Shown: one piece after another, positions 1 to 64,000 of the stretch | How the letters are laid out: every line of letters begins with the position of its first letter | Position numbering within the stretch: the stretch's first letter is position 1 | NCBI RefSeq assembly: GCF_016862915.1 | Contig: NZ_BONW01000051.1 | Span: 1-64,000 of the forward strand | Length of the DNA: 64,000 bases | Direction of reading: 5' to 3' | Source: Plantactinospora endophytica | GTDB lineage: Bacteria; Actinomycetota; Actinomycetes; Mycobacteriales; Micromonosporaceae | The notes under the pieces: generated by a model | Seen by the model: only the letters and a program-made list of their open reading frames with translations | Told to the model about the DNA's origin: nothing | The model's database searches: none | Program-made: the position numbers and the translations under genes

Positions 1-58
1 GCGCGCCCGCCAGGGTGGTGTCAACTCCCACCAACACTAGGGTGCCCTCCTGGTCCGG

Positions 59-1297
59 GTGGTGTCAGCACTGACCTACAAGCGGTGCTGGTGGAGACCT
101 CCAAAGCCAGTGGTGCGGCAGTTGGCCGGCCGCGCCGGCGCCCGGGTGTCGTCAGCCCTGGCGGTGGCCGTGTCCCGGCACACCGCCCTGCGGACGTTGC
201 TGCGCATACCGCTGCCCGAGCGGCAGGTGCCCCGCGTGCTCGGTGTCGACGACTTCGCGTTGCGGCGACGTCAGCGTTACGCCACGATCCTGATCGACGC
301 GGTCACCCGTGAGCGCATCGATGTGCTGCCCGACCGCAGGGCCGCAACGTTGGAAACGTGGCTGCGTGAGCACCCCGGCGTCGAGGTGGTGTGCCGGGAC
401 TCCTCCGGCGCCTACGCCGAAGCGGTCCGCCGCGCCCTGCCCGGCGCGTTGCAGGTCGCGGATCGCTGGCATCTGTGGCACAACCTCGCCGAGGCCGTGC
501 GCAAGGAGGTCACCGCCCACATCTCGTGCTGGGCCACCGCCGGCCCGCCGCCGCAGGAAGGCAAACGGTCCGTGACCACCCGGCAGCGATGGCAGCAGAT
601 CCACGACCTGCTCGACAAGGGTGTTGGCCTGCTGGAATGCGCCCGACGGCTCAACCTCGGCCTCAACCCCGTCAAACGCTACGCCCGCATCAGTGAACCC
701 GAACGCCTGGTCCGCGCGCCGCAGTACCGGCCCACCCTCGTTGACCCCTACCGTGAGCACCTGCGCCGCCGCCGGGAGCAAGATCCTGCCGTCGGCGCCA
801 CTCAACTCCTCGCCGAGATCAAAGAGCAGGGCTACACCGGCAGCATGAACCTGCTCTACCGCTACATCACCCAAGGCCGGGTCGAAGCCGACCGCCCTGC
901 TCTGTCGCCCAGGCGTCTGACCCGCTATCTCCTGACCGCGCCCGACCAGCTCAAAGAACACCAGCGCACGCTCGTCGACGCCCTTACCGGCGCCTGCCCG
1001 CAGATGACCGCGCTGGCCGGCGTCATCGGCTCTTTCGCCGCGCTACTCACGCCCGCAGCCGGCAACGACGTCCGCCTCGACTCGTGGATCGCCGAGATCA
1101 AGACCATCGACCTGCCCCACCTGCACACGTTCACCTGCGGACTCGGCCTCGACCGCGACGCCGTCAACGCCGCCCTGACCCACCCCTTCCACAACGGCGG
1201 CACTGAAGGTGTGAACACCAAGACCAAACTGATCAAGCGGCAAATGTACGGACGCGCCGGCTTCGCCCTCCTACGACACCGCATCCTGCTCGGCTAA
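59..1297 (+). pseudogene. ISL3-family transposase, N-terminally truncated
   Basis: DDE transposase of the ISL3 family. The catalytic half is well preserved: VLGVDDFALRR (first Asp), VCRDSSGAYAEA and VADRWHLWHNL (second Asp region), and GGTEGVNTKTKLIKRQMYG near the end (Glu). At 412 residues from a GTG at 59 it lacks the Cys-rich zinc-finger start usual for the family, and an in-frame TAG at 38-40 closes the frame upstream. The element is therefore cut or decayed at its left end and the protein is probably inactive. A typical ISL3-like terminal sequence follows the stop. Confidence 0.8.
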
Positions 1298-1314
1298 CCA
1301 GCACCCACTGTCAC

Positions 1315-1336
1315 CACCGAATGTGAGACAGAGCCC
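1315..1336. repeat. Right terminal inverted repeat of the ISL3 element
   Basis: The sequence CACCGAATGTGAGACAGAGC, just after the transposase stop, looks like an ISL3 end. A related sequence with the shared core GAATGTGAGA followed by AGAGCC occurs at 36924-36947. The matching left end would lie outside the window, so this is an inference from position and from similarity between the two copies. Confidence 0.5.
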
Positions 1337-1408
1337 TTAATCGGACAGTCCCCAGCACGCATGAAGCCGCTGAGGTCCACTTTGATGGGGTGGGGCTGCG
1401 GGTGCCTG

Positions 1409-1831
1409 TCAGCCCAGTGCTTTGCGCAGCAGTGCCGTCAACTGGTCCTGTTCGTCGGGTGAGAGTCGTCCGACCGCCGTGCGGGCGAAGGTGAAGGCTG
1501 TTGCGAACCGGTGGTTGATCTCGTCTCCTCGGGGCGTTCGCGTGAGGAGTCGTGCGCGGCGGTCCTGGGGGTTCGGTTCGCGGGTTACGAGGCCGAGCGC
1601 TTCGAGACGCGCGACGATCTGGGTGATGTTGGACGCATCGCAGCCGAGCTCCTCTGCCAGGGCGCCCATGCCGCGTCGCTCATCGAGTCGCCCGAGTACA
1701 CATGCCTGCGCGGGGCTGAGCGACAGCTCGGCTGCGGCTGCCTCGTAGGCGCGGTCGTATACGTCGACCAGGTCGAACAGGACGGCCTCGGCTTCGGACG
1801 AGGTGGTTACGGGTCCGTTCGGCAGTGCCAT
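1409..1831 (-). CDS. MarR-family transcriptional repressor
   Basis: 140-residue winged-helix regulator that probably represses the divergent oxidoreductase gene and itself. The core reads ELSLSPAQACVLGRLDERRG, then a recognition helix LAEELGCDASNITQIVARLE, then the wing with GLVTREPNPQDRRARLLTRT, a classic MarR wing ending in DRR. The frame stays open upstream to 2062, but that extension covers the neighbouring promoter and has no family similarity, so the ATG at 1831 is the start. An 85-bp gap with two operator-like repeats separates it from the divergent gene. MarR proteins usually sense phenolic or oxidative ligands; the ligand here cannot be told. Confidence 0.9.
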   Translation of the reverse strand: MALPNGPVTTSSEAEAVLFDLVDVYDRAYEAAAAELSLSPAQACVLGRLDERRGMGALAEELGCDASNITQIVARLEALGLVTREPNPQDRRARLLTRTPRGDEINHRFATAFTFARTAVGRLSPDEQDQLTALLRKALG

Positions 1832-1853
1832 GGCTCCTAGCCTAGAACAGTTA

Positions 1854-1900
1854 CTTGATTCACTCAAATAGCTGTGGTCCAATATCCTTGATTCACTCAA
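1854..1900. promoter_or_regulatory. Twin MarR operators
   Basis: Two identical copies of CTTGATTCACTCAA lie at 1854-1867 and 1887-1900, 33 bp apart (about three helical turns), in the divergent promoter region. Each contains the dyad TTGA-N5-TCAA, the layout of MarR-family operators. Binding by the adjacent MarR protein is inferred. Confidence 0.7.
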
Positions 1901-1916
1901 GCAATAAGGAGGGCCG

Positions 1917-2915
1917 ATGGATAGCCGAGTCGAGCGCGCAGCGGGCGGCACGATCGTGGTGCCGCAGATGAACGCGGTCGTCCTTGACCGGTTCGGCGGC
2001 GTCGACGAACTCTCGTCGCGCCGGGTACCGCTCCCGGAGGTCGGCGACGACGACGTTCTCATCCGGGTGGAGTTCGCAGGGGTCGCGTCCTGGGACGCGT
2101 TCGAGCGGGAGGGGGGCTACGACGGCGTTTTCGGCGTCGCGTCGACCTTCCCCTATGTTCTTGGCTGGGACGCGGCGGGCACGGTGGCCGCGGTCGGACG
2201 CGATGTCACTCGGTTCGATGTGGGTGATCGTGTCTACGCTTCGACGATGCCGGTGAAGCGTGGCGGCTTTTACGCTGAGTACGGTGTCGTTGAGGCGGAG
2301 TTCGTGGCGCATGTGCCCGACCGGCTGCCGACCGAACAGGCCGGCGTGATGCCTTGGGATGCCCTGACCGCACTGAGTGGCCTCGATCTGCTCGGTCTGC
2401 GGCCGGACGAAACGCTCATGGTCTTCGGAGCCAGCGGAGGCGTCGGGCACATGGCCGTGCAGCTGGCGCGGTACAGCGGCCTCCGAGTGTTGGCCGTGGC
2501 CTCTGGTGACGATGGTGTCGCCCTGGCCCGGCGGTTGGGCGCCGACGACGTCGTCAACGGTCGAAAGGAGGATGTGTTGGCGGCGGCACTCGAGTTCGCA
2601 CCAGGCGGGCTCGATGCGGCTCTGGTCACCGCGGGCGGCGAGACTGCCGAACGGTCTCTTCGCGCGGTCAAGAAGTCGGGACGGATCGCCTGGCCGAACG
2701 GTGTCATGCCCGTGCCTGTGACCCCGCCGGGCGCGCAGGTATCCTACTACGACGGGGATGTAAGCCGTGCCGGCACCGATCGGCTGAACGCAATCATCGA
2801 GGCGAGCTCCTTTGAGGTCCACGTCGCCCGGACCTTCCCGTTCGAGCGGGTCAAGGAGGCGCATCGCACGCTCAGCGATCACTATGTCGGGAAGCTGGCC
2901 CTCGAGGTCGGATAG
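1917..2915 (+). CDS. MDR-family NAD(P)H:quinone reductase / zinc-free alcohol dehydrogenase
   Basis: 332-residue medium-chain dehydrogenase/reductase of the quinone oxidoreductase type. It has an N-terminal GroES-like fold with FPYVLGWDAAGTVAAVGRDV and GDRVYA, then a Rossmann domain whose nucleotide-binding turn is FGASGGVGHMAVQLAR. The structural zinc cysteines of true alcohol dehydrogenases are absent, which fits quinone or enone reduction with NADPH. The ATG at 1917 follows a strong AAGGAGG site by four bases. It is divergent from the MarR gene, and both share the twin operators, so the pair is probably a ligand-induced detoxification unit. The substrate is not deducible. Confidence 0.88.
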   Translation: MDSRVERAAGGTIVVPQMNAVVLDRFGGVDELSSRRVPLPEVGDDDVLIRVEFAGVASWDAFEREGGYDGVFGVASTFPYVLGWDAAGTVAAVGRDVTRFDVGDRVYASTMPVKRGGFYAEYGVVEAEFVAHVPDRLPTEQAGVMPWDALTALSGLDLLGLRPDETLMVFGASGGVGHMAVQLARYSGLRVLAVASGDDGVALARRLGADDVVNGRKEDVLAAALEFAPGGLDAALVTAGGETAERSLRAVKKSGRIAWPNGVMPVPVTPPGAQVSYYDGDVSRAGTDRLNAIIEASSFEVHVARTFPFERVKEAHRTLSDHYVGKLALEVG

Positions 2916-2954
2916 AACGCAACAAGCGGTTCGACGCTTCGGCTGCCAACGGTA

Positions 2955-3470
2955 TCAACGCCGCTTAGCCTTCCTGGCACGCTGGTAGCGGTCGAGGTCC
3001 TTCGCGGTCCGGCGTTTCAGTTCCAGGTCAGCGTGACGATGGGACTGGGTCGTTTGGACGGTGGCGTGGCCGAGCCAGAACGCGTTGCTGGCGGTGTCGA
3101 TCCCGGCGTTCGGGAGCTCATCGAGCAGGTGTGTCGCAGCGTGTGCGGGGTGCCGTTCTTTCCGCCCAGGCTCGGTCGGGCAGCGTCTGGACCGCGATCA
3201 CGAGGTGTCGGGTGACCGAAGCATTGCGGCCGCCGCCCGGGTCGCCGTTGTTCCCGTGCTGGTCGGGAACAACGGCGACTCTGACGGCCCGTGAAGCTCG
3301 GTGAGCCACGCGGTCAAGGGGCCGGACGGTGAGCTTCTGAAGCGGTCTCACCCGGTGCTTACATCCCTTGCCGATGCAGCGGAGTTGAATGTGCGGGCCG
3401 ACCTCATATCGTTTACACAAAAGGCCGTTCAGCTCGCTCACCTGCGGCCCGGTCCGGATGCTGCGTCGAT
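2955..3470 (-). pseudogene. Tyrosine recombinase/integrase remnant
   Basis: Reading the minus strand from about 3470 gives pieces of a tyrosine recombinase catalytic domain in shifting frames. They are SELNGL and HIQLRCIGKGCKHR (the GKGRKER-type strand), SPLFPTSTGT, then HTLRHT (the HxLR box), and finally LGHATVQTTQ and HADLELK up to a TGA at 2955-2957. At least two frameshifts separate these blocks. The usual catalytic Tyr of the TTQIYLHAD-type motif is His here (TTQSHRHAD). It is dead. It may mark an old integration of a plasmid or transposon. Confidence 0.72.
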
Positions 3471-3910
3471 CAGGTCCAGGTGAAGGTGCGGCGGAGTTGA
3501 CGGTGGGCAGGTTCGCCGCGGGTGATCCGGCGGAGTATGCCGTTGATGGCAGCCCAGCGGATGATGGCCTCGGAGACCTCGGGGTGGCGCTCGTAGTCAC
3601 GGGCCAGCCGGCGATGGGCGGTGAGCCAGGCCAGGGTTCTCTCCACCACCCAACGGCGAGGATGGACGGCAAAGCCACGCTGCTCGGCGGGTTTACGCAC
3701 GATCACGACGGTGGTGAGCGTGTCGGGGGCCCAGTCGACGAACCGGCCGGCAAACCCTTGATCAGTGAAGACGTGTCGGACCGGGCTGGCTAGATACATG
3801 CCAAGCAGGGCGGTCTTACCACCGTCGCGGTCCTGCCATGAGGCCGCCAGCACCGCGACGCTGATCAGCAGGCATGTGGTGTCAGTGACGATGACCCTAG
3901 GAGCTTTGAA
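3470..3910 (-). pseudogene. IS5-family transposase, 3' fragment
   Basis: The last ~145 residues of an IS5-type transposase: ASWQDRDGGKTALL, then HVFTDQGFAGRFVDWA (DDE Asp region), then RRWVVERTLAWLTAHRRLARDYE (catalytic Glu) and SEAIIRWAAINGILRR. The frame runs open to 4255, but residues upstream of about 3910 no longer resemble the family. The element is therefore 5'-truncated and inactive. It abuts the integrase remnant at its 3' end. Confidence 0.8.
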
Positions 3911-4248
3911 ACACGACCTAGCTTCCGATCTGCTCCCCCAACGCCGACCACGATCCCGATCGCTCGTAAGGACACGCCAAGGACGGCGAGCTACTCGTGC
4001 TGCACGACCAGGTCGCCGGTCCTTGGTCCCAGGTTCACCGCTCCGAGCCGCGCCAGCAGGACCGGTTCCTGCTGGCGCGCCCTGTCCCGACTTCTGCCCC
4101 GCGAGCGCTGGCCCGCGTTCTCCCGCACCCCCGCCACGCTGCTGCGCTGCTGCGCTGACATCGTCAAGGCACAGGAAAAGTTCGGCGGCTCCTGTCCCGA
4201 TGATCGTCCGTTCCGGCCGGCTCGGCCCGCCCGACGCACAATGGCGGC

Positions 4249-4950
4249 ATGGCACTCCCCCTTCCCCACCCCTCGGCCCTCCTCCGCCTCACCAGAAACA
4301 CCATCGACCAGACCACCGGCGCCCCAAACACCCTCGCCGGCCTACCCGCCCGCGCCCTCGACGTGCTCGACAGCGCCGAGGCATTGGTACGTCGGATCGC
4401 CACCGTGCTGGACCGGGTGGAATCCGTTCTCACACACGTCGAATCCACGCTGAACCGCACCGATCAGATCGTCGACGTGGCGGAGAAGACGGTCGAACAG
4501 GTGCAGTCGGTCACCTCCCGCGCCGTGATCCCGGTCGACGAGGCGACCCGGATCACCTCGGCGGCCGGATTGGTGGTCACCGACGCGAAGAAGGTCGCCG
4601 ACCGGGCAGCCGCCACCATGGCTGCCGCCGAGAAGACCATGAGCACCGTCGACGGGCTGCTCGCTGCGTACGCCGACACGCTACGCAAGGGCGCGCCGAT
4701 GGCGAACCGGTTCGTCGAGCAACTCACTCCGGAGGAGGTCGACGCGGCGATCCGGCTGATCGACGAACTACCCCGGCTGACCGGGCATCTCACCTCGGAC
4801 GTACTGCCGATCCTGGCAACCCTGGACCGAGTTGGCCCGGACATCCACGACCTTCTCGACGTGACCCGCGACCTGAAGCTCGCCATCGCCGGCATCCCGG
4901 GACTGGCGATGCTGCGCCGACGCGGCGAGGCACTCTCGGCAGAGGGGTAG
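4249..4950 (+). CDS. Actinobacterial coiled-coil/helical hypothetical protein
   Basis: 233 residues, soluble, no signal peptide. From about residue 33 to 150 it is almost entirely amphipathic helix with heptad-like spacing of hydrophobics (for example VLTHVESTLNRTDQIVDVAE). A less regular C-terminal third begins LTPEEVDAAIRLIDELPRL. The composition recalls apolipoprotein-like helical proteins common in actinomycetes, whose existing database names are often unreliable. It stands alone between a transposase remnant and a broken lectin gene. Function unknown; the reading frame looks real from its biased, uninterrupted codon use. Confidence 0.75.
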   Translation: MALPLPHPSALLRLTRNTIDQTTGAPNTLAGLPARALDVLDSAEALVRRIATVLDRVESVLTHVESTLNRTDQIVDVAEKTVEQVQSVTSRAVIPVDEATRITSAAGLVVTDAKKVADRAAATMAAAEKTMSTVDGLLAAYADTLRKGAPMANRFVEQLTPEEVDAAIRLIDELPRLTGHLTSDVLPILATLDRVGPDIHDLLDVTRDLKLAIAGIPGLAMLRRRGEALSAEG

Positions 4951-5049
4951 CCGGCACTGCCCGATCGAAGTTAAGCAGTCTGGACGGCGGAACCTGTAAC
5001 CGAGACGACGACAAGGGTCCCGGGCAACGTGACACGTCTCGCCACGAGA

Positions 5050-5285
5050 CGAAGCTCCGCTTCGGCGGCTTCGATCAGATGTATCTGAGCTGGGACACGA
5101 CGGACAACTGGAGCGACTGGGCTACGCTCGGCGACAGGGCAGGCGCGCCGCCGGTGGTTGGCGTCAACCCCCGACGGCCGACTGGAGCTCGTCACGCTTG
5201 GCCCAGGCGAGGCGTACGTTGCGCACCGCTGGCAGAACGGGCCCAACCCAAGCTGGCGCGCATCTCGCAACTCCCTCGGCGGCCC
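5050..5285 (+). pseudogene. PLL-like beta-propeller (lectin-type) repeat fragment
   Basis: Two frames carry one continuous similarity to repeat domains of secreted PLL/tectonin-like proteins: FGGFDQMYLSWDTTDNWSDW and DRAGAPPVVGVN, then after one extra C in the run at about 5168-5172 PDGRLELVTLGPGEAY and WQNGPNPSWRASRNSLGG. The frameshift and the loss of both ends make it a pseudogene fragment. Its right end is fused in frame to an IS256 transposase scrap. Confidence 0.6.
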
Positions 5286-5286
5286 G

Positions 5287-5430
5287 CGGATGCGGGACGG
5301 GCAGGTCGCGAACAGGCCGTTCTACGCCGCGATCGGCGTCACCCTCGACGGGAGGAAGGACATCCTCGGCCCGTGGGCCGGCACCGGTGGTGAGGGCGCC
5401 AAGTTCTGGATGAGCGTGCTGACGCAGGAG
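5287..5430 (+). pseudogene. IS256 (Mutator)-family transposase fragment
   Basis: About 48 residues of the catalytic core: RDGQVANRPFYAAIGVTLDG, then RKDILGPWAGTGGEGAKFW and MSVLT. These match the conserved block of IS256-type transposases that contains the second catalytic Asp region. Nothing before or after belongs to the family. It is joined in frame to the preceding lectin fragment. Confidence 0.75.
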
Positions 5431-5650
5431 TCCGGCGATGGTGTCGGCCACAGCGGCGTTCAGGCGCTCAGGGGTGATGGCCGCCTGGTCGGTGACCTGG
5501 CGGCGGACGACCCGGACGCCCTGTATGAACGACATGCGGTCCGGGTCGTAGCCGGCCGGATCGGCGACGTCGACCAACAGGGCTCGAATGGCGTAGTGGG
5601 CCAGCAGCAGTCCCCGCATCTGTTGTTCGACCAGGTTCGGGGTCTTCGAT
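5430..5650 (-). pseudogene. IS4-family transposase, C-terminal fragment
   Basis: The minus strand encodes TPNLVEQQMRGLLLAHYAIR, then AGYDPDRMSF and VRVVRRQVTDQAAITPERLN, the C-terminal block of IS4-type transposases from actinomycetes. The DDE core is missing upstream, where the LamG gene remnant begins. Inactive scrap. Confidence 0.7.
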
Positions 5651-5698
5651 CGCAGGACCTCGCCGCAGGCCGCCGGCAGCCAAGGCGGCGGCGCGGCG

Positions 5699-6480
5699 TC
5701 AGGGCGACGCCGGAAGGCCGATACCCGCCCGGACGGCCGCGATCTCGTATCGGGCGAGTACGCCCGCGAAGACGTGGACATCGTCGAGTTCGCCCGCCCA
5801 GAACATGCCCGGTGCCCCGCCGACCTGCGCCGCTCCGATGGTCAGCGGCCCCGGGGCGTGCCAGGCGGCGGTGAACGGGACTTCCCGCATGAACTGCCCG
5901 TCGAGGTAGAGCGTGAGGAGCTTGCGGGTGTGGTCGTAGCTGCCCGCCACGTGGGTCCACTCACCGGGCACCACCGGGTCCGGGGAGTAGGCCCGGGTGA
6001 TGGTGGTGCCGGCGTCGGCGTCGGCGGTGCGCATGCCGACCGACCAGCGCGGAATCCCGTTGGTGTCCGCCGAGGCTTCGAGATAGAAACCGCTGCGCCG
6101 GTACCGGCCTGACCGAGGACAGCCTGGTAGTAGCCGGTCGGGCCGGGCGGCGTACCGGCGATCCGGGCCCAGGCGGCGACCGTGAAGCTGCGGTCGGCCC
6201 GGATCACCGGCCCGGTGGTCGTGATCCGCTCACCGGCGCCGTTCAGCACCGCCGTGCCGGGCTGCTGCCACACCGTCGCCGGGTCGCTGGTCAGCGTGCC
6301 GTGGGCGCCGAGCCCGGACGCGTCGAGCACCGCGGTCCCGGTGGTCTCGTCCAGCGCCCACCGCCCGGCCGGCGCGCCCGGCCGGTTGGCCAATTGCCAG
6401 GTCTCCGGGCGGTCGTCCTGGTTCTCCGGTTGCAGGTCGACCACGACCCGGTCCCAGACCTGTACGTCGTCGACCGGCGG
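5699..6480 (-). pseudogene. LamG-domain (concanavalin-like) protein, 3' fragment with frameshift
   Basis: The C-terminal part of a secreted-type LamG/concanavalin-like protein. Reading from about 6480: VDDVQVWDRVVVDLQPENQ, RWALDETTGTAVLDASGLG, FTVAAWARIAGTPPG, and after a one-base slip near 6095 GFYLEASADTNGIPRWSVGM, GEWTHVAGSYDHTRKLLTLY and FWAGELDDVHVFAGVL. That is a full LamG sandwich ending at 5699. The start and any preceding catalytic or repeat region are absent. Probably the tail of a large extracellular protein cut by insertions. Confidence 0.65.
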
Positions 6481-6774
6481 TCGAGTCGCATCGCCGCGAC
6501 GTCACCCACCCAGCGGGGACAATGGTGCGTCGCAACCGTATGGCCAGGCGGTAAGGGATCAGCTAATCCGCAGGTCAGCGCCGGGCCCGGCACAGGAACG
6601 CCTGCCCACGCAGGTTTCCCCACCCCGCAGCCCCCTGACCGCGCCGGGCAGGGCCAGCAGCCCCCGGCCGTCGCTCCCGTTCGCCGGAAAGCGACTGGCC
6701 GAGGGCTGACCCGGACCGGGCACAGCCGCCCCAACGGCTCGCTCGGCCTCAGCGGGTGGCCGGCGGTGTCTTTC

Positions 6775-6925
6775 TCACCTGTTGCAGCTTCCGTGCAGCG
6801 CGTTCCACGTGGTCGTGCCGATCATCCCGTCGGCAGGACGGGCGCACCACGTCTGGAAGTCTCTGACCGCACCCTCGGTGTCAGGACCGAAAATGCGTCC
6901 ACTGCCAGCCGGTAGAGCCGCAGAT
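6775..6925 (-). pseudogene. Peptidoglycan-binding domain remnant (C-terminal end of a lost gene)
   Basis: The minus strand reads SGRIFGPDTEGAVRDFQTWC and ADGMIGTTTWNALHGSC, then a stop at 6775-6777. This is a complete C-terminal PG-binding type 1 repeat (pattern IFGPxTxxAV..FQ...G..VDGxxGxxTW..L). No start or preceding domain survives in frame. It was probably the cell-wall anchoring end of a secreted hydrolase. Confidence 0.6.
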
Positions 6926-6926
6926 T

Positions 6927-7573
6927 GTGGCGGCGACGCCTCCCCGCCTGACGAGACTGAACCATCCGCACCGCCCTCCGGCGGCGTCCCGGCCCCGCCG
7001 TTCTCCCACCCGGCCCCACCTCAGCCGAGTCCACCGTCCCCAGCCGCGCCACCGGCACGGGTCGCCTTCAGTGACGCCACCGCCACGGCACCGAACCCCC
7101 CGCGCGGCGGCCCGGCACCGGCGGTGGCGTTCTCGGCCGCACCAGCGCCGCAGACCGCTCCGCGCCGGCCACCTGCCCCGGTCACACCGGTGTTCTCCGC
7201 AGCTCCGGCCGCACCGGCAGCCGGCAGGCCACGACGCGCCTCAACCCCGGCAACGCGGCCCACAGCGGCAAGGCATGCCACCCCGAACGGGCAAGCCGCC
7301 ACGAACGCGGGCACCTCGGCGGTTGTGAACACCGCCGCCGCCCGGCGGGCACCGGCCACCAGCACGGCCCCGTTCACCGGCCCCGTCCGTACCGCCGTCC
7401 CCGGACGGCCCCCGGTCGGGGGTTCCGTCCCCGCCACCGCCCCCGGCGGCGAAGCCGTCCCCGGCAACCGGTGCGACCTCGATGGGTCCGACCGCCGTCC
7501 GTACCGACCCGTCCCCGCCGCCGGCTCGGCCGTCCGCTCCGGTGCGGCGCCCGTCACCGAAACCGAGGAGTGA
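6927..7573 (+). other. Pro/Ala-rich low-complexity open frame, coding status uncertain
   Basis: An open plus-strand frame ending at 7573 reads as Pro/Ala-rich low-complexity sequence with short repeats such as VAFSAAPAP, PVFSAAPAAPA and VAFSDATAT. The opposite strand is also open (7021-7557), so openness alone proves little at this GC content. No domain or Shine-Dalgarno site is visible. It could be an extracellular stalk or linker, or a non-coding GC-rich stretch. Confidence 0.25.
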
Positions 7574-7866
7574 TCAGCGATGAGCCGCCACAGCGACGAG
7601 GCCTCGATGCGGGCTCGGGTACCAACGGGCGCTTCATACTGCCTTCTCTGCGAGTGTTGTGCGGATTGCGGGCGGTTCTGTCTTCAAAACGTTGTCGGCG
7701 AGAACTACTGAGCCGGGAGGCTGCTGCGAGCGTTCATTGCCGTCGACACGCGGTGGTCAGCGCGTCGGCGTTGCAGCGCTTTGGCCCATGCGTGCTGGCC
7801 AGCAGGCATTCAACCACCCGGACTCGCCAGCGTTGGTCTGGGCGGACCGGAAAACTTAAGCCGCCA
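7574..7866. other. Intergenic stretch, nothing recognised
   Basis: About 290 bp without a supported gene. A minus-strand frame ending near 7734 (RWRVRVVECLLASTHGPKR) is faintly transposase-like but too short to assign. The promoter of the ArsR operon begins at its right end. Confidence 0.4.
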
Positions 7867-7867
7867 C

Positions 7868-7910
7868 TTGACTTTTCGGGCTCGCCGACTACGGTTAAGT
7901 TCATGCTTAA
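7868..7910 (+). promoter_or_regulatory. Promoter and ArsR operator-like dyad at the start of the ArsR operon
   Basis: TTGACT (7868-7873) and TACGGT (7890-7895), 16 bp apart, form a plausible sigma-70-type promoter. It would start transcription at about 7902, next to the ATG at 7903, so the mRNA may be leaderless. The dyad TTAAG-N6-CTTAA (7895-7910) spans the predicted start site and start codon and is a good candidate for autorepression by the ArsR product. All inferred from sequence. Confidence 0.5.
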
Positions 7911-8247
7911 GCGTGAAGGAGGGGTGGCGGACCGCGTGTTCCACGCGCTCGCGGACGCGAACAGGCGGGCGGTGATCGAGCGTCTGACCCGCGGTCCGGC
8001 GACGGTGAGTGAGCTGGCCGCCCATCTCGGGGTGACCGTCGCCGCGACAGTCCAGCATCTCCAGGTGCTGCAGGACAGCGAGTTGGTGCGGTCGGAGAAG
8101 GCCGGGCGGGTACGCACCTGCCAGATCGATCCGGCCGGCCTCCGCAACGCCGAGGCGTGGTTGCAGCGCCAGCGCACGGCGTGGGAGCACCGCCTGGACC
8201 GCCTCGGCGCGGTCCTCGACGACCAGAAGAAGGAGCCAGGATCATGA
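7903..8247 (+). CDS. ArsR-family regulator of an SRPBCC operon
   Basis: 114-residue winged-helix repressor. VFHALADANRRAVIERLTRG is the typical ArsR start. It is followed by PATVSELAAHLGVTVAATVQ (helix-turn-helix), HLQVLQDSELVRSEKAGRVR (recognition helix and wing) and a C-terminal helix ending LDDQKKE. No Cys metal site is present, so it belongs to the non-metal subgroup that accompanies AHSA1/SRPBCC proteins. Start: ATG 7903 has no Shine-Dalgarno but sits at the predicted transcript start. GTG 7924 has GAAGGAGGGG too close in front of it. The gene overlaps the next by ATGA. Confidence 0.88.
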   Translation: MLKREGGVADRVFHALADANRRAVIERLTRGPATVSELAAHLGVTVAATVQHLQVLQDSELVRSEKAGRVRTCQIDPAGLRNAEAWLQRQRTAWEHRLDRLGAVLDDQKKEPGS

Positions 8248-8684
8248 CCGACCACTCGGTGAAACACAGCACGTTCACGCTGGAGCGGACCTACGCCGCC
8301 TCGCCCGGCGCGGTCTTCGCGGCCTGGTCCGACCGTGATACGAAGGCGAGGTGGTTCGCGGCCGGCGACGGACGCTACTCGCTGGACTTCCGAGTCGGCG
8401 GCACCGAGGCCGTGCACAGCCTCGGTGGGGCTGACCTCATTGCGAGGAGCGAGTACCACGACATCGTCCCCGACGAGCGCATCGTTTACACCACGGCTCT
8501 GTTCACAGGCAGATTCCTGTCGACCGTGTCGCTGACCACCGTGCAATTCGCCCGCGAAGGCGACGGGACCCGCCTGGTGCTCACCGAACAGGGAACCTTC
8601 CTGGACGACCAGGAACGGCCCGAGTGGCGCGAGCAGGGCACCGGCGACTGGCTCGACGCGCTCGGCCGTCAGGTGGTCCAGTGA
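8244..8684 (+). CDS. SRPBCC (AHSA1/START-like) ligand-binding protein
   Basis: 146-residue helix-grip protein. FTLERTYAASPGAVFAAWSD is the hallmark first strand and helix, then KARWFAAGDGRY, the central sheet, and a C-terminal helix GTGDWLDALGRQV. The family binds hydrophobic ligands in a deep cavity; in actinobacteria it commonly pairs with an ArsR gene as here. The start ATG overlaps the ArsR stop (8244-8247, ATGA) and the stop overlaps the next start by one base (TGATG), so the three genes are translationally coupled. Confidence 0.88.
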   Translation: MTDHSVKHSTFTLERTYAASPGAVFAAWSDRDTKARWFAAGDGRYSLDFRVGGTEAVHSLGGADLIARSEYHDIVPDERIVYTTALFTGRFLSTVSLTTVQFAREGDGTRLVLTEQGTFLDDQERPEWREQGTGDWLDALGRQVVQ

Positions 8685-9112
8685 TGACGGCGGACGGCGA
8701 ACGGCAGGTCCGGGCGATACTGGAGACCCGCACCCGGGCGTTCGGCCGGCGGGACGCCGCCACTGCGGCCGCCGGCTACGACGACGATCTCGTGCTGTAC
8801 GACGTGGTCGGCTCGTTCGTCCGCCGCGGCGAGGACCCGACCGGCCGGTTGGAGAGGTGGATCGCGTCGTACCGCACGGGGATCGGGCACGAGATCCGGG
8901 ACCTGGAAGTCACCGCCGGAGCCGATCTCGCGTTCTGTCACTTCCTGGTCCGGATCAGCGGCACGATGCGGGACGGCACCGAGGTCGGCATGTGGGTGCG
9001 CGCGACGACCTGCCTCCGCCGGCAGGGCGACGCCTGGACGATCGTGCACGAGCACGCGTCGGTGCCCTTCGACGCCGACACCGGCCACGCCGTGCTTCGC
9101 GGTGAGCTCTGA
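8684..9112 (+). CDS. SnoaL-like / SgcJ-type ketosteroid-isomerase-fold protein
   Basis: 142 residues with the NTF2-like pattern. There is an N-terminal helix RQVRAILETRTRAFGRRDAA, then DDLVLYDVVGSFVRRG, ERWIASYRTGIGHEI, then strands DLAFCHFLVRISGTMRDG and EVGMWVRATTCLRRQGDAWT and the final IVHEHASVPFD. It is the third gene of the ArsR operon (TGATG coupling). Family members are isomerases or cyclases, or simply ligand binders; no catalytic assignment is possible. The stop adjoins a degenerate region. Confidence 0.85.
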   Translation: MTADGERQVRAILETRTRAFGRRDAATAAAGYDDDLVLYDVVGSFVRRGEDPTGRLERWIASYRTGIGHEIRDLEVTAGADLAFCHFLVRISGTMRDGTEVGMWVRATTCLRRQGDAWTIVHEHASVPFDADTGHAVLRGEL

Positions 9113-9116
9113 TGAC

Positions 9117-9414
9117 TCGCGGCGGCGGGGCCGATCTGTTCCAGGACGTAGAACGTCCAGTCCGGGGTGTCGTTCTCGGCCCCGTCGAGCCTGGCGACGA
9201 GTTCCGGTACGGCGGCGGCCGCGCCGGGACCGAACGCGGCCAGCACCCGCATCGGCAGTTCCGGCGCGCACGAGACCGGCAGCGCGGCCAGAATCTGCCG
9301 AGCGCCCGCCACCGGCGCATCCGGATCCCCACCTGCACGTGCTACAGCCCTGAAGGCCCCGGCCAGGCGGGGCTCAGAGCTGTCGGAGAGCATCAGCCGG
9401 ACCAGGCGCGGCAC
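9117..9414 (-). pseudogene. HEAT-repeat protein fragment
   Basis: About 100 residues of helical repeats on the minus strand: PRLVRLMLSDSSEPRLAGAF, ILAALPVSCAPELPMRVLAA, then FGPGAAAAVPELVARLDGAE and WTFYVLEQIGPAAA. These fit HEAT-like pairs. The frame has no start of its own and reads out into the SnoaL gene, so both ends are lost. The IS5 scrap cuts it on the upstream side. Confidence 0.5.
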
Positions 9415-9418
9415 CGCC

Positions 9419-9660
9419 GGGCTGCCCCTCGTGTTCGTCCTCACCCCGGGCCAGGCCGGGGATCGCCCGCAACTCCCGACCCTCCTGGACAGGATCCGTG
9501 TTCCGGGCACGGCCGGCCGGCCCCGTACCCGCCCCGACGCGGTCGCGGCTGACAAGGCCTACGCCTCGAAGGCGAACCGCACGTATCTGCGCCGCCGCCG
9601 GATCACCGTCCGCCGACGATCTGAAACGCCCGCCGCGTTACCGCGAGACCCGGCACGGCG
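9419..9660 (+). pseudogene. IS5-family transposase internal fragment
   Basis: LPLVFVLTPGQAGDRPQLPT, RTRPDAVAADKAYASKANRT and YLRRRRITV match the DDE core region of IS5-type (IS1647-like) transposases. The frame then slips into an unrelated tail near 9605. Start and end of the element are missing. It is different from the IS5 scrap at 3470. Confidence 0.75.
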
Positions 9661-9955
9661 GTGACTCGACTGTTCGCTGAAATCCGCGAACTCGGCTATA
9701 CCGGCAGCGCGAACCTGCTGGTCCGCTACCTCAACCAGGGCCGCGCGGACGCGGTGCGCAACCACCGTCGCCGCGCCGGCTGGTCTCGTGGCTGATGACC
9801 AGACCCGCTAATCTGCCGACACACCATCCCCGCCCTGCACGGATTCGTCCACGGTCTGTGCATGGATCTGCCCGCCGTCGTGGCCGGTCTGACCCTGCCC
9901 TACAGCAACGGGCCGATCGAAGGCGTCAACACCAAGGTCATTCTGCGGAATCCGA
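9661..9955 (+). pseudogene. ISL3-family transposase 3' fragments
   Basis: Two blocks in different frames align with the transposase at 59-1297. One is LFAEIRELGYTGSANLLVRY (compare LLAEIKEQGYTGSMNLLYRY there). The other is LHGFVHGLCMDLPAVVAGL followed by PYSNGPIEGVNTKVILRN (compare HNGGTEGVNTKTKLIK). The second copy is diverged, carries an internal deletion and a frameshift, and breaks off before the terminal repeat. Confidence 0.75.
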
Positions 9956-9981
9956 GTCGATCGATTCGTTGTGGGCGGCTT

Positions 9982-10545
9982 TCAGCCGATCAGCTCGGTG
10001 AGGCGTGGAAATCTCGCCCGGCGCTGTTCGGGGTCGTCATAGTCCCAGGGCTCGTCTTCGGGGGCAGCGTCGCAGACGCGGTAGTGGCCTCGGGCTTCAA
10101 GCGCTTGATCGAGCCCGTCTTCTTGGCCGGTGGCGTGCTGGTAGGCGTTGACCGCGACGTAGTTGAGTAGTTCCCATTGCGGCCATTCGTCGTCGGACCA
10201 CTCGGATCTCGCACGACCGGCGAGACGGCGGACTTGCGGGAGCTGGGCTAGGGCATCGGGGTGGGCGGCTACCCGATCGAACACGTCGCGGCCCAGGCCT
10301 ACCAGCCACGGCTGGAAGTACCAGAAGCTGTCACCGGAACACCAGCCCTGCATGATGTACCAGGCGGCGCCCCACATCAGTCGCGTGTCGGCGCGTCGTC
10401 GCTGGGTCGTCAGATGCAGTTCGAACTCGATGATCTGCGCTGCGGGCAGCCGTGCGAGGCGCTCGGTGAGCCATGCCGTGCGGTCGTGCTCACTCGTCGC
10501 GGTTGCGGACCGGCGGATGAGGTCCCAGAAATCATCGATTGTCAC
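9982..10545 (-). CDS. DUF4240 domain protein
   Basis: 187 residues: MTIDDFWDLIRRS, LTERLARLPAAQIIEFELHL, then a Trp/Tyr-rich centre AAWYIMQGWCSGDSFWYFQP and WLVGLGRDVFDRVAAHPDAL. This is the DUF4240 pattern found in actinomycetes, often among immunity or toxin-associated genes. No catalytic function is established. The gene is intact, flanked by two ruined mobile elements, and its stop lies close to the ISL3 scrap. No operon partner. Confidence 0.8.
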   Translation of the reverse strand: MTIDDFWDLIRRSATATSEHDRTAWLTERLARLPAAQIIEFELHLTTQRRRADTRLMWGAAWYIMQGWCSGDSFWYFQPWLVGLGRDVFDRVAAHPDALAQLPQVRRLAGRARSEWSDDEWPQWELLNYVAVNAYQHATGQEDGLDQALEARGHYRVCDAAPEDEPWDYDDPEQRRARFPRLTELIG

Positions 10546-10589
10546 GGCGGTAACCTATCGGCGCCGTAGGTGCGGGCTGCCGTTGGCCA

Positions 10590-11426
10590 GCATCAGCTGC
10601 GCAACTGTCAACGGCAGCAACGGGTCCTCGGGACGGCCGAGCTGATAGCCCCAGCCACCCAGCACCCGGCGGAGCCGGCCGAGCTCACCATCGACGCGGT
10701 CGCGGCCGAAGATCCGCCAGCACAGCACCAGCCGGCAGCGCCACGTCATACGCCAGCGCGAGCATCAACCGGTTCCGGGCCGACTCGGCGCGGAACGCCG
10801 TCAGCAATGCCAGCCATTGCGGCTCGGTCGGGATCCACGGCAGCTTCGTCAGCCTCGGCACCAGCCCGCGCTGCTGCCCACCGAACCGGCGGGGGTATTT
10901 CGGCCCCGACCGACCGGGTTCGACTCACGCCCACCCTCCTCGATCAGATAGTCGAGGAACAGCCGCACCGGCACCAGCCGCTGCTGCAGACGTCGGTTCG
11001 CCAGCCCCGAGCCGGAGTCGATCGACACCACGTTCGCGCCGTGCCGGCCCGGCCGCGACGTCAACACCCGGACGAACACCGCTACGTCCGCCCGCGACGC
11101 CCGAACCGGATCAACCCCGGCCCCTCGCACACCTCGAGGAACTCGGCCAGGCCCCGGGCATACGCGTCGATCGTCCGAGCCGCACGCCCCAGATCGACCC
11201 ATACCCGCAACCACTCGCCCGCGCGCTCATGGCGAACCAGGATCGGCCACTTCTCCTCGAGAATCATCACAGGCTTCAACCAGGGCGCCGCCGAGCGAAC
11301 TTCGACCTCCTCCGCCGCCGCCGCCGACCCTCGCCGAGTAACCGCCAGGCCGCAGCAGCGATCACGAACTTCGTGCCAGGGCCAGATCAGGCGGGCCGTC
11401 GACGCTGTGATCTTGCGCTCAGACAT
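10590..11426 (-). pseudogene. Site-specific tyrosine integrase, frameshifted remnant
   Basis: Pieces in successive minus-strand frames give the N-terminal SAM-like and early catalytic part of an integrase: RVWVDLGRAARTIDAYARGL and AEFLEVCEGPGL; then VDPVRASRADVAVFVRVLTS, GRHGANVVSIDSGSGLANRR and LVPVRLFLDYLIEEGGRESN; then RLTKLPWIPTEPQWLALLTA and ARNRLMLALAYD. At least two frameshifts and a missing C-terminal R-H-R-Y half make it inactive. It is of a different kind from the remnant at 2955. Confidence 0.7.
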
Positions 11427-11497
11427 CGGATGTATCAGTATGTCTTCAAGAAGGTTTCCGCACGGTAGCCTGCATGTTACGAGAGTGATGGAGCTAC

Positions 11498-14161
11498 GTG
11501 ATGATGAAACATCCGATGCTATCCAGAGTCGCGGGGGTGCTCAGCGCATCATTTCTCCTCACCGTCGGGTTGCTCGGCGCGGCGACCCCCGCCTCGGCAT
11601 CGAGCGACAAGGAGCTGTTCGTCTCCGTCGACGGCAAAGGCAGGGGCTGCACAGCGGCGGCGCCCTGCACCCTCGAGGACGCGCAGTTTCGGGCGAGGCG
11701 GCTGGTGTCCGCAGGCAAGTCCGTCACGGTCACGATTTCGAGTGGGCGATACGACCTCGAGCGCACGCTTGCGTTCTCGGCCGCAGACTCGGGCGTTGAA
11801 GGCGCTCCCGTCGTGTGGCGGGCGGAGCAGCCCGGGAGCGTCGTGCTCTCTGGTGGCACGCGCGTTACCGGGTGGTCGCTAAGCGATGCGGAGCGGGGCG
11901 TGTGGGTCGCCCGCGTTCCGAAAGGCAGCGCGACCCGCCAGGTCTACGTCGACGGCGCCTGGGCGCCGATCGCACAGGCCAGTGCGGCCGAGATCGGCTT
12001 CACGAACGGATGGCGTGGAAGTTCCACCGGCTACTCGGTCACCGAGTCGAACGCGCGGGCCTGGCTCGAGAGCCTCGGCTCCGCCGCCGGCGTGGAGTTC
12101 GTTTACAGCGGAAAGACCGGTCCCTGGACCCAGTCCCGCTGCCTCGTCGACTCCGTGGTCCCCGGCGAGACTGCGACCACGGTCACCATGCGACCGGTGT
12201 GCTGGGATGGCATGACGAAACGACCGGATCGCGCCGCCATCGAAAGCGGCGGACTTCCGAACATGTCGACCTCCACCATCCCGACCTCGGTCGAGAACCA
12301 CCCGTCATTGCTCTCCTCGGGTGAGTGGTACCTGGACGAGGCCGCGCACAAGCTCTACTACGCCCTGCCGGACGGACAGGACATTAAGGATGTCGACATC
12401 ACCCTGCCGCACCTCGAACGCCTGATGACCGTCGCTGGCACCCTGTCGCGGCCGGTGCACGACATCCGCTTCGAGGGCATCCAGTTCTCGTACGCGACCT
12501 GGCTTTCGCCTTCGCACACGGGCTTCGCCGAGGTGCAGTCGAACCTGCACATTACAGGCGCACCGAACCAGGGCAAGTGCACGGTCACCTCGCCTGCGGG
12601 AACCTGCCCGTACGGTGCGTTGACGCAGCCGCTCGGAAACATCGACGTGAGCGCCAGCAGCAACATCGCATTCGTCGGGAACACGTTCCGCGCCTTGGGC
12701 GGAGCAGGACTCAGCATCCGCTACGGCGCGCAACATACACTCGTCGAGGGTAACCACATCACGGACACCTCGAGCACGGGCATCTACCTCGGGTGTACGT
12801 TCGACCCGCAACCGTTGGACGCGTCGACGCACCAGGGCATCAAGGACAATTGCACGCCCGACCCCGATGCTGTCGCCAGGGACGTTATCGGAGCCAACGA
12901 GATCGTGCGCGACACCCGTGTCGCGAACAACGTGATCCACGCTGTCGGACGCGACTACAAGGCGGCGCCTGGAGTCACCGTACTCTTCGGTCAAGACCTG
13001 GATCTCGTGCACAACGAGATCTTCGACACGCCCTACACGGCGATCACCGGCGGCATCGTCCAGGGGCACGCGACCGACGCCCGCGCTCCCGAACGCAACC
13101 AGAACGTGAACGCGCGCAACGAGATCAGCCACAACTTGCTCTACAACTACATGCAGGATCTGCACGACGGCGGGGCGATCTACCTCGAGGGCCACCAGGC
13201 CCAGTACGTGTACTCCCCGGACGGATCGCTCGACATCGACGCGACGCTGGAGAACGGGATGCTCGCCACCGGCAACGTCGCCTTCAGCGACGGCCACGCG
13301 AACTTCACGTATTACGACGACGCGGGGGCGCAGTTCATCCGCTGGGAGGGCAATGTCGCAATGAACACGGTCGGGGCATCCCAGGGCGGGTGCTCGCCGG
13401 CCGGGTACCTGTGGACGACGGGCAACTACTTCGCCGGCCAGATCGGCTACTACCCGTGCTCGCCGCCGGCACTCGCACTCACTGTCGAGGGAAACACGGT
13501 CATTCCGGAGCGGCCTTCGCTGGCGGACGTACCTGAGTCGATCATCTCGACAGCTGGCCTCGAACCGGCTTGGGCCGAGCTCTCCGCAGTCGCACAAGAG
13601 CGCCTTCGATTCGTGTCCGACCGGGCGGTCGACGGGCGGGTACTCCTCGCCGTCAGCGGGCTGAGCGATACGACGCAGGTCTACGCGGGAGCCGCCGAGC
13701 CGCTCAACGTGCGTCGAGTCGGCACCACCTTCGCCGAGGTCATCGTCCCTGACGAACTGGAAGGGCGAACGATCTCCCTCGGCGAGCCCGATCCCTGGGT
13801 GCGGGTGAATGAAACCCACCCGAGTGTCACAGCCAACGGATGGAACCTCTCAAGCAACCGCTCCGAGGGTGACTATCAGGGCGATGTCCTCTACACGACG
13901 ACCAACGGGGCCACCGCGACGATCACGTTCACGGGCACGAGGGTGCGCATCCACGGCGAACGCAACAGCGACCAGGGACTGGTCGAGTTCTCCGTCGACG
14001 GCGGCCCGGCCGTCACAGTCGACACCGCGACACCGACCCGGTTCGTGAATGTTCCCGTCTTTGAAGCGGACCTGTCGCCGGGGACGCATACGGTGACGAT
14101 GACGAAGCGGAGCGGACAGTACGCGCTGCTCGACGGCTACTCGTATATCCCGATTCCCTAG
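11498..14161 (+). CDS. Secreted right-handed beta-helix protein (pectate-lyase-like fold) with C-terminal carbohydrate-binding-like domain
   Basis: 887 residues. The Sec signal peptide (ASFLLTVGLLGAATPASAS) occupies about residues 1-35. ELFVSVDGKG and CTLEDAQFRARRL open the parallel beta-helix. The helix coils are Asn/His-rich (NTFRALGGAGLSIRYGAQHT, NHITDTSSTGIYLG, NNVIHAVGRD, HNEIFDTPYTAITGG) and run to about residue 660. A C-terminal beta-sandwich (ATITFTGTRVRIHGERNSDQ to LLDGYSYIPIP) resembles carbohydrate-binding modules. Probably a polysaccharide lyase or hydrolase acting outside the cell; substrate unknown. GTG 11498 or ATG 11501 could start; GGAG at 11489 favours 11501. A strong terminator follows. 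Confidence 0.8.
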   Translation: MMMKHPMLSRVAGVLSASFLLTVGLLGAATPASASSDKELFVSVDGKGRGCTAAAPCTLEDAQFRARRLVSAGKSVTVTISSGRYDLERTLAFSAADSGVEGAPVVWRAEQPGSVVLSGGTRVTGWSLSDAERGVWVARVPKGSATRQVYVDGAWAPIAQASAAEIGFTNGWRGSSTGYSVTESNARAWLESLGSAAGVEFVYSGKTGPWTQSRCLVDSVVPGETATTVTMRPVCWDGMTKRPDRAAIESGGLPNMSTSTIPTSVENHPSLLSSGEWYLDEAAHKLYYALPDGQDIKDVDITLPHLERLMTVAGTLSRPVHDIRFEGIQFSYATWLSPSHTGFAEVQSNLHITGAPNQGKCTVTSPAGTCPYGALTQPLGNIDVSASSNIAFVGNTFRALGGAGLSIRYGAQHTLVEGNHITDTSSTGIYLGCTFDPQPLDASTHQGIKDNCTPDPDAVARDVIGANEIVRDTRVANNVIHAVGRDYKAAPGVTVLFGQDLDLVHNEIFDTPYTAITGGIVQGHATDARAPERNQNVNARNEISHNLLYNYMQDLHDGGAIYLEGHQAQYVYSPDGSLDIDATLENGMLATGNVAFSDGHANFTYYDDAGAQFIRWEGNVAMNTVGASQGGCSPAGYLWTTGNYFAGQIGYYPCSPPALALTVEGNTVIPERPSLADVPESIISTAGLEPAWAELSAVAQERLRFVSDRAVDGRVLLAVSGLSDTTQVYAGAAEPLNVRRVGTTFAEVIVPDELEGRTISLGEPDPWVRVNETHPSVTANGWNLSSNRSEGDYQGDVLYTTTNGATATITFTGTRVRIHGERNSDQGLVEFSVDGGPAVTVDTATPTRFVNVPVFEADLSPGTHTVTMTKRSGQYALLDGYSYIPIP

Positions 14162-14173
14162 ACGGATCAGTGG

Positions 14174-14205
14174 GCAGGAGGCGCCGACTTGGCGGCGCCT
14201 CCTGC
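14174..14205 (+). terminator. Hairpin terminator after the beta-helix gene
   Basis: A perfect 12-bp stem, GCAGGAGGCGCC (14174-14185) paired with GGCGCCTCCTGC (14194-14205), with an 8-nt loop, starts 12 bp after the stop. No U-tract follows, as is common in high-GC actinomycetes. Confidence 0.7.
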
Positions 14206-14414
14206 ACCTCCAGCCGTCGACCGATCCAAGCATCAAGCGTCTACCCGCCCCCACCGGCCACACCTCTCTCAGCCCGACGACGACCTGCAACTGATCGTCG
14301 CCCAGTACCTGATGGCTCGCCACGATAACTTGATGTCCGTCGATGTCATGCGTCCGCAGTTGTGCAAGGGAGCCGCCGGTGCCGGCTGCCGTGTGCGCCG
14401 AAAACGGCGTTCGG

Positions 14415-15770
14415 TCAGCGGTTGAGATCCTCGCCTGTTACCGCCTCCAGGTTGGCCGTATTACCTGGACCGACATCGCCACCAGGTGCGGGGGAACCGG
14501 CACGCCCATTGAGACCAGCACATCCCGATACGTCACCGGTCCCGACCTTCCGGCCGGCCCGCAGGAGGTTCTCCGTCCGGGCCAGGGCCGCCGCTCCCAA
14601 CACATGGGCGGACCTGCCCAGGGATCCGGACAAGACCCGGACCGACGCTGCCATCGTCGGCGGGGTGTACTGGTCGACGGCCTCGCGGATGCCGTCGGCG
14701 ATGACGTGCGACGCGGCGCCGAGGGTGGAGTCCACCACGATCGCCTGAGGATCGAGGAACACGACGAGGTCGGCCACCCGGCGGCCGAGCGTGCGGCCGA
14801 ATCCCCGCAACGCCCGCATGATCTCAAGCTCCCGGGAGATGGCCGCCGCGTCGAGGTCCCCCACCGTAAAGGTCCGGCCGTGGACCATAGCCAGTTCGCT
14901 GAGCAGGGCTGGAATGCTCATGGTCTGCCAGAAGCAACCCCGCGCGCCGCACTCGCACAGCTGCCCCCCGTCATCCACGTGCAGGTGTCCGATTTCGCCG
15001 GCCAGCCGCGAACCACCACGGTGGAGTCGGCCGTTGAGGACCAGACCGGCACCGGTCCCGTAGGTGAGCGAGATGTAGAGCGTGGTGTCGGTGTCCGCCG
15101 CGTTCCCGTGGCACGCCTCGCCGATGGCCGCCAGGTTGGCGTCGTTCTCGCAGAAGACGGGGCAACCGAGATGCTCGCCCACGACGTGCGCGGCGGGCCG
15201 CCCGTCCCAGTCCCGGAACCGCCGCAGATGCGACCCGTCGAGCGGTTCCCCGCCGGACTCCCGGGCGAACAGGGAGGGGCCGGGTAGTCCGAGGACGGCT
15301 AGCTCGATGCCGGCCGGCGTCACCTCCGCCTCCGCGAGGGCGCGATCCAGCAGTTCCAGCGCCTCCGCCGGGCCGCTGGAGTCCTCCGCGCCCTCCACGA
15401 CGGCCAGCACCTCGCCGTCCGGCCGGACCACGCCGGCGATGGCGCCGTGTGCCGCCGCCACGATGACGGCGAGCAGGCCCGGCGCCGCGGCAAGGGACCA
15501 ACTGCGGGCCGGTCGCCCCCGCGCCGAGCCCCGCGCCGGATGGTCCATGACGACGCCGCGGGCCCGCAGTCGGTTCAGCGCGTGCACGACACTGCTGCGC
15601 GGCACCGCAAGCTCGGCGCAGACCTCGGCGACGGTGCGTTGTCGGCCGTCGGACAGGGCTCGGAGGACGGCTCGCTCGGTTCCGCTGGGACGCCGGTCGA
15701 GGTCGACGTCTGGGGTGGCTGTCACGCGCTTAGTTATAGCGGTTTGGCTAGAAATCGCGCTACCACCCAT
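14415..15770 (-). CDS. ROK-family transcriptional regulator
   Basis: 451 residues. The N-terminal winged helix (TVAEVCAELAVPRSSVVHAL) is followed by the ROK sugar-kinase-like domain: AAHGAIAGVVRPDGEVLAVV, FCENDANLAAIGEACHG, YISLTYGTGAGLVLNG, LAGEIGHLHVDDGGQLCECG and the zinc motif CECGARGC. As in other ROK repressors it should sense a sugar or sugar-phosphate and control the neighbouring secreted carbohydrate-active genes. Start is uncertain between ATG 15770 and an internal GTG at about residue 17. It is divergent from the esterase gene across an AT-rich spacer. Confidence 0.88.
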   Translation of the reverse strand: MGGSAISSQTAITKRVTATPDVDLDRRPSGTERAVLRALSDGRQRTVAEVCAELAVPRSSVVHALNRLRARGVVMDHPARGSARGRPARSWSLAAAPGLLAVIVAAAHGAIAGVVRPDGEVLAVVEGAEDSSGPAEALELLDRALAEAEVTPAGIELAVLGLPGPSLFARESGGEPLDGSHLRRFRDWDGRPAAHVVGEHLGCPVFCENDANLAAIGEACHGNAADTDTTLYISLTYGTGAGLVLNGRLHRGGSRLAGEIGHLHVDDGGQLCECGARGCFWQTMSIPALLSELAMVHGRTFTVGDLDAAAISRELEIMRALRGFGRTLGRRVADLVVFLDPQAIVVDSTLGAASHVIADGIREAVDQYTPPTMAASVRVLSGSLGRSAHVLGAAALARTENLLRAGRKVGTGDVSGCAGLNGRAGSPAPGGDVGPGNTANLEAVTGEDLNR

Positions 15771-15948
15771 CGGTTGATGCTTGCACGTGGATGCCTTCTC
15801 TCCAGGCCAGTTATATACACCAACTTTGCCATAAAAGAGCGCTCAGATTGGGATTGTTTCGTCTATTGCTTGTGTCTAGGCCGTTGCATAACATCCCTGA
15901 AACATGCGCCCCCGTCGAAGCGGGTGCGCACCGACGGGAGGGACAACA
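15771..15948. promoter_or_regulatory. AT-rich divergent promoter region between ROK and esterase genes
   Basis: This spacer contains the least GC-rich run in the area, for example around 15810-15900 (TTATATACACCAACTTTGCC, TTTCGTCTATTGCTTGTG). It should hold the promoters of both divergent genes and the ROK operator. No clear dyad stands out, so no operator is called. Confidence 0.4.
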
Positions 15949-17250
15949 GTGTCGAAGCGAACATCCCTTGCAGGCGCGACGGCCATCGCTCTCGCTACCG
16001 TCTTGATCGCACCGAGCGGCGCCGCCGGAGCGCCCGGCGAGGGTGGTGACGGGATCCGGAACGTCATCCCCATCACGGAGGTCCTCGCCTTCGGTCAGAA
16101 GGTCACGGCCGTCGCGGTGGAGTACTCATCGACGGTGAACCCGCGGGACCTGAGCCGCGACACCTTCACCGTCTCGGACAGCCTTTACAACTTCCGCTTC
16201 AACCCGGTGTCGGACCTCACCGACCCGACGAAGCGGGCGAACCGCACCATCACCGCTGTATACACCAACGATGCCCCCGCTCTCGAGGCCGACAAGAAGT
16301 CCGACCCGGGCAAGTACGTCATCATCGAACTCGACCCCAAGGACCCGGGCGGCAACACCGTGATGGCCGACGGCCGCCACGTCAAGGTCATCGCTGACCT
16401 GCAGACCCGGGTCGTCCAGGAGAAGGCCGTCCACGCCCAGCCCGGCAACGGACAAGGTCATGGCCCCACGCTGGCACCGGGGTCCACGGAGGAGCGCGGC
16501 GTCACCCAGCCCGCGATCAACCTCCTGGCCGACGACTTCGTGTACAAGCGGTACACGTCGACCAACGGCACGCTGCTCCCGTACGCCTACCACCTGCCCG
16601 ACGGCTACGACCCGGCCAAGAAGTACCCGCTCGTGGTGATCCTGCCCGGCCACGGCATGGGCTACAACGGCTCCAACGAGGGCGTCCAGGTCGCGGCCGA
16701 CATCCCCGCCACCGCCTGGCAGCAGGAGAAGTGGACCGGCACCAAGGAGAGGGTCATCGTCCTGGCCCCGCAGAACCAGCGGATCGGCACCCCGGACGCC
16801 CAGGCCGCTGTCATGATCGAACTGCTGAACAAGTTCATCAGCGAGTTCTCGGTGGACCAGGACCGCATCTACAACTCCACGGTCTCCTACGGCTCCACGC
16901 TCGCCTGGTCCGCCCTCACCAGCCATCCCGGGCTCTTCGACGGTTCGCTGATCACCGGCGGCTTCGGGGCCAGCGAGGCGCAGGCGGCCACCATCGCCAA
17001 CTCCGGTTCGCCGGTCTGGATCACCCACGGCACCGGTGACCACCTGCTCAACGTCATCACCACCGGCCAGGCTTCCTACAACCGGATCTGGAACGCCTAC
17101 ATCGCCCTGGGTAAGACCCCCGCCCAGTCGAACGCGCTGGTCAAGTACACCGAGTACGCCGACTCGGCGTTCTACGAGCCGGACCGCCACCTGGCCGCCG
17201 CGCCCACCTACGAGGACAAGACCATCCTGCGGTGGCTGCTGTCCCAGTGA
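15949..17250 (+). CDS. Secreted alpha/beta-hydrolase (PHB-depolymerase/CE1-like esterase)
   Basis: 433 residues from GTG 15949, preceded by GGGAGGGA. The signal peptide (GATAIALATVLIAPSGAAGA) ends near residue 27. An Ig-like N-terminal domain (VLAFGQKVTAVAVEYSSTVN) leads to the hydrolase: YPLVVILPGHGMGYNG, KERVIVLAPQNQ, FSVDQDRIYNSTVSYGSTLA, SPVWITHGTGDHLL and EPDRHLAAA. The nucleophile elbow reads TVSYG where the family has GxSxG, so the first Gly is replaced. Asp in GTGD and His in DRH would complete the triad. It probably removes acyl groups from polysaccharide outside the cell, together with the next gene. Confidence 0.8.
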   Translation: MSKRTSLAGATAIALATVLIAPSGAAGAPGEGGDGIRNVIPITEVLAFGQKVTAVAVEYSSTVNPRDLSRDTFTVSDSLYNFRFNPVSDLTDPTKRANRTITAVYTNDAPALEADKKSDPGKYVIIELDPKDPGGNTVMADGRHVKVIADLQTRVVQEKAVHAQPGNGQGHGPTLAPGSTEERGVTQPAINLLADDFVYKRYTSTNGTLLPYAYHLPDGYDPAKKYPLVVILPGHGMGYNGSNEGVQVAADIPATAWQQEKWTGTKERVIVLAPQNQRIGTPDAQAAVMIELLNKFISEFSVDQDRIYNSTVSYGSTLAWSALTSHPGLFDGSLITGGFGASEAQAATIANSGSPVWITHGTGDHLLNVITTGQASYNRIWNAYIALGKTPAQSNALVKYTEYADSAFYEPDRHLAAAPTYEDKTILRWLLSQ

Positions 17251-17300
17251 GGCTCCCTCACTGACCCCCGACCCTGACTCCCGACCCGACCCCCGGCCGT

Positions 17301-17327
17301 CAACCAGCGGGTTCCGCCTGCTGGTTG
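17301..17327 (+). terminator. Weak hairpin between the two esterase genes
   Basis: CAACCAGC (17301-17308) pairs with GCTGGTTG (17320-17327) around an 11-nt loop, 50 bp after the stop of the first esterase. It may be a terminator or attenuator; the next gene starts 88 bp further on. Confidence 0.4.
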
Positions 17328-17414
17328 GCGGTGGGTCCGCCAGGCGTGAATCTCGCACTGGCCAGTTCCGAGACCTTCAAAGGCCATAGCAGAGACCTCA
17401 GAGGAGTGTCCTCA

Positions 17415-19013
17415 ATGTTGAAGGAAAGACGCAGACTCAGCCGTGCGGCCTCGTTGCTCGCGTTCATGTCACTCGGTACCGGCGCCGTCCTCTCCGCGCC
17501 GGCCGCCGTCGCAGCCGAGTCCGCGATCGTGGAGGGCGCCACCGTAACGGCGGACAGCAACTCACCGACCGGCTACACCGTCAAATTCGTCTACCGCAAT
17601 GCCAACGCCACACAGGTCCGCCTTGCCGGGGACCTGACCCTGCTCGACCTCAATACCGGCAACACCCGGTATCAGCCGGAACAGTGGCAGACGGGGCGGT
17701 ACCACTCCGGCGGTACCGAGTTCCTCCGGGACATGACCAAGGATTCGAATGGATACTGGTCGGTCTCGCTCCCGCTGCACGCCGGCGGTATCAGCTACTG
17801 GTACCGGGTCTGGGACCCGACCCAGGGCTGGACGAACAAGCGCATCTGGGATCCCGCCTCGACGAAGCCTCGCCCCGCTGGCGACTCGTTCCGGGTCCGG
17901 AACAACGACGTGCTCGATGCCGTGTACGTGCCGTACGCCGAGAAGCAGAACGACCCGGTGCTCAAGGAGCGTGCGGAATACGAACTGCCGATCGCGAACC
18001 GCGCGAAGCGGGGCACCGTCACGTACATCCCCTACACCACGATTCTCGGCGACAGCGGACACTACCTCGGCGTCTACCTGCCGGCGGGTTACAACCCGAA
18101 GCGGCCAAAGCCCTACAAGGTGGCGTACCTCTCCCACGGCATCTTCGGTGACGAGACCGACTTCATGGTGCCGGCGAACGTCCCGAACATCCTGGACAAC
18201 ATGACGGCGAAGGGCGAGATCGAGCCCACCGTGGTGGTCACCATGGGGAACCACTTCACGGGCACCAGCCTCGGCTTCGCCTCCTACAACCAGACCAACG
18301 CCGCCAACAACCTGGTCCAGACGATCCTTCCGCTCATCGAGCAGAGGTACAACGTCGCGACCACGCGTGAAGGGCGTGCCTACGCCGGATTCTCGTACGG
18401 CGGGATGATGGGTGCCCACGTCATCCGGGGCTACCCGACCACGTTCGCGTACTACGGGCACTTCTCGGGTAACCCGGCGCTCACGACGCAGGACTACGAC
18501 AACGTCGCGGCCGCAATCGGGAACGATGACCTCTTCGTGTTCCTCGGCAACGGCATCTTCGAGGGCAACCTCAACAACCAGGACGCCATCGCGAACAACT
18601 TCAGGGCCCGCGGGTACGACGCCGCGACGACCCAGGTGCCCGGTGCGCACGACGGGATGACGGCGAGCCAGCTGTTCACGATCTTCGCCCGGGACTACCT
18701 CTGGGCGGGGAAGGCAGAGGTCGTGGTGAAGGCGAAGGCCGCACCCGCGTCGGTCGTTGGTGGCGACACCTTCACGCTGAACGTCGACGTGCGGGCGCAG
18801 TCCGAGCAGAAGAAGGCGCCGGAGGCGACCGGTGAGGTCACTGTGACCTTCGGCGGCGCCACGCAGGTGGTCGCGCTGACCGGCGGCTCGGCCGTCGTCA
18901 CCCTGCCGACCACCGGATTGTCCGCAGGGGTGTACCCGGTCCACGTCGGCTACTCGGGCGACCGGAACTACGCTCCCAGTGCGGCGGTCCACCAGCATCT
19001 GACGGTTCGGTAG
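17415..19013 (+). CDS. Secreted CE1-type esterase with N-terminal CBM48/E-set and C-terminal Ig-like domains
   Basis: 532 residues. The signal peptide (SLLAFMSLGTGAVLSAPAAV) is followed by an E-set/CBM48-like domain (about 45-160: VRLAGDLTLLDLNTG, GYWSVSLPLHAGGISYWYRV). The catalytic domain (about 195-430) has LGVYLPAGYNP, VAYLSHGIFGDETDFM, the nucleophile elbow YAGFSYGGMMGAHVIRG and the catalytic His region VPGAHDGMTASQLF. The last 100 residues form a bacterial Ig-like domain (VVVKAKAAPASVVGGDTF to APSAAVHQHLTV). The layout matches feruloyl or acetyl esterases that trim xylan or pectin. ATG 17415 follows GAGGAG. It is co-directional with the other esterase. Confidence 0.85.
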   Translation: MLKERRRLSRAASLLAFMSLGTGAVLSAPAAVAAESAIVEGATVTADSNSPTGYTVKFVYRNANATQVRLAGDLTLLDLNTGNTRYQPEQWQTGRYHSGGTEFLRDMTKDSNGYWSVSLPLHAGGISYWYRVWDPTQGWTNKRIWDPASTKPRPAGDSFRVRNNDVLDAVYVPYAEKQNDPVLKERAEYELPIANRAKRGTVTYIPYTTILGDSGHYLGVYLPAGYNPKRPKPYKVAYLSHGIFGDETDFMVPANVPNILDNMTAKGEIEPTVVVTMGNHFTGTSLGFASYNQTNAANNLVQTILPLIEQRYNVATTREGRAYAGFSYGGMMGAHVIRGYPTTFAYYGHFSGNPALTTQDYDNVAAAIGNDDLFVFLGNGIFEGNLNNQDAIANNFRARGYDAATTQVPGAHDGMTASQLFTIFARDYLWAGKAEVVVKAKAAPASVVGGDTFTLNVDVRAQSEQKKAPEATGEVTVTFGGATQVVALTGGSAVVTLPTTGLSAGVYPVHVGYSGDRNYAPSAAVHQHLTVR

Positions 19014-19025
19014 TCGACAACCATC

Positions 19026-19058
19026 GGTGGGCCGGCGACCTCCCGTCGTCGGCCCACC
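19026..19058 (+). terminator. Hairpin terminator after the CE1-type esterase gene
   Basis: GGTGGGCCG (19026-19034) pairs with CGGCCCACC (19050-19058), with further GCGAC/GTCG pairing inside, 12 bp after the stop. Confidence 0.7.
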
Positions 19059-19061
19059 ATG

Positions 19062-19279
19062 AGCCGTCTTGGGGCGGGCGGGCTGTTCAGAGTCGATCAA
19101 GGGGTGCGACTGCCGGCCAGGGGGGTATCGCCGCAGCAGGAGGTCGTCGGCGCCGACCTCGGAGTCGGATGCCTCGGTCATCTCTTTAGCGGCGTAGCTA
19201 CACGTCGCGGGTTCCGCCAGCGCCAGGGAGCGATCCTCGAATTTGAATCCAGTCGGTCTTACGGAGTCACCCGCAAAGC
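19062..19279. other. Intergenic spacer, nothing recognised
   Basis: About 220 bp between the convergent esterase and response-regulator genes. A short minus-strand frame (MTEASDSEVGADDLLLRRY) is open but has no recognisable domain or ribosome site. Confidence 0.3.
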
Positions 19280-19960
19280 TTAGCGCTGTTCGCCTGGTAC
19301 TCCTGGCGTCCGCGTGTGAGTGCGTGTTTCCCATGCCCAGTGAGCGATACCGACACGATTTCGCACCTTCAGCTTGCGTTGGATGCTGGTGAGATGGGTC
19401 TTGACGGTGCCGGTGGTGATGTACAGCCTGTCGCCGATCTCGGGGTTGGTCAGGCCGTCAGCTACCAGCGAGACGATTTCCGTCTCGCGGTCGGACAGCG
19501 CAGGTTCCGGCTTGCGGGTGGGCTCGGTGGTGGTGCTGGCGAGCTTGCGCAGCAGCCGGACCGTCACGGTGGGGCTGATCAGCGCGTCGCCGGCTACTGC
19601 GGCACGGACTGCCTCGGTGAGCAGGGCGGGCCCGGAGTGTTTGACGAGGAATCCGCTGGCGCCGTGGCGGAGCGCGGTGTGCACGTAGGCGTCGAGGTCG
19701 TAGGCGGTCGCTACTACGACGCGAGCAGTAATGGGAGCGTCAGCTGCGCAAAGTCTCCGCGTTAGTTCGAGGCCGTCCATCCCGGGCATGCGGATGTCGG
19801 CGATGACGACGTCGGGCCGCAGCCGCTGAGTCAGGGCCAACGCCGTCTCACCGTCGGCGGCCTCGGCGACGACCTCGATGTCCTCGGCGGCGCGCAGGAT
19901 GGTGCGGAACCCGAAGCGGACGGAATCCTGATCATCGGCGATGAGCACGCGGATCGTCAT
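19280..19960 (-). CDS. NarL/LuxR-family response regulator
   Basis: 226 residues. The receiver domain (IRVLIADDQDSVRFGFRTIL, phospho-acceptor Asp in VVIADIRMPGMDG, then VVVATAYD and GFLVKHSGP with the conserved Lys) is joined to a LuxR-type helix-turn-helix (LSDRETEIVSLVADGLTNPE, IGDRLYITTGTVKTHLTSIQ). The open frame extends 16 residues upstream, but ATG 19960 overlaps the kinase stop as ATGA, so the two proteins are translationally coupled. Cognate partner of the kinase; the regulon is unknown. The membrane-protein gene, divergent from the kinase, may be a target. Confidence 0.93.
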   Translation of the reverse strand: MTIRVLIADDQDSVRFGFRTILRAAEDIEVVAEAADGETALALTQRLRPDVVIADIRMPGMDGLELTRRLCAADAPITARVVVATAYDLDAYVHTALRHGASGFLVKHSGPALLTEAVRAAVAGDALISPTVTVRLLRKLASTTTEPTRKPEPALSDRETEIVSLVADGLTNPEIGDRLYITTGTVKTHLTSIQRKLKVRNRVGIAHWAWETRTHTRTPGVPGEQR

Positions 19961-21213
19961 GATGCTGTCCGCAGCACGTCGGCGGGCAGGTCCACGTGCA
20001 ACTGCCACCCAGCCGGTGATTGGGGCCCGTAGTCGAGCGTGCCACCGAGCATTTCTACGCGTTCGGCCAGGCCGCGCAGCCCGGTGCCGCCGTGACGCCG
20101 CACAGGATCGCGTCGGCTCTGCACCAGGACAGAGCTTTGGCGACCGGCAGGCGGCCCGCAGGATCTGTTCGTCACGACCAAGGTGACGCCGCCGACGCTG
20201 CGGTGCAGGCGTACGTCAACGGCTGCGCCGAGGGGGGCGTGTCGGCGCACGTTCGTGAGTGCTTCGACAACCACGCGGTAGACGGTCGTGCTCGCTTCGG
20301 GCAGCAACGAGAATTCGAGCCCCGGATCGATAGCGACCGTGACGGGTCCATCCCAAGCGGCCGCGTATCGCTGGATCAGATCCGGCAGCTCGGTGGCGTC
20401 CGGCAAGGGCGTGCGGGCTGCGGCGGCGACATCCTCGAGTTCCCGTAGCACCCGGATGGTGCGATCCATGGCGTTCAACGCGCGGGTACCATCCCCTTCG
20501 ATCGCCGCAAGTACGTCCGCGACGTCGGCGGCACGCTTGTTGAGCAGGATTCGCGCGGCCTGCGCCTGGATCACCATGGCGCTGACGTCATGGGCGACGA
20601 AATCGTGGAGATCGGTAGCGAGTTGGACGCGCTGCGCCCGGCGGGCCTGGGCAACCGCGCGCACCCGAGCCTCGTCGAGGCGGCGCAGGTACAGGCCGGC
20701 GGCAATGCCGGCGATCCCGGCCAGCGACCAGAAACCGCAGACCGCGATGCGGTCGCCCCATTCCAGCTCGGCGGCGCCGGTGATCGGAACGGCTAGCACA
20801 CTCTCGGCGACGATCGCCACGGCGACGGTAAGGGTAGAGATGCGTGACGTCGCGATCCGGCACAGCACTGCGATGTAGACGATCAGGACTGCGGTGGTCA
20901 GCAGGGGCCATGGCCCCGCTGGCATCGGAGCGCCGACGTGGTGCCACAGCCCCACCGTGCCGAGCGACAGCATGGACAGCACGCCGGTGCTCACGCCGAA
21001 CAGATGACGGGTGCGCGGCCACATCGCCGCATGCGCGGCGAGCGTCGCAACGGCCATCACGGCGGCGACGGCGAGCGGTGAGTGACTGGACGACCCCCAT
21101 ACGCCGACCGGCACGACGACAGCGAGGCAGGTGGCCATCGCCACGGTCGCTCGTGCCATACGTCCCCGGGGGTACCGCCCGAAGTGGGCTCCCGGCGCGT
21201 TCAGCGAGATCAC
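19957..21213 (-). CDS. Membrane sensor histidine kinase (HisKA_3/NarX-like)
   Basis: About 418 residues from GTG 21213; an upstream extension to 21402 overlaps the divergent gene and looks non-native. Several transmembrane helices (ATVAMATCLAVVVPVGVWGS, HSPLAVAAVMAVATLAAHAA, WPLLTTAVLIVYIAVLC and others) precede the dimerisation/phospho-acceptor helix LATDLHDFVAHDVSAMVIQA (His in LHDF). A HATPase region follows: VYRVVVEALTNVRRHAP (N box) and GGTGLRGLAERVEMLGGTLD (G box). It phosphorylates the adjacent NarL-type regulator. The signal is unknown; no extracellular loop is large enough to suggest a ligand. Confidence 0.9.
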   Translation of the reverse strand: MISLNAPGAHFGRYPRGRMARATVAMATCLAVVVPVGVWGSSSHSPLAVAAVMAVATLAAHAAMWPRTRHLFGVSTGVLSMLSLGTVGLWHHVGAPMPAGPWPLLTTAVLIVYIAVLCRIATSRISTLTVAVAIVAESVLAVPITGAAELEWGDRIAVCGFWSLAGIAGIAAGLYLRRLDEARVRAVAQARRAQRVQLATDLHDFVAHDVSAMVIQAQAARILLNKRAADVADVLAAIEGDGTRALNAMDRTIRVLRELEDVAAAARTPLPDATELPDLIQRYAAAWDGPVTVAIDPGLEFSLLPEASTTVYRVVVEALTNVRRHAPLGAAVDVRLHRSVGGVTLVVTNRSCGPPAGRQSSVLVQSRRDPVRRHGGTGLRGLAERVEMLGGTLDYGPQSPAGWQLHVDLPADVLRTAS

Positions 21214-21349
21214 TGGTTCACCGTAGCCGCGCCGCGCCGACGGCCGGTATCTACCGATCGGCAGATGGTGACCGGTCCCTGTGCCTGGAGATCCTGGCGT
21301 CACGACGTCAGCCGCGAAGTGCGTGGCTGGCTCCCCAGGGAGGGCAATC

Positions 21350-22639
21350 ATGGACGAGGCGTTGACAGATGGCGCCCCGGCGTTACGGCACCATCGATAC
21401 ATCGCCGGCTGGCCGGAGGTCGGTGTCCTGGTCGGCTCCCTACTGCTGATCGCTGTCGGGTTCCTGTGGTGGGGCCACCCGAGCAGTTATCCGTTCGGCC
21501 CACAGGACCGGTTCGCGGATCTCTCCCTCATGACCTTCGTACCTCCGGACGCGGCTGTCGCGCTCGCTCTGAGCGCCGGCGCCGTCGGACTGGCGCTGGC
21601 CGGTCTGCTACTCAGCGGCCGGGCTGGCGCACCAATCCGGGTCGGCGGCATCGCGGTCGCGGCCGTCGCCGCGACGATGCTCGGGTTTCTGGTTCCTGAC
21701 ATCCAGGTGCTCACCATCACCGCCTACCTGATGACTCTGGCGGTGCCCGCCGTGATCGTCGCCGCGCTGACCACGCGGCTGTTTCGGCTCGCGAGACCAG
21801 ACAATGACAGCGCGGCGGGCGCCTGTGGCATAGCCGTCGGAGCAGCAGCCTTCATCACACTGCTGTTGTGGTTGAGCTACATCGCACGCGACGCTGAACC
21901 AATTGGATACCGGCCGCTGGTCGTGTTCGGATCCTTGGCGGTCGGCGCCTGCTGGGCCGCGGTGCTGGTACGCCTCCTGCGGCACCATCGCGGCCACTGC
22001 CAGTTCTGCGGACGGCCAGGCGCTCCGTGGACGACACCAGCCTCCGCAGCATCGTGGGGTCGCATCCTGACCTGGTCCGCCGCGCTATGCCCACTGCCGT
22101 ACGTGCTGACCCGGCTGAGTTGGCTGACGCCCTGGCCCATCGGTGAAAGCGCCGAGACCCTCGCCGAACACCCCGGGCTCCGCCTTTTCGGACTGGCCCT
22201 GGCGGTCGCCGGTGAGGGCGGTACCTGGCTGACCCTCGGATTGATCCGGCCCCGCGGCGAGGTCTTCCCACGCTCGCTGCCGTTTCTCGGCGGTCGGCCC
22301 GTACCCGTCTACGCTGCGGTGATACCAGGTTCGGTCGTGTCCCTCATGATGTGCATAGCCGGCCATTCGCTAGTGCAACAATCCTTCGGCGCCGGCAGCG
22401 ACCTCTCGGACCATCTCCTGGTCCTGCTGATGCCCTTCCCGCTCTGGGGGCCGCTGCTCGCCGCGGCCGTCCTCGCCTACTGGTACCGGCGGCGCCCCGA
22501 ATGCCGCGTGTGCGCACACGCCACCACTCAGCAGTCCGCTGACGGACAGCGTTCGCGCAGTTCGGGCAGCGGGTTGTGGCGGCGTCGCGGTCTCCAATCC
22601 GGGCTGGAGTCTCTGCATGCCCGGCTCTGGTCAGCCTGA
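21350..22639 (+). CDS. Polytopic integral membrane protein, unknown function
   Basis: 429 residues with about ten hydrophobic segments, for example VGVLVGSLLLIAVGFLWW, AVALALSAGAVGLALAGLLL, GIAVAAVAATMLGFLV and VPAVIVAALTTRLF. The cytoplasmic-looking loops hold Cys pairs (HCQFCGRPG and ECRVCAH) that could be redox or metal sites. ATG 21350 has a good AGGGAGGG site. It is divergent from the sensor kinase, whose regulator may control it. The fold recalls uncharacterised actinobacterial membrane proteins found beside two-component genes; no transporter motif can be named. Confidence 0.7.
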   Translation: MDEALTDGAPALRHHRYIAGWPEVGVLVGSLLLIAVGFLWWGHPSSYPFGPQDRFADLSLMTFVPPDAAVALALSAGAVGLALAGLLLSGRAGAPIRVGGIAVAAVAATMLGFLVPDIQVLTITAYLMTLAVPAVIVAALTTRLFRLARPDNDSAAGACGIAVGAAAFITLLLWLSYIARDAEPIGYRPLVVFGSLAVGACWAAVLVRLLRHHRGHCQFCGRPGAPWTTPASAASWGRILTWSAALCPLPYVLTRLSWLTPWPIGESAETLAEHPGLRLFGLALAVAGEGGTWLTLGLIRPRGEVFPRSLPFLGGRPVPVYAAVIPGSVVSLMMCIAGHSLVQQSFGAGSDLSDHLLVLLMPFPLWGPLLAAAVLAYWYRRRPECRVCAHATTQQSADGQRSRSSGSGLWRRRGLQSGLESLHARLWSA

Positions 22640-22796
22640 GGAATGCCGACAACGTCTTCAGGCACGGGTATGCCGAACTATTCCGACCAGTTAGGGTCGG
22701 CGATGCCGGAGTGAGAGGCGCTGCGACGGACCAGGTCCGCCACGCTCACCCGGGTACCTCGGATCCAAGGGCGCTTTCCGCGATGAGGGAGGCGTG

Positions 22797-23603
22797 ATGA
22801 GTGCATCCGTGACCACGTGGGCCGCCGGCGACTATCCGGCCATGGCGCGACGGTTGGTGCCGGTCGCCGAAGCGATGGTGGCAGCCGCCGCGATACGGCC
22901 GGATGACCGGGTGGTCGATGTGGCCACCGGTACGGGCAACGCCGCCATACTGGCTGCACAGCGTGCAGCCCGTACCGTAGGGGTGGATTTCGAGCCCGCG
23001 CTGCTGGAGTTGGCCCGGCGGCGTGCCGCGGATGACGGCCTGACGGTCGATTGGCGACTCGGCGACGTGTGCCGGCTGCCCCTTGCGGACGACTCGGCCG
23101 AAGTGGTCCTGTCCGTGTTCGGCGTCATGTACGCGAACGACCACGATGCGGCGGCCCGAGAGCTGAGCCGGGTGTGTGCCCCCGCAGGCCGCGTGCTGCT
23201 GGCCGCCTGGACACCGGGCAGCCTGTTGCCGGCCCTGGGGCAGGTCCTCGGCGGCTACCTACCGCCGCCGCCGGCCGCGAGCGGCCCGCCGAGCCGCTGG
23301 GGTGACCGCGCGCTGGTCGGCCCGCTCCTGGCTGCCGCCGACCTCCGGATCACGTCGACGGACGTGCACCGGTTGGATCTGCGCTTCACCAGCGCCGACG
23401 CGGCGACCGAGTTCCTCATCGACACCGCCGGGCACGTCGTCGCCGAACGGGATCGACTCGTGGCACAGGGCCGGTGGGAGGCGTTGCGCGCAGACCTGCG
23501 CTCGTTCGTTGGCGACCGTGGCGTGGCCGACGACGGTGGCGTCCGGCTGGGGCTCGAGTACCTGCTCCTGACGGCCACACCGTCTTCGGCGGGGACAGCG
23601 TGA
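22797..23603 (+). CDS. Class I SAM-dependent methyltransferase
   Basis: 268 residues. Motif I is VVDVATGTGNAAILAAQRA, the acidic end of strand 2 is TVGVDFEPALLELARRRA, motif II/III includes DVCRLPLADDSAEVVLSVFG, and the post-III strand is RVLLAAWTPGSL. This is the UbiE/Methyltransf_11 small-molecule type; the substrate is not identifiable. GAGGGAGG fits ATG 22797 better than GTG 22794. It stands alone, 157 bp after the membrane protein and convergent with the TetR gene. Confidence 0.88.
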   Translation: MSASVTTWAAGDYPAMARRLVPVAEAMVAAAAIRPDDRVVDVATGTGNAAILAAQRAARTVGVDFEPALLELARRRAADDGLTVDWRLGDVCRLPLADDSAEVVLSVFGVMYANDHDAAARELSRVCAPAGRVLLAAWTPGSLLPALGQVLGGYLPPPPAASGPPSRWGDRALVGPLLAAADLRITSTDVHRLDLRFTSADAATEFLIDTAGHVVAERDRLVAQGRWEALRADLRSFVGDRGVADDGGVRLGLEYLLLTATPSSAGTA

Positions 23604-23640
23604 CGCGGGCAGGGCTGGACAAGCAGCCGAAAGGCGGATG

Positions 23641-24297
23641 TCAGGTGCTGGCAGGTGGAGGCTGGCGGGCCGGGGTCGTCTCGTGGTGAGGGTCGGGGTG
23701 CCAACCAAGCTCGACTGACCGGCGGCAGGTGTCTGGGTTGTCGCCGCAGCCGATGAACAGGGCCGTGAGCATGGACGCGCCATAGTCGAGTGCTTGGCGC
23801 GGCAGAGGCCCGGTGGCCACCAAGGACACCAGTCCGTGACCGACGGCCCAGCTTTGGGTGGCCAGGACTAGGGCGTCTACATCGCTGCGAAACCGTCCGA
23901 CTTCCTTGGCCCGCCCGATCGCGTGTTGCAGAGAGTGCAGCGTTGCGTCCGCAGCTGCCGGATTCACCAGCTCGAAGCCGGCGTCGAACATGACCCGGTA
24001 GAGGTCGGGGTTGGTCAGGGCATTGGACAGGTATGCGGCCCCCAGGGCGGCAAGGTCTCGTACCGGGTCCGCTGAGAGCGGCACCGCCTCGAGCTTGGCG
24101 GCCAGCCGGGTGAACCCCTCCTGACGCGTCGCCTGCCACAAGCCGTCCATCCCGCCGAAGTAGGTGTAGACGGCCATGGTCGACGCGCCGGTACCCGCGA
24201 CGAGCGAGCGCAGGGTGACCGGCTCCCGGGCGCGCAGCATCTGTGCGGCCCGCTCGATCAGCAGGGTGCGAACAGCGGGGTCTTTTGTTCTGACCAT
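23641..24297 (-). CDS. TetR-family transcriptional regulator
   Basis: 218 residues. The N-terminal helix-turn-helix is VTLRSLVAGTGASTMAVYTY with FGGMDGLWQATRQEGFTRLA; the C-terminal ligand domain contains DPVRDLAALGAAYLSNALTN and FRSDVDALVLATQSWAVGHG, the TetR_C_33-like pattern. It is divergent from the RidA gene, with a perfect dyad between them, and is probably a local repressor. The frame is open upstream to 24378, but ATG 24297 places the start just beyond the operator. Confidence 0.9.
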   Translation of the reverse strand: MVRTKDPAVRTLLIERAAQMLRAREPVTLRSLVAGTGASTMAVYTYFGGMDGLWQATRQEGFTRLAAKLEAVPLSADPVRDLAALGAAYLSNALTNPDLYRVMFDAGFELVNPAAADATLHSLQHAIGRAKEVGRFRSDVDALVLATQSWAVGHGLVSLVATGPLPRQALDYGASMLTALFIGCGDNPDTCRRSVELGWHPDPHHETTPARQPPPAST

Positions 24298-24308
24298 GGC
24301 ACCACAAT

Positions 24309-24325
24309 ACATAGCGATGATATGT
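24309..24325. promoter_or_regulatory. TetR operator candidate
   Basis: ACATA-N7-TATGT is a perfect dyad lying centrally in the 69-bp gap between the TetR and RidA genes. The size and placement suit a TetR dimer controlling both divergent promoters. Confidence 0.6.
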
Positions 24326-24366
24326 TTAGATGATCGATCTTGTGTCCTCGCTGTAAGGAGAGGTTC

Positions 24367-24774
24367 ATGGCTGTGCAACTGGTTAACCCTGACGGCCTGC
24401 CGAAACCCGAGGTGTACCGGCAGTTGTCGATCGCCACCGGATCGAGGCTGGTGTTTCTGGCAGGGCAGGTGGCTCGCGATGCCGATGGGAGCCCGGTCGG
24501 CGACGGAGATCTGGCCACCCAGGTCGAGCAGGCATATCTCAATATCGGCACGGCCCTGGCTGGGATCGGTGGCTCGTTCGACGACGTGGCCAAGCTGACC
24601 ATCTACATCGTCGACTGGTCACCTGACAAGATGCCGTTGCTGGGCGAAGGCGTGGCCAGGGCGGCCGCGCAGCTGGGGGTTGACCCCGTCAAGCCGATCA
24701 CCCTCCTGGGTGTCTCCGCGCTGGGCGAGCCCGACCTGTTGGTCGAGGTGGAGGCCACTGCCGTCATCGACTGA
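24367..24774 (+). CDS. RidA/YjgF-family protein
   Basis: 135 residues. LVFLAGQVARDADGSPVGDG, ATQVEQAYLNIGTALAGIG, AKLTIYIVDWSP and the closing ITLLGVSALGEPDLLVEVEA are the RidA/YjgF trimer signature. The canonical Arg of the IPYS-type imine deaminases (GQV-to-R region) is not obvious, so this is probably a RidA-like subgroup rather than a true enamine/imine deaminase. AAGGAGAG precedes ATG 24367. It is divergent from and likely controlled by the TetR gene. Confidence 0.88.
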   Translation: MAVQLVNPDGLPKPEVYRQLSIATGSRLVFLAGQVARDADGSPVGDGDLATQVEQAYLNIGTALAGIGGSFDDVAKLTIYIVDWSPDKMPLLGEGVARAAAQLGVDPVKPITLLGVSALGEPDLLVEVEATAVID

Positions 24775-24899
24775 CACCTGCGCCCCAGAGACCAACCGCA
24801 GCACGGACTCCGACGCAGAAAAGGACCACCTCCGTACGCTCATGCCGCCGTTCGTGCGCGGCCACCCGAACGGGAGCCATGTGACTGCCGTCCATATCG

Positions 24900-25143
24900 G
24901 TGGAGAATCCGGTACCTGGTGCTGGGCCGCGGCACCGGACAGGCCGCCGATCTTGCCGTGCCGCCGGACGCGGACGAGCTGATCGCGTACGGGCCGCTGC
25001 TGTCCGACACCGACGCCGCCTGGCTGGGGACCGCGGCACTGGTCCGGGCACCGAACCCGGACACCGCCCGTGCCATCCTGACCCCGCACCGGTACGCCGA
25101 CATCGAGGTGCACAACTGGCAGTTCGGCGGGCGGCGGTCATGA
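24900..25143 (+). pseudogene. YciI-like (YCII) protein, 5'-truncated
   Basis: YLVLGRGTGQAADLAVPPDA, DELIAYGPLLSD, AAWLGTAALVRAPNPDTARA and HRYADIEVHNWQFGGRR cover most of a YCII domain, the ferredoxin-like fold of YciI proteins. The usual MKYLVL-type beginning has no start codon, and the 5' end is replaced by unrelated sequence. The catalytic His-Asp pair of YciI is not complete. Likely a remnant. Confidence 0.55.
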
Positions 25144-25769
25144 AACGAGGACGTCCAGAATCGGGGCGCAGTCTCCAACCTCGGGCCGGATCGAAGATCA
25201 CGTGGCAAACGGGTGACGACCCGGTTCGCCACCCCGCCTGCGCCGCCATCGCCGCTCGTGCCCACCCACCACCACGCACCCGCGCGCGGCCGCCGAGAGC
25301 GCATGGCGAATCCCGTCGGATTGGCTGAGTTTTGGATGCGCCCAGGTCGGATGGGTATGGCGGACCGCGGTTGTAGTACGGTCTGCGGTCGGCGGGTCCG
25401 GGTCCAACCGCAAACGCCGGGCCCGCCACTTCCGCACCTGCTAGGCGTCGCCGGAGGCGGATGTGCCCGTGGCAGGTAGCTGCCGATGCAGACCCGCCGG
25501 ATACAGGTCCGTGCCGAGCGCGACTTCGAGGCGGGCGACGGTGGCCAAATCAGTGCCGTGGTCGCCGTTGAGGATGAAACGGCGACCCGAATCTGCCTGG
25601 ACCTGCGATTCAGCTCACCACACCACCCCTCTGGCGACGCTGGGAACAGCGCCTCGACCTGCTCATGCCAGACGGCTACCGGCGGTCGCTGTTCATGGCC
25701 GCGATCTTTCCGGAAGTCGCCGCCCTGGCCGCAGTGATCGCCTCACGACCCAGCCCGGCCGGTCCGCCG
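25144..25769. other. Degenerate region without recognised gene
   Basis: About 620 bp in which all six frames are open in patches but none shows a domain, consistent codon bias or ribosome site. It lies between two gene remnants and is probably decayed DNA. Confidence 0.4.
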
Positions 25770-26235
25770 CCGAGCAGGCCGAACAGGAAGTAGAGCTGAC
25801 GCAGGGCCCACCGCGAACACGTTGGCCCGAAGACCAGGTAGGGCTCCCCGGTGATGCCAAAGATGACCGGGATCGAGTCGAACGCGAAGATGAGGTCGGT
25901 CGCATCGATCGCGACCGTCACGAGGAACAGCTGGGTGAACATCGGCCGCCCATCGCCGTTGACTGTCGTGTATCGGCCGTTACGGTGGTCCTGCCGCAGG
26001 GCCGATCGGGGTGTAGATCAGGAACGCGGCGAAGAGGTAGAACACCCAGGCAAGCTGGGAGATCGGCGCCGCGCCCGCCGCGATGAGGGCGCTCCCGGCA
26101 TCACCGGCGCCAGGTGACGCCGATCAGCAACACCTGCCGCTGGTACGTCCGCGGCATCCGCGAACCATCCGATGATGATCACAAAGACGAACAGGTTGTC
26201 CACCGACAGGTTGTACTCGGTCAGCCGGCCGGCCG
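25770..26235 (-). pseudogene. TerC-family membrane protein remnant
   Basis: Three blocks in two or more minus-strand frames rebuild part of a TerC (tellurium resistance-associated) membrane protein: LTEYNLSVDNLFVFVIIIGW, SQLAWVFYLFAAFLIYTP and TDLIFAFDSIPVIFGITGEP with RQLYFLFGLLGG. The conserved Asp motifs (SVDNLF, FDSIP) survive, but frameshifts and losses between blocks show it is dead. Confidence 0.7.
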
Positions 26236-26657
26236 GCGCAGAACTCACCTGCCGGCGTCCGGCCGACCGTCGCGACGGGTTGATTCGCCCGCCGTCCCGG
26301 GTACGCCAGGAACGCACTCCCATCGACCATAGGGTCTTCGCCGCTGGGCGCGACTCCTGTTCTGCTCTGTGCGGCGTCTGGTCGCCGGCTACCGGCCAGA
26401 GGTCGACAGTGAGTCCTGGTCGAGTCGGTGGACCGCGTCAACGTGCCGGTGGTCAGGGTCCCGACTCCGTCAGGACCACCTGCCCGCCGCCGTCGGCACG
26501 GACACCGCTGAGCAGGAACAGGCCAGCGCCGGCCACCACGCGGAAGTGATCCTCACCGTCGGAAGATCAGTCGCCGCCTACGAATTCCGGCAACACTGTG
26601 GCCGGTGCCAGTGCTCGTCGTCGGGTACGGCCGGGGTGCCCTGCGCCGCCTGTTCCG
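26236..26657. other. Intergenic region, nothing recognised
   Basis: About 420 bp between the TerC remnant and the MFS-like gene. One frame reads VDRVNVPVVRVPTPSG, but no family can be assigned. Confidence 0.3.
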
Positions 26658-27350
26658 TCACGCCGACGGTGCGGCCGGAGGCTGAGCCGGCGGGGACGCC
26701 GACCGCGTCAGTACGACGATCCCGCTCACCGCAGTTACCAGCAACGCCACCACCCCGAACAGCACGGCTAGCATGAAAGGCAACCGCCAACCGAGAAACC
26801 GCGCCAGAAGCGCACCGATCACGGGTCCGAGAACCAGCCCCAGCACCACCGCACCGGCAGCGAGTGGCACCGCCCATCCGCGCCGTGCCCGCAACGGCAC
26901 GACCAACACGGCCGTGACGCCCCAGGCCAGACCGGCCCCGAACCCGGTCACCGCGCGGCCGAGCAGCAGCGAACCGCTCCCCGGGGCCAGGGCGATCAAC
27001 AACGATCCGGGGACCAGCAGCACGATCGCGGGCAACGCGACGGCGATCGGCCACCGTCGGCCGACCAGGGCGCCGACCGGAACCGCCAGTGCCGCCGGCA
27101 GCAGGAAGGCGACGAACATCCAGAGGATCCCCAAGGTCGGCAGCTGCAGGTCCCGTTGGATCGCGGCTCCCTCCGGCCCGACGGTGAGGGTGAGCAGGAA
27201 GGCACCCAGCGAGGCGGCGAGTACCGGCCCGATCAGCAGCCAGGCCGGGCGGACGCCGGGGAGTGGGCCGTACCAGGGAACCTGGCCGGCGGCGCCGGGA
27301 GAGGGCGGGGTCACCCGGGGAAGTGTACGGGTGCGGGACGACGAGGTCAT
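26658..27350 (-). CDS. Half-size MFS-type membrane protein (six TM)
   Basis: 230 residues. A Pro-rich cytoplasmic start is followed by six hydrophobic helices: [80 protein letters not shown] (with [14 protein letters not shown], like MFS motif C), [20 protein letters not shown] and [19 protein letters not shown]. The Arg-rich loop GALVGRRWP recalls MFS motif A. It is half of the normal 12-14 TM length, with a short disordered tail, so it is either a native half transporter or a truncated one. Substrate unknown. Confidence 0.6.
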
Positions 27351-27599
27351 GATCGTGACAGTGATGTTGCCCGCCCGTCGGCGTCGGCGCCCGGCACTTC
27401 GGGGTTGGTTCTCACCCGGAGTCGACCACAGGAGAGCCGGGACCAGGAGAGCCGGTGGCCACCGCCGGGCTGGTCGACCCGGCGGCGGCCGAACGAATCC
27501 GAGAGCGTGTACTCCGCCAAAAGCTGTCGCACAAGCGGTGTGTGGGGAATTCTCGGCTCGGACTGATGATCTCCGGTATGGTCGTGCGGTTGCTGTACC

Positions 27600-28130
27600 T
27601 GGGAATGATCCGCCTGTTCAGCGGTTGGGGTTGCTGATCCGCAGCGACAGAGCGTTGCTGGTCGAGGTCCTCGCGCTGCGGCACGAGATAGCGGTGCTAC
27701 GCCGCCACGTTCACGGCCGGCCGCGGCTGTCCTGGCCGGACCGGGCGATCCTGTCCGCCCTCGCCCGCCTGCTGCCCTGCCGGAAACCGGAACATCGGAT
27801 CGTCACCCCGGCCACGTTGCTGAACTGGCACCGCTGGCTGGTGCGACACGGTGCAGGTGAACGTGCCGGACGTCGGGCGCCCGGGCCTACCCGAACCGAC
27901 CCGACCGACCACCGGTCAGCGGCGAGATCCGGGACCTGGTGCTGCGGCTGGCCGGGGAGAACCAGCGATGGGGACACCGCCGAATCCAAGGCGAACTACA
28001 GCGGCTGGGCTATCGGGTCGGGGCGGACACGATCCGACGAATCCTGGCCCGCCGACGTGTCAGCCCGGCGCCCCGCCAGCAGGGCACCAGTTGGCGGGCC
28101 TTCCTGCGCAACCAGGCCGCTGCTTTGCTG
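27600..28130 (+). pseudogene. IS3-type integrase-core transposase remnant
   Basis: [40 protein letters not shown] and [14 protein letters not shown], then after a frameshift near 27860 [40 protein letters not shown] and [20 protein letters not shown]. This is the helix-turn-helix half of an actinobacterial integrase-core transposase. The rve catalytic domain is missing; similarity ends where the P-type ATPase remnant begins. Confidence 0.75.
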
Positions 28131-28149
28131 ATTTCCTGGCCGGGGAGGT

Positions 28150-28611
28150 AGAGGGCGCCCGGGCCAGCAGGGCATGCAGATCCCGCTTCGCCGGGCCCTG
28201 CGCGTACACCTCCAGCGTGTGTCCCGTGGCCAACATCAACGCCACTACCGCCCCGGCCAGGTATTTCCGTGCCACGAGCGAACTGATCAGTGCCAAGGTC
28301 GCGATCACGTCCACACCGATCCGACGCCGCCGCTACGACTGGATCAACCAGCGCGGCGTCACCATCACCGTGACCAGTGCGGCAGCAGCCCAACAACCGT
28401 TCGCCCCCTGCCGCACGTCCGCGAACCACAAACCCGCACCGGTCAGCACGACCACCGTCAGCGCTGTCAACGGTAGGAAGTCACGCCACGCGCGTCGCCG
28501 TCCCGCCGCTGATCCGCCACCCGCGCGACCCACGCGCCCACCCCCGATCGACACGAACTGCCCGAGCACCGGCGGCAAACCTCCACGCCGCCAGACACAC
28601 GACTCGGCCAT
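28150..28611 (-). pseudogene. Heavy-metal P-type ATPase, N-terminal remnant
   Basis: Two minus-strand frames give the first membrane helices of a P1B ATPase: FLPLTALTVVVLTGAGLWFA and NGCWAAAALVTVMV, then after a slip near 28330 VDVIATLALISSLVARKYLA, GAVVALMLATGHTLEVYAQG and RDLHALLARAP. Everything from the actuator domain on is lost at the transposase scrap. Together with the TerC remnant it suggests a former metal-resistance segment. Confidence 0.7.
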
Positions 28612-28736
28612 GCCCTCACACCCGGCGTAACCAGCGTCTCAGCCACACGCCCCCGCCCCGGGCTAATCAGCTGACCAACGAACTGCCGCATCTTCACATA
28701 CAGGATCAGGTATCTCATAAAGGCTGCCTTCAGTTG

Positions 28737-28860
28737 TCAGCCAAATAACGCTGTACCTCCCGGGCGAAGTAGGTCGCCGGTGGCGAGTTGCCACCCCGAA
28801 TTTGCGAGGCGACAGTGCGTCCGATGCTGTCGGCGCACATCGACGTAGCCACCTGCCGGC
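28737..28860 (-). other. Short C-terminal-like frame, unassigned
   Basis: The minus strand reads SIGRTVASQIRGGNSPPATY then FAREVQRYLADN and a stop at 28737. The composition is protein-like and lower in Arg/Pro than shadow frames, but no start or family is evident. Possibly the tail of a lost gene. Confidence 0.25.
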
Positions 28861-28938
28861 GAACCACGGATCCCTGTCCGGCCAGGCGGCCGGATAATCG
28901 GACGTGTCTCGGTGGTGCGTCCACTAACGTCCCACCTC

Positions 28939-29499
28939 ATGGAAAGCACGAAACTATGCACCGAACGCCTCGAGCTTCGCCCGGTGCGTGACGACGACAT
29001 CGACCGGATCCTGGAGTATCGCAATCTGCCTGAGGTCACTCGCTGGCTCCTGCGCACCGATGTCGACCCTACGTCGCTTCGAGCGGCGTGGCGGCGCGCG
29101 GCGGAGGATCCCGACGACCACAGCGTGGCGGTGGCGCTTGCCAGCGTGGTGATCGGGACCGTCTCGCTCGCCGTGGTCGACGGTATGGGGCAGCCCGGCA
29201 TGCCGTCGCGGACGGAAGCCCAACTGGGCTACATCTTCGACCCGGCGTACGGCGGCCACGGTTATGCGACTGAGGCTGTCAGCGCAATGGTGGCGTACTC
29301 GTTCGACCGGCTGGGCGTTCGAAGGATCACCGCTGGCTGCTTCGCGGACAACCTCGCCTCGGTGCGGATCCTTGAAAAGATCGGTATGCGTCGTGAGCAG
29401 CACGGCGTCGGCGACTCCTGGCACGCCGACTTGGGCTGGGTGGACGGCTACACGTACGCTCTGACTGCCGAGAGATGGCGCCACGGGGCGGCGCCGTAG
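28939..29499 (+). CDS. GNAT-family N-acetyltransferase (RimJ/RimL type)
   Basis: 186 residues. LCTERLELRPVRDDDIDRIL is the usual RimJ/RimL opening. The acetyl-CoA loop region reads QLGYIFDPAYGGHGYATEAV (pyrophosphate-binding pattern G-G-H-G-Y-A), and VRRITAGCFADNLASVRILE with KIGMRREQHGVG forms the C-terminal strand-helix. Acetyl-CoA-dependent acylation of an amine (protein N-terminus or small molecule) is expected; substrate unknown. ATG 28939 is preferred over a GTG 27 bp upstream because family members start just before the TERLELR motif. Confidence 0.9.
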   Translation: MESTKLCTERLELRPVRDDDIDRILEYRNLPEVTRWLLRTDVDPTSLRAAWRRAAEDPDDHSVAVALASVVIGTVSLAVVDGMGQPGMPSRTEAQLGYIFDPAYGGHGYATEAVSAMVAYSFDRLGVRRITAGCFADNLASVRILEKIGMRREQHGVGDSWHADLGWVDGYTYALTAERWRHGAAP

Positions 29500-29920
29500 A
29501 GTCGGCGATGGTGGTGAGGCTGACTTGCCGGAGGCATCACCCTCTGGTGGAGCCCGACAGGCTTCGGGTTTGCCACGGTGGGCGATCGGCACAGAAGCTT
29601 CGTTGAGGAAGCCGGCGACTTGAGCGGTCCGCCCATCCGTGCGAAGGGTCGACTACCGGCCGCTGCTGACCAGTAGCCGGCGGGAGCGCAACCGCGACGG
29701 CAGGAACTGCTCTCGGCCGTTCCAGCCGACGCCCCCTCATCGTGCCCCGGGGCGCGGGCCGGCCGTCCCCCGACGACCGGCGCATGACCGTGCGCCACAC
29801 GCCTGCTGGGGTCGTCGCGCTGCGTAGCTCGCAGGCGGCCCGGCGACGCGTGCTCTGCGGCAGATTCGGGTACCTGACCTTGGAGGGGGTTACCCAGCGA
29901 GCCGGCAGCAGGCGCTCCGG
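29500..29920. other. Intergenic region, nothing recognised
   Basis: About 420 bp. Overlapping open frames on both strands are Arg/Pro-rich shadows without motif or ribosome site. Confidence 0.35.
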
Positions 29921-30420
29921 TCATGTGGTAATCCGGCCTGCTTGAAGGCGAGCCCGCAGCTCCCGTTCTTTGGACCCCACAGTGTGTTGTCGCCGAGTAG
30001 CGCCCGGAGCAGCGTGCGTGGATTGAGTGCGCCGTGTTCGTGTGCCGCCATGGACAGGCTCCAGCTCATGGCCTGGCAGTCGAGAATGGGCGCTCTTGGT
30101 GTTGACGATGCGACCGACGGCGAACACGTCCAGTTGCCGGGGAACGCGGATCTCTTCGGTGAACTCGTTGACACGGACCGCCTCGAACTGTGCGCCGAAG
30201 CTGTGCATTGAGTATCGCTTGAGGTATGGACTATCGGGAATATCGACGGCGACCTGTGGGCACTCCGGGGGGATCCAGCCCCCGTGCTGGTTGGACAGCG
30301 CGTCACACAGCTGATGGCGTGGAACCCCGTACGGCGATCTGAATGCTTCAACCAGATGGTGAACCGGAACACGTCGCTTCTGCGCAGGTCGTTCCGGCCG
30401 CCGAACGCCCGTTCACCCTG
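29921..30420 (-). pseudogene. Unrecognised protein remnant
   Basis: One minus-strand frame runs on for about 120 residues with natural-looking composition: VHHLVEAFRSPYGVPRHQL, CDALSNQHGGWIPPECPQVA, SPYLKRYSMHSFGAQFEAVR and VNEFTEEIRVPRQLDVFAVG. It then appears to slip into the next frame (DCQAMSWSLSMAAHEHGALN and LLRALLGDNTLWGPKNGSC). The only ATG (30208) lies inside the coherent block, and an upstream stop leaves no good start, so it looks truncated. No family was recognised. Confidence 0.35.
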
Positions 30421-30531
30421 CCGACGATGTCAATCGAGGACTAGCCTAAGTCTCGACGCAGTTGCCATGGTGGTCGGCAGGGTGACTCACCCTGTGGAGG
30501 TTGAAGCGGGCACGCAGATGCCGGGTGCCGT

Positions 30532-32070
30532 TTACTGGATGGGGACGTGTAGGTCGCGGAACGGGCCGATCTTGACCTGGAGGGTGTCCGCGGTGTCGGG
30601 CAGGGCGAAGAGGTTCCAGAACTCGCGGGTCTGGCCCGGCGCGAACTTCTCGGTGTTGATGCGGACGCCGGAGACAGCTGTGCACGCGCAGTAGAAGTCG
30701 ACGCCGTCGCCGGTGGCGACCTCGAGGCGGCCGGGCAGGTACTGACGGCTGACGGCGACGTCGGTCACGCGGACGTTGGTGGCGGCCTGGTACTTGTACG
30801 CCTCCCAGTCCTGGGCGTGGTGAAGGTCGCGGAACCAGGACTCTGCCGATCCCTCATCGGTGATCTTGTAGGTGAGCAGACCGAGACTGCCGGGCAGTCG
30901 GCGCAGACCGGTGACCTGCATGGCGATGGGCTGCCCGTCGGCCTTGGTGCTGCCGGTCAGGCCCGTCGTGCCGGGAGAGGTCGTGGCTGCCGGTTTCTGG
31001 GTAGTGGGCTGAGGTCTGGGAAAGGTCACCGTGACGCGGCGGTTGCGGCGCTTTCCCTCGTCGGTGTCGTTGCTGTAGAGCGGGCGGCGCGAGCCGTACC
31101 CCTCGGTCTGGAAGCGGACCCCGTCCCTGGACAGCAGCGCCGACAGGGCGTTTTGTACCGCCTGGGCGCGGCGCAGCGACAGTGGGTCGTTGATGGCGTC
31201 GTTGCCGGAGGAGTCGGCGTGTCCCGCCACCGTCACCACGGTGGCCGGGGAGGCGTCGATGAGCTTGGCCGTGCGGGCCATGACCGCCTTGGCTCTGGGG
31301 GTGAGGGTGGCCTTGCCCACCGCGAAGAGTACGTCGGCGGAGAGGTTGACCTGCAGGTCCTTGCCGTCGTCGGCGGTCTCCTCCGACTTGTCCAGGAGCT
31401 CGGAAGGGAGGATGAGACGGCGGGTGACCGGGGTGACGGGTTCGGCATCCGGGTCGGGAAAGTCACCGGGCGGCGCATAGTCGCTGATGGGCACGTTGAG
31501 CATCGGCGGCCCCACCGGGGTGACGACGGTGGTTGTCGCAGGGTTGCCCGACGGCGCGGGCAGGACCGCGTAGACAGTGATCGACCGGCCAGGGTCGATG
31601 AACTGGCCGAGACCGTCGCGATCCCGGCCACTGCACAGGCAGGGAGAGCCGACGGGTTTGTACGGCAGGAGCCAGGTGCGGGCCTGCGCGTCGAGGACGC
31701 CGATGCCGGAGGCCCACTTGATGTCGCCGAGGGGACGCGTGTGGTCGCCCATCTCGCCGGCCCAGGACAGGTGCTTCTCCGTGCCGGTGTTGGACAGGCG
31801 GACCTGGGCGATGAGGTGCTTGCCTCTGACGCGGTTGAGGCCGACGACCTCGACCCTGAGGTTCTCCGTCATCGTACTGCGGGTTTCGGCCAGGGCCGTG
31901 CCGGCATTGGCGGTGCCGGCCGGGGTGCTGGAGGCGGGCGGGGACGGGGCATCCTTCTTCGGCAGCACCCCGCACCCGGCCACCGCCAACGTGAGTACGG
32001 CGCTCAGGGCCAGCGCCCGGCTGGACCTGGGGGAAACTGCCTGGCATCGGAAATGACGAAACGTGGTCAT
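30532..32070 (-). CDS. OmpA-family lipoprotein
   Basis: 512 residues. The signal sequence ends in the lipobox LTLAVAGC (Cys about residue 33), followed by a Ser/Thr/Pro/Ala linker. The middle domain (about 65-215) is of unknown type. The OmpA/MotB C-like domain spans about 240-355: LSADVLFAVGKATLTPRAKA, VTVAGHADSSGNDAINDPLS, LRRAQAVQNALSALL and EGYGSRRPLYSNDTDEGKRR NRRVTVTF (written in two parts). The NRRV motif binds peptidoglycan diaminopimelate in the family. A further beta-rich C-terminal domain follows (about 385-512). Extracellular, membrane-anchored and wall-bound. The start overlaps the stop of the small upstream gene (ATGA). Confidence 0.85.
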   Translation of the reverse strand: MTTFRHFRCQAVSPRSSRALALSAVLTLAVAGCGVLPKKDAPSPPASSTPAGTANAGTALAETRSTMTENLRVEVVGLNRVRGKHLIAQVRLSNTGTEKHLSWAGEMGDHTRPLGDIKWASGIGVLDAQARTWLLPYKPVGSPCLCSGRDRDGLGQFIDPGRSITVYAVLPAPSGNPATTTVVTPVGPPMLNVPISDYAPPGDFPDPDAEPVTPVTRRLILPSELLDKSEETADDGKDLQVNLSADVLFAVGKATLTPRAKAVMARTAKLIDASPATVVTVAGHADSSGNDAINDPLSLRRAQAVQNALSALLSRDGVRFQTEGYGSRRPLYSNDTDEGKRRNRRVTVTFPRPQPTTQKPAATTSPGTTGLTGSTKADGQPIAMQVTGLRRLPGSLGLLTYKITDEGSAESWFRDLHHAQDWEAYKYQAATNVRVTDVAVSRQYLPGRLEVATGDGVDFYCACTAVSGVRINTEKFAPGQTREFWNLFALPDTADTLQVKIGPFRDLHVPIQ

Positions 32071-32387
32071 GATTTTCCATTGCGGTCGATTGATCGGTCG
32101 CGAGTGGACCCGGACTGACGCAGCAGTTTGCTCGTCTCCTCCCCCTCGTGTATCTCACATGCGAGAGCTTCGTCCTCGGTGCTGGCGGCCCCGCCGAGTA
32201 GCTCGCTCAGGACGGTGAGTAGCAGGTTGCGATGGATGACGAACACTTCGGTCGACGAATCCACAGGGTCACGCGTTAGGAGGAGGAGCGGCTCGACGCT
32301 GTCCTCGTTCCTGCTCCGCGTTGGCCCATGCCCTTGCTCTTTCCGGTCCGAACTTGGTCTTGCCACAGGCACTGGACGACGCTCCAT
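32067..32387 (-). CDS. Small protein coupled to the OmpA lipoprotein gene
   Basis: 106 residues from ATG 32387. The N-terminal third is basic and polar (ERRPVPVARPSSDRKEQGHG); the rest has natural composition with amphipathic helices (EPLLLLTRDPVDSSTEVFVI, HRNLLLTVLSELLGGAASTE, ACEIHEGEETSKLLRQSG). Its TGA overlaps the ATG of the OmpA gene (ATGA), which supports real translation and coupling. No signal peptide or known domain. It could be a small partner or regulator of the lipoprotein. Confidence 0.5.
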   Translation of the reverse strand: MERRPVPVARPSSDRKEQGHGPTRSRNEDSVEPLLLLTRDPVDSSTEVFVIHRNLLLTVLSELLGGAASTEDEALACEIHEGEETSKLLRQSGSTRDRSIDRNGKS

Positions 32388-32529
32388 GCCGATTTGTGAC
32401 AGCCACGAGCGATGACCCACGCCATACCTTCGCACCGTTACAGAGGGCCGGGTCTCCGGCGTCTTTCGACCGTCAGGGCGCCTCGCGAGCGGTCCGCACC
32501 GTACGCAACACCCAGGTGCGGGCGAGGTC

Positions 32530-32832
32530 ATGGGGACCACGAGGGAGCGGGCCCAGGCGGCCGACTCGCGCCGCCCGGCCGCGCTGTCTCTCATCGGACT
32601 GGCCCAGCTCATGGTCGTTTTGAACGCGACGGTCGTGACGATCGCGCTGCCTTCGCTCCAGGGGGATCTGGAGAGTTCCGACGGCGACCGGCAGTGCACC
32701 GTCACCGCGTACCCGCTGGCGTAAGGCGGCCTCCCGCTGCACGGCGGCCGGATCGCCGACTACACCGGCCGCAAGCGTGCCTCCCTCATCGGACTACCCG
32801 GCTTCGCTGGCGCGTCGGCGCTCGGCGGCACC
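32530..32832 (+). pseudogene. DHA2-type MFS drug transporter, N-terminal remnant
   Basis: PAALSLIGLAQLMVVLNATV and VTIALPSLQGDLESS are the first helix of DHA2 (EmrB/QacA) transporters, followed by CTVTAYPLA, an in-frame TAA at 32722-32724, then GGLPLHGGRIADYTGRKRAS (motif A, GGRIADYTGRKR) and LIGLPGFAGASALGG. The in-frame stop replaces a helix-2 residue, and everything after helix 2-3 is gone. Its right end overlaps the 3' end of the SARP gene on the other strand. Confidence 0.8.
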
Positions 32833-35670
32833 CGGTGCCCCGGTGACCGGGTGGCCGTAGCCGGTTCCCCGATTCGCTGCCGGGGCGACCGTACGAAGTT
32901 TGGCCCGTACCTGGTCCGCGCGGGGGTCGCCGAGTTCGTCGAAGAGGTCGAGGGCGTGCAGCCATGCCTGGCGGGCGCTGTCTCCGGCGTTCCACGTGTG
33001 GTGGGCGTCGCCCAGAGTGTCGAGGACCTCGGCCTGCTGGACCCGGTCGCCGTCGTCTCGTGCCACCTCGCTGGAGCGTTGATAGCAACGCACGGTCTGT
33101 TCCTGGTCACCCAGCTGCCGGTAGATGTACCCGAGACTGTCCCAGGTGTGGGCCTGCCCCCGATGGTCCCGGAGTCTCTCCAGCATCGCCAGCGCCTGCC
33201 GGCAGCTCGCGAGCGCTTCGTGGTAGTCGCCGACGTGGGCCTGGTTCCAGCCGAGGGAGTTGAGGGCGTGCGCTTGCATGGCGGCGTTCCCGGTCGCCTC
33301 GTACAGCGCGAGACCGCGCCGGACGTGCACCAGCGCCTCCTGGCTGCGGTCCGATTGCCCGAACATCCAGCCGAGGTTGAGATGGGTGCGCGCCTGGCCG
33401 ATCTGGTCGCCCAGGGCCGTCAACAGATCGAGCGCCTGTCGCAGGTGGCTGAGTGCTTCGTCATCGCGGCCGACCCGGACCCAGGCGCGGCCCAGTGCGC
33501 GGTGTGCGTGCGCCTCCGCGTTCCGTTCCGCGAGGCGGTACGCGGCCCGCAGCGCGGTCGTCTGGACGGCGACCTGATCGGAGAAGTGACCCTGCCGGTC
33601 CAGGAAGTCGGCGAGGGTCGCGGCGAGTTGCCACGCGTGCACGTCGAACTGGTGCTCCGCCGCCTGCTCGACGGCCGCCAGCAGGATGTGGTGTTCGGCG
33701 GTGAACCAGGCCAACGCCCGCCCCTCGTCGCCGACGTGTTCCGGTACGGTCCCGGGTCGCGCCGTGGGCAGGTCGAGCGGGTCACGGCTTGGCTGCAGGA
33801 GGAAATCTGCGGCGTACGCGGTGTGCAGATAGTGGTCGAGCACCCCCCGCAGGGCAGCGCGCCGATCGGCGCCGGAATCCGTCAGTTGGGTGAGTTCGGT
33901 CGCATAGGCGCGCAACAGGTCGTGGAAGGTGTATCGGCCCGGAGCGTGCTCCTGGAGCAGATGCACCCGGGTCAGCTCGGCCAGCAGCGGGCGTACCCGC
34001 CGGACCGGGACGCCGGCGAGGCTGGCCGCCGCCGGTACCGCGAAGTCAGGGCCGGGGTGCAGACCGAGCAGCCGGAACAGCCGGGCAGCGTCGTCGCCGA
34101 GGGTTTCATAGGACCACGAGAAGACGGTTCGGACGTCGGTGGCGGCGTCGCCGCTCTCGAACGCGTCCAGGCGGCCTCGACTCTCGCGCAGTTCGGCGGC
34201 GAGTGCGGCGAGGGAGAAGCCCGGGTTGGTGGCGGCGCGGGCGGCCACGATCGCCAGCGCGAGCGGTAGCCGTGCACACCGCTCGATGATCTCCTCGCCG
34301 GCCATGTGTTCGGCGCTGACCCGCTGCTCGCCGACCCGGCGGCGGAGGAACTCCCTCGCCTCCTTCATCGACGGGCGGTCCAGGGTGAACGGATGCGCGC
34401 CGTTGGCGGCCACCAGGCCGGAGAGCTGGCTGCGGCTGTTCACCAGGACGAGACAGCCGGGTGCACCGGGCAGCAGCGGGCGGACCTGCTCCACGTCGCG
34501 GGCGTTGTCCAGCACGATCAGGATCCGCCGCTCCGCGACGACCGTCCGAAAGAGGGTGGCCCGCGTCTCGACGTCCGCGGGTAGATGCCGTGCCGGCACG
34601 CCCAGCGCGGCCAGGAAATGGCGCAACGCCTCGGCCGGCGCCATTTCCGGGCCGGCCGGATCGAAGCCGCGGAGATTGACGAACAACTGCCCGTCGGGAA
34701 ATCGATCGGCGACCCGGTGGGCCCAGTGCACCGCCAGCGCGGTCTTGCCCACCCCGGCCGGCCCGCCGATCACGGCGATCACCGCCGTCGGCGGTGGGTC
34801 CTGGTCTGTCATCGAGATGAGCCCGTCGAGGGCGCCGATGTCCTGCTCCCGGCCGCTGAAGTGGGCGATGTCGGCGGGTAGTTGCCGGGGACGGGCACCG
34901 CCACGAGCCGGCCAGTCCGGCTGCGAAGAGCCGTCGGGCTCCCCCTCCAGGACCTGCTGGTGAAGACGTCTCAGGTCCTCGCCGGGCTCGATACCCAGCT
35001 CCTCGACCAGGCGACGGCGCGTACGACGGAACAGCGCGAGGGCGTCACTCCTGCGCCCAGACCGCTCCAGCGCTGTCATCAGCAGGCAGACGGTTCGTTC
35101 CCGGACTGGATGTGCCGTGACGACGGCGGACAGTTCCACGACCAGGTCGTGGTGTCGTCCGATCCGGAGGTCCGCCGACGCCCGTTCCTCCACGGCGCAA
35201 AGCCGTTCCTCCTCCAGACCGACGCCGATGATGCCGGGCAGCCAGTCACCGGCCACATCCAGCAGCGCCGGCCCCTGCCACAGACTCAGCGCCGCCCGCA
35301 GCAGTTCACCGGCCTCGGTGACGTCGCGATCCCGTGCGCGGCCCACCAACTCCCGAAACCGGTGGAGGTCCACCGTCTGCGCATCGACGACCAGCCGGTA
35401 CCCGGGGCCGGTGGTCGCCAGCTCGACGCCGGGCAGCCCGGTCAGCAGTCTGCGCAACTTCGACACATGCCCCTGCACGGCGTTCCGCGCCGACACGGGC
35501 GGACTTTCGCTCCACAGTGCCGTCACCAGCCGGTCGACGCCGATCACGCGGTCGGGTTCCAGCATCAGCATCGCCAGCAAGGTCCGCTGCTGGGCATTCA
35601 AGGGCCCGAGCTGATCTCCGTCCCGCCAGACCCCCACCGGCCCCAGCAGGCGGAACTCCACCCCGTTCAC
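32794..35670 (-). CDS. SARP-family regulator with NB-ARC and TPR domains (AfsR-like)
   Basis: About 958 residues from GTG 35670 (GGTGGATGGCGG in front). The N-terminal OmpR-like DNA-binding domain (VEFRLLGPVGVWRDGDQLGP, SARNAVQGHVSKLRRLLTGL) is followed by the BTAD domain (DLHRFRELVGRARDRDVTEA, LVEELGIEPGEDLRRLHQQV) to about 260. The NB-ARC ATPase has AVIGGPAGVGKTALAVHWAH (Walker A), ILIVLDNARDVEQVRPLLPG (Walker B) and CARLPLALAIVAARAA (GLPL-type). Tetratricopeptide repeats run from about 690 to 930 (ALGRAWVRVGRDDEALSHLR, ALNSLGWNQAHVGDYHEALA). It activates secondary-metabolite genes in family precedents. The last ~13 residues run into the MFS remnant, so the native end may be lost. Confidence 0.9.
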   Translation of the reverse strand: MNGVEFRLLGPVGVWRDGDQLGPLNAQQRTLLAMLMLEPDRVIGVDRLVTALWSESPPVSARNAVQGHVSKLRRLLTGLPGVELATTGPGYRLVVDAQTVDLHRFRELVGRARDRDVTEAGELLRAALSLWQGPALLDVAGDWLPGIIGVGLEEERLCAVEERASADLRIGRHHDLVVELSAVVTAHPVRERTVCLLMTALERSGRRSDALALFRRTRRRLVEELGIEPGEDLRRLHQQVLEGEPDGSSQPDWPARGGARPRQLPADIAHFSGREQDIGALDGLISMTDQDPPPTAVIAVIGGPAGVGKTALAVHWAHRVADRFPDGQLFVNLRGFDPAGPEMAPAEALRHFLAALGVPARHLPADVETRATLFRTVVAERRILIVLDNARDVEQVRPLLPGAPGCLVLVNSRSQLSGLVAANGAHPFTLDRPSMKEAREFLRRRVGEQRVSAEHMAGEEIIERCARLPLALAIVAARAATNPGFSLAALAAELRESRGRLDAFESGDAATDVRTVFSWSYETLGDDAARLFRLLGLHPGPDFAVPAAASLAGVPVRRVRPLLAELTRVHLLQEHAPGRYTFHDLLRAYATELTQLTDSGADRRAALRGVLDHYLHTAYAADFLLQPSRDPLDLPTARPGTVPEHVGDEGRALAWFTAEHHILLAAVEQAAEHQFDVHAWQLAATLADFLDRQGHFSDQVAVQTTALRAAYRLAERNAEAHAHRALGRAWVRVGRDDEALSHLRQALDLLTALGDQIGQARTHLNLGWMFGQSDRSQEALVHVRRGLALYEATGNAAMQAHALNSLGWNQAHVGDYHEALASCRQALAMLERLRDHRGQAHTWDSLGYIYRQLGDQEQTVRCYQRSSEVARDDGDRVQQAEVLDTLGDAHHTWNAGDSARQAWLHALDLFDELGDPRADQVRAKLRTVAPAANRGTGYGHPVTGAPGAAERRRASEAG

Positions 35671-35836
35671 CCGCCATCCACCGTTCCGCTCCGGCACTCC
35701 TCGTACCGGCCCGACACCCTGCGCCACGTGTTTGAGCGGATTTTCAGCGAATTTTCATTACCCGTCACCATGCTATCGACCGCTATCCGCTCCACCCAAG
35801 TTCGTCCCGGGCGAGCCCATCGACAAAGGAGTTCCA

Positions 35837-36619
35837 TTGAGGAAGAGGTTCCACGCGGCCGCGGTCGCCCTGGCGATCCTCGTGCCGCTGCTGTCGGCCG
35901 GTCCGGCCGCCGCCGAGGATGCGGTCGGTCAGGACCTGCCGAGATTCCGCGCGTCCGACGCACCCGCTGTCCCGCCCGGCGACGTCTCGCCACTCGTCGT
36001 CAACGGCGAGGCCGCCACGTCGTCCCGCGGCCTGGCCGCGCTGCACATCGACGGAAAGTTCGAATGCACGGGCAGCATCATCGCGCCCAGGTGGGTGCTG
36101 ACCGCCAAGCACTGTGTCGAGGGCTACCGTGACCAGGCGATGGCCGTACGGGTCAAGAGCCTGCGGTACGGCAGCGGCGGAGGTGTGGTGGCCGTGATCG
36201 AGGCCGAGTCGGTGGTCCGCTCGATCCACGACATCGCCTTGGTACGGCTCTCCCGCTCCGCGAACGCCGAGTACGTACCGCTCGCCAGCGCACACCCCAA
36301 GATCGGCACCACCAACTACGTGTTCGGCTGGGGCCGGACCTGCCCGACCTGCGCACTGTCGCCAACCCTGAAACGCGCGACGGTCACGGTCACGGGTATC
36401 AGCGACGCGTACTCCGACATGGGTACGGAAATCCGGGTCTCGCCCGGCAACGGGGCACCCTGCTCGGGTGACTCCGGCGGCCCGATGTTCAAGCTCGTCG
36501 ACGGCAAGCGCTACCAGGTTGGTGTGGTGTCCTGGGGCAGCAGTAGCTGCACCGGCTCGTCCTACTTCGCCAGTGTCCCGATCAGTCGGGACTGGATCCG
36601 CAGCGTCGCCGGGGTCTGA
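35837..36619 (+). CDS. Secreted trypsin-like serine protease
   Basis: 260 residues from TTG 35837, chosen because AAAGGAG lies five bases upstream and the signal peptide begins exactly there (RKRFHAAAVALAILVPLLSA, cleavage near AGPAAA-ED). Chymotrypsin fold with the triad His92 (LTAKHC), Asp132 (HDIALVRLSR) and Ser213 (APCSGDSGGP). Cys pairs at ECTG/KHC, CPTC, and PCS/SSC suit disulphides. The mature region starts with a short propeptide-like stretch before VVNGEAA. Exported, probably nutritional or developmental. It is divergent from the SARP gene; a strong terminator follows. Confidence 0.92.
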   Translation: MRKRFHAAAVALAILVPLLSAGPAAAEDAVGQDLPRFRASDAPAVPPGDVSPLVVNGEAATSSRGLAALHIDGKFECTGSIIAPRWVLTAKHCVEGYRDQAMAVRVKSLRYGSGGGVVAVIEAESVVRSIHDIALVRLSRSANAEYVPLASAHPKIGTTNYVFGWGRTCPTCALSPTLKRATVTVTGISDAYSDMGTEIRVSPGNGAPCSGDSGGPMFKLVDGKRYQVGVVSWGSSSCTGSSYFASVPISRDWIRSVAGV

Positions 36620-36629
36620 CAGCGGCACC

Positions 36630-36660
36630 GGGCGGCGGGACAGATCCTGTCCCGCCGCCC
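36630..36660 (+). terminator. Strong hairpin terminator after the protease gene
   Basis: A perfect 14-bp stem (GGGCGGCGGGACAG with CTGTCCCGCCGCCC) with a 3-nt loop, 10 bp after the stop. Confidence 0.8.
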
Positions 36661-36973
36661 AACTCGCGTCACCGGGCCGGCCGGGGGCGGCGACCGAGCC
36701 GGCTCGGATGAGCCTCAACGCGGGCGTCGCCGCAGCCGGGATGGCCAAGGCGCCCTTACCAGCACTGACCCGACCGCACCAGGTACCTCGTCCGCACCGC
36801 ACCATCGCCTCCAGCACGAGTTGAAAACCGCACTGGCGGCGGCCTTCCGCCACCCGCCTTGGCCAACCGCATACCTGGCCGCACCAACGAGCTGGCCAAG
36901 CAGGGACGAACGGCCACCCTGGTGTGTGACGGAATGTGAGAAGAGCCATTGAATCCACAGGCCCTTACACCTA
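36661..36973. other. Spacer containing an orphan ISL3-like end
   Basis: No gene is recognised. At 36924-36947 the sequence GACGGAATGTGAGAAGAGCC resembles the ISL3 terminal repeat at 1315-1336, suggesting the scar of a lost element. Confidence 0.4.
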
Positions 36974-37082
36974 GCGGTGGTAGGCGAGCACTACCACCGC
37001 CCGCTGTAGTCGGATCGGTGAACCGGTTCCCCGGCGGGTGATTCTGAGCAGTTGCTGACCTTCCCGGTCACTCAGCAGCCGC
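36974..37082 (-). pseudogene. IS630-family transposase N-terminal scrap
   Basis: The minus strand encodes RLLSDREGQQLLRITRRGTG and SPIRLQRAVVVLAYHR then a stop, matching the start of IS630-type transposases (the EE..L.....S...V..RRA.IVL pattern). Only about 36 residues survive. Confidence 0.55.
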
Positions 37083-37155
37083 AGGCGTTACAGGATTCGC
37101 CACCGCCACAGCCTGACCGCCAGCCCGCCGCCCGACCGGCAGGACACACGGCGTG

Positions 37156-37692
37156 TCAACCAACACCGTGAACCTTCGTGGTCCTCCGCCCTTGCTCGGC
37201 CAGCTCGGCGGCCGTCTCGATGCCGGTCAGTCCGGCACCGACGACGGTGATCGGAGCATCGGACGGCAGTTCGTCCAGCGTGGCGCGGACCCGCTGCGCG
37301 GACTCCCATTGGGCGGTGGAGACGGCGAACGCGATAGCGCCGGGCACCGACGTCGGTATCGCTCCGGTGCTGCCCACAGCGTAGATGAGGTAGTCGTAGT
37401 CGAGGTCGCGACCCGAGGCGAGCCGGTCCGTTCGGGCTGCGGTGTCGATACGCGTGGCGCCGTCGACAACGAGGTCGATGCCCTCGCCAAGCAGCGAGCC
37501 ATAGTCGGCGGTGGCCTCCCCGGTGCCTGCCACGAACTGGTGGAGCCGCATGCGATCGATGAACCTCGGGCGGGGGTTGACGAGGGTGATGTCGATGTCG
37601 TCGCGCTGGCGTAACCGGCTGGCCGCGAGCGTGCCGGCATAACCGCCGCCGACGACGACCTTGTGCTTGGTGCGCCGTACAGGCATGGGCAT
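37156..37692 (-). pseudogene. FAD-dependent oxidoreductase (NDH-2-like), truncated
   Basis: 178 residues, less than half of the family length of about 400. The FAD-binding start KVVVGGGYAGTLAASRLRQR, LVNPRPRFIDRMRLHQFVAG, DYLIYAVGST and the start of the NAD-binding Rossmann motif ITVVGAGLTGIETAAELAEQ are present, then the frame ends abruptly after EQGRRTTKVHGVG. The NADH-binding and C-terminal regions are gone. It sits divergent from an ECF41 sigma gene, a pairing in which the oxidoreductase is normally the sigma factor's target. A closely related, also damaged copy lies at 44740-45304. Confidence 0.75.
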
Positions 37693-37810
37693 GGGGGCGT
37701 TCCCTTCTCGATCTCGACAGTTGTCCGCTCCGCTGGTGCGATCGCGGGTAGCAGCGCGATTCTCGGTAGCGAGTCACCGGCCAACCTGCGGCTGCCTTGC
37801 TTGATGGACG

Positions 37811-37900
37811 GTGTCGCACTCTTCCGACAGCGCGACACCCAAAAATGTGAGGCGAAGTGGCTCACAGTCCGCTGCGCTGTCTTGTCGGACCACTGACAAG
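37811..37900. promoter_or_regulatory. Dyads between the oxidoreductase and ECF41 genes
   Basis: Two inverted repeats lie in the divergent spacer: GTGTCGC (37811-37817) with GCGACAC (37832-37838), and CTTGTC (37881-37886) with GACAAG (37895-37900), the latter 28 bp upstream of the sigma gene start. They may be regulator sites; no protein can be assigned. Confidence 0.35.
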
Positions 37901-37928
37901 CACAACGCGACCGAGGGGGCGCGGGACC

Positions 37929-38897
37929 ATGACCGACCAGTTCGAGCAGGAGCGCAGCCCACTCGACCCGAGCCTGAGTGCGATCATGAGCGAACGACGT
38001 GGACTGATCAATCTGGCGTACCGCCTCCTCGGCTCGTTGGCCGAGGCGGAAGATGTGGTCCAGGAGACCTACGCTCGCTGGTACGCGATGTCCCGACAGC
38101 AGCAGGACGCCATCGAGGTACCCGGGGCCTGGCTGAGCAAGGTGGCGAGCCGCTTGTGTCTCAACGTGCTCTCCTCGGCGCGCACGCGGCGAGAGCTCTA
38201 TGTGGGTGAGTGGATTCCGGAGCCGCTACCGGAGCCCTCCGAGTGGATCGGTGGGCGATCGGACGGCTTCACCATCGACCCGGTCGACCGGGTCACGCTC
38301 GACGAGTCGGTCAACATGGCCTTCCTCGTCGTCCTCGACGCGATGACCCCGGCCGAACGCGTCGCCTTCATCCTCCACGACGTCTTCCGCTACCCCTTCG
38401 CCGCGGTAGCCGAGATCGTCGGTCGCACCCCGGGGGCCTGCCGCCAGCTGGCCTCCTCGGCCCGCCGCCGCATCCGCGCAGCGCATACCCCGACGACGCC
38501 GACGGTCCGGCAGGCGCGGATCGTCAACGATTTCAAGCGGGCATGGGAAGCCGGGGACATCAGCGCCCTCATCGGTCTCTTGGACCCCGGCGCCACAGCG
38601 ATCGCCGACGGTGGCGGCCGCGCCAGCGCCGCCCTCCGCCCGATCGACGGGGCCGCGCGAATCGTGCGCTTCATGGTCCAACTCGCGCGCAACCTCCGCG
38701 ACCTGACGATCCTCGAACGCACCGTCAACGGACAACCCGGCCTGGTCCTGCAGCAGGACGGGGTGACGGTCACGGTGGCGGCGCTCCAGATCGAGGGCGA
38801 GCGGATCAAGCACATATGGGCGACCCGCAACGCCGACAAACTCCGGCCGTGGACGACTCGTCGGCCGGGTGGTCGTGGCCGCACAGGATCGGCGTGA
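37929..38897 (+). CDS. ECF41-type sigma factor with fused SnoaL-like C-terminal domain
   Basis: 322 residues. Sigma region 2 (RRGLINLAYRLLGSLAEAED, VVQETYARWYAM) is joined to region 4 (MTPAERVAFILHDVFRYPFA, AVAEIVGRTPGACRQLASSA). The linker carries EWIPEPLPEP, the C-terminal SnoaL-like domain has DGGGR (IADGGGRASAA), and the end has RNADKL: the three hallmark motifs (WLPEP, DGGGK, NPDKL) of ECF41 sigma factors, in which the fused domain replaces an anti-sigma factor. Intact; ATG 37929. It is flanked by an oxidoreductase and a DoxX gene, the usual ECF41 company. Confidence 0.93.
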   Translation: MTDQFEQERSPLDPSLSAIMSERRGLINLAYRLLGSLAEAEDVVQETYARWYAMSRQQQDAIEVPGAWLSKVASRLCLNVLSSARTRRELYVGEWIPEPLPEPSEWIGGRSDGFTIDPVDRVTLDESVNMAFLVVLDAMTPAERVAFILHDVFRYPFAAVAEIVGRTPGACRQLASSARRRIRAAHTPTTPTVRQARIVNDFKRAWEAGDISALIGLLDPGATAIADGGGRASAALRPIDGAARIVRFMVQLARNLRDLTILERTVNGQPGLVLQQDGVTVTVAALQIEGERIKHIWATRNADKLRPWTTRRPGGRGRTGSA

Positions 38898-39015
38898 ACC
38901 CCGCCTTGTCGGGCATGTGCAGGGGTCATGCAGCCGTCTCATCCCCTCCGGCGGCACGGATCGGCGACCCCGGCAGGGACCCTCAGCGGGCAGCGCATGG
39001 CCGATCGGCGATCGA

Positions 39016-39384
39016 TCAGGCGGTCGTCCACGCGAAATGCCCCACGGCGGCGACGGCGAGGACGAGGAAGACCGCAGGAAACGCGATGTTGTGGAACACC
39101 CGCGCGCGGACGTGAGCCAGAATCGCGCCGACGAAGAACAGGACGAGGCCGACGGCTGCAGCCAATCCGAGGGGACGTACGCCGAGAAGGCCGAGCACCA
39201 GACCGATGACGCCGGCCCCCTCGACCACCGCGAGGTAGGGGATCCACCGCGCGGACAGCCCGACCTCGGCGCAGTTGCGCATCACAAAGTCTGCCCTGAC
39301 CACCTTGGCGGTCACCTCGATGGCGTTGGCGAGGGCGCAGAGGATGGTCGCGACGACCAGGACGCCTTCCAGCACGGCGATCAT
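39016..39384 (-). CDS. DoxX-family membrane protein
   Basis: 122 residues, four hydrophobic helices: VLEGVLVVATILCALANAIE, ARWIPYLAVVEGAGVIGLVL, LGLAAAVGLVLFFVGAILAH and NIAFPAVFLVLAVAAVGHFA. The VRARVFHN loop before the last helix is typical of DoxX/DoxD-like proteins. Such genes often accompany ECF41 sigma factors. Convergent with the intact ECF41 gene. Its function in the membrane is probably redox-related; not proven. Confidence 0.82.
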   Translation of the reverse strand: MIAVLEGVLVVATILCALANAIEVTAKVVRADFVMRNCAEVGLSARWIPYLAVVEGAGVIGLVLGLLGVRPLGLAAAVGLVLFFVGAILAHVRARVFHNIAFPAVFLVLAVAAVGHFAWTTA

Positions 39385-39494
39385 GACGCGCGCCGACGCG
39401 ATCGAGCAATCGGTACGCTCATAGGTGCCTCCACATGCGCGGGTTTATCAGGTTGTGGTCTCTCGCCCCTTCTGACGCCCGGCACGCATGAAAG

Positions 39495-40361
39495 GTGACC
39501 AGACGCGTGGAACTCGTCGAACACTTCGAGGCTTCGAGGGCCCGACTGATGTCGTTGGCCTGTCGCATCGTCGGCTCGCACCACGACGCCGAAGACGCGG
39601 TGCAGGCCGCCTGGCTGCACGCGCGGTCGGCCGACCCGGTGCAACTGGTCAACCCCGAGGGCTGGCTCACCACGGTGACGGCACGCCTGTGCCTCGACCA
39701 GCTTCGCGCCCGCCATCGCCGGCGCGAGATCCCGCTCGGGGGCCGACGACATCCCCGGCGAGCAGCTTGCGGCCGACGAGGCGTTCGTCCGTCGTGAGGA
39801 CGTCTGCCGGGCGCTGCTGGTCGTGCTCGACGAACTGTCTCCCCCGCAGCGGGTGGCCTACGTGCTGCATGACCTCTTCGCCGTCTCGTTCGACGAGATC
39901 GGGCCCGTGCTCGACACGACGGTGGCCGCGGCGAAGAAGCTCGCGAGTCGGGCGCGGATCCGGCTCAGGGACGTTCGTGCGGTCGACCTGCCGGGGTCCG
40001 CCCACCAGATGGAGATCATCGACGCGTTCCTCGCCGCGGCGCGTGGCGGCGACATCGCGCGGCTCGTCACGCTCCTGGCGCCTGACGTCGTCCGCACGGC
40101 CGACCTCAAGTTCTCGCGGACAGCGCCGCTCCTGTCGTCCAGGGCGCCTGGGCGGTCGCGAAGGAGACCAGGGTGTTCGTGGACCGCATCGCCGCTGCCG
40201 TCCCGGTCCTCGTTGAGGGTCACCCGGGAGCGGTGATCGCCCCTGGTGGGCACCCGTTCGCAATGATCCGGATCCGCGGCCACGACGGCCTCGTCACCAG
40301 CATCGACATCGCGCCCTATAAGCGCGGCACCGCTTCCCTTCCTACTGCCTTGAGTGCGTGA
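39495..40361 (+). pseudogene. SigJ-like ECF sigma factor with two frameshifts
   Basis: Three frames join to one sigma protein. Region 2 is VELVEHFEASRARLMSLACR and IVGSHHDAEDAVQAAWLHAR. After an extra G in the run at about 39737-39743 the frame continues ADDIPGEQLAADEAFVRRED, VLDELSPPQRVAYVLHDLFA and VLDTTVAAAKKLASRARIRL. After a second slip near 40125 the SnoaL-like end reads VVQGAWAVAKETRVFVDRIA and PFAMIRIRGHDGLVTSIDIA. GTG 39495 follows GAAAGG. It is related to but distinct from the ECF41 gene (no WLPEP motif). Either decayed or a sequencing artefact at homopolymers. Confidence 0.75.
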
Positions 40362-40559
40362 TTCTCTGTCCGTTCAAGGATCCGAGTGGTAGCTGGTGCC
40401 GACGCAGGCCATTGGCGGGCCGAGCGCAATGGCCACTTGGCCTGCCGCGCTCGGCCTCTGTTTCTGCTGGTAGGAGCCTGATTGCTGAATCGATCACGTG
40501 TCGATGGCGTTGCCAGGCAGTGGTGCGGCCTCGTCGTCCGGGGCCACCCGGAGGGTGCC

Positions 40560-40690
40560 GGCGTGGGGTTGGGGCCGAACACTCGCTCCTTGAAGAAGCG
40601 GGCGATCCGGTCTACGAGCAGGTCTTCCCGGATCCTCCTCTTCGTTCCGCCCCACACAGCCGGTCGCACCTGTCACAGAAGAGATAGGAC
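40560..40690 (-). pseudogene. Possible serine recombinase scrap
   Basis: The minus strand reads KRRIREDLLVDRIARFFKER and VFGPN, resembling the region after the zinc ribbon in large serine recombinases (VREDxL...V..F...RVFGP). Both sides are unrelated. Weak call. Confidence 0.35.
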
Positions 40691-40764
40691 TGGGGTCGGT
40701 CCGCTTGGTTTGCGAGTGACCGTTGTTTCCGGCGCTGATCGAGATCGTTGCCGAAAGCTCCGTG

Positions 40765-40781
40765 CCATACCGTATGGTATG
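40765..40781. promoter_or_regulatory. TetR operator overlapping its promoter
   Basis: CATACC-GTAT-GGTATG (40766-40781) is a perfect dyad containing the nested palindrome CCATACCGTATGG (40765-40777). It lies 8 bp before the TetR start codon and its TATGGT can serve as the -10 box, so binding should block transcription. Confidence 0.7.
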
Positions 40782-40789
40782 CTCCGGTG

Positions 40790-41329
40790 ATGGGAACGCG
40801 TGATCTGTGGCTCGGCGAGGGTGTCGTGGTGTTGGCCGACGAGGGACCGGCGGGTGTGCGGATAGACCGTCTGGCTGCCCGCCTCGGCCTGACGAAGGGG
40901 TCGTTCCATCACCACTTCACGGGGGTCGCTGACTACCACGCGGCGTTGCTGACTCATATCGAGCATGGACAGGTCGCTCTGCTCGATGGGCTGTCAGGCG
41001 AGCTCGCCGCCGTCGATCCGGTCGACGCCCTGCGGGCCCTTCCCTCGCGGCTCGACGAACTGTTCGACGCCGAGTTGGATCGGGCCCTGCGGGCGTGGGC
41101 GATCGGGAACGACGGTGCGCGTGGCGTGGTCGAACGCGTCGACAGCGCGCGTCTCACTTTCCTCGAGACCCTCTGGAACCGCGCTGTGCCCGACCCGACC
41201 CGGGCGCGCGCCGCCGCCCTGCTGCCGCATCTTCTCCTGATCGGAGCGAACGCCATCCGCCCACCCCTCGACGCTGCCAGTCGACGCGCGGTGTTCGACC
41301 TACTGCCAGACCTGATTCCCCATGTCTGA
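40790..41329 (+). CDS. TetR-family regulator next to an FAD monooxygenase
   Basis: 179 residues. The helix-turn-helix VRIDRLAARLGLTKGSFHHH and FTGVADYHAALL is typical TetR; the C-terminal part includes LDELFDAELDRALRAWAIGN. The start ATG 40790 lacks a Shine-Dalgarno, and the predicted transcript start lies within a few bases, so the mRNA may be leaderless. It probably represses itself through the dyad just upstream and perhaps the co-directional monooxygenase 114 bp downstream. Confidence 0.88.
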   Translation: MGTRDLWLGEGVVVLADEGPAGVRIDRLAARLGLTKGSFHHHFTGVADYHAALLTHIEHGQVALLDGLSGELAAVDPVDALRALPSRLDELFDAELDRALRAWAIGNDGARGVVERVDSARLTFLETLWNRAVPDPTRARAAALLPHLLLIGANAIRPPLDAASRRAVFDLLPDLIPHV

Positions 41330-41339
41330 GGGGCCGATC

Positions 41340-41367
41340 CGGCGCCCCCACCCGCGGACGGGCGCCG
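41340..41367 (+). terminator. Hairpin between TetR and monooxygenase genes
   Basis: CGGCGCCC (41340-41347) pairs with GGGCGCCG (41360-41367), loop 12 nt, starting 11 bp after the TetR stop. The monooxygenase then likely has its own promoter in 41368-41430. Confidence 0.5.
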
Positions 41368-41443
41368 TGATTGCCGTCGCTGTTGCGCTCGCGCCGGGCA
41401 TCGTGACTGCTACCGAAGTTCATCGCATAGAAAGAGGAGTCAG

Positions 41444-43078
41444 ATGACCGCTGTCGATGTGTTGATCGTCGGGGCTGGCCCGACCGGGCTCACCCTCGCG
41501 GTCGATCTGGCCCGCCGTGGAGTTCGCGCGGTGCTGATCGAGGCCGCGCCCGCCCTGCCTCGTCAGTCCCGAGGCAAGGGCCTGCAACCTCGAAGCCTGG
41601 AGGTGCTCGACGATCTCGGTGTCATCGACGCGGTTCTGGGACACGGCCAGTCACGCCAGGACATCACCCTGTACCGCGATGGCCGGCGCCTTGCGCGGAT
41701 ACCCGCTGGTCTTGCCGAGCCGCGCGCGGATCTGCCGTACCCGAACATCGTGATGATTCCACAGTGGCGCACCACCACGCTGCTCGCACGACGGCTGCAC
41801 GAACTCGGTTCCGCGATCCGGTTCAACACCCGCCTCGAGTCGTTCACCGCTGGTAACGACGCGGTGCGCGCCGTGGTCACCACCGCAAACGGCGGCAGGG
41901 AGGATTTGACCGCCCGCTATCTCGTCGGATGCGACGGCGCGCACAGCATCGTGCGCCGCACACTCGACCTCGAGTTCGCCGGTTCCTCCGACGAGACGCA
42001 GCGCTACCTGCTCGGTGATGTCACCGTTCCCGGTTGGAACCCCGAAGTCGACGGAGCCGTTCGCTCACACGCATGGCTCGGCACGGACGGGTCGTTCCTC
42101 GGTCTGGCTGGCCTGCCCGACACCGGCCAGTGGCAGATCGGGGCGAGCATCACCGTCGACGACAACCTCGAGCCCACCCTGGAGGCGCTCCAGCGGCTAT
42201 GGGACGAGCGCACCGGCCACCCGCAGGTCCGCCTGTCCAACGCGACCTGGTTGTCGAACTTCCGGGTCAACGTCCGCATGGTCGAGGACTACCGCCGCGG
42301 CCGAGTCCTGCTCGCCGGCGACGCCGCGCACGTGCACCCGCCCACCGGAGGGCAGGGAATGAACACCGGCATCCAGGACGCCTACAACCTGGGCTGGAAG
42401 CTTGCCGCCTGCCTCAACGGCCACGACGACACCCTGCTTGACACTTACCCGGCCGAACGCCTCCCCGTCGCCCGTCGTGCGTTGACGCAAAGCACCAACA
42501 TCCTCGACGTGGTCACCAACCACAACCCACTCGTCCGGTTCGCCGTGCAACGACTGCTCCTGCCGCTACTCAGCCGACCCTCGATCAACCGCAGACTCAC
42601 CGCCCGTGTGTCCCAGATCGACATCGGCTACCGCGACGGGCCCCTGGCCGACGACGAACTGTCCGGTGGCCGCGTCCGACCTGGCGATCGAGCCCCGGAT
42701 GCCCACCTCGTCGATGCCGCCACCGAGCAGCCGCTGCGGTTGTTCGACCTGCTCCGCGGGCCACGATGGACGCTGCTCCTCGTCGGCGACGCCTCCGCCA
42801 GCCACCTCGACTGTGATGCTCTTCCCGACGAGGTGCACACCTGCTTGATTACGCCCGTGCGATCGACGTCGTTTTCCGGCCGGGTGGTCATCGACCGCGA
42901 CGGGACGTTTCGCCGGGCCTACCGAGCAAAGCCCGGTACCGCGTTACTCATTCGCCCGGACGGCTACCTCCACTGGCGCGCGCACACGCCCTGCGCCGAC
43001 TCGGTGACCAGGCACATCCTCGGGGCGGACGCGCACACCCCATCCGCTGCAGCTACCCGACGACAGCCGGGCAGGTGA
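41444..43078 (+). CDS. FAD-dependent aromatic hydroxylase (PheA/TfdB/RdmE type)
   Basis: 544 residues, class A flavoprotein monooxygenase. FAD ADP-binding motif VLIVGAGPTGLTLAVDLARR; the DG motif ARYLVGCDGAHSIVRR (about 160); the ribityl-binding motif LLAGDAAHVHPPTGGQGMNT (about 290-307) and IQDAYNLGWKLAACLNGHD. A thioredoxin-like C-terminal domain follows (DLLRGPRWTLLLVGDAS, FSGRVVIDRDGTFRRAYRAK), typical of the phenol hydroxylase group used in aromatic catabolism and polyketide tailoring. It needs NAD(P)H and O2. GAAAGAGGAG precedes ATG 41444. It lies just downstream of a TetR gene. Confidence 0.92.
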   Translation: MTAVDVLIVGAGPTGLTLAVDLARRGVRAVLIEAAPALPRQSRGKGLQPRSLEVLDDLGVIDAVLGHGQSRQDITLYRDGRRLARIPAGLAEPRADLPYPNIVMIPQWRTTTLLARRLHELGSAIRFNTRLESFTAGNDAVRAVVTTANGGREDLTARYLVGCDGAHSIVRRTLDLEFAGSSDETQRYLLGDVTVPGWNPEVDGAVRSHAWLGTDGSFLGLAGLPDTGQWQIGASITVDDNLEPTLEALQRLWDERTGHPQVRLSNATWLSNFRVNVRMVEDYRRGRVLLAGDAAHVHPPTGGQGMNTGIQDAYNLGWKLAACLNGHDDTLLDTYPAERLPVARRALTQSTNILDVVTNHNPLVRFAVQRLLLPLLSRPSINRRLTARVSQIDIGYRDGPLADDELSGGRVRPGDRAPDAHLVDAATEQPLRLFDLLRGPRWTLLLVGDASASHLDCDALPDEVHTCLITPVRSTSFSGRVVIDRDGTFRRAYRAKPGTALLIRPDGYLHWRAHTPCADSVTRHILGADAHTPSAAATRRQPGR

Positions 43079-43259
43079 GAAGGCCAAGACACGGAGAAGG
43101 GCTTGGGGTGTCCGCTTAGGCAGGGTGGCTGGTTGGCTCGGCAGCACGAGTCGGGAACGGGTCGCAGACGATGGCAGGTCACCGTTGTCCGACATGCTGA
43201 GGTCCCAACCGCGTCCGATGTGGATCACTGCGACTCATTCACGCGAGGAGTCCTTCGAG

Positions 43260-43613
43260 ATGGTGCAACCCTGGTGGCCGCTGGCCTTGTTGGCAGTGAT
43301 CCAGCTCTGCGATGCGGTGTTATGCACAAAGCCGGTCGCCTTCATTCGGCAGTGTTTGATCGACGTCCAGTTCCCCGAACGCTTCTGGCGGTTTCTCCCT
43401 CCGCTCAAGGCTGCCGCGGCGGCTGGGCTTATCGTCGGGATCTGGGTCCCGCCGATGGCGGTGCTTGTGTGCGCGGCGCTGGTCTGCTATTTCGTGGTGG
43501 CGATCTCGGCGCACGTCCGCGCCCGCGATTTCGGCCGCAACCTGTTCCTGAACGCGACGGCAATGTTGGTCATCTGCTCGGCGGTGCTGGCTTTCACCGT
43601 CCAGGCTGCATGA
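43260..43613 (+). CDS. DoxX-family membrane protein (second copy)
   Basis: 117 residues from ATG 43260 (GAGGAG upstream). Four helices: PWWPLALLAVIQLCDAVLC, FWRFLPPLKAAAAAGLIVGI, PPMAVLVCAALVCYFVVAIS and LFLNATAMLVICSAVLAF, with the HVRARDFGRN loop also seen in the copy at 39016 (HVRARVFHN). It adjoins the damaged ECF/oxidoreductase pair at 44-45 kb just as the first copy adjoins the intact ECF41 gene. Confidence 0.8.
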   Translation: MVQPWWPLALLAVIQLCDAVLCTKPVAFIRQCLIDVQFPERFWRFLPPLKAAAAAGLIVGIWVPPMAVLVCAALVCYFVVAISAHVRARDFGRNLFLNATAMLVICSAVLAFTVQAA

Positions 43614-44049
43614 TCGAACACGCGACGATGGCGCGGGGGTGTGTCAACGGTTGGGTCATGACGCAAAACGCTTCGTATTCGGCGGGCGGGACGTTGAAGC
43701 GCCTGCGCCGGATCGGGCCCTGCAGCGCCTCCAATGCGAGGTCGATGTACAGAGGCGGGACGACAGCGCAGCCGTGAGGCAGTGCGCGTCCCGACCCCTC
43801 AGCAGCGCGCGTCGTTCCGCACCGCCAGGAGTGGCAGGCCCGCCGCGTATCGCGGGAGGAAACCGGCGGTCGGGGTGTCCGGACGGTGTTGCCCGAGTCG
43901 AGCAGCACGTCGAGCGCGCCCACCCCCCGCTGGACATCGGACGGGTGCAGGCAGCCCAAACGGGCTCGTCGAGGACGACGAGGCCGGCCTGGCGGTCCGC
44001 CGCACCGCAGTCCACGCCGACCGTCGACGCCGGCCCGGTGAACTTCATC
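43614..44049 (-). other. Unassigned minus-strand frame
   Basis: An open frame (43594-43959) reads GALDVLLDSGNTVRTPRPPV and LYIDLALEALQGPIRRRRFN VPPAEYEAF (two parts). The composition is partly natural, but no domain is recognised and it overlaps the DoxX 3' end. It may be debris between the DoxX gene and the MMPL scrap. Confidence 0.25.
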
Positions 44050-44195
44050 CCACGTCGAGAGTCAGCGCGGTGACCAGGACCGAGCGGACGATCATGGTGT
44101 CCAGCAGTACGCCGAACGCCACCGCGAATCCCAACTGCGCTGCGAAGACCAACGGCAGCGATCCCAGCGCAAACCTGCCACTGGGCAAGGTCATT
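44045..44195 (-). pseudogene. MMPL-family transporter C-terminal scrap
   Basis: SLPLVFAAQLGFAVAFGVLL and DTMIVRSVLVTALTLDVG match the last transmembrane helices of MmpL/RND-like transporters (family pattern LVFLAQLGFVVAFGVLLDTLVVRS). Only about 45 residues survive, inserted where the C-terminal half of the adjacent ECF gene should be. Confidence 0.65.
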
Positions 44196-44747
44196 ACTTC
44201 TCGCAGTATGAAGTTCCCATAGTGCTCGATCGGCGCGAGCGTCAACGGGCTGGAATCGCCTGCGTCGCGCCTGCACGTGCGCTCGCGCGCGGTGCGCCAC
44301 CTGGTGCACCGCCGTCACGGATTTGCCTACCGATGCGGCGATGTCGTCGTAGTCGAAGCCGAACACCTCGCGCAGCACGAACACCGCCCGCTCGTCCGGG
44401 CTGAGCGTCTCGAGCAGTACGAGCATCGCCATCGACACCGACTCGGCGAGTACCACATCGGCCGACGGGTCGTTGTCGTCAAGCAGCAGCGGCTCGGGCA
44501 GCCACGGGCCGACGTAGTCCTCGCGACGGCGCGCGCTCGCCCGCAACGCGTTGAGCGCCTGACGGGTCACCAGCCGCGCCAGGTACGACCTGGTGTCCCG
44601 CACCGTCGCGAGGTCCACCTCGGCCCACCGCAGATAGCTGTCCTGCAACACGTCGTCGGATTCGGTGGCCGAGCCAAGTATCTCGTAGACGATCGTGAAC
44701 AGCAGTGGCCGCAACAGGGTGAACCGCTCGGCATGCTCGTCAGTGGT
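44195..44747 (-). pseudogene. ECF41-type sigma factor, truncated
   Basis: From GTG 44747: TDEHAERFTLLRPLLFTIVY and EILGSATESDDVLQDSYLRW (region 2), GPWLPEPLLL (the ECF41 WLPEP motif), then LETLSPDERAVFVLREVFGF and DDIAASVGKSVTAVHQVAHR (region 4) up to RRRRFQPVDA. The SnoaL-like domain is lost at the MMPL scrap; the open frame continues to 43656 but is unrelated. It could still make a sigma protein without its regulatory domain. Confidence 0.75.
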
Positions 44748-45304
44748 CACGGGACGGGACCCCCCGGTCGTCGTCGACACTGGTCAACGTCTTCTCGGTG
44801 AGCAGCCGGTCGAGCGTGTCGGTGGGCAGCCCACTGGCGGCCGCCAGCCCGGGCACACCAAAACCCGTCGCCCAGATGGTCAGTGCGCTCGGCCGCACCG
44901 TACCGCAGGCAAGGACAATGGAATCCCGGCGAACCTCGGTGACCACGTCAGCTTCGCGCACGGTGACACCGTGCTGGGACAGCCACCTTACGGCGTACCG
45001 GCGACCCGGCGAACTCCAGGACGACACCACGGTTCCGCCACACACCAGAGTGACCGGGGTGCCCTTGCTCGGTCAGTTCGGGGGCCGTCTCGATGTCGGT
45101 CAATCCGCTGCCGACCACGGTGACCGGAGCATCGGTGGGCACCTCCTCCAGCCTGGCGTGTAACCGCGGCGCAGCCTCGAACTCGATGATGGGTAAAGTG
45201 AACTCGATCGCGCCCGGCACCGATCGCGGTATCGCCGCCGCGAGCATTCCGGCATGACCACCGCCGATGACAACGACCTTGTGGCGTGTGTTGTGCTCAG
45301 TCAT
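44740..45304 (-). pseudogene. FAD-dependent oxidoreductase (NDH-2-like), deleted and frameshifted
   Basis: It starts at 45304 with RHKVVVIGGGHAGMLAAA, then jumps over about 100 residues directly to SVPGAIEF and LEEVPTDAPVTVVGSGLTDI ETAPELTEQG (two parts), which parallels the copy at 37156. After a frameshift near 45060, CGGTVVSSWSSPGRRYAVRW, LSQHGVTVREADVVTEVRRD and LTIWATGFGVPGLAAASGLP follow to TSVDDDR at the start of the ECF gene. An internal deletion plus a frameshift make it non-functional. Confidence 0.75.
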
Positions 45305-45401
45305 GCCCCCAAAACACCGCTGATGACCGACACCTGACACGACGTGACACGGGTCACCACAGGTCATGACGCCATCGAACAGACGGTTCGCCCGGTGGCG
45401 T

Positions 45402-46463
45402 TCACGGGATCCGTTTCTCCCCGTTGCCGGATTGGACGAGCCGGAAGAAGAACCGGGCGGCGCTCCGCTGCGCTGCCCGTTGCAGGCGCGCGGCCACCCG
45501 ACGGTCCGGGTCTGCCGTGCGGGCGACGGCCAGGCGCGGGAAGAGGGCTTCGGCGTTGGTGCGGATGACCGCTCGCCGGTGCCCGAGTTCGAGGCAGGTG
45601 TCGATTCCGTTGGCGAAGTACTGCCCGGCTGGAATGGGCGCGAAGGGCCAGTCACTGCCGAATAGCACACGCCCGGGTCGGGCAAAGGCAAGCAGGGTGG
45701 GTAGGGCGGCCGGGCTCGAGGACAGGGCGGTGTCGAAGTAGAAAGCGCGGAAGTCGTCCAGGACGTCCAGCGGGCTGCGTGCGGTGTCGGCGGATATGGC
45801 CAGGGCCATGCGGTGTGAGGCGTAGGGCAGAAAGCCTCCGGCGTGGCTGAGGACGAACCGGATTCTGGGGTATCGCCGGAGGACGCCGGTTCGGACGAGG
45901 AGGTACGCCGCTCGGGTGGTGTCGAGCAGGAAGTCGGCGGCGAACGGTGGGATGCCGTCGATGGCTGGTCCGGGCAGGTCGGCGGGGTGGACGAAGACGA
46001 CGGCAGCGCGCTCGTCCAGGGTCTGCCACAGCGCATCCTGGTCGGGCCCACCGAGGTAGTCGCCGTTGCTGTTGGCCAGCAGGGTGACGCCGTCGGCGCA
46101 GAGTTCGTCGAGGGCGCGACGGGCCTCGGTGGTGGCGGCCGTGATGTTGGGCATCGGCAGGGTGGCGAAGTACCCGAATCGGGTTGGATGCTCGGCAGCG
46201 AGCTCTGCGGCGTAGTCGTTGAGCTGCCGTGCAAGGTCACCGGCTTCGGTCGGTCTGGTGAGGAAGCTGGTGCCGGGGGTCGAGACGGACAGCAGAGCCG
46301 CGGCGGTGCCGAGCAGGTCCATCTGGTCCAATGCGGACTCGGGTGTCCAGGTGGGCAGGGCCCGACCGCCCGCCGCCGCGATGCCGGCCTCGGCGAGCAG
46401 GGCGCGGTAGAAGGGCGGCACGATGTGCTGATGGACGTCGATCCTGGATAGCTGGCCGGTCAC
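45402..46463 (-). CDS. ACMSD-like amidohydrolase / aromatic acid decarboxylase
   Basis: 353 residues from GTG 46463 (GAGAGG upstream; ATG 46517 is the alternative). TIM-barrel amidohydrolase_2 with metal ligands: SRIDVHQHIVPPFYRALL (HxH), AAVVFVHPADLPGPAIDGIP (His), IRFVLSHAGGFLPYASHR (His) and VLFGSDWPFAPIPAG (Asp). Relatives include 6-methylsalicylate and gamma-resorcylate decarboxylases, which act on hydroxylated aromatic acids. It is next to a TetR gene on the same strand and upstream of the PKS operon, so it may tailor or salvage an aromatic acid. The substrate is inferred only from the family. Confidence 0.88.
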   Translation of the reverse strand: MTGQLSRIDVHQHIVPPFYRALLAEAGIAAAGGRALPTWTPESALDQMDLLGTAAALLSVSTPGTSFLTRPTEAGDLARQLNDYAAELAAEHPTRFGYFATLPMPNITAATTEARRALDELCADGVTLLANSNGDYLGGPDQDALWQTLDERAAVVFVHPADLPGPAIDGIPPFAADFLLDTTRAAYLLVRTGVLRRYPRIRFVLSHAGGFLPYASHRMALAISADTARSPLDVLDDFRAFYFDTALSSSPAALPTLLAFARPGRVLFGSDWPFAPIPAGQYFANGIDTCLELGHRRAVIRTNAEALFPRLAVARTADPDRRVAARLQRAAQRSAARFFFRLVQSGNGEKRIP

Positions 46464-46539
46464 GCGGTGGTTCCTCTCGACGTGATAGACAATGCTGCGG
46501 GCGGCCGTGATCTCCATCCCCCACCATTGCTGATCGCAG

Positions 46540-47187
46540 CTACGGCTGGGCTTGGTCTTGGGGAGTCCCTGGGGCCATCTGGAGGGCTGCCTCGTAGACC
46601 AGCCGCGCGTGCAGCTCGAACATCGCGGTGAAATCGACGACATCGCCGTGGATCTCGCGCTGCAGGAACAGTCCGTCGGCCCCGGCCAGGGCGTACGTCA
46701 CGACGGTCCGCACGTTCGCCGGATCGAGGTCCGGCAGCAGCGTCTCGATCACTTCGGTGAACTTCTGTCGGGCGACCTCGCGGACCTGGAGAAACACGGC
46801 CCGGCCGCGGGGCTCCTCGGGGCGCCGCTCCAGGGCGAGCATGAGACCCAGGCGCAGGAAGTCGGGGGCGTCCACGAGCGACGCGGCCACCGCCGCGCCG
46901 ACGGCGACGATTCGCTGAAGCGGCGTACCGGTTTCCTCGCCGGGCAGGTCGACGGCCGCCAGCCAGGTCTCGAAGCTGCGTTCGATCACTGCGGCGAGCA
47001 GGTCGTCCTTGTCCCTGAAATGCCAGTAGATCGAGCTCGCGGGCAGCCCGCAGCGGGCGCTCACCGCCGCGATCGAGGTCCCGTCATATCCGCGTTCACT
47101 CGCGATCTGCACGGCAGCGTCGAGGATGCGTTGCCGCGACTCCACGCCGTTGGCGCGCTTCCTACGCGTGAGCTGTGTCCCTGTCAT
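46540..47187 (-). CDS. TetR-family regulator upstream of the decarboxylase and PKS operon
   Basis: 215 residues. RQRILDAAVQIASERGYDGT and SIAAVSARCGLPASSIYWHF with RDKDDLLAAVIERSFETWLA are the helix-turn-helix; the C-terminal domain has DLDPANVRTVVTYALAGADG and LFLQREIHGDVVDFTAMF, the TetR_C_6-like type. ATG 47187 is preferred to an upstream extension. It is co-directional with the decarboxylase gene (76 bp apart). A dyad sits upstream at 47263. It may govern the decarboxylase, the divergent biosynthetic operon, or both. Confidence 0.9.
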   Translation of the reverse strand: MTGTQLTRRKRANGVESRQRILDAAVQIASERGYDGTSIAAVSARCGLPASSIYWHFRDKDDLLAAVIERSFETWLAAVDLPGEETGTPLQRIVAVGAAVAASLVDAPDFLRLGLMLALERRPEEPRGRAVFLQVREVARQKFTEVIETLLPDLDPANVRTVVTYALAGADGLFLQREIHGDVVDFTAMFELHARLVYEAALQMAPGTPQDQAQP

Positions 47188-47262
47188 GCCGCACCCACCT
47201 CTCGCCTCGCCGCGACCTTGACGATGCCGTCGCCACAAATCTACCGTAGCGATCGTTCTAGT

Positions 47263-47278
47263 TGTAGCAAGCGCTACA
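47263..47278. promoter_or_regulatory. TetR operator candidate upstream of the TetR gene
   Basis: TGTAGC-AAGC-GCTACA is a dyad 76 bp from the TetR start, with a second near-palindrome (TAGCGATCGTTCTA) at about 47247-47260 beside it. The position between divergent TetR and exporter genes suits joint control. Confidence 0.55.
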
Positions 47279-47340
47279 GGATGCGTCGGTGACCTTCACC
47301 CTGGATAGTCCCGGCGCGGTTGGTGGTCGTGGCTCCCGGC

Positions 47341-47367
47341 TGTCACAAAACGGTGTGCAGCGTCGTC
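47341..47367 (+). promoter_or_regulatory. ECF41-type promoter motif
   Basis: TGTCACA (47341-47347), 16 bases, then CGTC (47364-47367): exactly the -35/-10 layout described for ECF41 sigma factors. It points at the exporter/PKS operon, whose first start codon is at 47491. No other gene lies between. Inference; the ECF41 gene at 37929 would be the obvious partner. Confidence 0.55.
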
Positions 47368-47490
47368 CAGTGCGTGTGGCGGGACCAAGGTTGAGAGGTA
47401 GGAGCCGGGCATGGGCCGGATCAACGGACGCCGCCCGATCCGCGCAACCGCAGGGCTACAACCTGGTGCGCCACATAACGAGGAGAATCC

Positions 47491-48477
47491 ATGGTGGACC
47501 AGACGTTCGGGCTCCAGCCTGCGGTCGACGCCCGGAGTCTCGGCCGGACTTACGTGCAGCGCCGGCGACTCTTGGGACCGCCGGTCGGTGAGGTCACCGC
47601 ACTGGGTGGAGTCGACCTACGCATCGGCGAGGGTGAGCTGCACGGGTTGCTCGGTCCGAACGGCGCGGGCAAGACCACGATGTGCAAGATCCTGTCCACG
47701 GTGCTGACGCCGTCCTCGGGTTCGATCAGGATCTTCGGGCTGGACGTGGTGCGTGACGCGAAGCAGCTGCGCCCGCTGATCGGCATCGTGATGGGCGGCG
47801 AGCGCGGCTTGTACTACAAGTTGACAGCACGCGAGTATCTGCGGTACTGGGCAGCGCTCTACGGCGTCGACACCCCTACTGCCGCCCGTCGCGCCGGCGA
47901 GTTGCTCGATCGGCTTGGGCTCGGCAAGCGTGCGGACCACCGGATCGAGACGTACTCGCGCGGCATGAAGCAGCGACTGCATTTGGCCAGGGGGCTCGTC
48001 ACCGATCCTCGGCTGCTCCTGCTCGACGAGCCGACCTCCGGTCTGGACCCGCTGGGGGCCAGGGCGTTCCGGGCGCTGATCGGCGAGTTGCGCCAGGACC
48101 GGACGATCCTGCTCACCACCCACGACATGGTGGAGGCCGAGCAGCTCTGCGACCGGGTCACGTTGATCGACAACGGCCGGGTCATCGCCACGGAAAGCCC
48201 GTCGACGCTCAGCACCCGGCTGACCCGGTTCGAGCGGGTCGACGCGCAGGGCGTCGACGACACGCTGCTGGCCAAACTTGCCGACGTGTCCGGGGTATCG
48301 GGCGCCGGGCGGCGCCCCGACGGCTCGGTCCGGGTGGAGACCGCGGCGAAGGACGCGTCCGGACAGGTCCTACGAATGCTGCTGGACGCCGGGGTGACCC
48401 GGGTACGCACGTCGCTGCCGGACCTCGAGGAGGTGTACGTGCACCTCGTCGACGGGCAGGGCGCGGCGCGGAGGTGA
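47491..48477 (+). CDS. ABC exporter ATPase (DrrA/Nod-type)
   Basis: 328 residues. Walker A LLGPNGAGKTTMCK (about 53-66), Q-loop region LIGIVMGGERGLYYKLTARE, signature YSRGMKQRLHLARG, Walker B RLLLLDEPTSGLDPLG, switch His in ILLTTHDMVEAEQLCDRVTL, and a C-terminal regulatory tail. The DrrA-like subgroup exports antibiotics with separate permeases. ATG 47491 is preceded by AGGAG. The stop overlaps the next gene (GTGA). It is the first gene of the seven-gene operon and very likely exports the operon's product. Confidence 0.93.
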   Translation: MVDQTFGLQPAVDARSLGRTYVQRRRLLGPPVGEVTALGGVDLRIGEGELHGLLGPNGAGKTTMCKILSTVLTPSSGSIRIFGLDVVRDAKQLRPLIGIVMGGERGLYYKLTAREYLRYWAALYGVDTPTAARRAGELLDRLGLGKRADHRIETYSRGMKQRLHLARGLVTDPRLLLLDEPTSGLDPLGARAFRALIGELRQDRTILLTTHDMVEAEQLCDRVTLIDNGRVIATESPSTLSTRLTRFERVDAQGVDDTLLAKLADVSGVSGAGRRPDGSVRVETAAKDASGQVLRMLLDAGVTRVRTSLPDLEEVYVHLVDGQGAARR

Positions 48478-49241
48478 CGGCAACGCTGGCGGCGGTGCGG
48501 CTGCAATGGTGGCTTATGCGGGGCAGCCTCGACGACCGTCAGTCCTTCATCCTCGCCCCGCTGTTCGTGCTGCTGCTGGTCGGCGCGGCGTACGCCCGTG
48601 GTCGTCAGGACCTGATTCCGCAGGCCGCCCTCGGCGCGGTGCTGATTTCCCTGTGGAACATCTGCGTGCAGGTCGGCGGGGGCATCGTCAGCAACGAGCG
48701 GCGGTTCGCCACCTTCGAGCTGGCTGCGGCCAGTCCTGCGGCCTTCCCACTCCTGGTGCTGGGCCGGGTGAGCACCGTCGTCGGGGTGGCCCTGCTGGTG
48801 ATACCCGAGGTGTGGCTGGCCACGCTGCTGTTCTTCGGCACGGCGGTCACCGTGGCACACCCAGGGCTGTTCGCGATCGCGCTGCTGCTCACAACCTTCG
48901 GCATGATCGCCGTGGCCGGGTTCGTCGCCGCGCTGTTCGTCCTGGCGCGCAACGCCTTGTACCTCCAGATCGCCTTCACGTATCCGTTCTTCATCCTCGG
49001 AGGGCTGGTCGTGCCGGTGTCGATGCTGCCGGAGTGGCTGGGGCCGGTGTCGCGGCTGGTGTTCTTGTCGTGGGGAGGCGATCTGCTGCGCGCGTCGCTC
49101 GACCCGCAGCCGCCGGCCGGGGTCGGGAAGCAGGTGACCGGACTGCTCGTCGCGTCGATCGTCACGTTCGCGCTGGGGCAGGTGCTGTTGGGCCGGCTCG
49201 TCGACCGGGCACGCCGGCACGGATCGCTGGGGCTGGCGTGA
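48474..49241 (+). CDS. ABC exporter permease 1 (ABC-2 type)
   Basis: 255 residues with six helices: QSFILAPLFVLLLVGAAYAR, LGAVLISLWNICVQVGGGIV, VSTVVGVALLVIPEVWLATL, FAIALLLTTFGMIAVAGFVA, LQIAFTYPFFILGGLVVPVS and VTGLLVASIVTFALGQVLLG. SNERRFATFELAAASP is the ABC-2 coupling-loop region after helix 2. GTG 48474 overlaps the ATPase stop, and its own stop overlaps the second permease (GTGA). It forms the membrane part of the exporter with that gene. Confidence 0.9.
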   Translation: MTATLAAVRLQWWLMRGSLDDRQSFILAPLFVLLLVGAAYARGRQDLIPQAALGAVLISLWNICVQVGGGIVSNERRFATFELAAASPAAFPLLVLGRVSTVVGVALLVIPEVWLATLLFFGTAVTVAHPGLFAIALLLTTFGMIAVAGFVAALFVLARNALYLQIAFTYPFFILGGLVVPVSMLPEWLGPVSRLVFLSWGGDLLRASLDPQPPAGVGKQVTGLLVASIVTFALGQVLLGRLVDRARRHGSLGLA

Positions 49242-50035
49242 GCCGGCTGTTGACGGTCGTCGGCTGGTCGTTGCGGCTGGGCCTGTCCGACCTCCGCACG
49301 GTGCACACCTGGCGGTCGTGGGTGTTCGGTTGGCTGTCCCGGGTCGTGTCGCAGGTGCTCTTCTTCAGCCTGGTCGGGCTGCTGTTCGGCGGCCGGGACC
49401 AGGTGCAGTTCCTGCTCGTCGGAAGTGCTGCGGTTATCGCCGTGCTGGAGTGCCTGTCGATCGTCATGTGGGCGGCGGCCGACCGGCACCTCGGCACGGC
49501 CGGCCTGGTCGTGGTGTCGCCCACCGACTACTTTCTGGCGTTCGCGGCGCGCGGGCTGCACACCGTGCTGACCGGTACGCTGTCGGCCCTCATCGCGCTC
49601 TATGCCGGCGCCGCGATCCTGCGGGTACCGCTGCATTGGCAGGGTGCGGTCGCCGCCGCGCCGGTCGTGCTGCTCGGCGCGTGCTCGGTCTACCTGCTGG
49701 CGGTGCTGGTCGCGGGTCTGGTCGCCACGGCGTCTGGTGCGCAGTGGCTGGCGCTGAACCTGACGTACATGCTCATCATGATTTTCGGCGGTTTCGTCAT
49801 TCCGCTCGACACCTGGCCGGCGGTGGTGCGGGCAATCGTCTCCGCAGTGCCGTACACCCACGCGTTGCAGGCGTTGCGCGAGGCGCTGGCGACCGGACCG
49901 GACTGGTCGTCCGTCCTGGCCCACTGTGGCTGGGAAGTCGTCGTCGCCGCAGCGTGGGCGGTGGCGGCGAAATCCGCGTTCGGCCTGGCGATCCGGCACG
50001 AGCGGCGCTCCGGTGGCGCGCTCCTGGCCGGCTGA
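49238..50035 (+). CDS. ABC exporter permease 2 (ABC-2 type)
   Basis: 265 residues from GTG 49238, overlapping the previous stop. Six hydrophobic segments, including WLSRVVSQVLFFSLVGLLFG, QFLLVGSAAVIAVLECLSIV, LTGTLSALIALYAGAAILRV, VVLLGACSVYLLAVLVAGLV and ALNLTYMLIMIFGGFVIPLD. ADRHLGTAGLVVVSPTD is the equivalent coupling loop. It pairs with the preceding permease as a heterodimer. Only 32 bp separate it from the PKS gene. Confidence 0.9.
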   Translation: MSRLLTVVGWSLRLGLSDLRTVHTWRSWVFGWLSRVVSQVLFFSLVGLLFGGRDQVQFLLVGSAAVIAVLECLSIVMWAAADRHLGTAGLVVVSPTDYFLAFAARGLHTVLTGTLSALIALYAGAAILRVPLHWQGAVAAAPVVLLGACSVYLLAVLVAGLVATASGAQWLALNLTYMLIMIFGGFVIPLDTWPAVVRAIVSAVPYTHALQALREALATGPDWSSVLAHCGWEVVVAAAWAVAAKSAFGLAIRHERRSGGALLAG

Positions 50036-50067
50036 CCACACGGACCATCACAAGCGGGGAGTGGCAG

Positions 50068-53000
50068 ATGTCCAACGTAGACGGCAGGGTGGCGATCGTC
50101 GGGTACGCGGCGCGACTGCCGGGCGCCGACGACGCCGACACCTTCTGGCGGAACCTGTGCGCCGGCCGGGAGTCCGTCCAACAGCTCGACGCCGAAACGA
50201 TGGTGGAACGCGGCGTTCCGGAAAGCATGGCGCGACGCAAGGGTTTCCGGGCGGTCAGCGCCACCGCCGGAGACCTCGACCGGTTCGACGCCGAGTTCTT
50301 CGGCTTCACGCAGCGGGAGGCAGAAATCTGCGACCCGCAGTTCCGGCTGTTTCTGGAGCTGTCGTACACCGCGCTAGAGCACTCCGGGCACAACCCGTGG
50401 CAGTTGCCGGGCCGAGTCGCCGTGCTCGGCGGGGCAGCGTTGGGGACGTATCGCGAGGACCATCTGTTCCGCAACCGCTCGGTCCGCCAGGCGGTCGGTG
50501 ACGCGAGCATCCTGGTCGGCACCGGACCGGACTACATCGCGCCGCTGGTTTCGTACAAGCTCGGCTACGGCGGTCCGAGTGTCTCCCTCTACACGGCCTG
50601 CTCCACCTCGCTGGTCGCGGTTCATCTCGGCGTGCGGAGCCTGCGGGCCGGTGACTGCGACGTGGTGGTCGTCGGTGGTGTACAGGTGGACCTACCGATC
50701 GCCGGCGGCTACCTGTACCGGGAGGGCGGCATGTACTCGGCGGACGGTCACGTCCGGCCGTTCGCGGCCGACGCTTCCGGCACGATCTTTGGCAACGGCG
50801 GCGCGATCGTGGTGCTCAAGCGTTACGCCGACGCCGTTGCCGACGGTGACACCATCTACGCGATCGTGCTCGGCACCGCCGTCAACAACGATGGCAGCAG
50901 GCGGGCCGGATTCACGGCGCCCGGCGTCGCCGGCCAGGTTGACCTGGTCCGCTCGGCGTTGCGGGACGCCGCGGTGGACCCGCGCACGATCGGCATGATA
51001 GAGGCGCACGGCACCGGCACGGTTCTCGGCGACCCGATCGAGGTCTCGGCGTTGAGCGAGGTGTACCGGGAGCACACCGCCGATCGTGGGTTCTGCTGGC
51101 TCGGATCTGTCAAGGGCAACGTCGGGCACCTGGGTGCCGCAGCCGGCGCCGTGGCGCTGATCAAGAGCGTCTACGCCCTGCGGACCGGGACCATCCCACC
51201 CACCATCAACTGTGAAGTGCCGAACCCTGCGCTGCACCTGGACGAGGGTCCGTTCCGGCTCGCGACCAAGCTGACCGGCTGGGACCGCGAGCAGTCCGTA
51301 CGACGCGCGGCGGTGAGCTCGTTCGGGATCGGCGGTACCAACGCCCACGCCGTTCTCGAGCAGGCCCCCGCACTCCCCTGGCCCGAGGCCGAGCAGGACG
51401 CCTGGCGGGTCGTCGCGCTGTCTGCGCGGACCCCGGAGGCGCTGGACGAGGCCGGTTCGCGGCTCGGCCTCGCGCTCGCCGACGGCGCCGGGGACGGCGG
51501 GTTGGGCGCCGTGGCGTACACCCTGCAGGAGGGGCGACCCGGGTTCTCGCAGCGCCGGGCGGTCGTCGCCCGGAACGCGGCATCTGCGGCCGAGGCACTC
51601 CGGGCGCCGGTGGGCACCGGCGGTCTTCTGGTGAGCGGGCAGGCCACCACCCAGAACCCCCGGGTGGCGATGCTGTTTCCTGGCCAGGGCGCCCAGTCAC
51701 CCGGCATGGGCGCGGCGCTCTACCACGTATATCCACAATGGCGGGATGCGGTCGACGAGTGCGCCGTGATCCTCGAACCGCTACTCGGGTTCGACCTGCG
51801 GGAGCTGCTGCTGGCTCGGCCCCACGATGCGGACGCGGCGCTGCGGCTGCGGGAGACGGCAGTGGCGCAGCCGGCGCTCTTCGTGGTGCAGTGGGCCGCC
51901 ACGCGGCTCTGGGCGGACCTCGGTGTCCGGCCTGCCGCGATGCTCGGGCACAGCGTCGGCGAGCTCACCGCCGCCTGCGTCGCTGGTGTGTTCGACCTAC
52001 CGGACGCGCTGCGGCTCATCGCGCGGCGCGGAACGCTGATGCAGTCCACGCAGCGAGGCGCGATGCTGGCCCTGCTGCTGGACGCCGAAGCGGTACGCCC
52101 GATGCTGCCCGACGACCTGGACCTCGCGGCGGCGAACTCGCCGTCGGCCTGCGTGGTGTCCGGCCCGGCCGAGGCCGTGGCCGCGTTCGCAGCCGAGCTC
52201 GACGACCTCGGCATCGTCGCTACGCCGCTGCGCACCTCGCACGCCTTCCACTCCCGGCTGCTGGATCCGGTCCTGGACGCGTTCGTCGCTGCCTTCGACG
52301 GAGTGGAACTGCGACCGCCCGCCGTGCCGTTCGTGTCCGACGTGACCGGTGATTGGATCTCGGCCGGGCAGGCCACCGACCCCCGGTACTGGGCCGAGCA
52401 ACTGCGGCACGAGGTCCGGTTCGACGCGGGGTTGGCGACGCTGCGCCGGGCTGGGCATGACCTGCTACTCGAAGTGGGCCCCGGCAAGGCGTTGAGCGCC
52501 TTCGCGCGACAGCACATGATCAACGCCGGAGAACGGGCCGTGACGGTCGCCGCGATGTCCGGCAGGTACGACGACGTGGCCGACCTCTGCCTCGCCGCCG
52601 CACACCTGTGGACCAACGGTGTCGAGCCGGTGTGGGAGCGGTTGGAGCGTTCACGGGTGCGCCGCCGGGTGGCGCTGCCGGCGTACCCACTGCGGCGGGT
52701 GCGCTGCTGGGTGGAGCCGGACAAGGGTACCGACGACGAGCCGGACCAGGAGTTGCCCCGACTCAACCTGTACCTGCCGACGTGGCGCCAGGTCCCGCGC
52801 GTGACCGGGGCCCCGGATGCTGGGCAGCGGTGGCTGCTGGTCGGCGGCGGTGAGCTGGCCGGTGCCGTCGCCGGGTTCGCCACAGCCGCCGGCGTCGACG
52901 CGGTCGTCGCGACTGGGAACGAGTGGCAGGTGGCACCCGATTCGCCACCGGTGGACCGGGTCCTGGTCCTCGACGGCCTCGACCTGTCCACGTGGCGGCT

Positions 53001-55392
53001 CGGGATGCCCGCGGACGCGCGTCGGGCGTACGGGCGGATGGCCGAACTCGCCCAGGCGCTCATCCGGTACAGCCCGTCGCGGATCGAGGTCGTCGCGGTC
53101 ACCGACCGGACCTGGTCGGTGAACGGCGAACCGTCCCTGCCAGCGGGTGCGGCGGCGCTGGGCCCACTGTTGACACTGCCCCGCGAGCAGCCGGCTACGG
53201 CGGTCCGCCAGATCGACGCGGACGCCACCGTACCGGCGCACCGGCTCGCCACCTCGATCGTCGCGGAGGTGTTCGCCGGCAACCCTGCGGAGCGGGTGGC
53301 GCTGCGCGGGGAGCGCCGCTGGGTGCAGTCGTTCACAATTGCCCCGGACCTCACCGCGCAGCACGAGCCACCGCCGCTGCCGCCGCTGCGACCGGGTGGG
53401 CTCTACGTCCTCACCGGTGGGCTCGGTGGGCTCGGCCTCGCCGTCGCCGAGGAGTTCGGCCGGGCTGCGGGAGCCCATACCGTCCTCATCGGACGCTCGT
53501 CTGTCCCTGACCGGTCGCAGTGGGCCGGCTTGCTCGCCGAGGCCGGCACCGCCCGGGAAACCCGGCGGCGGATCGAGGGGATCCAGCGGGTCGAGGCGGC
53601 CGGCGGCACGGTGTCTACCCTCACGGCGGACGCCGCCGACCCCGAACAGATGGCAGCGGCGTTGCGGTTGGTCCGCGAGCGGTTCGGCGACGTACACGGT
53701 GTCGTACACGCCGCCGGGGTGCCCGGTGGTCAGCTCCTTGCCGTGCACGACATGGCTGCGGCCGACGCGGTGTTCAGGCCGAAACTCGACGGCGCGGCGG
53801 TGCTGGCCGGGCTCGCCGACGACGGGCAGTTCGCGGGCGCCGACTTCGTGCTGTTGTTCTCCTCGATCGTGTCGCTCAGCGCCGACTACGGCCACTGCGA
53901 CTACGCCGCCGCGAACCTGTTCCTCGACGCGCTCGCCACGGCCCGCGCCGACGGCGACCCACGGTTCATGGCAGTCAACTGGTGGGGCTGGCGCGACGTC
54001 GGGATGGTCTCCGACTCCGGTGGCACGGTGGCGTTCCAGCGCATGCAGCGGGTCCGTGGCGGCGTCGACCGGATCCCCGTCGAACATGTTCTGCTCGACG
54101 CGATGACGCGCGACGAGCCGGAGGTCAAGGAGTTCGATGTCCGGCTGCGCCCGGAGGCGCACTGGGTGTGGTCGGAGCACCGCATCGACGACGCTGGCGC
54201 GCTGCCCGGCACGAGCCTGCTGGAGATGGTCGCCGCGGCCGGGCGGCACGCCTGGGGTGTGGACACCCTGCAGGTCGCCGACGTGCTGTTCATCGACCCG
54301 GTCTTCGTCGCCACGGAGACCACCGCCCGGCTCACGTTCACCCCGGGCGCCGACGCCACCTGGTGGCAGTTCGCCATCGCGTTCGGCGACGGAAACGACG
54401 AACGCGTTCAGTGCCGGGGCGCGCTGCACCTCGGCACCACCGGCTCGCCGGACCGGGTCGACCTGAGCGCCTACCGGTCCGGGCTGACCGAGGTCGACCC
54501 GCACCTGCAGGATGGTGTCGTACAGTTCGGGCCGCACTACGGCGCCGTTGCCGGCTGTTGGTCCGACGGCGCGCGGGGCCTCGTGGAGCTACGTCTCGAC
54601 GAGGACCTGGCAGCGGACGTGGCCGACTTCGCGCTGCACCCGGCGCTGTTGGACCGGGCCTCGTACGGGGTACCCGCCCCGCAGGGCCACATCTACCTAC
54701 CGTTCTCCTACCGCCGAGTCGAGCTGCGTCGGCCGATACCCGCGCACTGCTGGGCCGTGCAGATCTACCGGTGCGACCCGGACCGGCCGGAGTTCATCGA
54801 GGCCGATATCACGATCGTCGACGGCACCGGGGCGGTCTGCGTGATCGTGGAGGGATACACCTGCCGCAGCGTCGGGGACGAGCAGGCAACCGCGCCGACG
54901 GTCGGCAGGCGGCAGGACCAGCCGTCGACGGCGGTGGGTGACGGGACCATGGTCGGCACCGCTGAGGGGCAACTGCTGCTGCGCCGCATCCTGGAGACCT
55001 GGCCCGGAGCGCAGGTCGTCACCACCGTGGGTCCGCTCTCTCGGCGGCTGGAGATCGCCCGCCGGTTCGACCAGGCCGCCATCGCCTCGGCCAACACCGC
55101 CGGGTCCGTCACCGGCGGCGGATCCCGGCCGGTTGGCGTGCCGTACGCGGCGCCGGGCACCGCCGCCGAGGTCGAGCTCACGAAGCTGTGGGCGGACACG
55201 CTTGGCGTGCCGGAGATCGGCATCGACGACGACTTCTTCGAGCTCGGTGGTTCGTCGCTCACCGTCGTGTACCTCGCCTCGCGGATCCGCGACCAACTCG
55301 GCGTCGAGCTCTCCGTCGCCGACTTGTTCGAACGATCGACGATCCGTGGGCTCGCAGGTGTCATCGACGGTGTGCGGGACGGGAGCCGATGA
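50068..55392 (+). CDS. One-module type I PKS, KS-AT-KR-DH-ACP
   Basis: 1774 residues. KS (about 5-430): active Cys178 in TACSTSLVAVH, His314 in EAHGTGTVLGDP, His354 in KGNVGHLGAAAG, so condensation-competent. AT (about 525-810): Ser629 in GHSVGELTA and the malonyl-type motif HAFH (His725). KR (about 900-1320): GGLGGLGLAVA (NADPH) and Tyr1279 in GHCDYAAANLF. DH-like double hotdog (about 1350-1620): His1371 in EHRIDDAGALPG and Asp1529 in HPALLDRAS. ACP with Ser1730 in LGGSSLTVV. DH lying after KR reverses the usual order. No TE; the chain passes to another protein. No N-terminal docking helix is obvious. It is coupled to the LanB-like gene by ATGA. Confidence 0.93.
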   Translation: MSNVDGRVAIVGYAARLPGADDADTFWRNLCAGRESVQQLDAETMVERGVPESMARRKGFRAVSATAGDLDRFDAEFFGFTQREAEICDPQFRLFLELSYTALEHSGHNPWQLPGRVAVLGGAALGTYREDHLFRNRSVRQAVGDASILVGTGPDYIAPLVSYKLGYGGPSVSLYTACSTSLVAVHLGVRSLRAGDCDVVVVGGVQVDLPIAGGYLYREGGMYSADGHVRPFAADASGTIFGNGGAIVVLKRYADAVADGDTIYAIVLGTAVNNDGSRRAGFTAPGVAGQVDLVRSALRDAAVDPRTIGMIEAHGTGTVLGDPIEVSALSEVYREHTADRGFCWLGSVKGNVGHLGAAAGAVALIKSVYALRTGTIPPTINCEVPNPALHLDEGPFRLATKLTGWDREQSVRRAAVSSFGIGGTNAHAVLEQAPALPWPEAEQDAWRVVALSARTPEALDEAGSRLGLALADGAGDGGLGAVAYTLQEGRPGFSQRRAVVARNAASAAEALRAPVGTGGLLVSGQATTQNPRVAMLFPGQGAQSPGMGAALYHVYPQWRDAVDECAVILEPLLGFDLRELLLARPHDADAALRLRETAVAQPALFVVQWAATRLWADLGVRPAAMLGHSVGELTAACVAGVFDLPDALRLIARRGTLMQSTQRGAMLALLLDAEAVRPMLPDDLDLAAANSPSACVVSGPAEAVAAFAAELDDLGIVATPLRTSHAFHSRLLDPVLDAFVAAFDGVELRPPAVPFVSDVTGDWISAGQATDPRYWAEQLRHEVRFDAGLATLRRAGHDLLLEVGPGKALSAFARQHMINAGERAVTVAAMSGRYDDVADLCLAAAHLWTNGVEPVWERLERSRVRRRVALPAYPLRRVRCWVEPDKGTDDEPDQELPRLNLYLPTWRQVPRVTGAPDAGQRWLLVGGGELAGAVAGFATAAGVDAVVATGNEWQVAPDSPPVDRVLVLDGLDLSTWRLGMPADARRAYGRMAELAQALIRYSPSRIEVVAVTDRTWSVNGEPSLPAGAAALGPLLTLPREQPATAVRQIDADATVPAHRLATSIVAEVFAGNPAERVALRGERRWVQSFTIAPDLTAQHEPPPLPPLRPGGLYVLTGGLGGLGLAVAEEFGRAAGAHTVLIGRSSVPDRSQWAGLLAEAGTARETRRRIEGIQRVEAAGGTVSTLTADAADPEQMAAALRLVRERFGDVHGVVHAAGVPGGQLLAVHDMAAADAVFRPKLDGAAVLAGLADDGQFAGADFVLLFSSIVSLSADYGHCDYAAANLFLDALATARADGDPRFMAVNWWGWRDVGMVSDSGGTVAFQRMQRVRGGVDRIPVEHVLLDAMTRDEPEVKEFDVRLRPEAHWVWSEHRIDDAGALPGTSLLEMVAAAGRHAWGVDTLQVADVLFIDPVFVATETTARLTFTPGADATWWQFAIAFGDGNDERVQCRGALHLGTTGSPDRVDLSAYRSGLTEVDPHLQDGVVQFGPHYGAVAGCWSDGARGLVELRLDEDLAADVADFALHPALLDRASYGVPAPQGHIYLPFSYRRVELRRPIPAHCWAVQIYRCDPDRPEFIEADITIVDGTGAVCVIVEGYTCRSVGDEQATAPTVGRRQDQPSTAVGDGTMVGTAEGQLLLRRILETWPGAQVVTTVGPLSRRLEIARRFDQAAIASANTAGSVTGGGSRPVGVPYAAPGTAAEVELTKLWADTLGVPEIGIDDDFFELGGSSLTVVYLASRIRDQLGVELSVADLFERSTIRGLAGVIDGVRDGSR

Positions 55393-57629
55393 ACACGGCC
55401 GAGCCGGTCGCGTTGCGGCCACTCGCGCCTGGTTGGGCGGTGTGGGACACCTTCGTGGTCCGGGCCGCCGGTCTGCCGTTCGAGTGGCTGGCCGGGCGGC
55501 GGCCTCCCGCCGACATCGCGGCCGAAATCGCGTTCCTCGAGGCCATCGGCTGGCAGAACCCTGGTCTCGCGGCGACGTTGCGCCGCGGCTACGCCCACAA
55601 GCGGCCAACCGACCGCCGGGCGGTGGACCGCACGGTCTGGGCGTACGCCCAGCGGTACTGCGCCAAAAACGACACCATCGGCCGCTTCGGCCCGGCGGCG
55701 TGGGGCACCTGGTCCGCGGACGGCACCTCGGTCGGGCCGGCCGGGCGTCAACCGCGCAGCCGGGACGTGTGCTTCGAGCTCTGGGCGGTGCAGGCGGTCG
55801 CGGAGGCGCTCGAGGAGCGGTACGGTCTGACGCCCTGGACCGTCGTGCACCTGGCGCCGTCGGTCGAGCGCACCACGGACGGAGTACGGCTCGCCGACGG
55901 GTCCGTCGTCCGCCTCGACCCTGCCGAGCTGCGAATACTGTCACTTGTGGACGGCCGCCGGACCGGCGCCGACCTCGCGTCCGAGGGCGGCGAGGACTCG
56001 CACCGCCGCCTCGCCCGACTGCGGGCGATGGGCATCGTCACCTCCGGCTTCGCGGTGCCGCGCGGTCTCGCCCCGGAGCGGACCCTGCGGGGTGGGCTGC
56101 TGCGGGTCCCCGCACCCGAGCGGCGCGGCGCCGCCGTGGCCGACCTCGATGCGCTCGTCGCCGCGCGGGACGCGATCGCTGCGGCCGGGGACCCGGACAT
56201 GTTCAGCGAAGCGATGGACAAGCTGGGTACCACCTTCGCGGAGCTGACCGGACGCGCGGCCGGGCAGCGGCCGGGCGAGTTCTACGCCGGCCGCACACTG
56301 GTTTTCGAGGACACTACGGCTGATTTCGACACGGTGCTCGGCACGGACGTGCTCGCCCGTCTCACGCCGCCGCTGACGCTGCTGCTGGACTCCGCGCTGT
56401 GGTTCTGCAATGCGGTCGCGCACGCGTACGAGCACTGGATCGTCGAGCGCTTCGGCGACCGTGCCCGTCAGCCCGGCGGAATACCGCTCGGTGCGGTGCT
56501 CGACGCGCTCACCCCGCTGGCCGAACTCGACGCGGTCGGCGCGGCGGTCCCTCCCGGCACCGCCAGCCCTGCCGAGCCTGCCGGCCCTACCGGAGCTTCC
56601 AGCACTGCCGGAGCTGGCGTTCCGCCGGCCGAGCCGGTCGCCGCAGAGTTGATCCGGCGCTGGGCTGCCCTTTTGGGCCTGACGCCGTCCGGCGGACCGA
56701 TCCACCGGACAAGTGCCGAGCTTCGGCCCCGGGCCGCCGAGCTGTTCGCCACCGGTGCGCCGCGGTGGGCGCGGGCTCGCTGGCAGTCTCCGGACGTCAT
56801 GTTCGCCGCCGCGTCGGCCGGTGACCTCGCCGCCGGCCGGTACGTGCCGGTCCTCGGCGAACTGCACGCCGGTCTGAACGCCACCGACCATATGCCGTTC
56901 GACCGCTCACATCCGGACCGGGTCGCGCTGCACGCGAGGATCCGCGCCGACAGCCGGGGCAAGTTCGTCCCCCTCTATCCGCTGAGGAACTCCCCGCTGA
57001 ACTCCCGCACCGTGCCGCCGGACTGGTTCCTGTCCGACGAGGACGTCTACCTCGGCACTGGTAGCGAGCCGCCGTACCAGCCGCGGACCGCCCGGACGCT
57101 GCCCGTGTCCACGCTGCGGCTGCACCTCGACGGCGACGTGGCCGTGGTCCGGACCGTCGACGGCCGGCCCGTGGCGCCGCTGGTGGAGGTGATCGGTGAC
57201 CACCTCAGTCACGCGGGCGCGCAGCGGTTCCGGGTCGCCGCGCCGGCACGGCACCAGCCCCGGATCACCATCGACGACCTCGTGGTCAGCCGGGAGTGCT
57301 GGAGTGCGCCGCTGGCCGAGATTCCCGCCGGCGCGGCGTTCCCGGCCGGGCTACGGGCCGCCTTCCCTGCCATGGCCACCGACCGGTTCCTGTTCGCGAC
57401 CGTCACCGGCGAACGCAAGCCGTTCTTCGTCGACGTCGACAACAGCCAGTCCCTGGCCGTGCTCGCACACCGGGTGCGCCGCCGGCAGGCGACGCACCCG
57501 GGCGGGCGGCTCGTGCTGACCGAGATGCTGCCCGGACCTGACGACCTCTGGCTGCGCGACGACCGCAACCAGCGGTACACGGTCGAGTTCCGCCTTGTCT
57601 GTGTGCGGGCCGACGCGGAGACCCGATGA
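55389..57629 (+). CDS. LanB-like dehydratase, glutamylation (Lant_dehydr_N) domain only
   Basis: 746 residues. It resembles the N-terminal domain of LanB lantibiotic dehydratases, which use glutamyl-tRNA to glutamylate Ser/Thr: WAVWDTFVVRAAGLPFEWLA, RYCAKNDTIGRFGPAAWG (89-106, the conserved RxxxxxxxFGxFa block), DVCFELWAVQAVAEALEERY, WFCNAVAHAYEHWIVERFG, an Ala/Pro linker at about 390-417, then FVPLYPLRNSPLNSRTVPPD and RITIDDLVVSRECWSAPLAE and the closing WLRDDRNQRYTVEFRLV. The SpaB_C elimination domain of full-length LanB (about 1000 residues) is absent, and no precursor peptide lies nearby. ATGA overlaps couple it to the PKS and to the thioesterase. Confidence 0.8.
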   Translation: MNTAEPVALRPLAPGWAVWDTFVVRAAGLPFEWLAGRRPPADIAAEIAFLEAIGWQNPGLAATLRRGYAHKRPTDRRAVDRTVWAYAQRYCAKNDTIGRFGPAAWGTWSADGTSVGPAGRQPRSRDVCFELWAVQAVAEALEERYGLTPWTVVHLAPSVERTTDGVRLADGSVVRLDPAELRILSLVDGRRTGADLASEGGEDSHRRLARLRAMGIVTSGFAVPRGLAPERTLRGGLLRVPAPERRGAAVADLDALVAARDAIAAAGDPDMFSEAMDKLGTTFAELTGRAAGQRPGEFYAGRTLVFEDTTADFDTVLGTDVLARLTPPLTLLLDSALWFCNAVAHAYEHWIVERFGDRARQPGGIPLGAVLDALTPLAELDAVGAAVPPGTASPAEPAGPTGASSTAGAGVPPAEPVAAELIRRWAALLGLTPSGGPIHRTSAELRPRAAELFATGAPRWARARWQSPDVMFAAASAGDLAAGRYVPVLGELHAGLNATDHMPFDRSHPDRVALHARIRADSRGKFVPLYPLRNSPLNSRTVPPDWFLSDEDVYLGTGSEPPYQPRTARTLPVSTLRLHLDGDVAVVRTVDGRPVAPLVEVIGDHLSHAGAQRFRVAAPARHQPRITIDDLVVSRECWSAPLAEIPAGAAFPAGLRAAFPAMATDRFLFATVTGERKPFFVDVDNSQSLAVLAHRVRRRQATHPGGRLVLTEMLPGPDDLWLRDDRNQRYTVEFRLVCVRADAETR

Positions 57630-58351
57630 GTGCCGCACGGTTCCGCCTTGTGCCGCCGGACGGTGTCGGGCCGACCGTCCTCGCGTTCCCGCACGCGGGT
57701 GGTGGGGGCGACGCGTTCCGGCCGGTCGCCGAGCGGCTCGGGCCCGGACTGCGGCTGCGCACGACGCAGCTGCCGGGCCGGGAGCACCTCACCGGGCGCA
57801 GGCCGTACCTCGCGATGGACGACCTGGTCAACGACCTCGTCCCGGCCGCCTCCGGCGCTGTGGCATTCTTCGGCCACAGCATGGGCGCATTCGTGGCGGT
57901 GGCGCTGGCGATCGGGCTCGCCGACCGGGGCCTGCCTGTCCCGAGCGCTCTCGTCCTGGCCGGAGCCGGCGCCCCGGATCGACGCGACCCAGCCGACGAC
58001 GTACACCGGCTTGGCGACGAGCAACTGTTGGCCCGCGTCCACGACTACGGCGGTACTGCCCCGGAGTTGCTGACCGCGCCGGCCATGATCCGGTCACTCC
58101 TGCCGGCGTTGCGGTCTGACTTCACCCTGTTCGAGACGTGGCGACCCGATCGACCGAAGCCGCTGGAGACGACGCTGACGGTGCTGGCGGGTGCCGACGA
58201 CGCGTTCGTGTCGCCGTTCCAGCTGGAGGGCTGGTCCGCGCACAGCAGCCGGCCTGTGTCGTACCACCGGCTGCCGGGTGGGCACTTCTTCTTCCGCGAC
58301 GAGGCGGACGCCACCGCCCGGATCCTGCGTACCGCCGTGGTGCGTGGATGA
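57626..58351 (+). CDS. Type II thioesterase
   Basis: 241 residues. FPHAGGGGDAFRPVAERL and LRTTQLPGREHLTGRRPYLA are the type II TE signatures; Ser85 in FFGHSMGAFVAVALA, an Asp in VLAGADDAFVSPFQLEGWSA, and His in RLPGGHFFFRDEA complete the triad. It edits stalled carrier proteins of the PKS/NRPS line or offloads product. ATGA overlaps on both sides (57626-57629 and 58348-58351) put it in the same transcript and coupled to the NRPS gene. Confidence 0.93.
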   Translation: MSAARFRLVPPDGVGPTVLAFPHAGGGGDAFRPVAERLGPGLRLRTTQLPGREHLTGRRPYLAMDDLVNDLVPAASGAVAFFGHSMGAFVAVALAIGLADRGLPVPSALVLAGAGAPDRRDPADDVHRLGDEQLLARVHDYGGTAPELLTAPAMIRSLLPALRSDFTLFETWRPDRPKPLETTLTVLAGADDAFVSPFQLEGWSAHSSRPVSYHRLPGGHFFFRDEADATARILRTAVVRG

Positions 58352-61300
58352 TGACCCCCGCCGTACCGCCCGGTGGGCTCTTCGCGCTGTTCGCCGCGCA
58401 GATGCGGTCCACACCGGACCAGCCGGCGGTGCGGTGCGGTGCTGACCGGCTGACCTACCGGCAGTTGTACGGGATCGCGCTCGGCGTGGCCGAGGACCTG
58501 TGCGCCGCCGGGGTGACGCCGGGCGACGTCGTCGGGCTGCACGCCGAACCGTCAGTGCCGTATGTGGCCGGGGTGCTCGGTGTCCTCGCCGCCGGAGCCG
58601 CGTTCCTGCCCCTGGATCCGGCACAGCCGGTTGCCCGGGTACGCCAGCTCGTCGACGAGGCGCGGCCCGCCGCCTGCCTCGCGACGGCCGGTGGTGCCCT
58701 GCCCGACCTGCCGGTGAAGCTACTCCGGATTCCGGCGTCGCCGCCTGCGGTGGCACCGGTGTCCGCGCCGCTCGGCGTCGCCCCGGACGACCTCGCCTAC
58801 GTTATCTACACCTCCGGTTCGACCGGCCGACCCAAGGGCGTGCGCTGCCATCACCGCGGCATCGTGGCGTTGCTCGCCGACGTCGGGACGCGGGCGCCGC
58901 TGCCGCCCGGCGGGGTCTGCACGTGGTGGACCGCGACCGGTTTCGACGTGTCGGTGTACGAGATCTTCTCGGCGCTGCTCGGCGGTGAGCTGCTCGTCGT
59001 CCCGGCCGCCGCGCGAACCGACCCGGCCGCGCTGCTGGAGTTGTTCGCCACCGAACGGGTGGCGAGCGCGTACGTGCCGCCGTTCGCCGTGGCAGACCTC
59101 GCCGACTGGGCCGAGGCGAATCCCGGCCGGCTGGTGCTGCGCCGACTTCTCGTGGGCGTCGAACCGATCGAGGAGCGGCTGCTGCGCCGGATCGCCGCCG
59201 CCGTCGACGGGCTACGGGTCCTCAACGGCTACGGCCCGACCGAAACCCACGTCTGCGCGACGCTCTACGAGGTGCCCGTCGGGCAGGGTGATTCCGCGAC
59301 CGGTCGGACCCCGATCGGCCGGCCCGTCATCGGATCCCGGACGTACGTCCTCGACGACGCCCAGCGAACGGTGGCGCCGGGCACGACCGGTGAGCTGTAC
59401 GTCGGCGGTGCGGGGATCGCGCACGGCTACCATCGCGCGGCCGAGCTGACGGCGGTGGCCTTCCCGACCGTCGACCTCGGCGCCGGTCCGCAGCGGCTGT
59501 ACCGCACCGGGGATCTCGTGCGGCAGCGCGCCGACGGTGAGCTGATGTTCGTGGGACGCGCCGATCACCAGCTCAAGGTGCGTGGTCACCGCGTCGAGCC
59601 GGGCGAGGTCGAGGCGGCGTTGCTGGCCGACGAGACCGTCCGGTCGGCTGCCGTGACGAGCCCCGCCGGTAGCGACGTCCTGCGCGCGTACGTCGTTCCA
59701 CAGGCTCCGGACGGGTTCGACCCGGCCGGTCTCCGGTCCCGTCTCGCCAGCCGGTTGCCGTCGCACCTGGTGCCCGACGTGCTGACGGTGCTGCACCGGC
59801 TGCCGCAGACCCGCCACGGCAAGCTCGACCGGGCCGCCCTGGCCGATCTGGCCGTGCCGGCCGCCCCCGCGCCGCCGCCCGCACCGTACGTAACGGCGAC
59901 GGAGCGGTACGTCGGCGGCGTCTGGGCCGACATTCTCGGTGGCGGTGGGTACGGCCCTCGGAGCCGTTTCCTCGACGCGGGCGGGCACTCGCTCGCCGCG
60001 ATCCGCATCGCCGGGCAGATCCGCCGCGACACCGGGGTCGACGTCACCATCGGCGACGTGTACGCCCACCCGACGGTTGCCGGGCTCGCCGCACTCGTGG
60101 AGCGGCACGGCACGACCCGGCGGCCGGCGAACACACCGGTCACGACCGCGCCGCGACTCGCACCACTGTCCGCAGCCCAGGACGCGCTCCTGCTGCTGCA
60201 CCGGATGTACCCCGACTGCCGGGCCTACCACGTCGCGGTGCTGCACGAGGTCACCGGAGCGCTGGACGTCACGGTGCTGCGAGACGCGGTCATCGCGGTG
60301 TGCGACCGGCACACGGCACTGGGCAGCACACTCGTCGAGGCGGCCGGAACGGTCCTCCAGAAAGCCGGCCGGGCCGACGCCGTACCGTTCGACGTCGTCG
60401 ACGCGCAGGGTGGGCCGACGGCGCTCGCGCGCCAGGTCGCCGGGATCGTCCAGGAACCCTGGAACCTGCGGGCCACGCCCGCGCTGCGGGTCACTCTGCT
60501 GCGGACCGCGCTCGACCGGCACCTGCTGCTCCTGCTGGCGCACCACCTGTTCACCGACGGCTGGTCCATGGAGCTCGTGCAGCGGGACCTGTCTGCGGCC
60601 TACCGGTCTCTGCGTGCCGGACGGACGCCGGACCTGCCGCCGGTGCGTCAGGCAGCCGAACTCGCCAAGGCGGGCCGTCACCCCGACGAGGAAACACACG
60701 TGGCGTACTGGCGGCAGCGGCTCGCCCGGGTGCCACCTCCGCAGCCGTTGCCGATCCAGCGGGCCCGCGGAAATCCCCGGTTCCGGGGCGACCGGGTCGG
60801 GTTCACCCTGGACGGCGATGCGACCACCGCCCTGCGCACGCTGGCCCGGGACCGGGGAGTCGGACTGTTCAGCGTGCTGGCCACGGGGTTCGCAACCGTG
60901 CTCACTACGTATCTCGGCCGGCCCGACGTGCTGCTCGGCGTTCCGGTCGCCGGCCGCGACGAGCCGGACTGGGACGACAGCGTCGGCTTCTTCAACAACT
61001 CGCTCGCCGTCCCCTGCACGATCCCCGCCGCCGGCACGTTCGCCGCCAACGCGACCGCGTTCCAGACCGAACTGCTCGCCGCGCTGTCGCACCGCCAGGC
61101 ACCGTTCGCCGCAGTGGTCAACGCCGTGGCGCCACCCCGGGAGGCGGGCGCGAACCCGCTGTTCCGGTTCTGGTGCAACATGCTGTCGTACCCCAAGTAC
61201 CCCCTCGAACTCGACGGTTGCGCCGTGCGGCCCGTACCGGCGCCGGTGCCGGGAGCGCTGTTCGACCTCTCCTGCTACCTGGTCGAACACCCCGACCGGA

Positions 61301-63108
61301 TCGACGTCGAGCTGGTCTTCGACACCGACCTGTTCGACCGGGACCGGATCGAGGTCCTAGCCGCGCACTGCCGGCAGGTGTATAAGGCCGCTGCCGAAGC
61401 TCCGGACGAACCGGTCGGGTTGGCCGCTCACCCGCCGAGACCGCCGCTTCCGGCAGTGGGACGGCCGGCGGTCCCGACCGTCGCCGAGCAGTTGACCAGG
61501 GCGACGCGGGCCTGTCCGGACCTGCCGGCGCTGGTGTACGGCGACCGCGTCTGGACCTACCGGGAACTGCACGACGAGGTAGCGGCACGACCGCCGCACG
61601 GGTTCGGCTATCCGGCAGACCGGGACCCGGCCCTGGTACTCACCGTCCTGGCGGCGTTGACCGCGGGTGTCCCGTTCGCCCTCCTGGACCGCGCCCAGCC
61701 GGCGGACCGGCTGCGGCGGATGCGGCGACGGCTTGAGATCGACGCCGCCACCCTTCCGAACACGACCGCGTACGTCGCCTTCACATCCGGCACGTCCGGC
61801 GAGCCCCAGGGCGTGATCGCCGGCCAGGCACCGCTCGCCGCGTTCGTCGCCCGGCACCGCGCCGAACACGGCATCGGCCCCGGGGACCGGTTCGCACTGC
61901 TGGCCGGCATCGGGCACGACCCACTGCTCCGGGAGATCCTCGTCGCCCTGACCAGCGGCGCCACCCTGTACGTCCCCGAGCCCGGCACGACCGTCGACCC
62001 TGGCCGACTGGTCCGCTGGCTGGCCGCGCGGCGCATCACCGTGCTGTACCCGACCCCGGCCACCGGCCGGTTGTACGCGGGCGCGGCGCAGACGGCGCGG
62101 CTGTCGCTGCCGGACGTCCGCCTGGTCGGGTTCGGCGGCGCCCCGTCGACAGCGGCGGACGTACCCGTCGTCCGGCGGCTGTTTCCCCGTGCCCGGCTAC
62201 AGTCCTACTACGGTGCGACGGAGACCCCTCAGGTCGTCAGCGTCGTCGAGCTGGTGCCGGCGGACCCGGCCGACCTGGGAGGGCACGGCCCCGCCGACGG
62301 CCGAGACGAGCGCGGACCGCTCGGCACGCTGCTCGGCACCGGCCACGGCGACGCGGACCTGCTCGTCGTGGACCGTGACGGCCGTCCGGCTCCGGTCAAC
62401 GCGCTCGGTGAGGTGGTGGTCCGCAGCCCACACCTCGCGCTGGGCTACCTCGGCGCCGGACCCGCCACACAGCGGTTCCGTCGCGACCCGGGCGACGACC
62501 CGGCGGTGCGCCGGTACCACACCGGCGACCTCGGCTGCCGCCGTCCGGACGGCCGGATCGAGTTCCGTGGCCGGACCGACCGACAACTCAACCTCGCCGG
62601 TCTGCGCGCCGAGCCCGGCGAGATCGAGCACCTGGCACGAACACATCCGGAAGTACGGGAGTGTCTGGTCATCGGCCCCGGAGAACACTCGGCGGAGGCA
62701 CTCACCGCCTACATCCAGCCGGCCACGCCGACGCTGACCGAGGCGGCCGTACGCGCGCACCTCGCCGCCGTACTGCCACCGCTGCTGGTTCCGGCCGACG
62801 TGATCCTCGTGGACGCGATCCCGCTGACGGCGAACGGCAAACTCGACCCGCGACGGCTCCCGCCGCGCCGCCGCACCCGCACGGTGCACACGGACCTCGC
62901 CGGGCCGGTGGCGGCGATCTGGGCCGCTGCCCTCGGCGAGCAACCGGCGCCGGACGTCAACTTCTTCGACGCCGGCGGCACGTCGGTCACCCTGCTGCTG
63001 GTGCAGGATCACCTGAAACGGCTGCTCGGACGCACGGTGCCGCTCGCCCTGCTCTTCGCCCACCCGACCGTGCGAAGCATGGCCGCCGCCCTCACCGCCG
63101 ACCCCTAG
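58348..63108 (+). CDS. NRPS, A-T-C-A-T
   Basis: 1586 residues. A1 (about 10-500): [14 protein letters not shown] (A3), [15 protein letters not shown] (A4), [12 protein letters not shown] (A5), [20 protein letters not shown] (A7-A8), [10 protein letters not shown] (A10 Lys). T1: [13 protein letters not shown], Ser548. C (about 590-1035): HHLFTDGWS (His732-His733-Asp737, HHxxxDG intact) and [9 protein letters not shown]. A2 (about 1045-1490): [13 protein letters not shown], the odd A4 [44 protein letters not shown] and [10 protein letters not shown]. T2: [12 protein letters not shown], Ser1546. A1 lacks a leading C domain, so it may load the starter or accept from the PKS. The extracted A1 pocket residues (D-V-Y-Y-L-G-G-V-C) match no code I can assign. 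There is no TE or reductase. Confidence 0.93.
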   Translation: [1586 protein letters not shown]

Positions 63109-63213
63109 CCCGCCCCGTTCGCCGGCTACCCTTGGTCGGGGTGCTCACCGCCGATCCTCAGCCCGCCGACCTGCGCTTGGCCGCGCCGGGCGCCATCGAC
63201 GAGGAGCGGGCCC
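63109..63213. other. Spacer between convergent NRPS genes with short imperfect repeats
   Basis: The segment CTCACCGCCGA plus CC and AGCCCGCC occurs at 63091-63114 (end of the NRPS gene) and again at 63144-63167 with three mismatches; a third partial copy starts at 63213. No clear hairpin terminator. Confidence 0.35.
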
Positions 63214-64000
63214 TCACCGCTGATCCTTCGTTGGGCCCCGACCCCGGCCCGCGCCCTCGCCTGCGGCGAGCCGGCGCAGGGCGTCGCGGCAGCCGGCAGC
63301 GAGTGCCTCGATCGTGACGCCACGGTGCAGATTGCGGCTGTACCCGAACTGCAGCGTCAGCGCACCATCCACGAGCGACGCGAAGACGGAGACGGGCCAC
63401 GACCGCAGTGCGCGAGGGCTACGGACCCGCAGCGGCCGACCGGCGGGCGTCCCGCTCGCCACGGGAGCCCGGTCCACCACGCCGACGTAGTTGAAGGACA
63501 GCCCGGCCGGGGAGGCCGGCACCGACGGGGCACCGGCCGGCGGGTAGCGCAGCAGCCCGTACGACAGGCCGTGGTGTGGCACGTCGCGCCACCGCTCGCC
63601 GGTCTCCGCGACCGTGTCGGCGACGTCCGCTCCCGGCGGCACCGGCACCCGCAACGGGAAGATGGCGGTGAACCAGCCGAGCGTCCGGCTGACGTCGAGC
63701 GACGGGTCCGCCGGCCGGCGCCCGTGGTCGAGCACGTCAACGACGACGTCACCACGGCCGGCTCGGTCACCGACGGTCCAGAGCAACGCGCCGAGCGCCA
63801 CCTCGGCGAGCCGACCGGAGAACCGGGTGCCGAGCGTCGTGGTGCTGGCCGCGTCGAGGTGTGCGAACGCAAACGCCACCGAGCCCTCCTCGGCCGGCCC
63901 GGTCGAGTGGTCGACATCGACGGTGACCGCACCGGGGGCGGTCGCCGCCATCCAGTACGGCACGGCGGCGCGCACGGCGGGACTCGTCGCGTACCGGGCC
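63214..64000 (-). CDS. NRPS condensation/epimerisation-type domain protein, 3' part (runs off the window)
   Basis: About 262 residues to the window edge, with no start inside. It resembles the second half of a condensation-superfamily domain: ATSPAVRAAVPYW, VVVDVLDHGRRPADPSLDVS, RTLGWFTAIFPLRVPV (the SRTVGWFT-type motif of epimerisation and related C domains), GLSYGLLRYPPAG, LSFNYVGVVD (family FNYLG) and LQFGYSRNLHRGVTIEALAA. The catalytic HHxxxDG would be further upstream, outside the window. Strand is opposite to the main operon, so it belongs to another transcript of the same cluster, probably a longer NRPS or a stand-alone domain. Confidence 0.8.
   Translation of the reverse strand, partial: ARYATSPAVRAAVPYWMAATAPGAVTVDVDHSTGPAEEGSVAFAFAHLDAASTTTLGTRFSGRLAEVALGALLWTVGDRAGRGDVVVDVLDHGRRPADPSLDVSRTLGWFTAIFPLRVPVPPGADVADTVAETGERWRDVPHHGLSYGLLRYPPAGAPSVPASPAGLSFNYVGVVDRAPVASGTPAGRPLRVRSPRALRSWPVSVFASLVDGALTLQFGYSRNLHRGVTIEALAAGCRDALRRLAAGEGAGRGRGPTKDQR

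What the first reader, a model, noticed from the sequence alone, without database searches (positions are those of the whole stretch)
50068..63108. PKS - LanB-like - thioesterase - NRPS assembly line on one coupled transcript
Seen: four genes joined by ATGA overlaps, with a LanB glutamylation-domain protein lying exactly between a one-module PKS and an A-T-C-A-T NRPS, and an exporter in front. Known: LanB N-domains transfer glutamate from glutamyl-tRNA to Ser/Thr of ribosomal peptides, or act in peptide-extending PEARL systems. Inference: here the LanB-like enzyme may act on a carrier-bound or free Ser/Thr-containing intermediate, giving a dehydroamino acid or a tRNA-derived amide in a hybrid polyketide-peptide. 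I know of no described system with this exact gene set.
Basis: partly seen in the sequence, partly recalled or inferred. Interest (0 to 1): 0.87.

Follow-up and report, generated by a model that had tools for sequence, protein, structure and literature searches.

The report
tRNA-dependent ligase in hybrid assembly line
A bacterial factory for a mixed peptide-polyketide molecule carries an enzyme that probably glues on one extra amino acid, taken from a transfer RNA, at an acid group the factory itself cannot reach; one such factory has been described before, but this one seems to expose that acid group in a different way.

Summary
Window 50068-63108 holds four genes joined by three ATGA overlaps: PKS (KS-AT-KR-DH-ACP), LanB-like protein, type II thioesterase and NRPS (A-T-C-A-T), behind a three-gene ABC exporter. 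A second NRPS (C-A-T-E-like) follows on the other strand, mostly outside the window. Exporter, PKS, LanB-like gene and first NRPS recur in order in two Spongiactinospora genomes at 59-75% identity, without the thioesterase.

The LanB-like protein is probably not a dehydratase: it has no elimination domain and keeps the ATP-site residues of peptide aminoacyl-tRNA ligases (PEARLs). A close described system is threopeptin (PMC11212132), where a PEARL-like enzyme adds Thr to a carboxylate freed by a ureido-forming C domain. The window lacks that C-domain signature. Its second A domain instead has Arg at position 239, as in 6 of 19 LanB cluster types against 0 of 88 background A domains; but four of the six suggested the idea, and the other two alone are not significant. 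I propose that this module loads an amino-dicarboxylic acid whose free carboxylate the PEARL amidates. PEARL assignment about 0.8; substrate idea about 0.35, untested.

The parts
47491..48477 (+). ABC exporter ATPase (DrrA-like)
   Evidence: PF00005; TIGR01188 drrA 258 bits, below its cut-off of 312; 74-75% identical in Spongiactinospora; 52% to the ATPase of the Streptomyces sp. NBC_01216 LanB cluster L019
48474..49241 (+). ABC exporter permease 1
   Evidence: PF01061; 68-70% in Spongiactinospora
49238..50035 (+). ABC exporter permease 2
   Evidence: TIGR00025/TIGR01247 weak, below cut-off; 65-66% in Spongiactinospora
50068..55392 (+). One-module type I PKS, KS-AT-KR-DH-ACP (KR before DH), AT motifs GHSVGE and HAFH
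   Evidence: Pfam; KS, AT, KR and ACP motifs present, DH His and Asp present; 64% in both Spongiactinospora
55389..57629 (+). LanB-like protein, 746 aa, PEARL-type amide ligase (proposed)
   Evidence: PF04738 only; residues placed on the PEARL ATP site conserved among relatives; 61-63% in Spongiactinospora
57626..58351 (+). Type II thioesterase; absent at this place in both Spongiactinospora clusters
   Evidence: PF00975; in L021 and L022 the LanB-like gene overlaps the NRPS gene directly
58348..63108 (+). NRPS 1, A-T-C-A-T; C motif AHHLFTDG; A1 code DVYYLGGVC
   Evidence: Pfam; motifs; codes; 59-60% in Spongiactinospora
61342..62901 (+). Second A domain of NRPS 1 (segment used for searches), GHDPLLRE motif, code DPRYGGYQV: Arg at position 239
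   Evidence: code identical in both Spongiactinospora
63214..64000 (-). 3' part of NRPS 2 (C-A-T-E-like); the gene runs to contig position 67698, outside the window; A code DVENVGGIT
   Evidence: Pfam; 51% over its length to the last gene of the S. rosea cluster

Best explanation
The genes form one small biosynthetic cluster for an exported hybrid peptide-polyketide. From the domains: NRPS 1 can start the chain (it begins with A-T, so it needs no upstream partner) and the PKS can add one unit, reduce it and probably dehydrate it. Inferred: the LanB-like protein is not a dehydratase but a PEARL-type ligase; with ATP it phosphorylates a free carboxylate on the chain, couples it to the amino group of an aminoacyl-tRNA, and the tRNA is then hydrolysed off, so that one more residue is added where the thioester line cannot act. 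Inferred, weaker: that carboxylate belongs to an amino-dicarboxylic acid (Asp, methyl-Asp, Glu or aminoadipate type) loaded by the second A domain of NRPS 1, whose Arg239 would hold the second carboxyl. In the threopeptin system the free carboxylate comes instead from ureido formation. Not known: which amino acid is added, which of the two carboxyls is on the thioester, and the order in which NRPS 2 and the PKS act.
For: (1) In an alignment of 40 LanB-like proteins (near-identical ones included; pieces from L061, L062 and L072 left out as short or broken), residues placed by order and spacing on the published BhaB7 ATP site are conserved: Asp469, Glu491, His493, Arg635, Glu733, Arg735 in 40 of 40; Arg25 in 39 (1 gap); Phe669 in 35 (5 Tyr); Lys677 in 32 (8 Arg) (residues from PMC11962472 and PMC12945691). 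The profile match to TbtB (6ec7) stops before the Glu-x-Arg region. (2) No PF14028 in the protein. (3) In the sna cluster a PEARL-like enzyme adds Thr at a free carboxylate (PMC11212132). (4) Arg239 A domains: 6 of 19 LanB cluster types, 6 of 38 A domains, against 0 of 88 in 20 NRPS regions without LanB. (5) Searched from the A domain, the 8 best plasmid records are the 8 that hold the best LanB hits, about 7 kb away; the one examined (NBC_01369) has an A-T-C-A-T NRPS with this A domain second. (6) L019 (NBC_01216) has LanB, an Arg239 A domain, methylaspartate mutase PF06368 and an exporter related to the window's (52/37/33%).
Against: The Arg239 pattern was first noticed in the window, L053, L017-type and L019; without these four, 2 of 15 types remain and the excess is not significant (P 0.18 by type, 0.07 by A domain). 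13 of 19 LanB cluster types have no Arg239 A domain; L085 has the ureido signature instead. L151 has two Arg239 A domains and no LanB. In L018 the Arg239 A domain is about 13 kb from the LanB and may be unrelated. The background was not random. The meaning of Arg239 rests on recalled codes that two literature searches did not find. By my placement the CCA-binding Arg208 of BhaB7 is Lys in 39 of 40, and Tyr205 is Phe in 10 of 40. No known PEARL sequence was aligned, and the AlphaFold model failed (pLDDT 36).
Confidence: 0.47

Rival explanations
1. The protein is a PEARL-type ligase, but its substrate is the terminal carboxylate left when the thioesterase hydrolyses the finished chain from the PKS carrier protein; it simply caps the end with one amino acid.
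For: A thioesterase gene lies next to it in the window; PEARLs act on C-terminal carboxylates (PMC11962472).
Against: The thioesterase is missing beside the ligase in both Spongiactinospora clusters, though one could be supplied from elsewhere. It does not explain the Arg239 A domains in several LanB clusters.
Confidence: 0.26
2. The protein releases the chain itself: aminoacyl-tRNA attacks the carrier-bound thioester, giving an amide and freeing the carrier, without ATP.
For: No thioesterase recognised in the S. rosea cluster or, by eye, in its flanks; NRPS 2 ends in a condensation-type domain that I read as E-like, not a TE.
Against: The residues placed on the ATP site are conserved, which this route would not need. 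A thioesterase could be supplied from elsewhere.
Confidence: 0.12
3. The protein glutamylates a Ser or Thr on a carrier-bound intermediate, giving a dehydroamino acid.
For: It matches the LanB N-terminal family.
Against: No elimination domain in the protein or found in the genome (controls silent); PEARL-type residues present.
Confidence: 0.06
4. The cluster is decaying and makes nothing: NRPS 2 is inverted next to an insertion-sequence-like transposase.
For: NRPS 2 is on the opposite strand from its arrangement in S. rosea, with an ORF that I read by eye as a transposase about 35 bases from its start.
Against: The open frames are full length against the relatives and the motifs looked at are intact.
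Confidence: 0.1

Closest known systems
sna (threopeptin) cluster of Stackebrandtia nassauensis, PMC11212132 (main text read)
   Same: A-T-C-A-T NRPS, one-module PKS, stand-alone thioesterase, LanB-annotated stand-alone ligase, transporters; no precursor peptide
PEARLs of RiPP-scaffold pathways (BhaB, TglB, AmmB; PMC11962472 sections 9-11 and PMC12945691 section 9 read)
   Same: Related to the LanB N-domain, no elimination domain, same ATP-site residues by my placement
   Different: No scaffold peptide gene recognised; Lys where BhaB7 has the CCA-binding Arg208 (my placement)
Class I lantibiotic dehydratases (NisB, MibB, TbtB)
   Same: PF04738; weak profile match to TbtB, 38 bits
   Different: No PF14028, no lanthipeptide precursor recognised, Glu-x-Arg near the C-terminus not covered by the TbtB match

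Membership tests
PEARL / PEARL-like ligase | PF04738-type protein without PF14028 elimination domain | tested here: met
   genome search found none, but its controls were silent
PEARL / PEARL-like ligase | ATP-site residues corresponding to BhaB7 Asp558, Glu575, His577, Arg715, Glu813, Arg815 | tested here: met
   each identical in 40 of 40 LanB-like proteins; placed by order and spacing, not by alignment to a PEARL sequence
PEARL / PEARL-like ligase | CCA-binding Tyr205 and Arg208 of BhaB7 | tested here: inconclusive
   Lys in 39 of 40 and Arg in 1 at the Arg208 place; Tyr in 30 and Phe in 10 at the Tyr205 place; placed by the YxxR spacing
PEARL / PEARL-like ligase | ATP- and aminoacyl-tRNA-dependent amide bond formation | not testable with these tools
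   needs enzymology
Class I lantibiotic dehydratase | elimination domain PF14028 in the protein or in trans | tested here: not met
   not in the protein; not found in the genome, with the caveat that nothing rang in the controls
Class I lantibiotic dehydratase | lanthipeptide precursor gene nearby | tested here: inconclusive
   none recognised by eye among called genes of the contig or of the S. rosea region; ORFs under 40 codons not called, no dedicated search
Threopeptin-type (chain-reversal) cluster | A-T-C-A-T NRPS, one-module PKS, LanB-like ligase, thioesterase | tested here: met
   thioesterase absent in both Spongiactinospora clusters
Threopeptin-type (chain-reversal) cluster | ureido-forming C domain EHHxxHDG | tested here: not met
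   AHHLFTDG in the window, AHHLFSDG and THHLFSDG in the relatives; QHHLICDE in NRPS 2

The most novel reading that the evidence does not exclude
There is a second general way, beside ureido chain reversal, by which assembly lines hand a carboxylate to a PEARL-like ligase: an A domain with Arg239 loads an amino-dicarboxylic acid through one carboxyl and leaves the other free, and the ligase extends the chain sideways or backwards from it with an amino acid taken from tRNA. The window's NRPS 1 and its LanB-like neighbour would be one instance, together with the NBC_01369-type, G014 (L053), NBC_01216 and LanB-A-PLP-carrier-LanB clusters.
Probability: 0.3. Interest if true: 0.75.

Novelty: new variant of a known kind. 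Interest (0 to 1): 0.56.

Why it matters
About two thousand NRPS/PKS clusters carry genes annotated as lantibiotic dehydratases, by the count in PMC11212132, which solves one of them. If the Arg239 pairing holds, the branch point and substrate class in a share of the rest could be read from sequence, and branched peptides that link aminoacyl-tRNA to thiotemplated lines could be predicted. That is directly testable with one A domain and one ligase.

Tried and rejected
Dehydratase reading: set aside on the missing elimination domain and the PEARL-type residues. Ureido chain reversal: rejected for the window on the C-domain motif. Structure prediction from three sequences failed (mean pLDDT 36) and was not used; no fold search was run. 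A single-sequence search of solved structures found no LanB; the profile found TbtB and two chance-level matches. Literature searches for recalled specificity codes found 0 papers, as did one on microcystin glutamate activation; the passages seen in PMC6562525 and PMC11355689 do not settle the meaning of Arg239. Two structure-database searches with other Arg239 A domains listed the methylaspartate enzyme SlgN1 (4gr5; that this entry is SlgN1 is recalled) but did not print its alignment. A first LanB tree read several rows in a wrong frame; it was redone and only that is used; its deep nodes have low support (0.39, 0.40). Genome searches scored at most 10, 5 and 4 candidates per genome and so may undercount. 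Of the LanB hits, I fetched surroundings for 5 of 15 plasmid records and, of the 15 genomes with a match (own included), for 14 (not G098, and only one of two places in G099).

Full report
What is there. The window is the first 64,000 bases of a 75,300-base contig of an unnamed 9.68-Mb genome. Pfam finds KS, AT, KR, DH and ACP in the PKS in that order, so KR precedes DH; the LanB-like protein matches only PF04738, mainly its first part; the thioesterase is PF00975; the NRPS is A-T-C-A-T. Motifs of KS, AT, KR and ACP are present, and the DH has its His and Asp but not the usual Gly between His and Pro (motif meaning recalled). The AT motifs GHSVGE and HAFH suggest malonyl-CoA (recalled). Three exporter genes lead in.

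Beyond the window's end the contig carries a second NRPS on the minus strand, 63214-67698, with C, A, T and a second condensation-type domain that I read as E-like from its motifs (motifs recalled). An ORF that I read by eye as a transposase lies about 35 bases upstream of its start.

Is the set conserved? A pattern scan of the genome collection (one genome for each of 84,980 species) with the LanB-like protein, which reaches close relatives only, gave 12 candidate stretches and two relatives: Spongiactinospora rosea and S. gelatinilytica. In both, ATPase, permease, permease, PKS, LanB-like and A-T-C-A-T NRPS stand in the same order at 59-75% identity. In S. rosea the C-A-T-E-like NRPS (51%) follows directly on the same strand; the S. 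gelatinilytica contig ends inside the first NRPS. In both, the LanB-like gene overlaps the NRPS gene, so no thioesterase lies between them; in S. rosea the flanks look, by eye, like unrelated genes. So the LanB-like gene is core and the thioesterase is not, and NRPS 2 has probably been inverted in the window's genome. Among the six other genomes of the window's genus, one has a 36% relative of the protein.

What the LanB-like protein is. Published work on PEARLs names the residues that bind ATP and tRNA in BhaB7 and TglB (PMC11962472, outline and sections 9-11; PMC12945691, passages and section 9). I had no PEARL sequence to align, so I placed these residues by order and spacing on an alignment of relatives. 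Asp558, Glu575, His577, Arg715, Glu813 and Arg815 fall on Asp469, Glu491, His493, Arg635, Glu733 and Arg735, each identical in 40 of 40 LanB-like proteins, near-identical ones included. The profile match to the glutamyl-tRNA enzyme TbtB in the PDB ends before the Glu-x-Arg pair. The CCA-binding Arg208 appears as Lys in 39 of 40 and Tyr205 as Phe in 10 of 40. A search for the elimination domain PF14028 in the genome found nothing, but neither did its controls.

The closest described system. Yu and van der Donk (PMC11212132; outline and parts 1-3 of 6 read, which cover the main text; passages of the preprint PMC10769383) studied a cluster with an A-T-C-A-T NRPS, a one-module PKS, a thioesterase and a LanB-annotated enzyme, SnaE. 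SnaE adds Thr, by their proposal from Thr-tRNA, to a carboxylate that is exposed because the C domain joins two Arg residues by a urea. They report about two thousand NRPS/PKS clusters with such genes. The window's C domain has AHHLFTDG, not EHHxxHDG; the two relatives agree. So some other carboxylate must be offered here.

A possible source of that carboxylate. The second A domain of NRPS 1 has the motif GHDPLLRE and the nine-residue code DPRYGGYQV, the same in both Spongiactinospora. From memory, adenylation domains with Arg239 include those for side-chain-linked Glu and methyl-Asp and for aminoadipate; two literature searches did not confirm this. I looked at other LanB-like genes with their surroundings and computed A-domain codes. 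After merging near-duplicates by hand (L021 and L022 with the window; L020, L061, L064 with L017; L057, L065, L066, L068 with L056; L071 with L070), leaving out loci with LanB but no A domain (L008, L010, L054, L055, L086) and the two extensions L087 and L088, 6 of 19 cluster types have an Arg239 A domain: the window, L016, L017, L018, L019 and L053. That is 6 of 38 A domains. In 20 NRPS regions without LanB, from the window's genome and relatives, it is 0 of 88 A domains with a residue there (89 found), and 0 of 33 segments from 30 further A-domain loci, three of them gapped. Fisher's test gives 0.0006 by A domain, 0.008 by region and 0.0015 against distinct background codes. These values flatter the idea: I noticed the pattern in the window, L053, L017 and L019 before counting. 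Without the window alone it is 5 of 18 types (0.017) and 5 of 35 A domains (0.0015); without all four it is 2 of 15 types (0.18) and 2 of 31 A domains (0.07). The background regions were not random and hold some near relatives of each other.

Further support and limits. Starting from the A domain instead, the eight best of 31 plasmid records are the eight that hold the best LanB hits, about 7 kb away, with near-identical match figures, so probably one cluster seen eight times. In the one examined, the NRPS is again A-T-C-A-T with the Arg239 domain second, 34% identical to NRPS 1 over 1,671 aligned positions. Of ten regions fetched because they resembled these A domains, nine have no Arg239 and one (L151) has two, without LanB but beside an ATP-grasp gene. 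L053 and L019 have ATP-grasp genes as well as LanB. L019 also encodes methylaspartate mutase (PF06368) and an exporter 52%, 37% and 33% identical to the window's three genes, which fits an acidic amino acid as substrate. Against this, 13 of 19 LanB cluster types show no Arg239 domain, among them one with the ureido signature, EHHMIHDG in L085.

Verdict. The finding is real and its gene set is conserved. The enzyme is most likely a PEARL-type ligase, which places the cluster beside threopeptin as a variant with a different, still hypothetical, way of exposing a carboxylate. The Arg239 pairing is a lead, not a demonstration. I saw no mention of it in the listings or in the parts of papers named above; most of the listed papers were not opened.

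Noticed in passing
L009 10438-16242 (own genome contig C4, about 60-66 kb): A second PEARL-like cluster in the same genome: carrier protein, C domain, LanB-like protein and an A domain with code DPFYLAVVT (no Arg239).
   Followed up: partly
L008 7031-9460 and L010 7858-10281 (own genome, contigs C4 and C28): Two gene sets that look alike by eye, each with a more distant LanB-like protein (149 and 133 bits) and, by eye, aminotransferase-like, methyltransferase-like and cysteine-synthase-like genes; no A domain found in either region.
   Followed up: no
   Followed up: no
L019 (Streptomyces sp. NBC_01216 plasmid), 10397-22689: Exporter, methylaspartate mutase, LanB-like, carrier protein, Arg239 A domain, ATP-grasp ligase and C domain in one run.
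   Followed up: partly
L070 5736-11399 and L071 9291-15095: LanB-like domain in one reading frame with the end of an NRPS (C, A and T before it) in two genomes.
   Followed up: no
L151 11491-17295 (Streptomyces sp. NBC_01431 plasmid): Two Arg239 A domains without LanB in the region, near genes annotated as ATP-grasp, asparagine synthase and lysine 2,3-aminomutase.
   Followed up: no
window 50068-55392: PKS module with KR before DH, the reverse of the usual order.
   Followed up: no
contig C51 67733-68074 (L007 about 7734-8075), outside the window: Transposase-like ORF (by eye) next to the start of NRPS 2, whose orientation is inverted relative to S. rosea.
   Followed up: partly
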